37,398 nt of DNA from Tepidicaulis marinus (GTDB taxonomy: Bacteria > Pseudomonadota > Alphaproteobacteria > Parvibaculales > Parvibaculaceae), in NCBI RefSeq assembly GCF_000739695.1, contig NZ_BBIO01000022.1, positions 1-37,398 of the forward strand, written 5' to 3'. Made by a program: the position numbers and the translations under genes. This document shows positions 1-37,398 of the stretch, in pieces (within the stretch, counting starts at the first letter, position 1; each line of letters opens with the position of its first letter). The notes beneath the pieces were generated by a model. That model saw only the letters and a list, made by a program, of their open reading frames with translations, was not told the DNA's origin and ran no database searches.

Positions 1-624
1 GAGTTTCATTGCCAGATAACCTGCAAAGGAAATCGCCGAAATCAGCACCACCATCCACCAGATTTCGAACGGGTTGAGCGCGCCGTAAGGCCCATATCCC
101 TCATTCGGCAGAATTGGCAGCAACACCACCGTCATGAGGAGAAGTATGAGCCCCGCCTTCAGCTCCTTCTCGCTGATGGCGGCAAGTCCCCGGTGAAGCG
201 CCGGTTTGAAACTGAGCACCAGCGCGGTGAGCACGGCGGCGGGCGCGGCGATCGCCGCCTCGCCGATACCGGCCAGCGCACCGAAGAGAAAACTGAGAAC
301 ACCCGCGACAAGAGAGGTAATGCCCACATCTTCAAGGCGGCGCGTCTCTGCCCTATAACCGGCTGTGAGCACGATCATGATGCCGAGCAGCGCCAGGCCG
401 AAGGAGGCCGCGCCCCAGCTGCCGAAGCGTTCCGCCAGAAGCGCGGTAATACCGCCGGTAAGTGCCAGGAGCCCGTGCGTTCTAAAACCTGCAACGCGCC
501 GCCCCTCTCCCGCCTCGCGCCGCTCCCAGCCGCGCTCGGCGCCGATGAGAAGGCCGAGCGCCAAGGCAAACGCCAGCCGGTACAGTGTTTCGAGTTCCCC
601 GCTCAGCTCGGCAATGAAGTCCAT
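1..624 (-). CDS. MgtC/SapB family membrane protein with DUF4010 region (partial, C-terminus outside window)
   Basis: Reading leftward from ATG at 624 there is an open frame to the window edge (208 codons, no stop). The N-terminus has the MgtC/SapB signature: a hydrophobic segment ending LGLLIGAERGWERR, then a FRTHGLLALTGG stretch. The rest is a run of hydrophobic helices, and the last visible part (GPYGALNPFEIWWMVVLISAISF) matches the DUF4010 half of longer two-part relatives. MgtC-type proteins are inner-membrane proteins linked to magnesium and acid stress, but the DUF4010 fusion has no defined substrate. A GGACGGAGA stretch just before the ATG is a plausible ribosome site. The cyclase gene lies 27 nt upstream on the same strand, so the two may be co-transcribed. 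Family call is solid; function is open. Confidence 0.75.
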   Translation of the reverse strand, partial: MDFIAELSGELETLYRLAFALALGLLIGAERGWERREAGEGRRVAGFRTHGLLALTGGITALLAERFGSWGAASFGLALLGIMIVLTAGYRAETRRLEDVGITSLVAGVLSFLFGALAGIGEAAIAAPAAVLTALVLSFKPALHRGLAAISEKELKAGLILLLMTVVLLPILPNEGYGPYGALNPFEIWWMVVLISAISFAGYLAMKL

Positions 625-651
625 TCTCCGTCCTCTCGCGCCCCTACTGCG

Positions 652-1479
652 CTATTGCGCCGCCTCAGGGATCATCACAATCACCCGCACGGGCCCGCCG
701 GAACCTTTACCGATCTTCATCGGCAGCGCCATCACCACCGCGCCTTTCGGGGGCAGAAGATCGAGGTTGGTGAGATTTTCCAAGCCGGAAATATTATGCG
801 CGCCGGCAATCTGGTGGACGATGAAATCTTTCGACTGACCGTAATCGATGGAGGCGGTATCGACCCCGATCATTTTTGCGCCGCGTTCTTCAAGCAGCAG
901 CCGGGCGGCCGCTTCCCCGAAACTGGGAAAATGCAGCGCATCCGTGCGCCCGGGCCGGTCATCGCCGAGATAGGCTTTCACATCCGGCCAGCGCCGGCTC
1001 CAGCCGGTGCGCAAAAGCACGATAGCGCCTTCTTCAATCTTCCCATGCGCTGCCTCGAACGCCGTCACATCTTCCACCGTCAGGCGGTAGTCGGGATCTT
1101 CGTCCGCCTTATTCGATATATCGATCACCGCCGCCGGGCCGATGAGTTTTTCCGGCGCCACCTCATCGACGCTTTCCCCCGCCTCATGAAAATGGATCGG
1201 CGCATCGAGATGTGTGCCGCCATGTTCGGGCGAGCAGAAACTGTAAGCGGAATAGAACCAGCCGCCTTCCGTATGGCCGAAGCTGAGCACCTTGTGCTGA
1301 AAGCGGGTGGGCGCGTTCGGCCAGTAAATGGTGTCCTCATTATATGTATGAGTAAGATCAATCAGCTCTGCCTTTGCAATATCGATCTCCGCCGCGCGCG
1401 CCTGATCCGCCCCCTGGCCCGCCATGCCCGCAAGCAGCCCGGCTGTCAGGCATCCCAAAAACTTCCGTTTTATCGACAT
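652..1479 (-). CDS. Exported cyclase-family (kynurenine formamidase-like) metal hydrolase
   Basis: A 275-aa protein of the cyclase/kynurenine formamidase family (PF04199). Residues 86-97 carry HGGTHLDAPIHF, the metal-binding signature of the family, and there is a later GVDTASID segment. The frame stays open to 1566, but the ATG at 1479 is preferred because GGGGAG lies about 10 nt before it and because it begins a good Sec signal peptide (basic MSIKRK, hydrophobic core, cleavage near ARAA-E). Most characterised members are cytoplasmic amide or lactone hydrolases, so an exported copy is less usual. The substrate cannot be read from the sequence. Kynurenine formamidase itself is unlikely because no other tryptophan-catabolism gene is nearby. 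It is divergent from the thioesterase at 1647. Confidence 0.8.
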   Translation of the reverse strand: MSIKRKFLGCLTAGLLAGMAGQGADQARAAEIDIAKAELIDLTHTYNEDTIYWPNAPTRFQHKVLSFGHTEGGWFYSAYSFCSPEHGGTHLDAPIHFHEAGESVDEVAPEKLIGPAAVIDISNKADEDPDYRLTVEDVTAFEAAHGKIEEGAIVLLRTGWSRRWPDVKAYLGDDRPGRTDALHFPSFGEAAARLLLEERGAKMIGVDTASIDYGQSKDFIVHQIAGAHNISGLENLTNLDLLPPKGAVVMALPMKIGKGSGGPVRVIVMIPEAAQ

Positions 1480-1646
1480 ATCCCGTTTTCTCCCCATAAA
1501 CCTGGATTTCAGCATAGGCGCTTTGCCGGGCGGGGCAATGGCCCTGCCGCTTTGTATGGGCTGCAACTTGCGGGCGGGCGCAAAGATGTATAGCTAGACG
1601 CCCTATCCAACCGGTCAAAATAGATAAGCTGTGCAGATAAACCGCC

Positions 1647-2459
1647 ATGAGTAACGCCGAGCATCTTTTCGAGCTGCAATCGACCCATAATCCGCACCGG
1701 CATTATCTTCCCGTGGAAGAAAAGCTGAGCGTCGGCCCGCCCGGAAATCTTTTTCTTTTCGGCGGCGTGGGCCTTGCCTCCTCCATCACGGCCATGGAGC
1801 GCACAACCGGCCGGCCCACGATCTGGGCGACGGCACAATATCTTTCCTATGCAAGGCCAGGCGAGATCGTCGATCTCGATGTGCTGGTGCCCGTCCATGG
1901 CAAATACAACACCCAGGCCCGTGTCGTTGGCCATGTGGGTGACCGGGAAATCTTCACGGTCAATGCGGCGCTCGGCGCGCGCCCGAGCGAGATTTCCGCG
2001 CAATGGGCGACGATGCCCGAGGTTGCCCGGCCCGAAGACTGCCCGCCGGTCGACCATTGGCAGGAAGACCGCGCCGACCTTCACGGGCGCATCGATGTGC
2101 GCGTCGTCAAGGGCCGCTATGGCGCGGCGCGCAAGGAAGGCGGGTTTTCCGAAGACGGGCATGTGGTGCTCTGGGCGAAAATGCGCGAGGGCCTGCCGAT
2201 CAATTCAAGCGCGCTCGCGGTGATCGCCGATTTCGTGCCCTCCGCCATCGGCAATGCAATCGGCAAAGATGCGGGCGGCAACAGTCTCGACAATACGATT
2301 CGCATCCGCGAAGTGGTGCCGACGGATTGGGTGCTCTGCGATATCCGCATTCACGGCGTGCATGGCGGTTTTGCCCATGGGCGCATGCATATCTTCGCCG
2401 AAGACGGTACGCTGATGGCGAGCGCCAGCCAGTCCGTCATCCTGCGTATCCGCGAGTAG
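1647..2459 (+). CDS. TesB-like acyl-CoA thioesterase family protein
   Basis: A 270-aa protein with the two-hotdog layout of TesB-like (4HBT_3) thioesterases. The first hotdog has FLFGGVGLASSITAMERTTGRP (helix with its entrance), followed by WATAQYLSYARPGEIVDLDV. The second hotdog ends in DWVLCDIRIHGVHGGFAHGRMHIFAEDGTLMASASQ, the typical last strands. Such enzymes hydrolyse acyl-CoA esters in the cytoplasm to free acid and CoA; chain length is not predictable here. The start is the first ATG of the frame, with only a weak AGATAAA before it. A second, unlinked member of the family lies at 17146-17943. Confidence 0.78.
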   Translation: MSNAEHLFELQSTHNPHRHYLPVEEKLSVGPPGNLFLFGGVGLASSITAMERTTGRPTIWATAQYLSYARPGEIVDLDVLVPVHGKYNTQARVVGHVGDREIFTVNAALGARPSEISAQWATMPEVARPEDCPPVDHWQEDRADLHGRIDVRVVKGRYGAARKEGGFSEDGHVVLWAKMREGLPINSSALAVIADFVPSAIGNAIGKDAGGNSLDNTIRIREVVPTDWVLCDIRIHGVHGGFAHGRMHIFAEDGTLMASASQSVILRIRE

Positions 2460-2642
2460 AGGCGCCGCTTTCCCTGCGGCATCCAGCATATACCCGTCCC
2501 GCCCGGAAGGGGCTGGGCCGGGACCGGCAGTCACGTTATAAAGGGCGCCGAAACGGGAGGCCGGGCCCCTGGCGCCCGGACTTTGGGGGAGAAGGCCTTA
2601 GGCGAGAAAAGGCCCGCCGAAATTCTGACAAGGGACCATCTT

Positions 2643-4163
2643 GTGACCGATGACCGCCTGAACAAAGACCTCGACCGCATGCTCACGCCGCTGGACGAGG
2701 CATTGGACGCGCGCGCGCGTAAATTCGCGGCCCCCGGCCTTGCCCTGCTCTTCCTTGTCGCCGTCGTGCTCTTTGCCAATGCCGTCGTGCAAGACGACAT
2801 ACCCTTACGCTTCTTCGTTATCGCAGCCGGTGTCATCGGCGGTTATATGGCGCTGAATATCGGCGCGAACGATGTCGCCAACAATATGGGACCGGCGGTC
2901 GGCGGGCGGGCGCTGACCATGACGGCCGCCCTCATTATCGCCGCGATCTGCGAAGCCGCCGGCGCGGTGCTGGCCGGCGGGGATGTCGTTTCCACCATTT
3001 CCAAAGGCATTATTGCCCCGCCCAATGCCGACAACACGCTCGACTTCGTTTTGATGATGATGGCCGCGCTGCTTTCGGCGGCGATGTGGATCCACCTTGC
3101 CACTTTCTTCAACGCGCCCGTCTCCACCACACACTCCATTGTGGGCGGTGTGCTCGGCGCAGGCGTCACGGCGGCAGGCTTTCAGATCGTCAATTGGGGC
3201 ACGATGAGCGCCATTGCCGCAAGCTGGGTCGTCTCCCCGGTGCTGGGCGGGCTCATTGCGGCGGGGATGCTCGGCCTCATCAAATGGACCGTGCTTTTCC
3301 GCGAGGACCGTGTGGAAGCCGCGCGGCGCTGGGTGCCCTTCTTCATTGCCATTATGGTGGGCGTCTTTGCGGCCTATATGGCGCAAAAAGGCTTCAAGCG
3401 GATCTGGCATCCGTCGGGCGCGACCATCGCCGCCGTCTCCGCCGCCAGTTTCTTTGCCGCCTGGGCGATTTCCATTCCCTGGATCCGCATGCGCGCGCGC
3501 CAGATCGAGAACAAGCGCAAACAGGTGACAAGCCTTTTCGATCTGCCGCTGATTTTAAGCGCAGGTCTCCTTTCCTTTGCCCATGGGGCAAATGACGTGG
3601 CCAACGCCGTGGGGCCGCTCGCCGCCATCGTCTCGGTTGCGACGCCGGGTCTTGGCGGGGTACAGACTGAGGTCGGTATTCCCTTCTGGGTGCTGCTCAT
3701 CGGCTCGACCGGCATTGCCGCGGGCCTGGCGCTTTTCGGCCCGCGCCTTATCCAGACCGTGGGTAAGAAGATCACGCGCATGGATATGGTGCGCGCTTAC
3801 TGCGTGGCGCTTGCCGCGGGCACTACTGTGCTCATCGCCTCCGCGTTCGGCCTGCCGGTCAGCTCCACCCATATCGCGATCGGGGGCATTTTCGGCGTCG
3901 GGTTCCTGCGCGAGTTTCTGATCAACCGCGACATCAAACGCTCCACGGTGATCGGCAGCAAGGAGCCGAAACCGGCAAACTGGCCCGGAAAACTCAACAA
4001 GACACCGGAACAGGCGCTCAAACGCGCGCGCAAAAGAGAAAAGCGCCGCCTGGTGCGCCGGCGTCATATGTACGGGATTGCCGCTGCCTGGGTGATCACG
4101 GTGCCCGCCGCCGGCCTTCTGGCAGGCGGCATCTATCTCTGCTTCCGCCTCGTCTTCGAATAG
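2643..4163 (+). CDS. PiT-family inorganic phosphate permease
   Basis: A 506-aa polytopic inner-membrane protein of the PHO4/PiT family, which imports phosphate by cation symport. Both copies of the family's internal signature are present: GANDVANNMGPAVGG near residue 74 and HGANDVANAVGP near residue 315. The second half has the matching SSTH motif (LPVSSTHIAIGGIFG), and the first has APVSTTHSIVGGVLG. The C-terminal part contains a basic cytoplasmic stretch (KRARKREKRRLVRRR) before the last helix. The start is uncertain: GTG at 2643 has AAGGGA 7 nt upstream and is preferred over TTG at 2583 or ATG at 2679. No DUF47 partner gene is adjacent, unlike many PiT loci. It is convergent with the Nudix gene. 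Confidence 0.88.
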   Translation: MTDDRLNKDLDRMLTPLDEALDARARKFAAPGLALLFLVAVVLFANAVVQDDIPLRFFVIAAGVIGGYMALNIGANDVANNMGPAVGGRALTMTAALIIAAICEAAGAVLAGGDVVSTISKGIIAPPNADNTLDFVLMMMAALLSAAMWIHLATFFNAPVSTTHSIVGGVLGAGVTAAGFQIVNWGTMSAIAASWVVSPVLGGLIAAGMLGLIKWTVLFREDRVEAARRWVPFFIAIMVGVFAAYMAQKGFKRIWHPSGATIAAVSAASFFAAWAISIPWIRMRARQIENKRKQVTSLFDLPLILSAGLLSFAHGANDVANAVGPLAAIVSVATPGLGGVQTEVGIPFWVLLIGSTGIAAGLALFGPRLIQTVGKKITRMDMVRAYCVALAAGTTVLIASAFGLPVSSTHIAIGGIFGVGFLREFLINRDIKRSTVIGSKEPKPANWPGKLNKTPEQALKRARKREKRRLVRRRHMYGIAAAWVITVPAAGLLAGGIYLCFRLVFE

Positions 4164-4213
4164 GCCTTGCAGGAGAAACACGCCCTGAGACCCGGCTGCC
4201 CGCTGCCCGGCCT

Positions 4214-4675
4214 CTAACCGGCATCCACGCTTTGCAGAGAAACAATGGCGCGCGCCGCATCGACATAGCGCTCGTCATCGACAAGGGCGGTCAGTTCTTC
4301 CAGCGTCACCCAATGCCGGTGCCGCCCGCCCTGGTCCGGCCACTTGTCTTCCTGATAAGCCACGCGCATGGGGAACAAGCAAAGCTGCCCTTCGCACTGG
4401 GTGCCCTTGCGCACCAACGGAACATCGAAGCAGACAAGCGCGTCCTCCATGACCTGCCCGACCACGCCGGCTTCCTCGAACGCTTCACGCGCGGCAGCTT
4501 CCGCACCTTGCTCGCCCTTTTCGATATGGCCTTTGGGGAAAATCCAACGCCCGCTCGAACTGGTGATCAGCAGAAAAAGCACATGCCCTTCCCTTACCGC
4601 ATAAGGCACGGCGCCTGCCTGGCGCAGACGCCCGGCGCCATCCGCCTGCGTCTTTGCGTTTTCCTGCAAATCCAT
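4214..4675 (-). CDS. Nudix hydrolase
   Basis: A 153-aa single-domain Nudix protein. The Nudix box is complete (G-x5-E-x7-REUxEExGU), beginning at GHIEKGE and ending at REAFEEAGVV, and it is preceded by RWIFPKGH. The PKGHIEKGE form resembles the diphosphoinositol-polyphosphate/Ap4A branch of the superfamily, but substrate assignment inside Nudix proteins is unreliable. The enzyme would hydrolyse a nucleoside-diphosphate-X or similar pyrophosphate with Mg2+. The frame opens with GTG ATG; the ATG at 4675 is chosen because GAGG lies 5 nt upstream. The tspO-like gene ends 141 nt upstream on the same strand. Confidence 0.85.
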   Translation of the reverse strand: MDLQENAKTQADGAGRLRQAGAVPYAVREGHVLFLLITSSSGRWIFPKGHIEKGEQGAEAAAREAFEEAGVVGQVMEDALVCFDVPLVRKGTQCEGQLCLFPMRVAYQEDKWPDQGGRHRHWVTLEELTALVDDERYVDAARAIVSLQSVDAG

Positions 4676-4816
4676 CACTTCCTCACTCTGGAGCCCGCTT
4701 GAGGCTCGCTTACGGGGCGAATCACTTATCTGCGGGCAATGCCCTTTTTTGCTTTATGAGTGCCGCCGCCCCAAGCCCCGCCTTGCATTTCCGGCCACAG
4801 ATAAGCTGCTGCCGCT

Positions 4817-5323
4817 TCAATTCAAAAACACAATCGAGGCATTAAGCAGTGTAGCATAAGCGGTCCAGAGCAAATACGGTACGAAGAGCGCCCCGGCGAC
4901 GCGGTCGATCCGCCAGAAGGCGCGCATGGTCAGCGTAATGAGCACCAGCAAGAGCACGATTTCGGCCAGCGCCCATCCGGGCGCGCGCAAACCGAAGAAA
5001 ATCGCGCTCCAGCCGAGATTGGCGGCAAGCTGCCCGTAAAAGAGGGCGAGCGCCGCCCCGCGCCCTGCCGCCTCCATCCGCCAGACACGCCAGGCGGCAA
5101 GCGCCATCATCAAATAAAGCGCCGACCAGACGGGCGCGAAGACCCAGTCGGGCGGATTGAAGGACGGCCTTTCCAGCGTCTGATACCAGCTGGAGACGCT
5201 CGATGCCGTCATCATGCCGCCCAGCGCCGAGACGAGCACGACGGAGGCGAGGAAAAGCGCAAAGCCCGCAAGGCTCCGGCCGAGGCTCAACTGTCTGCGT
5301 GCGGCCTTTTCCATTGTGCTCAT
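4817..5323 (-). CDS. tspO: TspO/MBR family tryptophan-rich sensory protein
   Basis: A 168-aa, five-helix membrane protein. The family motifs are clear: WYQTLERPSFNPPDWVFAPVW between helices 1 and 2, LFYGQLAANLGWSAIFF in helix 3, and PYLLWTAYATLLNASI in the last helix. TspO proteins bind porphyrins and are linked to tetrapyrrole and stress physiology; the alphaproteobacterial example in Rhodobacter modulates pigment gene expression. Two starts compete, ATG at 5323 and ATG at 5314, because GGGGAG and GGAGG lie just before them. The first is reported. It is divergent from the TetR gene at 5505. Confidence 0.9.
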   Translation of the reverse strand: MSTMEKAARRQLSLGRSLAGFALFLASVVLVSALGGMMTASSVSSWYQTLERPSFNPPDWVFAPVWSALYLMMALAAWRVWRMEAAGRGAALALFYGQLAANLGWSAIFFGLRAPGWALAEIVLLLVLITLTMRAFWRIDRVAGALFVPYLLWTAYATLLNASIVFLN

Positions 5324-5463
5324 CCCTCCGCTCCCCTTTTTCCGCCGCCATGACAGGCAGGCGCTGCGTCATATCCCCTCACAAGTTAGACGTATTGGCC
5401 CGCGCGTCCAGAGGCGGCGCGCCTTGCATTTTTGCGCGTCTTTCCGGCCTTTTCTTTCCAGAA

Positions 5464-5479
5464 GATAGTTGCCACTATC
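5464..5479. promoter_or_regulatory. Inverted repeat upstream of TetR gene, candidate operator
   Basis: GATAGT-TGCC-ACTATC is a perfect 6-bp inverted repeat with a 4-nt spacer, ending 25 nt before the ATG of the TetR-family gene at 5505, in the region divergent from tspO. TetR-family proteins usually bind such short dyads near their own promoter, so autoregulation is the simplest reading. The arms are short and chance occurrence is possible. Confidence 0.4.
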
Positions 5480-5504
5480 AGGCACCTGAAAAACGAGAGT
5501 TGCC

Positions 5505-6116
5505 ATGAGTCCCGCCGGCCCAATCAAAAAGAAAAGAACGCAGATTCTGGACGCCGCCGCGCATCTTTTTGCAACGCAGGGCTATTCCGGCACGAGCGTG
5601 GAAGAAATCGCCCGCCTCGCCAAAGTGGCAAAGCCCACGGTTTATAGTCATTTCGAGGGCAAGCGCGACGTGCTCGAAGCCTTGCTTCAAGCGCGCACGG
5701 AAGAAATGACGACCTATTTCAGCCAGCTTGAAATCAAGGGCGAGAGCCCGGAGAAGGTCGTGACCGCCATTATCGAGGTGATGGCGGACGTGCTCTCGCG
5801 CGAGGAAACGATCGGCATTTACCGCATGCTTGCCGTGGAAGGCGCGCGCGACCCGGAACTTGCCAAGGCCTATCTCGCCAAGGCGGAAAATTCCGTCGAG
5901 GTATGGATCGAAAGCTATCTCGCCAAACAGGCAAAAGCCGGGCAATTGCGCATCGAAGATCCGGCCTGGGCGACCTACACGCTCTTGCAGATGACCAAGG
6001 GCAAACTGATGTTCAAACCGCTATTCGGCCTCGCCAAGCCGCCGAGCAAGCGGGAGGTGAACAAGCATGTGCGCCAATGCGTCGCCTTCTTCCTCGATAT
6101 CTGGAAAGTCAGATAG
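5505..6116 (+). CDS. TetR/AcrR family transcriptional regulator
   Basis: A 203-aa one-component repressor. Residues 8-55 form the TetR DNA-binding domain: [19 protein letters not shown], then [27 protein letters not shown], with the expected T/Y recognition helix. The C-terminal part is an all-helical ligand domain with no diagnostic motif (it contains [21 protein letters not shown], a pattern common in TetR proteins with a C-terminal TetR_C_7-like domain). It is convergent with the RND pump gene and overlaps its 3' end by 8 bp. It is therefore not in the pump operon but sits directly beside it. Effector unknown. Confidence 0.85.
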
Positions 6117-9100
6117 TCTCTTTCGCCCGTTTCCGGCTGACCAATGTGAAAAGCCAGGGCACGAAGAGCGTCGCGATGAAAGTCGAGGCGAGCATGCCGC
6201 CGATGACGCCGGTGCCGATGGAATGACGGCTGGCAGCCCCCGCTCCGCTTGAAACGGCCAGCGGCACCACCCCCAGCACAAAGGCGAGCGAGGTCATGAC
6301 GATAGGCCGGAAACGCAGGCGCGCGCCTTCGATGGCCGCTTCCACAAGGTCCATACCTTCCTTCGATTTCATATGGGCGAATTCGACGATCAGAATGGCG
6401 TTCTTCGCCGAAAGCCCGATCAGCGTCACCAGGCCGATCTGGAAATAAACGTCATTATTCAGCCCGCGCAGCCAGACCGCGAGAATGGCGCCGAAAATCG
6501 CAAAGGGCACGGCAAGCACGACGGCAAGCGGCAGCGACCAGCGCTCGTAAAGCGCGGCCAGAATGAGAAAGACCATGAGAAGGCCCATGGCGAAGGCGAG
6601 AAAAGAGGAAGAGCCCACCATCTTTTCCTGATAGGCCGAGCCCGTCCAGGCAATGGAGAAATTGCCGGTGATGACTTCCGCTGCCACTTCATCGATGGCC
6701 GCCAGCGCTTCGCCGGAAGAATACCCTGGGGCGGGCGACCCCAGCACTTTGGCAGCCGGGAAGATGTTGAAGCGGTCGAGCTGCGAGACGCCGGCAATGC
6801 GTTCGGCTTTGACAAGTTCGTTGACCGGGATCATCTCGCCGCTTCCCGAGCGCACGAAGACCTGTTTCAGATCTTCCGCGCGCTGGCGGAAGGCCGTTTC
6901 CGATTGCAGATTGACCTTGAAGGTGCGCCCGTAAAGGGTGAAATCGTTCACATAGAGCGAGCCCACGGTGCTTTGCAGTGTCTCGAAGATCAGCGTCAGC
7001 GGCACACCGAGCGCTTTTGCTTTCTCCCGGTCGACGTCCAGCCGGTATTGCGGCACATCGGCGGAAAAGGTCGTCGCAACCTTGGCAAGCTCCGGGCGCT
7101 CATTCGCCTTTTCGACGAAGCGGTTCGCCATTTCCTGCAAACGCTCGAGGCCGCCGCCGGAGCGGTCCTGCACGTAAAGCTCGAAGCCGCCGGTCGTGCT
7201 CATGCCGCGAATGGGCGGCGGGTTGAGCGCGAAGATCGAGGCGTCCTTGATGTCGCTCATGAGCCCGACGAGACGGGGCGCAAGTTCCTCCGCCCCCTCG
7301 CCCGCGTCCGTGCGCTCGGACCAGTCTTTTAGGGTGACGAAGGAAACGAGACTGTCGGTCTTTTGCCCGCCTGCCGTCACATCGAAACCGGCAAAGGTCG
7401 TCACTTCATCGATTTCCCGCTGCGCCATAAGCCGCTCCGTCGCGCTGTTGGCGACCTTGATCGTGCGGTCGAGAGAGGCAGCGGGCGGCAGCGAACCCAG
7501 AACGAAAACATAACCCTGGTCTTCATTGGGAACGAGACTGCCGGGTACGCGCCAGAAAAGCGCCAGGGTCAGCCCCGCCACGACGCAAAATCCGATGGCC
7601 GCAATCACCTGCCGGTTGAGAAGCCAGGCGACACCGCGCGTATAAGCTTCGGTCAGTCTGTCAAAAGCGTCATTGAATTTATGAAAGAGCGGGTGCCCTG
7701 CCGTTTCATCCGCCGCGAGCAAAGCGCAGAGCGTCGGCGTCAAGGTCAGCGCGACGAAGCCGGAAATCGCGACGGAGACGGCGATGGTGATCGCAAATTG
7801 CTGATACATGCCCCCCGTCAGCCCGCCCATGAAGCCGACCGGCACAAAGACCGCGCAAAGCACGAGCACGATGGCGATGACGGGGCCCGACACTTCCTTC
7901 ATCGCCTTGATCGCCGCCTCGCGCGGGCTCAGCTTTTCGGTGCGCAGAATGCGCTCGAAATTTTCCAGCACCACGATCGCATCATCCACCACGATGCCGA
8001 TGGCGAGCACCATGCCGAAGAGCGTCAGAAGGTTGATGGAAAATCCGAGCAGATACATGCCCGCAAAGGTGCCGATAATGGAAACGGGAATGGCGAGCAG
8101 CGGAATGATCGTCGCGCGCACGCTTTGCAGGAATAGAAAGACCACCGCAATGACGAGGACGATGGCCTCGATCAAGGTCATGATCACTTCCTGGATGGAA
8201 ACTTCCACAAATTTCGTCGTGTCGAAGGGCACGGCAAAAGAGAGCCCTTCGGGGAAGTTGGCCGAAAGCGCATCCATGCGCGCATTGACCGCGCCTGCCA
8301 CATCGAGCGCGTTGGCGCCGGGTTGCATGAAAATGCCGATGGCAACGGAGGGCTTGCCGTTATAGGTCGCCTGAAAGGAATAGTCCTGCGCGCCAAGCTC
8401 GATGCGGGCGACGTCTTTAAGGCGCAAGGCTGCGCCCGTTTCATCGGAACGCAGAATGATATTGCCGAAGGCCTCGGGCGTCGTGAGGCGCGAGGGCGTG
8501 ATCACCGAATAGGTGAATTCTATCTCGCTCGATACGGGCTCGGCGCCGAAGCGCCCGGCGGCGAACTGCGCATTCTGCTCGCGGATGGCGGCGGCGACAT
8601 CGGTCGGCGTCAGCTCGAAACGCGCCAGAATATCCGGGCGCAGCCAGATGCGCATCGAATAGTCCTTGGCGCCGAAAAGGCGCACGTCGCCTACGCCCGG
8701 TACGCGCTTCAAATCATCCACCACATTGAGCAGCGCATAGTTGGAAATGAAGATCGGGTCATGCCCCTCGTTCGAGGAGGACATGGTGATCACTTCCAAA
8801 ATGGAGCTCGAACGTTTATCGACGCGCACCGCCTGGCGGCGCACTTCTTCGGGCAGGGTCGTCAGCGCGCGCTGCACGCGGTTATTCACATCGATGGTCG
8901 CCTGATCTGGATCGGTGCCGACTTCGAAGGTGATGGTGATGGAAAGATTGCCCGCGCTCGAACTTGTCGAAGACATATAGAGCATGCCTTCAACGCCGTT
9001 GATCTGCTGCTCGAGGGGCGCGGCCACGGTTTCGGCAATGACGCCGGCGCTTGCGCCCGGATAGCTCGCGGAGACCACGATCTGCGGCGGCACGATATTC

Positions 9101-9210
9101 GGGTATTGCTCGATGGGCAGCACGCGCATGGCCAGAAGCCCGACCAGCACGATGATGATGGAGAGGACGGAGGCAAAGACGGGACGGTCGATAAAAAATC
9201 GGGCGATCAT
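6109..9210 (-). CDS. RND multidrug efflux permease (HAE-1/AcrB-MexB type)
   Basis: A 1033-aa inner-membrane proton antiporter of normal family length. It starts [15 protein letters not shown], typical of AcrB relatives. The proton-relay aspartates are present in helix 4 (GIVVDD, residues 409-410), with the expected partner lysine in the later [16 protein letters not shown] segment. Large periplasmic porter loops follow helices 1 and 7. It would form a trimer exporting hydrophobic drugs, bile-salt-like compounds or solvents with its adaptor. Its ATG overlaps the adaptor's stop by 4 bp, so the two are translationally coupled. No TolC/OprM-type outer-membrane channel is in the window, so the channel must come from elsewhere. 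Confidence 0.95.
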
Positions 9211-10406
9211 TGCACAGCCGTTCCGCTTTCCTCTTCCGCCACTTTCTTTTGCGCGGCGGCGCCCGGCCCGTTGTCGATGACGACCTGCGTGCCCGGATGC
9301 ACTTTCACCACACCGTCGGTGACGATGCGTTCACCCGCCTTCAGGCCTGCCTTTATCACCCAGAGATCGTCCAGTTCCTCGCCCAGTATCACGGAGCGGC
9401 GGATGGCCTTATCGTCCTCGCCGATGACATAGACATAAGCGCCGTCAGCGGCCTGCATCAGCGCGCGCTTGGGAATGGCGATAGCGTCTTTGATGGTGAG
9501 GCCGGAGACAAGCAGCGTGACGAACTGGCCGGGCACGAGCACACCGTCCGGATTGCCGAGAATGGCGCGGGCGCGGATCGTGCCCGTGGAGGTGTCGACC
9601 GTGTTGTCGGTGAAATCCACATAGCCTTCCCCGGCATAATATTCGCCGCTGCCGAAACGCACGCGCACCGAATAACGCTCGTTTTCCGGCTCTTCGATGC
9701 GGCCCGAAACGATTTGCTGGCGCAAGGAGGCCGCTTCCGTCGCCGCATAGGAAAAGTTCACATAAACGGGATCGAGCTGCGTCATCGTGGTCAGCAGCGA
9801 ACGGTCGGGCCCGGTGCCGATCAGGCTGCCTTCGGAGACTTCCTCGCGGCCCGTCGCACCCGTGATCGGCGCGCGCACGGTCGTGTAGCTTAAGTTCAGC
9901 TCCGCCGTTTCCAGCTTCGCGGCGGCGTCCTGCACCAGGCTGCGGGCGGTTTCCAGATCCGCCAGCGCTTCGTCCCGGCGCTGCGCGCTCACCGTGCCTT
10001 GCTTGTGGAGCGAGCGGATACGCTCCCAGCTCCGCTCGGCGCGTTTCAGATTGGCCTTTTCCTGGCCCAGCCGGGCCTTGGCGCTTTCCAATTCGGACTC
10101 GTATGACGCCGGATCGATGAGAAAGAGCACATCGCCTTCCTTGACGACGCTGCCTTCCTGATATTCGCGCGACAGCAGAATGCCTTCGACACGCGCGCGC
10201 ACTTCGACGGATTTATAGCCCGCCACACGGCCTGGATATTCCATCACCAAGGGGCGCGAGAGCGCCTTGACCGTCTGCACGTCCACATGCGGCATGGGCG
10301 GGCCGTTTGCCTGATCGGCACCCTCCTCACACGCGGCAAGCAGGGGGAGGGCCAGAAGCAGCGCCGCGAATTTCGTCCGTTTCGACATTTTCCGATGGGG
10401 AGCCAT
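9207..10406 (-). CDS. RND efflux periplasmic adaptor lipoprotein (membrane fusion protein)
   Basis: A 399-aa MexA/AcrA-type adaptor. The N-terminus is a lipoprotein signal ending LPLLAAC (lipidated Cys 26). Next come the lipoyl half-motif ([32 protein letters not shown]), a helical hairpin (about residues 105-165), the second lipoyl half ([25 protein letters not shown]), and beta-barrel and membrane-proximal domains. It links the inner-membrane pump to an outer-membrane channel. ATG at 10406 is preferred because AGGAG lies 11 nt upstream; ATG at 10388 would also leave a good lipoprotein signal. First gene of a two-gene operon, divergent from the AcrR/TtgR-like repressor across an operator-bearing region. 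Confidence 0.93.
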
Positions 10407-10412
10407 AAAGCG

Positions 10413-10496
10413 CGGGACTCCTGATGCGTTGGGGTTTGGGGGAGAACACGATCCGTTCGTGACGCAACGTAACCGTGAGACGCCTCAGGAGTCCCG
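10413..10496 (-). promoter_or_regulatory. Long-range inverted repeat in the adaptor leader that could mask its ribosome site
   Basis: CGGGACTCCTGA at 10413-10424 and TCAGGAGTCCCG at 10485-10496 are perfect 12-bp complements 60 bp apart. The match extends to GCG beyond one mismatch. Read in the adaptor mRNA (minus strand), the proximal copy contains AGGAG, the likely Shine-Dalgarno of the ATG at 10406, and the distal copy would pair with it. If transcription begins upstream of 10496, the leader could fold and hide the ribosome site. The repeat is directly visible; the regulatory role is inference. Confidence 0.45.
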
Positions 10497-10507
10497 TTGA
10501 CTTATAC

Positions 10508-10529
10508 AAACATACATGTATGTATGTTT
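10508..10529. promoter_or_regulatory. AcrR/TtgR-type palindromic operator between adaptor and repressor genes
   Basis: AAACATACAT-GT-ATGTATGTTT is a perfect 10-bp inverted repeat with a 2-nt spacer. Its half-site closely resembles the TACATACAT/ATGTATGTA arms known for the E. coli AcrR operator. It lies 52 nt upstream of the divergent TetR-family gene and about 100 nt upstream of the pump adaptor, exactly where a repressor controlling both would bind. In a GC-rich genome such an AT-rich perfect palindrome is unlikely to be chance. Confidence 0.8.
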
Positions 10530-10580
10530 TAAACCCTCACCTGTCAAGCCCATAGAATATTCTGTCCTGAAAAGCGCGAG

Positions 10581-11198
10581 ATGGTCCGGAAAACCAAAGC
10601 AGAGGCCGAAAAGACCCGAACCGAAATCCTGGATGCGGCGGAAACCGTTTTCCTGGAAAAGGGCGCGGCCTCCAGCTCGCTCGAAGAGATTGCCCGGGAA
10701 GCGGGCGTCACGCGGGGCGCGGTCTATTGGCACTTTGCCAATAAGGCGGACATTATCGACGCACTGATCGAGCGCACGCGCTTTCCCCAGCAGGATACGA
10801 TCGCCCGGATTGCCGAAGGCGACGGCGAGGAGGCGGCCTTAGCCCTCGAGGCCATCGAAAAAGCCTGCTTCGATTCGCTCAATCTCATCATCGACGATCC
10901 GCAGCGCCGGCGCGTGCAGACCATCGTTCTCTTGCGCATGGAAGCGCTCGGCGATGTGCTGGAGCGCCGCGTCGCTTATAACCGCACCATGCGGCAGACC
11001 TTTACCCGCGCCTTTGAAGTGGCGCACGCTCAAACGCCGCTGGCCGGCAATTGGACGCCGCGCCTTGCCGCTTATGCCGCCTCCACCATGATCCAGGGTA
11101 TGGTGCGCGAATGGCTGGAGGACCCGGAGCGCTTCGACCTGCGCACCGATGGGTTATCCTGCCTCAGATCGCTCTTTGCTTCCTTCAAGGGCGAGTAG
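10581..11198 (+). CDS. AcrR/TtgR-like TetR-family repressor of the divergent RND pump
   Basis: A 205-aa repressor whose first 60 residues follow AcrR/TtgR closely: MVRKTKAEAEKTRTEILDAA, then SLEEIAREAGVTRGAVYWHFANKADII. The C-terminal domain has the TetR_C_2 (AcrR-type) character, e.g. EALGDVLERR and a terminal VREWLEDPERFDL segment comparable to the RRWLL region of TtgR. These repressors bind hydrophobic antimicrobials and release the pump promoter. The divergent arrangement with the adaptor and the palindrome at 10508-10529 fit local control of both transcripts. The ATG at 10581 has only a weak ribosome site (AAAGCGCGAG). Confidence 0.9.
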   Translation: MVRKTKAEAEKTRTEILDAAETVFLEKGAASSSLEEIAREAGVTRGAVYWHFANKADIIDALIERTRFPQQDTIARIAEGDGEEAALALEAIEKACFDSLNLIIDDPQRRRVQTIVLLRMEALGDVLERRVAYNRTMRQTFTRAFEVAHAQTPLAGNWTPRLAAYAASTMIQGMVREWLEDPERFDLRTDGLSCLRSLFASFKGE

Positions 11199-11236
11199 CC
11201 GCGAAAACGCGTGGGCGCCGCGCGGGGAGATAAACC

Positions 11237-11270
11237 ATGAGCGAGAACACAGCATGAGCGAGAACATAGG
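11237..11270 (+). repeat. 17-bp imperfect tandem duplication creating a six-codon upstream mini-ORF
   Basis: Two adjacent 17-bp copies (11237-11253 and 11254-11270) match at 15 of 17 positions, each beginning ATGAGCGAGAACA. The first copy's ATG, preceded by GGGGAG 7 nt upstream, opens a six-codon frame (MSENTA) whose TGA overlaps the second ATG as ATGA. The second ATG starts the esterase gene. The likely effect is that ribosomes load at the first ATG and reinitiate at the second. Confidence 0.7.
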
Positions 11271-12366
11271 CAGCGAAGAGGAGATGCTGGAAGCGATCAC
11301 CGCGCTCGTTCCCCCGCTTCTCAATGCCATGGACGCGCTTTCCTTTCTCGCCCGCCGTCTCCATCCGCCGAAACTTGCCGAGCTGATCGAGGCGGTCGGC
11401 CCGGTGGACGCGCCGGTGCGCGAGGGTCTTGCAGAATTTCAGGCGCAAGACTGGCCGCAGCATCTCACCCGCTTTGCCGAACAAGTGGAGCTTGCCGCCG
11501 AAACGGTGCTCAAGGCATTCGACGGACTGCATGGCGCCGCCGAGAACGCGCGCAAAGGCGCGCCCGATGCGGTTTTTTCCACGTACCGGGCCCTGCGCTA
11601 TATGAGCCGCGCCTTCGAAGCGCTTTATCCGGTGGCCACGATCCTGCCGCCGGTCAGCCGCTTCTTTCTCGATGAGGAACACCGGGGCGATGAAAAACGC
11701 GCCGCCGCCCTAACAGGCCCCCAGGCGCTGCGGGACAATGTCGGGCTTTTGCACGGGGAAAACGAAAAACACCAGCGCGGCGGCTTTTCGCTCTATGTGC
11801 CCGAAGACTTTTCGCCGGAGAAAAAATATCCGCTCATCATCGCCTTGCATGGGGGCAGCGGCCATGGGCGCGATTTTGTCTGGAGCTGGCTCTTTCATGC
11901 CCGCGCGCGCGGGCTCATGGTGCTTGCGCCCACCGCCCGCACCGACACCTGGGCGCTCACGGGCGATGACATCGACACACCCAACATCATGCGCTTTCTG
12001 GATTTCGTGAAAGCCCGCTGGCCCATCGACGAGGAAAAAATGCTGCTGACCGGCATGAGCGACGGCGGCACGTTCTGCTATGTAAGCGGGCTTCTGGAAG
12101 GCTCGCCCTTCACGCATCTAGCCCCCGTCTCCGCCGCCTTTCATCCGCTTCTGGCAGAAGCGGCAAGCCCTGAGCGCCTCGCCGGCCTGCCCATCCGCCT
12201 CACCCATGGCAGTCTCGACTGGATGTTCCCCGTCCCCATGGCGCGGGAGGCGGAAACCGCCCTTGCCCGGGCGGGGGCCAATGTCCTTCTCGATGAGATC
12301 GAGGACCTTTCCCACACCTATCCGCGCGAGGCCAATGGGCGGATTCTCGATTGGTTTTTGGGCTGA
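11254..12366 (+). CDS. Alpha/beta-hydrolase esterase with an extra N-terminal helical domain
   Basis: A 370-aa protein. Residues 178-370 are an alpha/beta hydrolase of the phospholipase/carboxylesterase or PHB-depolymerase-like group: oxyanion segment YPLIIALHGGSGHG, nucleophile in GMSDGG (Ser 269), acid in THGSLDWMFPV (Asp 322) and His 354 in LSHTYP. Residues 1-170 are a mostly helical region without a motif I recognise, absent from ordinary carboxylesterases of about 220 aa. There is no signal peptide, so it is likely cytoplasmic. The ATG at 11254 is chosen over the longer frame from 11149, which would overlap the repressor gene. Substrate unknown; an ester or thioester hydrolase is likely. 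Confidence 0.75.
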   Translation: MSENIGSEEEMLEAITALVPPLLNAMDALSFLARRLHPPKLAELIEAVGPVDAPVREGLAEFQAQDWPQHLTRFAEQVELAAETVLKAFDGLHGAAENARKGAPDAVFSTYRALRYMSRAFEALYPVATILPPVSRFFLDEEHRGDEKRAAALTGPQALRDNVGLLHGENEKHQRGGFSLYVPEDFSPEKKYPLIIALHGGSGHGRDFVWSWLFHARARGLMVLAPTARTDTWALTGDDIDTPNIMRFLDFVKARWPIDEEKMLLTGMSDGGTFCYVSGLLEGSPFTHLAPVSAAFHPLLAEAASPERLAGLPIRLTHGSLDWMFPVPMAREAETALARAGANVLLDEIEDLSHTYPREANGRILDWFLG

Positions 12367-12434
12367 AAAGCAGGCAATACCTAGCTTATTAACCCAGCAA
12401 TACGGAAAGTCCCACCGTTTACCTTGCGCAAAGA

Positions 12435-12471
12435 CCGTCCCGGCTAGGCTCATAGCCGGAACAAGGGACGG
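12435..12471 (+). promoter_or_regulatory. Leader hairpin overlapping the histidine-kinase ribosome site
   Basis: CCGTCCC (12435-12441) is complementary to GGGACGG (12465-12471), and GGCTA (12442-12446) to TAGCC (12453-12457), with loop GGCTCA. The stem has a 7-nt bulge on the 3' side. The 3' arm overlaps the only Shine-Dalgarno-like stretch (AAGGGA) before the ATG at 12474. An alternative fold pairs CCGGCTA with TAGCCGG (7 bp) and leaves the ribosome site free. Two mutually exclusive folds around a ribosome site suggest translational control, but this is inference from sequence only. Confidence 0.45.
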
Positions 12472-12473
12472 AA

Positions 12474-14111
12474 ATGGGTTCTTTTTTGCTCAACTGGCGA
12501 TGGACCGTGCCGCGCAGGCTGCTGCTCGCCTTCACGGTGCTGGCCGGCGTGATCTGCGCAAGCCTTGCCGCCACGCTCTACACTTTCGCGCATCTGCGCG
12601 AGAGCATGGCGCAGGTTGCTGAGCTTGTTGAAATCTCCCAGGAGATCGACGAGATGGCGCAAGCCTCCATCGGCCAGATCTCCGCGATCCGCAGCCTGCT
12701 TCTGACCGGCGAGCGGGAAAACGTTCTGCGTTTCTGGACCGCCGCCTCACGTTTCAACGAAACGCAGGAACGATTGGCGGCGCGCGAGCTGCCCGGCACG
12801 ATGGCCGAAGAACTCGGCAAACTGGATAGGGTCGTCGAGACATGGCGCGCGGAAACCGCCGAAGTGCAAATCGCATTGATGCGCAATCCCTGGACGGCCG
12901 ATACCGCCAAGGCCTTCGAGGCACTGGGCCGGGGAACGCAGTTCATTGCGGCAACGGAAACGGCGGTCGGCCGGCTCAGGGAGCTGGAACGGCAAACGGT
13001 GCTGCGCGCCCTGGACCGCGCGCTCAGCGCTCTTTCCTCCACGGAGATGCTGGTTCTCGGCGGCGCCGTTTTTGCCCTTATCTTCGCCGCCGCCGCCTGG
13101 GTTTATCTGTCCCGCGCTATCGTGCATCCCTTGACGCAGATCGGCGCCGCGATGGAGCGGATCGAAAAATACGAGGAAAATGCCACCATTCCCCTGCAGG
13201 GCAGGCGGGACGAATTCGGCACGCTGGCGCGCGGGCTCTCCTCGCTGCTCGGCGCGCTTGGCGAGCGCTCCAACCGGCTGAAAAGCACGCTTGGCGATCT
13301 GCGCCAGGCACAGCGCCAGCTTGTGGAAAAAGAACGGCTCGCCTCGCTGGGCGGCCTCGTTGCCGGGCTTTCCCATGAGGTCAACACGCCGCTCGGCATT
13401 GCCCGCACCTCCGCCTCCAATCTGGAAGAGGTGCTGAAAGATCTGGAAACGCAAGTGGCAGAGGGCACGCTTACCCATAGCGGCATGCTCAAGGCGCTCA
13501 GCGCCAGCCGGGAATCTGCAGACCTTGCCTTGCGCAACATCGCCCGCGCCGGCGATCTCATGCGCTCCTTCAAAAGCGTGGCGGCCGATCAAAGCGAAAA
13601 CCGCCGCCGCTATATCCGCCTGAAACCCTATCTGGAAGAAGTGCTGCTCTCTCTTTCCCCTCACATCAAACTCGCGCGCGTCTCGGCCCGTATCGACTGC
13701 GACGAAGAGATCGGCCTAGTGACGGACCCGGGCGCGCTCTCGCAAATTCTGACCAATCTCGTCACCAATTCACTGACCCACGGGTTCGAGAACCGGACCG
13801 GCGGCGAAATCAAGATCGCCGCCGCCGCCGCAGAAAACGGCATCCAACTTGTCTATATGGACAATGGCGAGGGGATTGAACCGTCGGACCGCCAGCGCAT
13901 TTTCGATCCCTTCTTCACGACGAAGCGGGGCCGCGGGTCCTCGGGCCTTGGTCTGCATATCGTTTATAATATCGTCACCGGCGGCCTTGGCGGGACGATC
14001 GAAGCGGAAAGCGCGCGGGGCATCGGTACCCGCTTTCTTATTTGCCTGCCTAGCCGGGCCGGCGGCGAGGCCGAGGTGCCGGATATGGGCAGCGGGACCG
14101 CCGTCGCCTGA
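12474..14111 (+). CDS. Orphan membrane sensor histidine kinase
   Basis: A 545-aa sensor kinase. Order: TM1 (about 15-36), a helical periplasmic sensor domain (37-190), TM2 (192-212), HAMP (212-265), short coiled coil, then the kinase core. The H-box is GLSHEVNTPLGIA (phospho-His 301). The N-box is LTNLVTNSLTHGF, the G1 box DNGEGI, and the G2 region FFTTKRGRGSSGLGLHI. It would autophosphorylate at the inner membrane and pass phosphate to a response regulator. No receiver-domain gene is adjacent, so the partner is elsewhere. The H-box HEVNTPLG is characteristic of the HPK4-like kinases. Its position before the glucan synthase suggests, but does not show, a link to envelope or osmotic signals. 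Confidence 0.9.
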   Translation: MGSFLLNWRWTVPRRLLLAFTVLAGVICASLAATLYTFAHLRESMAQVAELVEISQEIDEMAQASIGQISAIRSLLLTGERENVLRFWTAASRFNETQERLAARELPGTMAEELGKLDRVVETWRAETAEVQIALMRNPWTADTAKAFEALGRGTQFIAATETAVGRLRELERQTVLRALDRALSALSSTEMLVLGGAVFALIFAAAAWVYLSRAIVHPLTQIGAAMERIEKYEENATIPLQGRRDEFGTLARGLSSLLGALGERSNRLKSTLGDLRQAQRQLVEKERLASLGGLVAGLSHEVNTPLGIARTSASNLEEVLKDLETQVAEGTLTHSGMLKALSASRESADLALRNIARAGDLMRSFKSVAADQSENRRRYIRLKPYLEEVLLSLSPHIKLARVSARIDCDEEIGLVTDPGALSQILTNLVTNSLTHGFENRTGGEIKIAAAAAENGIQLVYMDNGEGIEPSDRQRIFDPFFTTKRGRGSSGLGLHIVYNIVTGGLGGTIEAESARGIGTRFLICLPSRAGGEAEVPDMGSGTAVA

Positions 14112-14274
14112 TCCGGTCCGGCGGGGCGGTTTTACGGGAACAAATCACCCCATGCGCCGTTTTTCGCATGTCTATTCCCGCGCGGAGCCGGATAACCTAA
14201 ATTCGCCATAATCTGCGCATTGAGTGCGCGCCCGTCGCGGCCCGATTTGGGCCTGCCGCTATGAAGCTTGTGAC

Positions 14275-16959
14275 ATGAGCCCCAAGACCATCGCCCGCCG
14301 CCTGCCCAGCGCCCTGCGCATCGGCATTTTCCTTCTTATCGTCCTGCCGCTCATGATCGCGGCCAATATCGCCGTCTGGAGCGCCATCCATCAGCCGCGC
14401 AGCACGCAAGGCTGGACGGGCGAAATCGTGGGCTTTGCCTTCAGCCCCTTTCAGGCCGGGCAGAATCCGGAAGACCTGCTTTATCCGAGCGCGGAGGAAA
14501 TCCGCCGTGATCTGCAGGTGCTCGGCCCCAAAGCGCAAGCCATCCGCACCTATGAGACGGGCTACGGCTTCGACAAAATTCCCGAAATCGCGGCCGAGTT
14601 CGATCTTTCCGTTGCGCTCGGTGCCTGGATCGGGCGCAACGAGGCGCGCAACGAACAGGAGCTTGCCCGCCTGACCCCCACCGCCTTCCGGCGCAATGTG
14701 GTGCGCGTGGTGGTGGGCAACGAAGCCTTGCTGCGCCGGGACGTGACGGTGGACGAGCTCATTTCCTATATCCGCCGCGTCAAGAAGACCGTCTGGAAGC
14801 CGGTGAGCACCGCCGAGCCCTGGCATGTCTGGCTCGATCATCCCGAACTCGTCAAGGAAGTCGATTATCTGGCCGTGCACATCCTGCCCTACTGGGAAGG
14901 GGTGAGCGTGGATAAAGCCGTCGATTATGTGTTCGAGCGGATCGGCGATTTGAGAAAGGCTTACCCGGGCAAACCCATCGTGGTAACGGAAGTCGGCTGG
15001 CCGAGCCGCGGGCGCATCATCCCGCGCCAGAGCTTTGCGGGCATCAGCGAGGAGACGCTGGAAGAAGAAGCCGTTCCCTCCCTCGTCAACCAAGCCAAAT
15101 TCATGCGCACCTTCCTTAACCGGGCGAAGGAGGCGGAAATCACTTATTATGTGATGGAAGCTTTCGATCAGCCGTGGAAGGCGAATGAAGAGGGCGCGGC
15201 CGGCGGCTATTGGGGCATTTACGACGTCATGCGCGCGCCGAAATTCCCGATGTCGGGCGGCGTGGTCGAATATACCGACTGGCGCTTCTGGGCGGCCATT
15301 GCCGCCGGGCTTTCGCTCATCCCCGCCGTGCTTTTGCTGCTCGGACGGCGGCACATGCATCCGGCCGGGCAAATTTTCTTTGCCGCGCTCGTGCAGCTCG
15401 GCGGGGCGGCGATTGCCTGGTCGGCGCTCAGTTTCAGCGGCATTTATCTTACCCCCGGTCAGACGATTGCCTGGTCGGTGCTCTTTGCCGCGCAAGGGCT
15501 CCTGCTTGTCGTGCTGATCACCGAGGCCGTCGAGCTTGTCGAAGCGCTTTGGGGCCGCACCGGCAAACGGCATGAGGAACTGATCGCCCATCTCGGCCCG
15601 AATGCCGATCACCGGCCGAAAGTCTCCATTCATGTGCCGATCCATAACGAGCCGCCGCATATGGTGCGCGAGACGCTGGCCGCGCTCGCCCGGCTCGATT
15701 ATCCGGACTTCGAGGTTCTGGTGATCGACAACAACACCAAGGACCCGGAGGTTTGGAAACCGGTGGAGGCCGAATGCGCGCGCCTTGGCAAGCGCTTCCG
15801 CTTTTTCCATCTCGACCCCTGGCCGGGTTACAAGGCAGGCGCTCTTAACTTCGCGCGCAGCCAGACGGCGGAAGACGCGGACGTCATTGCCGTTATCGAC
15901 AGCGACTATCAGGTCTCGCCCGACTGGCTGAAAACGCTCTGTCCGCATTTTGCCGATCCCGATGTCGGCTTCGTGCAGGCCCCGCAGGATTACCGCGATG
16001 CGGGCCAGTCGCTTTTCAAGACCATGACCTATTGGGAATATGCCGGCTTTTTCCATATCGGCATGGTGCTGCGCGACCGCTATAACGCCGTCATTCAGCA
16101 CGGCACCATGACCATGGTGCGCAAAAGCGCGCTCGATGAAGTGGGCGGCTGGGCCGAATGGTGCATTTGCGAGGATGCCGAGCTCGGCCTCAAACTTTAC
16201 CGCGCAGGCTATGGCTCGGTTTACGTCAACCGCTCTTTCGGGAAAGGCCTGACGCCGGACACGCTCGGCGCTTATATGACCCAGCGCTTCCGCTGGGCCT
16301 ATGGCGCGGTACAAATCATGAAGCATCACATGCGCGCCTTCCTGCCGGGCAGCGGCGCCGGGCTCAATGCCGCGCAGAAATATTATTTCTTTGCCGGCTG
16401 GCTTCCCTGGTTCGCCGACGCGCTGGCGCTGGCCTTTACCGCCGCGAGCATTGCCGTTTCAGCCTTGGCACTCTGGTCGCCCGAAGCCATGCCGCTGCCC
16501 GTTGCCGCCTTCATGGTGCCGACCATCGGCAGTTTTCTTTTCAAGCTCATCCGCTCGCTCTGGCTTTACCTGCAGCGGGTGCGCTGCGGCCTCGGGCAGA
16601 GCCTCGGCGCGGCGCTTGCCGCCTTGGCGCTCACCCATACGGTCGCCAAGGCCGTTGCAATCGGCATTTTCACGAGCGGGCGGCCTTTCGTGCGCACACC
16701 CAAATGCGAGGACCGCGCCGCGCTCTCCGCCATCTTCATTCAGGTGCGCGATGAAGCGGTCGTGCTCGCCGTGCTTTGGGGCCTCGGTATCGCCTTTCTG
16801 TTGCACCCGATGTTCCAGGACTCGCTCTCGCGCCTCTGGGTCGCGGTGCTGGCCGTCCAGTCGCTGCCTTATCTCGCCTCGGTGCTCACCTCCATTATCA
16901 GCATCCTGGCGCGCGAAAGAGAAAGCGAGCCGGTAACGGCGCCTGTCGCCGGGGAATAG
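14275..16959 (+). CDS. ndvB: NdvB-like membrane beta-glucan synthase (GH17-GT2 fusion)
   Basis: An 894-aa membrane enzyme. Order: TM1 (about 15-37); a periplasmic GH17 glucanosyltransferase-like domain (50-335) with acid/base Glu 150 in VVVGNE and nucleophile Glu 239 in VTEVGWPS; three TM segments (337-425); a cytoplasmic GT2 domain with DSD (542-544), ED (633-634) and QRFRW (670-674); then C-terminal TM helices. The same fusion occurs in proteobacterial NdvB proteins making periplasmic beta-1,3-glucans, where the GT2 domain polymerises glucose from UDP-glucose and GH17 branches or cyclises the chain. Such glucans affect osmotic adaptation, symbiosis and biofilm drug tolerance. The ATG at 14275 is chosen over GTG 14224 because TM1 then sits normally near the N-terminus. 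Followed by a strong terminator. Confidence 0.85.
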   Translation: MSPKTIARRLPSALRIGIFLLIVLPLMIAANIAVWSAIHQPRSTQGWTGEIVGFAFSPFQAGQNPEDLLYPSAEEIRRDLQVLGPKAQAIRTYETGYGFDKIPEIAAEFDLSVALGAWIGRNEARNEQELARLTPTAFRRNVVRVVVGNEALLRRDVTVDELISYIRRVKKTVWKPVSTAEPWHVWLDHPELVKEVDYLAVHILPYWEGVSVDKAVDYVFERIGDLRKAYPGKPIVVTEVGWPSRGRIIPRQSFAGISEETLEEEAVPSLVNQAKFMRTFLNRAKEAEITYYVMEAFDQPWKANEEGAAGGYWGIYDVMRAPKFPMSGGVVEYTDWRFWAAIAAGLSLIPAVLLLLGRRHMHPAGQIFFAALVQLGGAAIAWSALSFSGIYLTPGQTIAWSVLFAAQGLLLVVLITEAVELVEALWGRTGKRHEELIAHLGPNADHRPKVSIHVPIHNEPPHMVRETLAALARLDYPDFEVLVIDNNTKDPEVWKPVEAECARLGKRFRFFHLDPWPGYKAGALNFARSQTAEDADVIAVIDSDYQVSPDWLKTLCPHFADPDVGFVQAPQDYRDAGQSLFKTMTYWEYAGFFHIGMVLRDRYNAVIQHGTMTMVRKSALDEVGGWAEWCICEDAELGLKLYRAGYGSVYVNRSFGKGLTPDTLGAYMTQRFRWAYGAVQIMKHHMRAFLPGSGAGLNAAQKYYFFAGWLPWFADALALAFTAASIAVSALALWSPEAMPLPVAAFMVPTIGSFLFKLIRSLWLYLQRVRCGLGQSLGAALAALALTHTVAKAVAIGIFTSGRPFVRTPKCEDRAALSAIFIQVRDEAVVLAVLWGLGIAFLLHPMFQDSLSRLWVAVLAVQSLPYLASVLTSIISILARERESEPVTAPVAGE

Positions 16960-17011
16960 CGGGATAAATTTCTGCAAACCGCATTTCAAATTCAATTTCT
17001 TAACGCCGGGG

Positions 17012-17043
17012 AAAGCGGCCTCTTGATCGAGAGGCCGCTTTTT
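17012..17043 (+). terminator. Rho-independent terminator after the NdvB-like gene
   Basis: The perfect GC-rich stem AGCGGCCTCT / AGAGGCCGCT, extended by AA/TT, has a 6-nt loop and is followed directly by a run of five T (17039-17043). It lies 53 nt after the stop at 16959. It also rules out the long upstream start of the next frame, which would begin inside the hairpin. Confidence 0.92.
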
Positions 17044-17080
17044 CATGGCGCTTTCCTCTCAATCGTGACGGTGCGCCTGC

Positions 17081-17113
17081 TTGCCGGAGCAGAGCGCGGC
17101 GCTTATAAAGCGC
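17081..17113 (+). promoter_or_regulatory. Candidate sigma-70-type promoter with overlapping dyad
   Basis: TTGCCG (17081-17086), a 16-nt spacer and TTATAA (17103-17108) resemble a housekeeping promoter 38 nt before the thioesterase ATG. The -10 element lies inside an inverted repeat, GCGCTT-ATA-AAGCGC (17099-17113), which could be an operator. It fits the strong terminator just upstream, which makes the next gene its own transcription unit. Confidence 0.45.
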
Positions 17114-17145
17114 GGCCAGTCTCATTCCATCCGAAAGCCCCGCTC

Positions 17146-17943
17146 ATGCAGCCTTTTGCCAGCGTTCTCAGCAGCCTTACCCCCGCCCAAGAGAGCTTTG
17201 AAGGCACGATCACGCCCGACTGGCTGCAAGGGCGCACGCTCTTTGGCGGCATGGGCGCGGCGCTTTGCCTGCACACGGCGCGCAAGCTGACGGGCGGAGA
17301 ACGCCCGCTGCGCTCCATGACGATTTCCTATATTGCGCCCGTCTCCCCGGACGCGCCGTTCGAGATCACGCCGCGCGTCTTGCGCGAAGAGCGCAACGTG
17401 ACGCAGGCAAGCGCGGAGCTGCGCCAGAACGGGACTATTGCCACCGCCGCCCATTTCTGCTTCGCCAAGGATTTTCCTTCCGCGCTGAGCAGCGATGAAA
17501 TGCCGATGCCGGCCCCGCGCGCGCCGGAAGAAAGCGATCCGCTACCCTTTTTTGAGGGCATGTCGCCTTCCTTCGCGCAGCACTTCGATATGCACTGGTC
17601 GCATGGCGCCTTTCCGGTGCGCGGCGCGGAGAAGGGGGATAACCTCGTCTGGGTCCGGCACAAGGACGATGTATCGGACGTGAAGGAAAGCGCTTTTATC
17701 GCCATGGCGGATGCCTTGCCGCCGTCGGCGATTTCGATGCTGAGCAAACCGGCCCCGCTTTCCACGTTAACCTGGCAGCTCAATATTCTCGATCCTTCCT
17801 TTGAAACGGAAGATCAATGGTGGCTGACCCATGCCCGCGTCCTCCATGCGGCCAATGGCTATGTCACACAGGAAAGCCGGTTCTGGAACAGTGAGGGAAA
17901 GATTGCCGCCGCAGGCTGGCAATCGGTTGCCGTTTTCGGCTGA
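17146..17943 (+). CDS. TesB-like acyl-CoA thioesterase family protein
   Basis: A 265-aa double-hotdog protein. The N-terminal hotdog has WLQGRTLFGGMGAALCLHTARKL followed by RSMTISYIAPVSPDAPFEITPRVLREERNVTQASAEL. The C-terminal half has DALPPSAISMLSKPAPLSTLTWQLNIL and ends with HAANGYVTQESRFWNSEGKIAAAGWQSVAVFG, all typical of 4HBT_3 (TesB-like) acyl-CoA thioesterases. The reported start at 17146 excludes an upstream extension that would begin within the terminator. It stands alone between that terminator and the convergent protease gene, whose stop is 4 nt away. Likely cytoplasmic hydrolysis of medium-chain or branched acyl-CoA; exact substrate unknown. Confidence 0.8.
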   Translation: MQPFASVLSSLTPAQESFEGTITPDWLQGRTLFGGMGAALCLHTARKLTGGERPLRSMTISYIAPVSPDAPFEITPRVLREERNVTQASAELRQNGTIATAAHFCFAKDFPSALSSDEMPMPAPRAPEESDPLPFFEGMSPSFAQHFDMHWSHGAFPVRGAEKGDNLVWVRHKDDVSDVKESAFIAMADALPPSAISMLSKPAPLSTLTWQLNILDPSFETEDQWWLTHARVLHAANGYVTQESRFWNSEGKIAAAGWQSVAVFG

Positions 17944-17947
17944 ACTT

Positions 17948-19591
17948 TTAAAAACAGGCCTCTGACGCCCGCACAAGCCCGAAGCCGAAGACCGGGTCAT
18001 ATCCCGGCGCGCCCAAATCTTCCGCATGGGCCTTGAGCTGCCCGCGGATATAAGAAAGCGGATCGGCTTTGGCCTCTGTCGGGGCCGCGCTCATGAGCAC
18101 CGCGCCAAGAACGAGCACGAAAGGCGCGGCATAAGAGGTGCCTGAGCGATAGCTGCCGCCGCCTTGCGCTTTCGCCAGCCAGATATCGACGCCGGGCGCG
18201 GCAAAGTCGATATAGGCGCCCCGATTGGCTTTCACGTAAATCCGCCGTGCCGCATCGATGGCCGTTACCGCGATCACGCTTTCATAAGCGGCCGGATAGG
18301 CAGGCGGCGCTTCCGGTCCTTCATTGCCCGCCGCGGCAACAAAAAGCACGCCTCGGCGCGCGCTATAAGAAAGCCCTTCTTCCAGCAGCCTGTTCGGCGG
18401 CCCGGCAAGGGAAAGGTTCACATAGCGCACCTGGCGGGCCATCAGCCAGTCGAGCGCAGTGAGGAACCGCGCCGCACTTGCCTCCGCCGCCTCCGGCGGG
18501 CCGATGAAAATATCCGCCGCATAAAGCCGCGCGCCGGGCAGAAGCCCCTGAAATCCCGTCTCCGGTTTTCCCTGGCCGATGAGAAGCGCGGCAATGCCCG
18601 TGCCATGATCGCTGCCTTGCCCGCCGCCTTCACCGGAAAAATCGCCAAGGGTGAGACCTGCCGCCCCGCTCAATGCCGGATGGGCGCCGTTCACGCCGTC
18701 ATCGATCATACCGAAAGCCGCGGCGCCATGAGCGCCCGCTGATGTCGGGCATGCCGGGTTTTCCCAGCCGATCAGGTCCGGCGCGAAAAGTTTCGGTCCT
18801 GCTGAAAGACCGTAGAGATGATTGAAGTCCGTTTCCGCGTCAGGGAATGTGCGGCGCAGTTCCTCCCGCGCGTCACCAAGCGAGGTACCTTCCTTCGGCA
18901 GAACGATAAAAAGCACGCGGCCAAGCGCCGGAAGCAGGATGCGCTCGCGCAGGTCAAAACCATCGGCGATAAGCTGCGCTTCAACACGCGCGCCTTCTTC
19001 TTCCTGCACCATCAAAATGAGATCGCGGGCCGTCCCTTCCCCGCCCCAGCCTATGGCCGCCGCCCGGGCGCAGGCGGTGAGCCGGGCAACGGATTGCGCG
19101 CCTTGAATATGGGCCGGCACATGAGACGGCGCGCTCAAAAGACCGGTACGGGCTTTCAGCAGTAAAATCTCATAGCCCGCCCCGGGCGTGAGCGCGGCAC
19201 CGGCGGGAATACGCACCAAGGCCTGCCCCTCCTGACGGCTGAGCTCATCGAGCGGCAAAAGCGCGCTGCCATCCCAAAGCGCGAGCTTCCGCTCCCGCGC
19301 TGCCGCACCCTGCAGGGCCGCGCCCGTGAGGGTGAGGATTTGCCCCGGCGCCGCGCAGCCGCGCAAGGAAGGCAGGGCGGGCGGAGGCGCGGGCTGCGAG
19401 GGGGATACAGGCTGAGACAGCGGCGGCGGGGCGGCGGGGCTGAGCCCGCCCCGCTGCGGTGCAGGCGTGCCCGGCGCAGGCGTGCCGGCGGGCGCGGGCG
19501 CACTTTGGCGAGGCGGTTCCTGCGCCTGCAAAGTGGCCGCGGAAAGTACCGCCACAAGCAGCACGCCAAGAATGATCCTGATTCCGCTCAT
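17948..19591 (-). CDS. Secreted S8 (subtilisin-family) serine protease of the ECF operon
   Basis: A 547-aa exported protease. Order: signal peptide (1-23), Pro/Ala-rich linker (25-75), an IPT/TIG-like beta domain (78-145), a prodomain-like alpha/beta region (about 188-262), then the S8 catalytic domain with Asp 297 (GMIDDG), His 329 (SDHGTGIAALL), oxyanion Asn 423 (AAGNEG) and Ser 486 (RSGTSYAAP). All catalytic residues are kept, so it should be active in the periplasm or outside. Its ATG overlaps the anti-sigma stop by 4 bp (19588-19591), making it the last of five coupled genes. Its place in the operon suggests that it processes the anti-sigma factor or envelope proteins rather than scavenging nutrients. 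Confidence 0.9.
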   Translation of the reverse strand: MSGIRIILGVLLVAVLSAATLQAQEPPRQSAPAPAGTPAPGTPAPQRGGLSPAAPPPLSQPVSPSQPAPPPALPSLRGCAAPGQILTLTGAALQGAAARERKLALWDGSALLPLDELSRQEGQALVRIPAGAALTPGAGYEILLLKARTGLLSAPSHVPAHIQGAQSVARLTACARAAAIGWGGEGTARDLILMVQEEEGARVEAQLIADGFDLRERILLPALGRVLFIVLPKEGTSLGDAREELRRTFPDAETDFNHLYGLSAGPKLFAPDLIGWENPACPTSAGAHGAAAFGMIDDGVNGAHPALSGAAGLTLGDFSGEGGGQGSDHGTGIAALLIGQGKPETGFQGLLPGARLYAADIFIGPPEAAEASAARFLTALDWLMARQVRYVNLSLAGPPNRLLEEGLSYSARRGVLFVAAAGNEGPEAPPAYPAAYESVIAVTAIDAARRIYVKANRGAYIDFAAPGVDIWLAKAQGGGSYRSGTSYAAPFVLVLGAVLMSAAPTEAKADPLSYIRGQLKAHAEDLGAPGYDPVFGFGLVRASEACF

Positions 19592-20202
19592 TCGATTTCC
19601 ACCGACTGTATGAGCGTCTCCTTGGCGGCAAGGACGGCGCGCAGCTCTTCAAGCGCCTGCGCCTGCGCGCCCCGCTGCGCCAGCCGGTAGACGCCGAGCG
19701 CCGAGGGGCCTTCCACGATTTCAAGATCATGCTCCAGAAGCAGCGCGCGGATTTCGCCTTCGGCGGCACTCGGCTCGAAGATGACCTGCAGCGTGCCTGC
19801 TTCGCTGAGGCCCGCCGTCCGGTAACTTCCTTCTTCTCCGGTTATACGTGCGGCGGTAAAGCCGGTGATAACCGCAAGCGCCAAAGAAGCGGCCACGGCA
19901 AAAGCGCGCCCGGCTTTGGGCAACGCGGCAAAGGAAAAACCGTTTCCGGCATCCTGCTTCTCGGCGCGGATATCGCGCAGGAGCCGCTGCAGGCCCATGG
20001 CGCCAGGGCTCATCATATCTTCCGCGCCCTCGCTCACCCCGCTTTTGAGGGCTTTGAGAAACGCTTCTTCGGCCTTGGCGGCCTCGCGCGTTTCTTCATC
20101 CGCCAGAAGCGCCGCTGCCACTGCCTTCTCTTCCTCGCTCGCCGTGCCGATTACGGCAGCGGCGAGCCAGTCTTCTTCTTCGCGTGTCAGGTCCCGTGTC
20201 AT
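19588..20202 (-). CDS. Membrane anti-sigma factor of the ECF operon
   Basis: A 204-aa protein. Residues 1-95 are a cytoplasmic, charged, helical region of the size of an anti-sigma domain (starts MTRDLTREEEDWLAAAVIG), without the HxxxCxxC zinc motif. One TM helix follows (97-119), then a small periplasmic domain (135-204) with strand-helix-strand-helix-strand layout: LQVIF, helix to HDLEI, VEGPSALGVYRL, helix QALEELRAVL, LIQSVEI. Identification rests mainly on topology and on direct overlap with the ECF sigma gene (ATGA at 20199-20202). It should bind the sigma factor at the membrane and release it on a periplasmic signal. The periplasmic domain resembles a peptidase prodomain in layout. Confidence 0.8.
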   Translation of the reverse strand: MTRDLTREEEDWLAAAVIGTASEEEKAVAAALLADEETREAAKAEEAFLKALKSGVSEGAEDMMSPGAMGLQRLLRDIRAEKQDAGNGFSFAALPKAGRAFAVAASLALAVITGFTAARITGEEGSYRTAGLSEAGTLQVIFEPSAAEGEIRALLLEHDLEIVEGPSALGVYRLAQRGAQAQALEELRAVLAAKETLIQSVEIE

Positions 20203-20765
20203 GCCGCTTCTCCCAATAGCAAGCCAAGGCATTTCTTCATGGCCTGCTTGGCATGATAGACGCGGGTCTTGATGGTGCCTTCCGGGCGGTCCATCACCTC
20301 GCCGATGCGGGCGTAGGAAAGCTCCTCGAAAAATGCCATATGCAGCACGAGGCGCTGCACATCCGGCAATTTGTCGAGACAGGTTTTCACATGGGCCGCT
20401 TCCTGCGCGCTTTGGAGAATATCCGCCGCGCCCGGGCCCTCATCGGCAATCTCGAAAGCTTCGTCATCGAGCGCCACATGCTGGCCCTTCTTCTTGCGAA
20501 GCCGGTCCACGGTTTTGTGAAATGCGATGCTCATCAACCAGGTGCTCACTTTCGATCGTCCTTCAAACTTACCGGCCTTGCGCCATACATCCATGAAGAT
20601 CTCATGGAGTATGTCGGCCGCTTCGTTCGGATCGTTCAATTTGGAGCGGATAAAAGCGAAAAGACGTTTCTCGAACGTCTCGTAAAGGGCCGCAAATGCC
20701 TTCTCATCGCCCGCGGCAATACGGGCGATGAGAAAACGTTGGCGATCTTCCTCGCTTTGGGACAT
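20199..20765 (-). CDS. ECF-type RNA polymerase sigma factor
   Basis: A 188-aa two-domain sigma-70 family protein. Region 2 runs from FAALYETFEKRLFAFI through DILHEIFMDVWRKAGKF to STWLMSIAFHKTVDRLRKKK, and region 4 from CLDKLPDVQRLVLHMAFFEELSYARIGEVM to PEGTIKTRVYHAKQAMKKCL. Region 3 is absent, as expected for ECF factors. ATG at 20765 is chosen because AGGAGG lies 4-5 nt upstream. The gene follows the Ig/Fn3-like protein by 36 nt and overlaps the anti-sigma gene by 4 bp. It is unusual for an ECF gene to lie third in an operon behind its likely envelope clients. It probably drives this operon and perhaps the divergent secreted protein. Confidence 0.92.
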   Translation of the reverse strand: MSQSEEDRQRFLIARIAAGDEKAFAALYETFEKRLFAFIRSKLNDPNEAADILHEIFMDVWRKAGKFEGRSKVSTWLMSIAFHKTVDRLRKKKGQHVALDDEAFEIADEGPGAADILQSAQEAAHVKTCLDKLPDVQRLVLHMAFFEELSYARIGEVMDRPEGTIKTRVYHAKQAMKKCLGLLLGEAA

Positions 20766-20801
20766 GTGCCCTCCTGGCCGAAGCAGCCTCAAAAGCCCCG
20801 G

Positions 20802-22067
20802 TCAAGGCGCCTTGAAGAAGCGCAGCGGCGAGCGGGCGATGACGCGGCCCCCGCCATCGATGGCCCGCACGCGCCAGCGGTAGGTTTCGCCCGGCTCAAG
20901 TCGGGCAAAGCTGATATCGGAGAGCCTCGTGCGGCTCGCCGTCCCCGGCACGAGCTTGCCGGCGGCAAGCGGCGTGTCGAGATCGAAGGCGCCAAGCAGA
21001 AGCTCCGCAGAAGCCGGTGCCCGCATGCCCGCGCTCGCCCCATCCGGGGCAAGGGGGAAGATTTCCACCTGATAGGCCTCGGCCCCGGCGGCAGGTTCCC
21101 AGGCGAAGATCGTGGCGGGCGTCACGCGCGTGCCTTCATCCGGCCCGATCAGCGAAATCTCACCCAGCACCCGTCCGCCTTCTTCCGGCGAGATGTAATA
21201 GCGCAGGCGCGGCAGATCGAAATTCAGCACCGGGCGGCGCACCACAAGGCGCACTTCATAAAGGCCGGCCATGTCATCGGGAAGTTTCGGGCTGAGAAGG
21301 CGCACCTGGCCGCGCCCGGCGCTTGAAAGCTGCTGGCGCACGATGCCGAGGCTGCGCTCGAAATTGCCGCCGCCTTCAACGCGCGCCGCGCGCCATTCCG
21401 CTTCCAGAATGCCCGAGGAGGTATAAGCGATCTCGGCCACGACACGCGGGCCCGCGCCCGTGTTGAAAATACCCGTGCGGCTGCCATCCTCGAAGGAAAG
21501 CTCGATGCGCCGGAGCGAAAGCGCGCCTTGCGCATTACCGCTGACGCTGAGCGCGGCATTGCCGCTTGCCGCCGAGCCGAAGGCGCCGACCGCAGGCGCC
21601 GTGCCTACATCGGTAAATTCCCGCACGATCAAAGCCGGCCCGCTTGCCCGGGCGATCTGCCGGGCGATTGCCGGGGTGATCATCAGCGTTTCACTGAAAC
21701 TCAAGGTTTCCGGCGTGCCGACGGGGGGATTGGAGACTTGCTGAAGCAAGCCGGGCAGCACGGCAATGCGGTTGCCGCCCGCCCAGATTTCCGCCTGGGC
21801 GGAACGCACCGTGCTCGGCTGGCCGCCGGTGCGGGGGCCGAGGCGCTGCACCGTCCAGTTGACAGTCACCGCGCCGCCGCCCGTTGCGGGCACGGCGGCA
21901 GGCAGTGCCGCGGCGCTCACGCTCGTCACTTCCGCCTCGGCGCGCGTGCCGAGCAGAGCCAGGACGACGAGCGCGCCCAAAAGCGCGCGCAGCACAAAAC
22001 CGCCCGCCTTAGCGGTAACGGACAGGGGCCTGGATGCGGAAGACCGCATAGGTTTCATATCGCGATT
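20802..22067 (-). CDS. Secreted protein with C-terminal Ig/Fn3-like domain, ECF operon
   Basis: A roughly 421-aa exported protein of no family I recognise. A basic N-region and a long hydrophobic core end in LLGTRAEA-E, a good signal peptidase I site. The middle (about 45-300) is rich in beta-forming segments and looks like CARDB/Ig-type adhesive or structural modules. The C-terminal 110 residues (ISLIGPDEGTRVTPATIFAW, then YQVEIF, then RLEPGETYRWRVRAIDGGG) follow the fibronectin-type III pattern. The start is uncertain: ATG at 22067, 22055 or 22046 all lie inside the last 60 bp of the barrel gene in another frame, and no strong ribosome site is seen, implying translational coupling. Likely periplasmic or surface partner of the barrel protein. 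Confidence 0.65.
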   Translation of the reverse strand, partial: NRDMKPMRSSASRPLSVTAKAGGFVLRALLGALVVLALLGTRAEAEVTSVSAAALPAAVPATGGGAVTVNWTVQRLGPRTGGQPSTVRSAQAEIWAGGNRIAVLPGLLQQVSNPPVGTPETLSFSETLMITPAIARQIARASGPALIVREFTDVGTAPAVGAFGSAASGNAALSVSGNAQGALSLRRIELSFEDGSRTGIFNTGAGPRVVAEIAYTSSGILEAEWRAARVEGGGNFERSLGIVRQQLSSAGRGQVRLLSPKLPDDMAGLYEVRLVVRRPVLNFDLPRLRYYISPEEGGRVLGEISLIGPDEGTRVTPATIFAWEPAAGAEAYQVEIFPLAPDGASAGMRAPASAELLLGAFDLDTPLAAGKLVPGTASRTRLSDISFARLEPGETYRWRVRAIDGGGRVIARSPLRFFKAP

Positions 22068-24129
22068 CATTGTCGGTTGGTGCTGTATAGCCATTATTCG
22101 TCTCCACCGCGCCGCGCAAAGCAAGGGATAGACGAGGCCGCGTCTCGCTCGCCTCTTCCAGGATCCATTCCAGCTCGCCGGACAGAACGTTTCTGTCAGG
22201 TGTGTCGCCGCCGCCGGTCAGAAGGTTCAAATTATAGTTCAGCGCGCCGTTAAGCGTGCCGGGAATGATTTCCGCATCGATATTGGCCAGCCAGTTCACC
22301 TGGCGGCTGGTGCGGGCGCTTTGCCGTTCTTCATAAATGCCGAATTGCAGTCCGCTCGTCAGGTTCAGCCGGTCACTCACCGCCCAGGAAGCGGAAATGT
22401 CGGTCAAGTCGTTGCGCGTATCGGAAAGCGCATCGGTGCGGTCTTCATAAACACTGTGGGTCTGGGTCAGCCCCCAGCTCCAAGGTCCGTAGTAAGAGCC
22501 GATCCCGCCATAAACGGTCCAGGTGTCGTTATCCGTATCGGGACCCTGATAGCCAATCGGCGTTTTGTCCCGGTCGATGCGCCCGCCCGATGCGCCGAAT
22601 GTGAGATAGGGCTCGCCAAGCCAGGCAAGCTCCTCCTCATTCTCCCGCTCGATCTGCGGATAATAGGTGCCGCTCAAAGAGAGAAAACGCAGCCGCTCGG
22701 TCGGCAGGCCCGCCAGCCCGTCCACATTGTTGGTTTCATCACGGGCGGAAAAGTTGAGCGACATGCCGCCCGATTGGAGCTGGGCGAAGGCGCTCGCCCC
22801 TTCCTTATCCGCTGCCACGCCCGGATTACCGAGACTGCCGAAGAACGTGTCGATCTCGTACCAGTCCGCGCCCACGATCAGCGAGACCGGATCATCGCCC
22901 CAGGAGGTGCCGCGCAGCACATCGTAAGAGGCGCTGAGGAGCGTCGCCGAGGCGCTTTCTTCGGCAAGAGCGCCCTGGCCGTCCTCATCGAGGTTGGAGC
23001 GGGCATGTTCGCCCGCCAGCATCAAGCGCCCGTCCAGCCAGCGGGTTTCAAGACGGCCCGACCAGCCGTCCCCTTCGCCTGCCGTGCTCAAAGCTTCTTC
23101 CCCTTCCCCGAGCGGGGTGACGGAAAAATCCTGCGCTTCCTCGCCCGTATAATAAATGCCGGAAAGTTTCACCGTGCCAGGGCCGAGATCGAGCGCGCCG
23201 GTGCCGAGCGTGAAACCGCGCAAATGGCCCGAGCGCGACTGCTGGCCCAAAGGATCGCGCCCGCCAACCAGCGCTTCATCGGCAACGGAAAAAGCGGAGG
23301 CTTCAAGCCCGCCATCAAAACCCGAGACCCAGGCGGAAACGCCGCGGCGGAAATAATTCGACATGATAAGCGAACCCGTGGCGGGGCCATGATGACCAAG
23401 ACGCAGGCCCGCCTTCAGACCGCCCGCCCCTTCCTCATCGCCGACGACGATATCGGCAAGATATTCGCCCGCATCGAGCACATTGCCCGTCAGCGAGAGC
23501 GCTTTTTCCGATTCCAAAAACGCATTGCCCGAAAAGCTGACCGAAACCCGGCCCTGCTGCGCCTCAAGCGCCAGCTGCGCAGCGCCCGAGAGCGCAGTCG
23601 GATCGGAGGAACGGGTGAGATTGTTGCTGGCAAGGCGGCGCCGGGCTTCCACATCCACCTGGCCCACAAGCGTCAGGTCGAGCGGGGAGGCACCTTCACC
23701 TTCCGGGCCGGCGCCCTGCGGGCCGCCCACTTCCACCTCCCATTCCCCCAGCACAAGCGGGGGCTCATCCTTACGCAGTTCATAAAGCCGCAGCGTGTGC
23801 GTGCCGGACGTGAGCGGGGAGACCGGCGCGTAAACAAGGCCGCTGCCGGAGATCGACAGGAGATCGGAAACATCCACCCGGTCGATCTCCAGCGCGAAGC
23901 GGCCCTGAAAATTTGAAATGACATCGGCGGAGAGCGCAAAGCGCAGCGGCTCGTCCGGCGCGTAGACAGTGCCCGCTTGCGGCGGAGCAAGCTGCGTCCC
24001 CTCCGCCATCGCCTGCCCCGAAAAGAAAAGAAGGGACACGCCTATCAGCGCCGCTTTGGCCCGGTTTTTCCGGAAAATCAGCCCTTTCCGTCCCGTGCGC
24101 TCATACAACTCGCTCACAAATCCGCTCAC
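22009..24129 (-). CDS. Outer-membrane beta-barrel-like protein with N-terminal Ig-like domain, ECF operon
   Basis: A 706-aa exported protein, first of the five-gene operon. The signal peptide is long and cleaves near FFSGQAMA-E (residue 42). Residues about 45-145 look like a beta-sandwich (PLTSGTHTLRLYEL, VLGEWEVEV). From about 155 on the sequence alternates short amphipathic strands with Gly/Asn/Asp turns (e.g. LSLSGTYYP, YGGIGSYYGPWSWGLTQTHSV, LNLTSGLQFGIYEERQ), as in large outer-membrane barrels. It ends in VRYR and not the usual terminal Phe, which is a caveat. No TonB plug or secretin motif is seen. Function unknown; it may be a porin-like channel or surface scaffold monitored by the sigma/anti-sigma pair. 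Confidence 0.65.
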   Translation of the reverse strand: MSGFVSELYERTGRKGLIFRKNRAKAALIGVSLLFFSGQAMAEGTQLAPPQAGTVYAPDEPLRFALSADVISNFQGRFALEIDRVDVSDLLSISGSGLVYAPVSPLTSGTHTLRLYELRKDEPPLVLGEWEVEVGGPQGAGPEGEGASPLDLTLVGQVDVEARRRLASNNLTRSSDPTALSGAAQLALEAQQGRVSVSFSGNAFLESEKALSLTGNVLDAGEYLADIVVGDEEGAGGLKAGLRLGHHGPATGSLIMSNYFRRGVSAWVSGFDGGLEASAFSVADEALVGGRDPLGQQSRSGHLRGFTLGTGALDLGPGTVKLSGIYYTGEEAQDFSVTPLGEGEEALSTAGEGDGWSGRLETRWLDGRLMLAGEHARSNLDEDGQGALAEESASATLLSASYDVLRGTSWGDDPVSLIVGADWYEIDTFFGSLGNPGVAADKEGASAFAQLQSGGMSLNFSARDETNNVDGLAGLPTERLRFLSLSGTYYPQIERENEEELAWLGEPYLTFGASGGRIDRDKTPIGYQGPDTDNDTWTVYGGIGSYYGPWSWGLTQTHSVYEDRTDALSDTRNDLTDISASWAVSDRLNLTSGLQFGIYEERQSARTSRQVNWLANIDAEIIPGTLNGALNYNLNLLTGGGDTPDRNVLSGELEWILEEASETRPRLSLALRGAVETNNGYTAPTDNESRYETYAVFRIQAPVRYR

Positions 24130-24136
24130 CCCCTGT

Positions 24137-24162
24137 TACGCGCTCGGTTTGTTTGTCGTTCA
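24137..24162 (-). promoter_or_regulatory. ECF-like promoter motif toward the sigma operon (tentative)
   Basis: On the minus strand TGAAC is followed after 17 nt by CGTA (GAAC at 24161-24158, CGTA at 24140-24137), matching the GAAC...CGT logic of many ECF promoters. The -10 element lies only 7 nt before the annotated ATG at 24129 and overlaps its AGGGGG ribosome site. The real transcript would therefore need to be leaderless or start translation later. Confidence 0.3.
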
Positions 24163-24243
24163 CAGGAGCCCAAAGGTGAATGGAGCAAAACTACTCTATC
24201 GGCGCAGGCGGGCGCAGGGAGTATCCCTGAGAGAAGAAATTTT

Positions 24244-24268
24244 GAACCTTGCGGGCCGGCGGCGCGAC
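24244..24268 (+). promoter_or_regulatory. ECF-like promoter motif toward the divergent secreted protein (tentative)
   Basis: TGAAC (GAAC at 24244-24247) is followed after exactly 17 nt by CGAC (24265-24268), the same spacing as the motif on the other strand of this intergenic region. It would give a leader of about 50 nt before the ATG at 24324. The -10 element is a weaker match than CGT. Confidence 0.3.
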
Positions 24269-24323
24269 TTAGCTCCTGAACATGGATCAACGCCCGCCTC
24301 CGGGCGCATTAGGGAAACAGAGA

Positions 24324-25808
24324 ATGTCTAAGTTCACGCATGCAGCCCTGGCTGCCTCCATCGCCCTCGCCGCCAGTATCTCACCTGCCGCCGCGGGCAA
24401 CATGATCGTGCAGGACGGCGTCCAATCGGTGGACCTGACCCCGGCACAGACGGTTTACACCGTCGAACTCAAGGAAATGTCCGACGGCACCAACATCAAC
24501 GCCGCAAACGTTCAGGTTCTTACCGACAAAGTGACCTTCCGCGCCAGCGGCATGCTGGTATGCGAGAAGATTTCGGGCATTCGTCCGAACGCCCCCTTGG
24601 GCGCGTATATCGGCTTTGGCGCCTTCAACCCGACCTTCGGCGATGCCGGCGTCGTTCACAAAGCGGAATTCGAAACCGGTCAGAAATATTACAACAACTC
24701 TCAGAACAGCTGGGTCAACCATCCGGCGACGGTCGAAAATTGGGAAGTTCCGCTGAACAGTTTGAAGAATGCGGGCAAACCCACCTATGAGTTCGATGCC
24801 CTGAAAATCTTCAACGCCGAGATGCAGAAATTCATCGACAATGGCGGCACGAAGCTGGATTTCCTCAAGCAGGACCGCGTGATCGAAGTCGAGCGTTTCC
24901 TCAGCGTTTATACAGGCTGCAGAAAGCTGAACGGGCAGCTTGAGGTAACGAAGCTCGGCTACGGTACCGACGTCGAGCCCATCACCATGAAGATCAAGTA
25001 CAAGGGCAATCCGAACCTGCTCAATCCTATCGCTGTCGCCGTCGCGCCGGGTGACAACAATCAGATCGATGCCGGCTACCAGCCGCTGAAGATCACCTAT
25101 GCGGCGATCACGCCCTACGCGCCGACATATGTCGGCAAGTGCCCGGCCAACCTCAAGTTCCGGGTGCAAATCAAAGGCCAGGGCAAGGGGCACGTCAAAT
25201 TCCGCGTGCATGGCAAGTCGGATGAAAGCTGGCTGACCGAGAACATGACGCAGGTCTACGAATCGGGCCCGCGGATTTTCAATGCGGCCGAAGGCGGCAC
25301 GGACACGAACTTCTTCTATGAAGTTCCCTTCTCCGGCCAGGACGTACTCAACAAAACCATCAACCACCAGTTCCGCCTCGCCATTACGTGGAAGGACGAG
25401 AAGGCGAATACATATGAAACCCACTACCAGACCTTCGCCACGAAGGATTGGAAACGCCGCTGCACCCCGCAGGTGAATGTCGGTGTGGGCGGCGGCAATC
25501 CGGGCGGCATGAGCTATGACAACGGTCCGGGCGCCAATAATGCCGGGAGCCTGAATATCCAGGCGCAGCCCGTAGCGCCCAGCCTGCAAAAGGCTGCTCC
25601 CGCCGCCGCACAGCGCGGCGAGGCGAAACCCGCCCGCGCCCCGGCCGCACAGGCCCCGGCTCGCGCCACAACACCCGCTCGGGCCGCCCCTGCCCCGGCG
25701 GCCCCTGCCCCTGCCCGTGCGGCCCCGGCGCGGCAGACGGAGCCTGCCCCCACGCTCCAGGTCGCCCCGCTTACGGCAGAGCCCGCCCCCGCCCGCTCTG
25801 CCCGCTAA
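24324..25808 (+). CDS. Large secreted protein with Ala/Pro-rich C-terminal tail, unknown function
   Basis: A 494-aa protein that I cannot assign to a family. The N-terminus is a clear signal peptide (MSKFTHAALAASIALAASISPAAA-G). The mature part (25-410) is mixed beta with four cysteines (MLVCEK, YTGCRK, VGKCPAN, KRRCTP), enough for two disulfides. The segment from ITPYAPTYVGKCPANLKF to HYQTFATKDWKRRC looks like a repeat-free Ig-type domain. Residues about 420-494 are low-complexity Ala/Pro/Arg and resemble a wall- or envelope-spanning tether. ATG at 24324 is used, since the upstream start at 24282 would place residues before the signal. It is divergent from the ECF operon and ends at a strong terminator, so it is monocistronic. 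Confidence 0.65.
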   Translation: MSKFTHAALAASIALAASISPAAAGNMIVQDGVQSVDLTPAQTVYTVELKEMSDGTNINAANVQVLTDKVTFRASGMLVCEKISGIRPNAPLGAYIGFGAFNPTFGDAGVVHKAEFETGQKYYNNSQNSWVNHPATVENWEVPLNSLKNAGKPTYEFDALKIFNAEMQKFIDNGGTKLDFLKQDRVIEVERFLSVYTGCRKLNGQLEVTKLGYGTDVEPITMKIKYKGNPNLLNPIAVAVAPGDNNQIDAGYQPLKITYAAITPYAPTYVGKCPANLKFRVQIKGQGKGHVKFRVHGKSDESWLTENMTQVYESGPRIFNAAEGGTDTNFFYEVPFSGQDVLNKTINHQFRLAITWKDEKANTYETHYQTFATKDWKRRCTPQVNVGVGGGNPGGMSYDNGPGANNAGSLNIQAQPVAPSLQKAAPAAAQRGEAKPARAPAAQAPARATTPARAAPAPAAPAPARAAPARQTEPAPTLQVAPLTAEPAPARSAR

Positions 25809-25836
25809 AAAGGCAAGCTGGCGAGACCGCAGGCAG

Positions 25837-25891
25837 GCCAAAGGTTCCCGGCTCTTCTTCTCCTGAAGAGCCGGGAACGGCTTGGCTTTTT
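25837..25891 (+). terminator. Strong rho-independent terminator after the secreted protein gene
   Basis: A perfect 14-bp stem, GTTCCCGGCTCTTC (25844-25857) with GAAGAGCCGGGAAC (25865-25878), has a 7-nt loop. It is extended across a small internal loop by GCCAA (25837-25841) with TTGGC (25882-25886) and runs straight into TTTTT (25887-25891). It isolates the secreted-protein gene from the LuxR gene. Confidence 0.9.
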
Positions 25892-25967
25892 CCCTTCCCA
25901 CCCCTTAGACTTCACACAAGAGTGAGCGATGCGCACGCCCATTTGCTGCCTGATGCGAGAGGGCTTG

Positions 25968-26717
25968 ATGTTTCAGGACACAGGTACGTTTGCCCTGCTT
26001 GAAAAGCTGCATACCCAAAGCGGGTTTCCGGCACTCTGGCAGACTTTCCGCACCCATATGGAAGAACGCTTCGGTTTCGGCACCGGCTATTACGGCGTGC
26101 TGGTTCTGCCGAACCATGAGGAAAACCGATTCCTGCCGCAGATGCGTAATTATTGCGATTTTCCCGAAGACTACCTCACGCATGTGCAAGAGGAAAAACC
26201 GCTCTGGGAAGCGGACCCCATCCTGCCTCATTGCCTGACGACGGGAGAGCCCGTCTCCTGGCGTACCTTGCGGCCTAAAACGCTCGAGCACGAATATGGA
26301 AGCGAGCTTTTGTCGGTCAATCACGACCTCGGCCTGCATAACGGCTTTGCCGTGCCCGTGGAGGGCCGCAACAAGAAATCCATGATCGGCCTGCATGCCC
26401 CTTATATGAGCGATAAAGATTTCGATGCGCTGATCGCCTCGCACGGGCGGGAAGTAACCGAATGTTTCAAGCTCATTCATCATGCCGTCGAAGCGGATGA
26501 AGAGCGCTATGCCCCGCTTGTCGGCCTGACACCGCGCGAGAAGGAATGTCTTTTATGGTCGGCGGCGGGACTTTCTTCCAAACGCATTGCCTTCAAACTC
26601 AGTCTCTCGCACCGAACTGTCGAAAATTGCCTTTTCAGAGCCCAGCGCAAACTCAAAGCGACCAACAAAAGCCATGCCGTCTATAAAGCCGTGGTGCTCG
26701 GCCTGATCCAGCCATAG
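25968..26717 (+). CDS. LuxR-family solo regulator with AHL-receptor-like domain
   Basis: A 249-aa regulator. Residues about 10-165 resemble the autoinducer-binding domain: FGFGTGYYGV, then DFPEDYLTHV, ADPIL and PVSW. Residues 185-245 are the LuxR HTH (LTPREKECLLWSAAGLSSKRIAFKLSLSHRTVENCLFRAQRKL). By alignment to LasR, the ligand-amide Asp (here Asp 83) and Trp (Trp 98) are kept, but Tyr56, Trp60 and Tyr64 appear as Phe 65, Tyr 69 and Val 73. No LuxI synthase is in the window, so this is a solo whose ligand may not be a standard acyl-homoserine lactone. ATG at 25968 is preferred (GAGAGG 6 nt upstream); ATG 25929 is also possible. No operator could be identified. Confidence 0.85.
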   Translation: MFQDTGTFALLEKLHTQSGFPALWQTFRTHMEERFGFGTGYYGVLVLPNHEENRFLPQMRNYCDFPEDYLTHVQEEKPLWEADPILPHCLTTGEPVSWRTLRPKTLEHEYGSELLSVNHDLGLHNGFAVPVEGRNKKSMIGLHAPYMSDKDFDALIASHGREVTECFKLIHHAVEADEERYAPLVGLTPREKECLLWSAAGLSSKRIAFKLSLSHRTVENCLFRAQRKLKATNKSHAVYKAVVLGLIQP

Positions 26718-26836
26718 CCTGCCCTGCCGCCGGGTTTTTGCGCTTTTTCACTCACCTAAACGTGATGGCGCCGCCTAACGGTTTTTAATCAAACGCCCTT
26801 TAAACCGGAAGATGGACTTCGGCATTGAGGGGGCGC

Positions 26837-27295
26837 ATGTCAGCCAGCAGCATTTTCATGGAAGCGGCAAAAAAGGCGGTCTTCGGCTGTCTGGTTTTTT
26901 CTGCCGTGGCGCTTGTCCATTCCGCCTTTCTTACCCCCGATCTGTGGCTGCTCGGATTTTTCGGCGCCGCCATCACTCTCGTCATTGCCGAGCCTGAAAG
27001 CCGCTTCACCCAGCCGCGCGCGCTCCTCGGCGGTGTGCTGATTTCCTTTTGCTGCGGGCTGCTTGCCGCGCATTTTATGCCGGGGGAGCCCGCCGCCATC
27101 GTCACGGCCTGCTCGGCGGCGATCCTGCTGATGACGCTGCTCCGGGTTCAAAACCCGCCGGCGGGCGCGGCAGCGGCCATTGCGGCAAGCGGGACGTACG
27201 ATTGGACGGCCCTTCTCGCGCCGACGGCAACGGGCATGATCATGATCGTTCTGGCGCATCAAGCCTGGAAACACCTGAACCATGCGAGGCTCTGA
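26837..27295 (+). CDS. HPP-family integral membrane protein
   Basis: A 152-aa protein with four or five hydrophobic helices. It has the HPP-family pattern: LGFFGAAITLVIAEPESRFTQPRALLGGVLIS, then RVQNPPAGAAAAIAASG, then a final helix. The name-giving His-Pro-Pro is Asn-Pro-Pro here (residues 106-108). Some HPP proteins of cyanobacteria and plant plastids transport nitrite; for this one no substrate is shown. GAGGGGG lies just before the ATG at 26837, which is why this start is used over TTG 26825. The chemoreceptor gene starts 1 nt after its stop, so the two are coupled. Confidence 0.8.
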   Translation: MSASSIFMEAAKKAVFGCLVFSAVALVHSAFLTPDLWLLGFFGAAITLVIAEPESRFTQPRALLGGVLISFCCGLLAAHFMPGEPAAIVTACSAAILLMTLLRVQNPPAGAAAAIAASGTYDWTALLAPTATGMIMIVLAHQAWKHLNHARL

Positions 27296-27296
27296 C

Positions 27297-28781
27297 ATGC
27301 AGATACAAGGCAATGCAGAACCTTCCGGCAACTACACCGCCGCGCTTCGAAAAAAAGCGGCGAAACGGCTGCACACGAAAGAAAAGCAACACGGAGCGCA
27401 AGAAAACGGAAACGGCATTACCCAACTTTTCGGACTGCTCAACAAGGTCTCTCAAATCGCGCAAGGCACGGAAGATCTCGACGAAGCCATTTCCCGCACA
27501 CTGAAAGAGGTTTGCCTTTATACGGATTGGCCGATCGGCCATGCCTATCATGCCGGCACGGACGGAGCGGGAGAGGCGCGCTCTTCCCGGCTCTGGTCGC
27601 TCGATGCGAGCATCGACCGGGCGCGCATGAGCGAATTTGTTTCGATTTCCGAGGAAACCGTTTTTGCCCCCGGCAAAGGCATGATCGGCAAGGTGATGGA
27701 GACAAAAGAACCCGTCACCATCGAAGACGTGACCGTTCTTGACACGTTTCTGCGGGCAGGCCCGGCCCGGCAGAACGGCGTGAAGGGATGCTTCGCTTTT
27801 CCCGTGCTGTTCGAAAACCGCCCGCGCATCGTGCTGGAATTTTTCAGCCGGGAGCCCGCCGCGCTCGATGGCACCACGCTGGAGATCATGCGTTTTGTGG
27901 GCAATCAGCTCAACATGATCCTGACCCGCATGGCGCATCGGGAACGGCTCGGCGACATCGCCCATTCCTTCGAAGGAACGGTGAAAGGCGCGGTCGAAAA
28001 AACGGAACATTACATCAAGGCGCTGGAAGAAAATGCCCGTTTGCTCTGCGAGAGCCTCACCGCCTCGCGGAAAAATGCCAGGGACGCGGCAGAAAGTTCC
28101 GAAGAAACGGCGCAAAGCGTGCAAACCGTTGCAAGCGCCGTCGAGGAAATGTCCGCCAGCATCAACGAGATTGCCAGTCAGGTGCAGCGCAGCACCTCGC
28201 TGATCCTGCACTGTGCGGATAAGGTGCTCGAAGCCTCTAACCGGGCGCAAACCTTGAACAGCGCCACGGTAAAGGTGGAAGGGGCGCTTGAGGAAATCAC
28301 CGCCATTTCCGGCAAGGTGAAACTGCTTTCCATGAATGCCCGGATCGAGGCGGCGCGCGCCGGTGTTCATGGTCAAGGCTTCAGCGTCGTGGCAAATGAA
28401 GTGAAGGAGCTATCCGGGCAGACGGAAGCCTCGGTCGAAACGATCTCTCAAATCGTGCGGGAAATGAACGGGGCGACGCGGGAGATGCTGGCCGCCATGG
28501 GCGAGACAACCCGCTCCATCGAAGAGATTTCCGCCGCCTCGCAAACCATCGATACGGCGCTCGAAGAACAATCATCGACGACGAATGAAATCGCCGCCGC
28601 CATGCAGCAGACCGCGCTGTCGGTGACGCATATCTCGGCCAATCTTCGCAGCATCGATGAAAGCGTGGAACGCTCGGCGGAAGCGGCAGGCGAGATGTCC
28701 GGCAAATGCAGCGCGCTGGCGGGCGAGGCGGAGACGCTTTCGCGGAACGTGGAGACGTTTCTCGGCGAAATCGGCAACTGA
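27297..28781 (+). CDS. Cytoplasmic GAF-domain methyl-accepting chemotaxis protein
   Basis: A 494-aa soluble chemoreceptor: no signal peptide or TM helix. After a basic N-terminal stretch (1-45) comes a GAF domain (about 50-205, with FAPGKGMIGKVMETKEPVTIEDV and GCFAFPVLFENRPRIVLEFFS). A helical linker and an MCP signalling domain (250-460) follow, whose hairpin tip reads LLSMNARIEAARAGVHGQGFSV plus VVANEVKELSGQT. It would bind a small intracellular ligand through GAF and control a CheA/CheW complex. No che genes are in the window. ATG at 27297 has GAGG 7 nt upstream and follows the HPP stop by 1 nt. Convergent with nsrR (12 nt between stops). Confidence 0.9.
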   Translation: MQIQGNAEPSGNYTAALRKKAAKRLHTKEKQHGAQENGNGITQLFGLLNKVSQIAQGTEDLDEAISRTLKEVCLYTDWPIGHAYHAGTDGAGEARSSRLWSLDASIDRARMSEFVSISEETVFAPGKGMIGKVMETKEPVTIEDVTVLDTFLRAGPARQNGVKGCFAFPVLFENRPRIVLEFFSREPAALDGTTLEIMRFVGNQLNMILTRMAHRERLGDIAHSFEGTVKGAVEKTEHYIKALEENARLLCESLTASRKNARDAAESSEETAQSVQTVASAVEEMSASINEIASQVQRSTSLILHCADKVLEASNRAQTLNSATVKVEGALEEITAISGKVKLLSMNARIEAARAGVHGQGFSVVANEVKELSGQTEASVETISQIVREMNGATREMLAAMGETTRSIEEISAASQTIDTALEEQSSTTNEIAAAMQQTALSVTHISANLRSIDESVERSAEAAGEMSGKCSALAGEAETLSRNVETFLGEIGN

Positions 28782-28793
28782 GAAAACACGGGC

Positions 28794-29234
28794 TTAAGCG
28801 GGGATCAGCCGCCGGATGCGCCCGAAACTGCCCGGCTTTTTGACAAGGTCGGCAAGCGTGTACTCATCGAGCACGCCAAGAAATGCGCTCAAGGCCTCCT
28901 CGAGCGGGCCTTTGAGGCCGCAGGCCGGGGCAATGCGGCAGGTGTTCTTGGCAGGATCGAAACATTCCACCAGCGCAAAACTATCTTCGCAGGCGCGCAC
29001 CACCGCGCCGAGAGAAATCTCCTCCGGTGCCCGCCCCAGCCGCAAGCCGCCGCCCCGTCCGCGCAGGCTTTCCACGAAACCGTTTTGCGCCAGGGTCTGG
29101 GCGACTTTCATCATGTGATTGCGCGAAATCTCATAACGGCGGGCCACCTCCTCGATCGTGTGAAGCGCGTCCGGCTCCACCGCGAGCAGCATGAGAAGAC
29201 GCAGCGCATAATCGGTATGGCGGGTAAGGTGCAT
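28794..29234 (-). CDS. nsrR: NsrR, nitric-oxide-sensing Rrf2-family repressor
   Basis: A 146-aa protein that follows NsrR over its full length. It opens MHLTRHTDYALRLLMLLA, has the winged-helix segment YEISRNHMMKVAQTLAQNGFVESLRGRGGGLRLGR, and ends with FLGVLDEYTLADLVKKP. Three cluster cysteines are kept (Cys 91, 99, 105, pattern C-x7-C-x5-C). NsrR holds an Fe-S cluster that reacts with NO, releasing promoters for NO detoxification. GGAG lies 2 nt before the ATG. The gene follows the DUF4396 gene on the same strand after 118 nt, which contain a likely NsrR site, so autoregulation is probable. Confidence 0.92.
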   Translation of the reverse strand: MHLTRHTDYALRLLMLLAVEPDALHTIEEVARRYEISRNHMMKVAQTLAQNGFVESLRGRGGGLRLGRAPEEISLGAVVRACEDSFALVECFDPAKNTCRIAPACGLKGPLEEALSAFLGVLDEYTLADLVKKPGSFGRIRRLIPA

Positions 29235-29246
29235 GGCTCCGGCCCA

Positions 29247-29265
29247 AAGATGTATCTGATATCTT
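29247..29265 (-). promoter_or_regulatory. Likely NsrR binding site upstream of nsrR
   Basis: AAGATGTATCTGATATCTT begins with AAGATGTATCT, 10 of 11 matches to the NsrR half-site consensus AAGATGYATTT. It forms an imperfect dyad with the trailing ATATCTT. On the minus strand it lies 13-31 nt before the nsrR ATG, immediately downstream of a TATATA stretch that could be the -10, a position suited to repression. Confidence 0.55.
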
Positions 29266-29287
29266 TATATAGAACCGCCGCGCATGT

Positions 29288-29310
29288 GCGCCAATGGCAC
29301 AAATTGGCGC
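29288..29310 (-). repeat. Hairpin between the DUF4396 and nsrR genes
   Basis: GCGCCAAT (29288-29295) and ATTGGCGC (29303-29310) are perfect 8-bp complements with a 7-nt loop. It lies 43 nt after the DUF4396 stop. On the minus strand no T-run follows, so it is either a weak or rho-assisted terminator or a protein-binding dyad upstream of nsrR. Confidence 0.4.
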
Positions 29311-29352
29311 GCCCTTAAAAACCCAGAAAAGGAAGCCCTGAAACGGCGGCCT

Positions 29353-30018
29353 CTAGCCGTGATCGTGCTCCGTGTTGCGCGGGTCCATCATACCTTCCTT
29401 CACCCAATAATGGATGAGGAGCACATTGACCGGATAAGCGGCGAGAAGCCCGAGCGTCAAGGAGGTGATGAGCGAGGACCAGAAAAGCGGCTCGGCCATA
29501 GTGGCCGATCCGGCGAGGTAAAGATCGGCGCCGATGGCCACGATTTCCATCACCGCGATGCTGGGCGTTTCGGCAAGAAAGGCATCCCAAAGCGCGGTCT
29601 TGAGGGTCACGCCTTCCTGCATCAGGGGACCGACCGTCAGCGCATAACCGGCCGCGTAAGCCAAACAGAACGTGATCCCGGCAACCCAGTAATTGGACAG
29701 CGCGAGAAGGCCCGCCGCAATCGTGATGCCGGCGATCTCACCCATACCGCAGCCCGAATAACAATGGGCAACGGAGCGGAAAGAGCGGCGCCAAAGGGTG
29801 TCCCGGGCAATTTCCTTGCGCCCTGTCAGATAGTAAACGGCAAGCCCAAGCGGCCCTGAATAGACGACCGTCAGTGCCCAAACCACTTTCATCAGCGGCA
29901 TGAGATGGGCATTGCGCGTGCGCAAATCATAAATCGTCCAAATCAGACAGGGCAGCATGAGCGTGGCCCACACGATGAGCACCAGAGGATCGGAGAGGGT
30001 ATTCGTCAGGCTTTCCAT
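29353..30018 (-). CDS. DUF4396 integral membrane protein
   Basis: A 221-aa protein with about six hydrophobic helices. The family traits are present: HCYSGCGMGEIAG near residue 85, EGVTLKTALWDAFLAETPSIAVMEIVAI, and NVLLIHYWVKEGM near the end, followed by a His/Asp-rich tail (EHDHG). DUF4396 proteins have no established function; the conserved His, Cys and Glu residues suggest metal handling. ATG at 30018 is used because the upstream extension to 30174 is Arg-rich, lacks helices, and is not expected for the family. The gene precedes nsrR on the same strand, so the protein may belong to an NO or metal stress response. Confidence 0.75.
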   Translation of the reverse strand: MESLTNTLSDPLVLIVWATLMLPCLIWTIYDLRTRNAHLMPLMKVVWALTVVYSGPLGLAVYYLTGRKEIARDTLWRRSFRSVAHCYSGCGMGEIAGITIAAGLLALSNYWVAGITFCLAYAAGYALTVGPLMQEGVTLKTALWDAFLAETPSIAVMEIVAIGADLYLAGSATMAEPLFWSSLITSLTLGLLAAYPVNVLLIHYWVKEGMMDPRNTEHDHG

Positions 30019-30277
30019 AACAGGGCAAATATCGCTTGTGTGATCGAAAAAGCAGATGTTCCGCTTTCTTTTAAACGCTTGCCGCCCGCACCCGTTCCTT
30101 CCGCGTTTTCCGCTCCTGCGCCAGGACACTTGGCATCCAGACCGGACAATCAGCCCGAAAATGCCGGTTTTCATTCTTAGGCTCCTCCCGCTCCCCTGAT
30201 CGCGGCTTTGCGGAACTCAACTCTTCCTTACGCAAATGCGTGTTGACAGGACAGGCTTCCATCCCCAGTTTATATAT

Positions 30278-30290
30278 TATGATTATCATA
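30278..30290. promoter_or_regulatory. AT-rich dyad upstream of the hydroxylase operon
   Basis: TATGAT-T-ATCATA is a perfect 6-bp inverted repeat with a central base, sitting in about 30 bp of AT-rich DNA in a GC-rich genome. It resembles Fur-superfamily sites in general shape but does not match the canonical box, so the binding protein is left open. Confidence 0.4.
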
Positions 30291-30330
30291 TTTAGAATTG
30301 CGCCGCCCGGTGCGGGGCATTTCGCTGCGG

Positions 30331-30358
30331 CAACACTTAACGGTCAACACTCAACGGT
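30331..30358 (+). repeat. Two tandem copies of a 14-bp repeat before the hydroxylase operon
   Basis: CAACACTTAACGGT (30331-30344) and CAACACTCAACGGT (30345-30358) match at 13 of 14 positions with no gap and are followed by CA. They end 14 nt before the proposed TTG start. Direct repeats at this spacing (about 1.3 helical turns) could be an activator or repressor site, or a leader duplication. Confidence 0.6.
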
Positions 30359-30372
30359 CAGGGGATGCCATC

Positions 30373-30882
30373 TTGAAAAGCGAACTCGATATCATGCTGA
30401 CGGTGGACGGTGCCGAGGAGCGCACCACGGTCGAGCCGCGCATGCTGCTCATTCAGGCGCTGCGGGAGAAACTGGGCGTTAAGGGCCCGCATATCGGCTG
30501 TGAAAGCGGACGCTGCGGCGCCTGCACAGTGCTCGTTAACGGCGAAGCGGTGAAATCCTGCATGATGCTGGCAGCGCAGGCCGACGGGGCCAAGATCACC
30601 ACCGCCGCCGGCCTTGCCGCAGAAGACGGCACGCTGCATCCTCTGCAGCAGGCTTTCCACGAGCATCACGCCCTGCAATGCGGCTATTGCACGCCCGGCA
30701 TGCTCTGCGCGGCCATGGACCTGCTCAAAACCAACCCCAAACCGAATGAAAACGATGTGCGCCAGGCGCTGCGCGGCAATCTGTGCCGCTGCACCGGCTA
30801 TCAACACATTGTCGATGCGGTTTTGAGCGCCGCCGGAACCCTTGGCAGCGGCGCCAGCGCCGTGAAAGGAGCCGCAGAATGA
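30373..30882 (+). CDS. [2Fe-2S] small subunit of a xanthine-oxidase-family hydroxylase (CoxS-like)
   Basis: A 169-aa electron-transfer subunit with two [2Fe-2S] clusters. The plant-ferredoxin-type cluster is bound by Cys 43, 48, 51 and 63 ([16 protein letters not shown] and KSCM). The second is bound by Cys 103, 106, 138 and 140 (CGYCTPG and CRCTGY). It passes electrons from the Mo centre to FAD. The start is uncertain: TTG at 30373 has AGGGG about 9 nt upstream and gives a normal CoxS length, while ATG at 30394 would be short at the first strand. The stop overlaps the large-subunit ATG by 4 bp. Confidence 0.88.
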
Positions 30883-33254
30883 ATGCTCCCGATCTGAACA
30901 CCGCACAGCGCGCCGAAACGGGCAAACATACCGGCAAAGCCATGCGCCGGATGGAAGATATGCGCTTTCTGACGGGGCGCGGGCGCTATGTCGACGACAT
31001 CACGCTGCCCCGGCAGCTTTACGCCCATTTCATCCGCTCGCCCCATGCCCATGCACGTATTCTGAAAATCAACACGGAAGCGGCCCTTGCCGTTTCCGGT
31101 GTCAAAGGCGTTTACAGCGCGGAAGATTTGCACGGCACGCGCGATGTGCCGCCCAATTGGGTGCTGCCCGGCTCGCAGGTCAAAGGCCGCCCGGCGCTTG
31201 CCCGGGAGATTGTGCGCCATGTCGGCGAATGCGTTGCCGTGGTGCTGGCGGAAAGTCCGGAAGCGGCCGCGGACGCGGGCGCGCTGGTCGATGTGGCCTA
31301 CGACCCGCTGCCCACGGTTTTCAGCGCATCCGATGCCTTGAAAGAAAACGCCCATAAAGTGCATGGCGATCTGCCAGGCAATATCGCCACCACCTTCAAA
31401 ACCGGAAATGGCGGCTATGAGGAGGCGCTTGAAAAAGCCGGCCGGGAAATTGCTTTCAGCCTGCGCAATCAGCGCCTTGTGCCCTTCCCCATCGAGGGAC
31501 GGGCGGTCAATGCGGATTTCGACCCGGCAACGGAGCGGCTGACCTTTTATACCGCGCACCAAATCCCGCATATGCTGCGGCGGATGCTGGCCGGCGCCCT
31601 CGGCTTTCCCGAGCACAAGCTGCGCGTCATCTCGCCGGATGTGGGCGGCGGCTTCGGCCCTAAAATGCACTTCTATCCTGAAGAACTGACGCTGGCGCGG
31701 CTCTCCTGCCTGCTGAAGCGGCCCGTGAAATGGACCGAACGGCGCAGCGAAAACGTAGCCGCAACCACCCATGGGCGCGACCATGAGATGGAGGTGCGTG
31801 TTGCCGTGCAAAATGACGGCAAGGTGCTGGGCCTCAAACTCGACTCCAAGGCCAATGTCGGCGCCTATCTTTCTTCCATGGGCACGGGCGTACCGACGAT
31901 CAATGTGGCGCTCTTCGCGCTTGGGGTTTACGCCATTCCCCATTCCGACGTGACGATCACCTGCGCCTATACCAATACGACGCCGGTCGATGCGTACCGC
32001 GGCGCGGGCCGGCCGGAAGCGGCTTACATGATCGAGCGGGTGATGGACCGCGTGGCGCTGGAGTTGGGGCTCGACCCTGCCGAGACGCGCAAACGCAATT
32101 TCGTTCAGCCCGACCAGATGCCTTATGCGCAGCCGACGGGCACGACGCTCGACACCGGCGAATATGCGATGACGCTCGATCTTGCGCTGAAAAATGCTGG
32201 CTACGAGGGTCTGCGCAAAGAGCAGGAAGAGGCGCGCAAAAAGGGCCGCTATCTCGGTATCGGTTTTTCCAATTACACCGAAACCTGCGGCATGGGGAAC
32301 GGCTATCTTCTTCAGTTCGTGGGCTTTGATCGCGGCGGCTATGAAAGCGCCGTCGTGCGCGTGCACCCGGACGGACGGGCGACGGTCTTGTCCGGCTCGC
32401 ACAGCCACGGCCAGGGCCATGTGACGACTTTCGCCCAGATCGCGGCGGACGAGCTTGGCATTGCGCCGGAACAGATCGAAGTGCTGCAGGGGGACACGGA
32501 CATGATCCCCTTCGGCATCGGCACGTTCAATTCCCGCTCCGTGCCCGTCGGCGGGAGCGCGGTGAAAGTCGCCGCAGGCCGCGTTGCCGCAAAGATGCGG
32601 CGCATTGCAGCTCACCTTCTGCAATGCGAGCCTGAAAAAGTGCTGGTCGAGGACGGCATTTTCAAAGCTGCGGACGGCAATGGCACAGTGACCGTCGAAC
32701 GGGTCGCTCATGCCGCCTGGACCGGGCACGACATGCCATATGAAATGGGGATCGGGCTTGAAGAAACCGAATTCTTTCACCCGCAATCCATGTCCTCACC
32801 TTACGGCGCGCATATCGCGCTTGTGGAGGTCGATCCTGAAACCGGCGAGGTGGAACTGAAGCGCTATATTGCGGTCGATGATTGCGGCGTCATCATCAAC
32901 CCGCTGCTTGCCCGCGGCCAGGTACATGGTGGGCTTGCGCAAGGTATCGGCCAGGCGCTTTACGAGGATGCGGGCTTCGATGCGCAAGGCCGCCCTGCGC
33001 TCGAGCCTTCCATTCCCCGCTTCGACATGCTGCCGCGTTTCGAAACGGACCATACCGTCACTCCCACCCCGACCAATCCGCTGGGCGCCAAAGGGCTTGG
33101 TGAGGCCGGCGCCATCGGCGCGCCGCCCGCCATTGTCAATGCGGCCATCGATGCGCTTTGGAGCCTCGGCGTACGCGCACTCGACATGCCGCTAACGCCC
33201 GAACGGGTTTTGACGTCCATCCGCAACGCGGCCAATAAGGAGACAGAGGTATGA
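30879..33254 (+). CDS. Molybdopterin large subunit of a form II CO-dehydrogenase-like hydroxylase
   Basis: A 791-aa catalytic subunit of the xanthine oxidase family. Moco-binding motifs are present: PDVGGGFGPKM (253-263) and GLGEAGAIGAPPAIVNA near the C-terminus, which carries the catalytic base Glu. The active-site loop is AYRGAGR (372-378), the form II type, and not the AYxCSFR loop with the Cys that binds Cu in true aerobic CO dehydrogenases. CO oxidation is therefore not supported; form II relatives hydroxylate varied organic substrates. Protein length is normal and the gene order small-large-medium is intact. Its ATG and the next gene's ATG both sit in 4-bp overlaps. Confidence 0.92.
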   Translation: MNAPDLNTAQRAETGKHTGKAMRRMEDMRFLTGRGRYVDDITLPRQLYAHFIRSPHAHARILKINTEAALAVSGVKGVYSAEDLHGTRDVPPNWVLPGSQVKGRPALAREIVRHVGECVAVVLAESPEAAADAGALVDVAYDPLPTVFSASDALKENAHKVHGDLPGNIATTFKTGNGGYEEALEKAGREIAFSLRNQRLVPFPIEGRAVNADFDPATERLTFYTAHQIPHMLRRMLAGALGFPEHKLRVISPDVGGGFGPKMHFYPEELTLARLSCLLKRPVKWTERRSENVAATTHGRDHEMEVRVAVQNDGKVLGLKLDSKANVGAYLSSMGTGVPTINVALFALGVYAIPHSDVTITCAYTNTTPVDAYRGAGRPEAAYMIERVMDRVALELGLDPAETRKRNFVQPDQMPYAQPTGTTLDTGEYAMTLDLALKNAGYEGLRKEQEEARKKGRYLGIGFSNYTETCGMGNGYLLQFVGFDRGGYESAVVRVHPDGRATVLSGSHSHGQGHVTTFAQIAADELGIAPEQIEVLQGDTDMIPFGIGTFNSRSVPVGGSAVKVAAGRVAAKMRRIAAHLLQCEPEKVLVEDGIFKAADGNGTVTVERVAHAAWTGHDMPYEMGIGLEETEFFHPQSMSSPYGAHIALVEVDPETGEVELKRYIAVDDCGVIINPLLARGQVHGGLAQGIGQALYEDAGFDAQGRPALEPSIPRFDMLPRFETDHTVTPTPTNPLGAKGLGEAGAIGAPPAIVNAAIDALWSLGVRALDMPLTPERVLTSIRNAANKETEV

Positions 33255-34108
33255 TTCCGGCAGCTTTCGATTACGCCCGTCCGGCAACCCTTGAAGAAGC
33301 AGCCTCCCTTCTGTCCCAAGAAGGCGGCGCGGCGCTTCTGGCCGGAGGACAGAGCCTTATCACGGAACTCAAACAGCGCCGGGCGAGCCCGCGCGCTGTG
33401 ATCGACCTCAATTCTATTACCGAGCTGTCGGCCATCGAGCACGGGCCGGACGGGGTGCGCATCGGCGCCATGGTGCGCCAGGCCGAGCTCCTGCGCGATG
33501 GAACCGTGCAAAAGCGCCTGCCCCTTTTGTGCGAAACGGGAGCAGCGGCGGGCGATCCGATGATCCGCCGTCTCGGCACGCTGGCCGGCGCGCTTTGCGA
33601 GGCCGAACCCGGCGGCGACTGGGTGGCGGCGGCCCTTGCCCTTGAAGCGGAAGTCGAGATTTACGGCAAAGGCAGCACGCGCCGCCTCTCCGCCGCCGAC
33701 TTCGTGACCGGCACCAAACCGGCAGGCGGACTGCAAGGCGAGATCGTGACGGCAGTACATCTGCCTTACCAAAAAAAAGACAGCCGCAGCACCTACCGCA
33801 AGGTGAAACACAATGCCGTGGGCTGGAGCATCGCGAGCGCCGCGATTAGTCTGGAGCCCGGCGAAGGCGGTGCCTGCCGGAAAGCGCGCATTGCGGTGAG
33901 CGGCGCGCCCTCTCATCCGCAGCGCCTGCCCGCACTCGAGGCCGCGCTTACCGCCGGACCTTATGAGGCGGAACACCTTCGCGCCGCCATCGAGGAGGCG
34001 CTCGACGGGCTCACCTTCAGGGGCGATCACTATGCCTCCGCCGATTACCGGCGCACGCGCCTTGGCATCCTTCTATCCAGAACGCTTCAAGAGCTGCTTG
34101 CCGCTTGA
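33251..34108 (+). CDS. FAD-binding medium subunit of the hydroxylase (CoxM-like)
   Basis: A 285-aa flavoprotein subunit. The first FAD motif is seen as LLAGGQSLITELKQR (usual form AGGQSL), and the second region as RLGTLAGALCEAEPGGDWVAA, equivalent to the TIGGNLAHADP loop but with several changes. The C-terminal CODH flavoprotein domain (RKVKHNAVGWSIASAAISL to YRRTRLGILL) is complete. It takes electrons from the Fe-S subunit and passes them to an external acceptor. It starts within the large-subunit stop (ATGA). Form and order (S-L-M) fit a three-subunit hydroxylase. Confidence 0.9.
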   Translation: MIPAAFDYARPATLEEAASLLSQEGGAALLAGGQSLITELKQRRASPRAVIDLNSITELSAIEHGPDGVRIGAMVRQAELLRDGTVQKRLPLLCETGAAAGDPMIRRLGTLAGALCEAEPGGDWVAAALALEAEVEIYGKGSTRRLSAADFVTGTKPAGGLQGEIVTAVHLPYQKKDSRSTYRKVKHNAVGWSIASAAISLEPGEGGACRKARIAVSGAPSHPQRLPALEAALTAGPYEAEHLRAAIEEALDGLTFRGDHYASADYRRTRLGILLSRTLQELLAA

Positions 34109-34134
34109 AGCCCATAATAAACGGAGAAACGCTT

Positions 34135-34947
34135 ATGAGTTCCGAACCTCTCATCGCGCGGGAAGTACGCGGGTCGATCACGACTTTGACCATGCTCTAC
34201 CGGCCTTACAATCTGATCGGCACGAAGCTGATGGATGCGCTTCTGGATGAGCTGAAAGTGGCGGAAGAAGCCGGTGCGCGCGCCATCATCCTGCGCAGCG
34301 GGCTGCGGCACTTCTCCGCCGGCGCGGATCTGGAATATTTCGAAACCCGCGTGGGCACGCCCCCTGCCGATGGCGATAAAGACGCAAAACAAGCGGGCCG
34401 CGCCAATACTTATACGATCGACTTCCTGCAGCGCCTTGAAACGCTGCCCATTCCGATCATCGCAAGCCTGCACGGGGTCTGCCTTGGCGGCGGGCTGGAG
34501 CTGGCGCTTGCCTGCGATTACATCATTGCCGCTTCCTCCACCAAAATCGGCTCGGTGGAAGTCACGCTCGGCCTTCACCCCTTGATGGGCGCCATTCAGC
34601 GCCAGGTGCAACGCATCGGCGTTGCCCGCGCCAAGGAAATGTCGATGCTGGGCCGGCGCTACGACGCCGCAACGCTGGAACGCTGGGGCCTCATCAACCT
34701 TTCCGTGCCGGACGACAAGCTTGAGTCCGTGACCTGGACCATTGCCGAGGAATTCGCCCATGGGCCGACGGTGGCCCATGCCGCCACGAAGAAGCTTGCC
34801 TATATCGCCGCTAATGAAGGCGTGCGGGCGGCGGATGAGGCAATGACGGACATCCAGAAACCCATCTGGAAATCGGAAGATTTGAAAATCGGGCTCAAGG
34901 CATTCCGTAAGAACGGGCCGGGCGCTGCACGTTTCGAGGGGCGTTGA
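34135..34947 (+). CDS. Enoyl-CoA hydratase/isomerase (crotonase) family protein
   Basis: A 270-aa crotonase. The oxyanion-hole segments are HFSAGADL (59-66) and GVCLGGGLELALACDYIIA (114-132). Both Glu residues typical of hydratases are present (Glu 122 in GGGLEL and Glu 142 in SVEVTLGL), so water addition or a related acid/base reaction on a CoA thioester is likely. ATG at 34135 is chosen because GGAGAA lies 6-8 nt upstream; the longer frame from 34105 overlaps the FAD-subunit gene. It lies 26 nt after that gene and 3 nt before the CoA-transferase gene, as part of one operon. Confidence 0.88.
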   Translation: MSSEPLIAREVRGSITTLTMLYRPYNLIGTKLMDALLDELKVAEEAGARAIILRSGLRHFSAGADLEYFETRVGTPPADGDKDAKQAGRANTYTIDFLQRLETLPIPIIASLHGVCLGGGLELALACDYIIAASSTKIGSVEVTLGLHPLMGAIQRQVQRIGVARAKEMSMLGRRYDAATLERWGLINLSVPDDKLESVTWTIAEEFAHGPTVAHAATKKLAYIAANEGVRAADEAMTDIQKPIWKSEDLKIGLKAFRKNGPGAARFEGR

Positions 34948-34950
34948 TCA

Positions 34951-36267
34951 ATGAGTGGACCGCTTGCAGGATTGAAAGTCGTCGATTTCTCCCGCGTTCT
35001 GGCAGGGCCGTTTTGCGCGCGCACCCTGATGGATCTCGGCGCGGACGTAATCAAAGTCGAACCGCCCCGCCCGGATGTGACGCGCTTTGCCATGCCGACC
35101 CATGGTGATATGTCCGGCTATTACGCCCAGCAGAATGCGGGCAAACGCAATGTCAGCATCGATCTGAATGTAGCTGAAGGCCGCCAGCTCGCGCTGCGGC
35201 TTTGCGACGATGCCGATATCATCGTGGAAAACTTCCGCGCCGGCACGCTCGGCTTTTTCGGCCTTGATTATGAGACCGTCGCGGCGCGCAACCCGCGCAT
35301 CATCTACGCCTCCATCACCGGTTACGGCCAGCACGGGCCCTGGCGCGGGCGCATGGCTTATGCCCCGACCGTGCAGGCGGAAGCCGGCTTTACCGCCAAC
35401 AGTCTTGCCCATTACGGCGAGGCGCTGAGCGGGTTGAAGACGGACAGTCTTTCCCATGCCGATGTTTATTCCGGGCTGCAGGCGACCGTTGCTATTCTCG
35501 CCGCGCTTCACAAGCGCAAAGAGACGGGACGCGGGCAATATATCGATGTCGCCATGGCCGCCACGCTGCTCGCCATCAACGAGCGGGCGCATGTGGACCT
35601 GACGGATATCGATCTCGGGCCCGAACCTGCGGTGCTCGGCGCAACGGACTGTCCCTTCTTCGAGGGACCGAACGGGGAGACCTTCACCGTCGCCACCAGC
35701 ATGATCGGCTCCTTGACGTTCCGCTTCTACCTGTCGGCCATGCGCCGCCCGGACCTTGCCAAGGATCCGCGCTTTGCCACGGCCGAGGCCCGCCAGCAGA
35801 ACTACGCCGCGCTGCATGAGATCATCCAGACCTGGATCCTCACCTTCCCGGATATGGAAAGCCTCGACGCGCAGCTCGACGAAGCCAAGATCGCCATGGG
35901 CGAGGTGCGCAGCATGCGCGAGCTGGCGGACAGTGAATGGGCGGAGTATTGGGGCGCGGTGCGCGAAGTGCCCGACCGGCATGGCGGCACCTACCGCATT
36001 CCGGGTCATCCCTGGCACTTCTCCGACGAAGAACTGCCGGAGACGGGCGCCCCTGCGCTGCAGGGCGAGCATAACCGCTCGATCTTCGCCTCGCTGGGCT
36101 ACAAGGACACGGAGATCGAAGCCTTTTACAAGGCAGGCGCTCTGGTCGATGCCCCGCCGCTGCCCGGCGCGGCAAAGAAACCCGCTCCCAAGCTGGACGC
36201 CGAAAAAACCGCCGCGCCGAAAGCCGGTGAGAGCAAAACGCCCGCCCAAGCCAAGGCGAGCTCCTGA
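34951..36267 (+). CDS. Family III CoA-transferase (CaiB/BaiF)
   Basis: A 438-aa class III CoA-transferase. It opens LAGLKVVDFSRVLAGPFCARTLMDLGADVIKVEPP, a standard start, with the catalytic Asp 171 in LSHADVYSGLQA. The first 395 residues are normal for the family. The last 40 are a Lys/Ala/Pro-rich tail (about 400-438) not usual in it. The enzyme would move CoA between acyl groups to activate a carboxylic acid. No acyl-CoA synthetase is present, so it likely does the activation step of this pathway. It starts 3 nt after the crotonase stop, and its TGA overlaps the next ATG by 1 nt. Confidence 0.9.
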   Translation: MSGPLAGLKVVDFSRVLAGPFCARTLMDLGADVIKVEPPRPDVTRFAMPTHGDMSGYYAQQNAGKRNVSIDLNVAEGRQLALRLCDDADIIVENFRAGTLGFFGLDYETVAARNPRIIYASITGYGQHGPWRGRMAYAPTVQAEAGFTANSLAHYGEALSGLKTDSLSHADVYSGLQATVAILAALHKRKETGRGQYIDVAMAATLLAINERAHVDLTDIDLGPEPAVLGATDCPFFEGPNGETFTVATSMIGSLTFRFYLSAMRRPDLAKDPRFATAEARQQNYAALHEIIQTWILTFPDMESLDAQLDEAKIAMGEVRSMRELADSEWAEYWGAVREVPDRHGGTYRIPGHPWHFSDEELPETGAPALQGEHNRSIFASLGYKDTEIEAFYKAGALVDAPPLPGAAKKPAPKLDAEKTAAPKAGESKTPAQAKASS

Positions 36268-37398
36268 TGGCGGGGCCTCAAGGCAGCACGACACCGGAAA
36301 CATGCCTTCGCGCCGGGTCCTTCGTGCCCGGCGCGGACGGCTCCGGCTTTTCTCTTGCCAATCTGCCCTACGGCGTCGCCGCTGCGAAAGAAGGCGGCAC
36401 GCATCTCGTGGTGGCCATCGGCGAGCGGGCGCTCGACCTTCATGCGCTTGCAGGCACCGGGCTCTTGGATGAGTTAAAGCTTGATCCTGCAATCTGGCAG
36501 GACACGTCGCTCAACGGGCTGCTGAGCTACGGGCCGCAAGAACACGCGGCGTTGCGGGCGCGGCTGCAATTTCTGCTCTCGCGCGAAAACGAAGAGGCGC
36601 GCGCGCCTCTCGAAGCGGCACTCCTCAAGCAGGAGAGCCTTCAACTGCTTTGCCCGCTCGCACCCGGCGACTTCATCGATTTTTATTCCTCTTATCATCA
36701 TGCCGCCCGCTCGATGAAAGCGATCCGCCCGGACGCGGAGCTGCACCCCAACTGGACGCAGATGCCAGTCGGCTATCACAGCCGCACCGGCACGATCTGC
36801 GCGAGCGGCGAGCAAATCATCCGCCCCCATGGACAGTCATTCGCCAAAGGCGCGCCGCGCTTTGCCCCCTCCCGCGCGCTCGATTTCGAAGCGGAGATCG
36901 GTTTCGTCATGTGCGGGCAAACAGGTCAGGGTACGCGCATCGCTGCGCAAGATTTTCCTGAGCATGTCTTCGGCCTCGTGCTGCTGAACGATTGGAGCGC
37001 GCGGGATTTTCAGGGCTGGGAAAGCACGCCGCTCGGCCCCTTCCTCGCCAAGTCCTTTGCCACACAGGTGGGCGCTTGGGTCGTGCCGCTGGCAGCGCTC
37101 GGTCTTTCCCGCCGGCGCAACCGCTCACAAGAAGAAGCGCTTTCCTATCTGCGCCATGACGAGGCCTTTTCTTACGAAATCGATATGGAAGTGGCGCTGC
37201 GCTCCGCCGCCATGCGGGAATGCGGGGCGGAGGCGCAGACCATCGCGCGGATGGATTTTGCCGAGATGTATTGGGACGGCGCGCAGCAGCTGGCCCATTT
37301 GACCGCGAACGGCGCTTCCACAAGGCCCGGCGATCTTTACGGCTCGGGCACCGTCTCGGGGCCGAATGAGGATGGCTGCGGCTGTCTTCTGGAAGCAA
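36267..37398 (+). CDS. fahA: Fumarylacetoacetase (partial, C-terminus outside window)
   Basis: 377 codons of a fumarylacetoacetase are visible (full proteins are about 430). The N-terminal FAH_N domain has FSLANLPYGV and is followed by DFIDFYSSYHHAARSM (metal Asp 138, catalytic His 145), NWTQMPVGYHSRTGTICASG, DFEAEIGFV (metal Glu 208 and 210) and VLLNDWSARDFQGWE (Asp 242). The later SGTVSGP motif is also seen. The enzyme hydrolyses 4-fumarylacetoacetate to fumarate and acetoacetate at the end of the homogentisate route. The homogentisate dioxygenase gene is absent here, and coupling to CoA-dependent genes is not classical, so the substrate in this operon may be a related acylpyruvate. Confidence 0.93.
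   Translation, partial: MAGPQGSTTPETCLRAGSFVPGADGSGFSLANLPYGVAAAKEGGTHLVVAIGERALDLHALAGTGLLDELKLDPAIWQDTSLNGLLSYGPQEHAALRARLQFLLSRENEEARAPLEAALLKQESLQLLCPLAPGDFIDFYSSYHHAARSMKAIRPDAELHPNWTQMPVGYHSRTGTICASGEQIIRPHGQSFAKGAPRFAPSRALDFEAEIGFVMCGQTGQGTRIAAQDFPEHVFGLVLLNDWSARDFQGWESTPLGPFLAKSFATQVGAWVVPLAALGLSRRRNRSQEEALSYLRHDEAFSYEIDMEVALRSAAMRECGAEAQTIARMDFAEMYWDGAQQLAHLTANGASTRPGDLYGSGTVSGPNEDGCGCLLEA

Follow-up and report, generated by a model that had tools for sequence, protein, structure and literature searches.

The RpoE/RseA/DegS/RseP system is presented in PMC8103513 as an envelope-stress pathway that works by regulated intramembrane proteolysis. According to the passages of PMC6180224 on ECF26, loci of this group include a divergent serine protease gene, as with S. 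meliloti RpoE6/EcfR6 and SMa0142. The account of ECF54 in PMC8999054 places subtilases in the sigma neighbourhood, describes the group as lacking an anti-sigma factor and reports the proposal that proteolytic enzymes control sigma activity. Protease genes thus neighbour the sigma gene in both ECF26 (PMC6180224) and ECF54 (PMC8999054), and a sequence-only reading of the present DNA overstated the case in saying that the genes of such proteases normally lie elsewhere.

Within the window, a stretch of 37,398 nucleotides from Tepidicaulis marinus, ORFs and DNA define five minus-strand genes at 17948-24129. They encode a large barrel of the outer membrane, an exported protein of Ig/Fn3-like type, an ECF sigma factor with its membrane-bound anti-sigma factor, and a subtilase. 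Read from the barrel gene to the subtilase gene, the spacing is an overlap of 62 bp (59 if the stop codon is not counted), a 36-nt gap and two 4-bp overlaps, and the ORF coordinates bear out the operon as the sequence-only reading had described it. The divergent gene at 24324-25808, which that reading had missed, is assigned here to the same system; the reading had also overlooked the prodomain-like fold predicted for the anti-sigma factor and the promoter-like sites. The features are as follows.

22009-24129, minus strand: outer-membrane protein of 706 aa, with a putative signal peptide, an N-terminal domain at about 50-134 and a predicted barrel of about 26 strands at 151-705
20802-22070, minus strand: exported Ig/Fn3-like protein of 422 aa, with weak fn3 and Ig_Rha78A_N matches
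20199-20765, minus strand: ECF sigma factor of 188 aa, from Pfam and NCBIfam matches
19588-20202, minus strand: membrane anti-sigma factor of 204 aa, with a helical anti-sigma domain, a transmembrane helix at 96-120 and a periplasmic C-terminal domain
19591-19791, minus strand: residues 138-204 of the anti-sigma factor, a periplasmic domain that resembles a subtilase prodomain in fold, profile and Pfam comparisons
17948-19591, minus strand: exported S8 subtilase of 547 aa (Pfam), with a putative signal peptide, a Pro-rich linker, a TIG-like segment, a prodomain-like segment and the catalytic domain
18737-19030, minus strand: subtilase residues 188-285, a prodomain-like segment preceding the catalytic domain and similar in profile to the anti-sigma C-terminal domain
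24324-25808, plus strand: DIV, a divergent secreted protein without an assigned family and a predicted sigma target; start 24324 is favoured by relative L034
24241-24268, plus strand: promoter-like site of ECF type, TTTGAACC-N16-CGAC, preceding DIV, from motif search
22204-22231, minus strand: the same promoter-like site within the 3' end of the barrel coding sequence, putative driver of the Fn3-sigma-anti-sigma-subtilase genes, from motif search
24137-24162, minus strand: weaker site TGAAC-N17-CGTA directly upstream of the barrel gene, also in relative L034, from motif search

With the pathway of PMC8103513 the locus shares an ECF sigma factor, a single-pass anti-sigma factor, a periplasmic serine protease as the proposed site-1 protease and a Peptidase_M50 homologue in the genome, the last also found in 14 of 14 control genomes. 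It differs in that the protease is an exported S8 subtilase encoded in the same operon, in place of the inner-membrane DegS with its PDZ domain; moreover, the anti-sigma factor carries a prodomain-like domain, and no RseB-like gene is among the five. Like ECF26 as depicted in PMC6180224, it is an alphaproteobacterial ECF pair with a nearby serine protease gene, here a predicted sigma target, and a putative intragenic sigma-dependent promoter, there suggested to lie inside rpoE6. In the same passages, however, the anti-sigma C-terminal domain is likened to RsiW and not to a prodomain, and SMa0142 is termed just 'serine protease', whereas the enzyme here is an S8 subtilase. Membership of ECF26 was rejected on the promoter motif, the conserved site being TGAACC-N16-CGAC here and the ECF26 consensus GGAATA at -35 and GT at -10 (PMC6180224). 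A subtilase encoded near the sigma gene recalls ECF54 as portrayed in PMC8999054, from which the locus differs by its anti-sigma factor. Finally, the predicted fold and the proposed docking on a subtilase would liken the anti-sigma domain to the stand-alone propeptide-like inhibitors and chaperones POIA1 and Aeromonas ORF2, although here the domain is fused to a membrane anti-sigma factor. Among the papers listed by searches of open-licence literature, none presents in its title or the start of its abstract an anti-sigma factor that carries a domain like a subtilase prodomain.

On balance, we lean towards an autoregulated ECF circuit that controls surface proteins and in which a dedicated protease binds the anti-sigma factor and most likely makes the first cut in it. 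The identities of its central components, as first read from the DNA, hold up. Sigma regions 2 and 4 score above the Pfam cut-off (Sigma70_r2, 7.5e-14; Sigma70_r4_2, 1.6e-12) in a search with a 197-aa frame, the favoured start giving 188 aa, and TIGR02937 also lies above its cut-off. In the AlphaFold model of the anti-sigma factor, helices are predicted at 7-84 and 96-120, the arrangement of a class I membrane anti-sigma factor. A zf-HC2 match (E up to 1) is present in 17 of 32 homologues, and the Pfam search found none in the window's own protein; a plasmid search with the anti-sigma factor gave no matches. The subtilase is recognised by Peptidase_S8 (PF00082, 8.9e-27), and its catalytic residues Asp297, His329 and Ser486 as well as the oxyanion residue Asn423 are intact and invariant in sets of 6 and 16 aligned proteins. 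The TIG-like segment recurs in two of six subtilase homologues.

The C-terminal domain of the anti-sigma factor is modelled as strand-helix-strand-strand-helix-strand, with block pLDDT values of 87-95 for residues 141-204. This predicted architecture is the beta-alpha-beta-beta-alpha-beta fold of prodomains, which is also common to unrelated families. Among the Foldseek matches listed, all with E-values of 0.037 or worse, the EpiP subtilase takes ranks 1-2 and 4-7, and subtilisin propeptides and the serine-protease chaperone ORF2 appear as well. In VIA-align comparisons the domain superimposes on EpiP residues 31-89 (Z 7.7, rmsd 2.1, 59 aligned), the PC1/3 prodomain (Z 7.8, rmsd 4.3, 72 aligned), POIA1 (Z 7.4, rmsd 2.8, 64 aligned) and pro-subtilisin E (Z 7.2, rmsd 2.4, 61 aligned). 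Unrelated chains score equally, namely a mitoribosome protein (Z 8.1, rmsd 2.1, 68 aligned), NikR (Z 7.4), acetohydroxyacid synthase (7.3) and Lrp/AsnC (7.1). Ferredoxin-like folds are widespread, hence the equal Z scores from unrelated chains.

Classical subtilase propeptides insert a tail into the active site. The domain in the window stops at its last strand and has no such tail, so that inhibition or cleavage by this route is uncertain. This feature also bears on the reverse direction of control, in which the anti-sigma domain, tethered to the membrane, would inhibit the subtilase or chaperone its folding, the subtilase would be the effector, and sigma would be freed by another site-1 protease or by titration of the subtilase. 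The stand-alone inhibitor POIA1 (1v5i) and the chaperone ORF2 of the Aeromonas serine protease (3wqb) among the fold matches would fit such a role, as would a protease gene inside an operon predicted to be sigma-driven. The missing tail argues against it, and so does the subtilase itself, which seems to own a prodomain-like segment, such that a second one should be needless for folding. We regard the reverse direction as an unlikely, though the strongest, alternative to the circuit in which the protease acts on the anti-sigma factor.

Profile comparison also links the two proteins. The anti-sigma C-terminal domain matches the S8 pre-catalytic segment with local P values of 1e-4 and 3e-5 and global values of 8e-4 and 8e-5, two control pairs giving local P values of 0.34-0.42; hhalign probabilities are 57-72% in local and 10-34% in global mode. 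The Pfam family PF22148 (Fervidolysin_NPro-like) matches 6 of 32 anti-sigma homologues (E up to 1; best E 1.4e-5). In L110, a protein of 217 residues, the match spans residues 145-210 and scores 24.7 bits, above the curated cut-off of 21, while the Pfam search returned no PF22148 match in the window's own anti-sigma factor.

Gene linkage points the same way. In a phylum-wide sample, 34 of the 37 loci with a prodomain-like anti-sigma domain also hold an S8 gene, and the full table reads 34 with both, 3 with the domain only, 3 with S8 only and 5 with neither (Fisher P 0.002); its groups were sorted by hand and include related genomes, L105 and L106 repeat genes of L101 and L103, and four of the 34 (L088, L089, L090 and L093) were themselves part of the alignment used for the search. 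With one entry per genus and the alignment rows removed, the counts become 17, 3, 3 and 4 (17 of 20 genera) at a borderline P of 0.05. Sampling recovered such anti-sigma factors in 16 of 385 genomes from the class and in 29 of 398 from the phylum, and 36 of the 43 distinct genomes carrying them have an S8 gene in the locus; outside the class, the fetched stretch contains S8 in only 7 of 13 matching genomes. No fused anti-sigma/S8 frame was seen among the 47 sampled loci. Together, the modelled C-terminal domain and the co-occurrence with S8 genes support the specific protease/anti-sigma partnership suggested earlier.

The same data weigh on a different reading, which we hold to be improbable, that the subtilase is a mere sigma target maturing envelope proteins such as DIV and the anti-sigma domain an unrelated ferredoxin-like sensor of small molecules or peptides. 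The equal Z scores of unrelated ferredoxin-like folds would suit it, as would the ECF26 sigma factor RpoE6, which PMC6180224 describes as activating the neighbouring serine protease gene. The PF22148 matches and the anti-sigma/S8 profile similarity speak against it, and an S8 neighbour is absent in 5 of 8 loci without a detected domain versus 3 of 37 with it (per genus, 4 of 7 versus 3 of 20).

A search for the five-gene set across genomes, the check proposed in the sequence-only reading, found it kept far outside close relatives, including distant genera. Of 17 loci found via the barrel, 16 could be checked (in L051 the contig stops just past the barrel match): barrel, Fn3-like, sigma and anti-sigma genes are present in 16/16 and the subtilase in 15/16, the contig ending in the remaining one. 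Gene order is identical in 13 of the 16, spanning several alphaproteobacterial genera and one Chromatiales MAG. This conserved set leads us to reject, as highly improbable, the idea of chance neighbours, in which envelope genes would merely surround an inserted ECF pair of the ordinary kind; the barrel is found in 2 of 37 genomes of the window's family and absent from the other members searched, as that idea would have it, but the shared order and promoter-like sites already contradict it. The set is thus real as a unit, yet not indivisible. Two loci with the sigma/anti-sigma/S8 core, L032 and L033, contain neither barrel nor Fn3-like gene within the 14-16 kb read, and an Fn3 match occurs in 7 of 47 loci of the sigma/anti-sigma sample (1.5 kb flanks). 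The barrel and Fn3-like genes are no obligatory part of the core.

Promoter-like sites connect the operon to its sigma factor. All 17 of 17 rows have TGAAC-N17-CGAC within the barrel gene, against 0.84 expected under synonymous recoding, and the site coincides with the strongest synonymous-constraint window of the gene (10 representative rows of 17), both statistics ignoring kinship. Upstream of DIV the site is present in 10 of 10 genes of a first set, a count that is not independent because the motif was derived from the same sequences; L031 and L035 moreover repeat L041 and L034, the genus Kiloniella contributes several of the ten, and the count leaves out the L047 gene (starting at base 56) and the second DIV copy in each of L041 and L048. 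A second DIV set has the motif directly upstream in 8 of 10 (L144 has none, L145 none directly upstream); as five were already in the first set, the fresh count is 3 of 5. Among the 28 S8-linked loci that have no Fn3 gene as neighbour, 13 carry the motif at the start of sigma itself (0.33 in shuffles), representing 7 of 17 genera in groups sorted by hand, with the upstream region of L107 cut by a contig end. Directly upstream of Fn3-linked sigma genes it occurs in 0 of 7, which is consistent with their promoter lying in the barrel gene. The conserved sites thus indicate that sigma probably regulates its own operon, as had been predicted. In the window genome the strict motif is matched 6 times, four of these within other ORFs, and the backward control 5 times, so that no wider regulon is shown from it; five other genomes together give 32 against 22. 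Some matches in these five, picked by eye, precede DIV-like or exported-looking ORFs.

The surface proteins are less readily classified. Pfam and NCBIfam searches with the barrel, Fn3-like and DIV proteins returned only weak Fn3/Ig matches, PHROGs contained no family match for the barrel or Fn3-like protein, and a PDB sequence search with profiles of all three found nothing significant (best E 0.53 for DIV and 0.88 for the barrel). The earlier label 'Fn3-like' stands as far as an exported Ig/Fn3-like protein is concerned, but its support is weak, with an fn3 E-value of 0.047 in the window protein; of 17 homologues, 10 match fn3 and 9 Ig_Rha78A_N (E up to 0.5; best fn3 1.1e-4). The PDB structural matches listed for the barrel include MtrB, ushers and porins. 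Its model aligns with FimD (Z 16.9, rmsd 5.6, 361 aligned) and MtrB (Z 15.6, rmsd 6.4, 468 aligned), unrelated porins reaching Z 13-15. A chaperone-usher system comprises a chaperone and an usher, whose 24-strand barrel comes with plug and accessory domains; about 26 strands were counted on the predicted structure here. The probable task of the barrel and its Fn3-like partner is to handle DIV proteins or to anchor them, in which case the availability of the protease would report on surface assembly.

In the autoregulated circuit that we favour, the helical domain of the anti-sigma factor would keep sigma in the cytoplasm, and its single inner-membrane crossing would expose the prodomain-like domain to the periplasm. 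The co-encoded S8 protease, once exported, would recognise this domain as it would a prodomain; binding, site-1 cleavage and subsequent RseP-type site-2 cleavage would most likely release sigma. Envelope damage or a misassembled barrel, the trigger put forward in the sequence-only reading, would be a hypothetical signal. Released sigma would then transcribe its own operon from the predicted promoter within the 3' end of the barrel coding sequence, as well as secreted DIV-family genes from matching promoters. More broadly, and only tentatively, at slightly less than an even chance, the locus may typify an ECF class in Pseudomonadota that uses a protease prodomain as sensor. A tethered mimic of the cognate subtilase prodomain would read protease occupancy, either engaged with unassembled surface proteins or free, into transcription. 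Outputs would be lineage-specific, here the barrel, its Ig-like partner and DIV, with the autoregulatory promoter overprinted on the barrel coding sequence.

To our knowledge, there are only a few systems in which it is understood how an anti-sigma factor senses periplasmic signals. A prodomain-like domain beside a matching protease offers a concrete, testable sensor mechanism, and the TGAACC-N16-CGAC site can serve as a reporter for this sigma family. The copy retained in the barrel gene clearly exemplifies coding sequence that contains regulatory-looking DNA, while DIV and the barrel may form an undescribed surface-assembly system. The anti-sigma/protease pairing recurs in other bacteria, which suggests that protease state controls surface-protein genes.

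The sequence-only reading had described five coupled genes on the minus strand, and the open reading frames and DNA of the window bear out their boundaries, strand and coupling. A sixth gene family, DIV, encoding a divergent secreted protein, and two promoter-like sites are found at the same locus:

22009-24129, minus strand: barrel gene, first (5') of five
20802-22070, minus strand: Fn3-like gene, second of five
20199-20765, minus strand: ECF sigma gene, third of five (Pfam)
19588-20202, minus strand: anti-sigma gene, fourth of five
17948-19591, minus strand: S8 subtilase gene, fifth (3') of five (Pfam)
24324-25808, plus strand: DIV gene, diverging from the operon
24241-24268, plus strand: promoter-like site before DIV (motif search)
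22231-22204, minus strand: promoter-like site within the barrel gene (genome scan)

Pfam confirmed the ECF sigma and S8 protease identities, and Pfam and NCBIfam searches returned no significant match for the barrel, Fn3-like and anti-sigma proteins of the window. Because D297, H329, S486 and N423 are invariant in 16/16 aligned proteins, the subtilase should be active. Read by eye, the N termini of the barrel, Fn3-like, subtilase and DIV proteins look like signal peptides. Elsewhere in the window, a LuxR-type regulator with an autoinducer-binding domain lies directly 3' of DIV (25929-26717, plus); a family-2 glycosyltransferase (14224-16959, plus), which also matches GH17 weakly and below the cut-off, is kept in the same order in the congener (L034:3990-6725); and the genes for an RND efflux pump (ACR_tran) and an HlyD-like membrane-fusion protein overlap by 4 bp (6109-10406, minus).

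In the family of the window genome, the barrel occurs in that genome and the single searched congener only (2/37 family genomes; 2/61 searched). Scanning the barrel alignment against genome contigs gave 17 loci, which include Kiloniella, Sneathiella, Denitrobaculum, Curvivirga, a Micavibrio MAG, Rhodospirillales MAGs and one MAG of the gammaproteobacterial order Chromatiales. Locus L051, whose sequence stops just past the barrel match, was left out of the gene-content count. The Fn3-like, sigma and anti-sigma genes accompany the barrel in all 16 remaining loci and the subtilase in 15, the contig end being reached first in L039; the proposed search across genomes thus finds the complete set in distant genera. 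The order barrel, Fn3-like, sigma, anti-sigma, subtilase is kept in 13 of the 16 (L039 counted up to its contig end), the anti-sigma/subtilase pair lying about 4 kb upstream of the barrel in L038, L042 and L050, and DIV is present in nine. Large VWA/RTX or RTX-repeat proteins adjoin the operon in Kiloniella (L031:10492-14901) and a Rhodospirillales MAG (L037:15114-17567), possibly indicating a surface or adhesion context.

The description of the first product as barrel-like is upheld by its predicted structure (pLDDT 73, pTM 0.63), in which about 26 long strands were counted manually at residues 151-705. Among solved structures, MtrB (Foldseek E 4e-8; Z 15.6) and FimD (Z 16.9) come closest to it, ahead of many porins (Z 13-15). 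These model-based matches confirm a predicted barrel, without choosing between a channel, an usher-like pore and another function.

The anti-sigma factor is modelled as a helix bundle, a transmembrane helix (96-120) and a C-domain (overall pLDDT 77, pTM 0.38), the latter with the order strand-helix-strand-strand-helix-strand and high local confidence. Foldseek against the PDB ranked the EpiP subtilase best for the C-domain (E 0.037-0.078); subtilisin propeptides and ORF2, a chaperone for a serine protease of Aeromonas, came at lower ranks. VIA-align placed the domain on EpiP residues 31-89 (Z 7.7, rmsd 2.1, 59 aligned) and on other prodomains with Z 7.2-7.8, a range shared by unrelated ferredoxin-like chains, with a mitoribosome protein as the top row (8.1). 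Sequence evidence independent of these structure matches comes from PF22148 (Fervidolysin_NPro-like), which matches 6/32 anti-sigma homologues (best E 1.4e-5); in L110, residues 145-210 of the 217 score above its curated cut-off. Profile-profile comparison of the C-domain with the segment directly before the S8 catalytic domain gave local P 1e-4, or 3e-5 with more sequences (global P 8e-4 and 8e-5), versus local P 0.34-0.42 for two control pairs. The C-domain is thus probably a subtilase-prodomain homologue, a likeness that would have stayed hidden from the window anti-sigma by itself.

The core module of sigma, anti-sigma and S8 genes extends beyond the five-gene set. As sole query, the window anti-sigma matched 9/289 genomes of the class; alignment A7, built from it, matched 16/385 class and 29/398 phylum genomes. 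The matched loci were scanned with profiles for sigma, for the anti-sigma N- and C-domains and for the S8 catalytic domain, and with each gene taken once 45 loci resulted: 34 with C-domain and S8, three with the C-domain only (L104, L124, L125), three with S8 only (L113, L122, L130) and five with neither (Fisher P 0.002). Removing the rows of the search alignment, four of the 34, left 30, 3, 3 and 5 (P 0.003), and one entry per genus left 17, 3, 3 and 4 (P 0.05). The link is strong in proportion and borderline once relatedness is removed. By genome, S8 lies inside the fetched stretch in 15/16 of the class and 23/29 of the phylum (36/43 distinct genomes; 7/13 outside the class), versus 1/35 loci in a rough control fetched for other reasons, several of them within or beside the operon; the one case, L073, has S8 directly 3' of a five-gene operon. 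An Fn3 match occurs in 7/47 loci, with 1.5-kb flanks too short to reveal a barrel, and core loci L032 and L033, examined over 14-16 kb, hold neither a barrel nor an Fn3-like gene. Upstream of the core, L033 encodes a TPR protein (5053-6444) that resembles the N-terminal TPR domain of Slam weakly, scoring below the cut-off. Two of the 38 loci that hold anti-sigma and S8 genes together carry the two on opposite strands (L096, L112); there the anti-sigma strand opposes both sigma and S8, and no single operon is formed. L117 and L118 have their S8 gene on sigma's side.

A two-block search upstream of the barrel, DIV and split anti-sigma genes yielded TGAAC-N17-CGAC/CGTC, found before DIV in 10/10 tested loci, split anti-sigma genes in 3/3 and the barrel in 2/20 (two more with CGTA). 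Counted on the discovery sequences themselves, the total was 15/33 versus a shuffled mean of 0.06 (maximum 2). The site within the barrel gene is exact in 17/17 aligned genes, versus 0.84 expected under synonymous recoding of the same stretch. Its codons are AAT (16/17), TTG (16/17; ATG in one) and AAC (17/17), and the codon preceding the invariant GAC ends in C in 17/17, be it Gly, Asn, Ser or Asp; L028, L030 and L046 have Met for Leu with TGAAC still intact. Across 156 windows of 10 representative alignment rows, synonymous conservation peaks at the site (0.48 versus mean 0.07, s.d. 0.11; next-best window elsewhere 0.18). In 13/28 S8-linked loci without an Fn3 neighbour (7/17 genera; shuffled mean 0.33, maximum 4), a related GAACC-N15-17-CGAC sits at the beginning of the sigma open frame or shortly before it, positions being relative to that frame and not to the start codon. 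Because the site is kept inside the barrel gene and found at sigma's start in loci without Fn3, it looks like an autoregulatory promoter of the sigma family, a candidate that the five-gene arrangement places inside the barrel gene.

The motif also stands before DIV paralogues (L061, L075, L082) and further exported-looking open reading frames (L072, L073, L076, L086) in the genomes of relatives. Ten DIV genes were found in 7/10 genomes, eight with the motif directly upstream, as in 3/5 of those not used before; per-genome motif counts by themselves were not clearly above control. In genome G352 (locus L140) three similar TTTGAAC-N17-CGAC sites precede DIV (441 aa) and two further exported-looking frames (202 and 380 aa), which suggests a co-regulated secreted-protein set.

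Searches of open-licence literature turned up no paper describing this gene set or an anti-sigma factor that carries a prodomain-like domain. Two ECF groups are partial precedents: ECF26, for which PMC6180224 gives a serine protease gene in divergent orientation and suggests an intragenic promoter, and ECF54, which according to PMC8999054 has subtilases and no anti-sigma factor.

We lean modestly towards a mechanism in which the co-encoded subtilase would dock at the prodomain-like domain of the anti-sigma factor and make the first cut; the genome's Peptidase_M50 homologue, of a kind also present in 14/14 control genomes, would make the second and free sigma. Our confidence is slightly lowered because of the per-genus recount of the C-domain/S8 link. 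In the main rival the direction is reversed, the anti-sigma domain inhibiting or chaperoning the subtilase. Classical propeptides possess an active-site tail, whereas the window C-domain stops at its last strand, which speaks against a tight inhibitor and not against docking. Under the docking and cleavage mechanism, the signal may, as a guess, be unassembled DIV or barrel protein competing for the subtilase.
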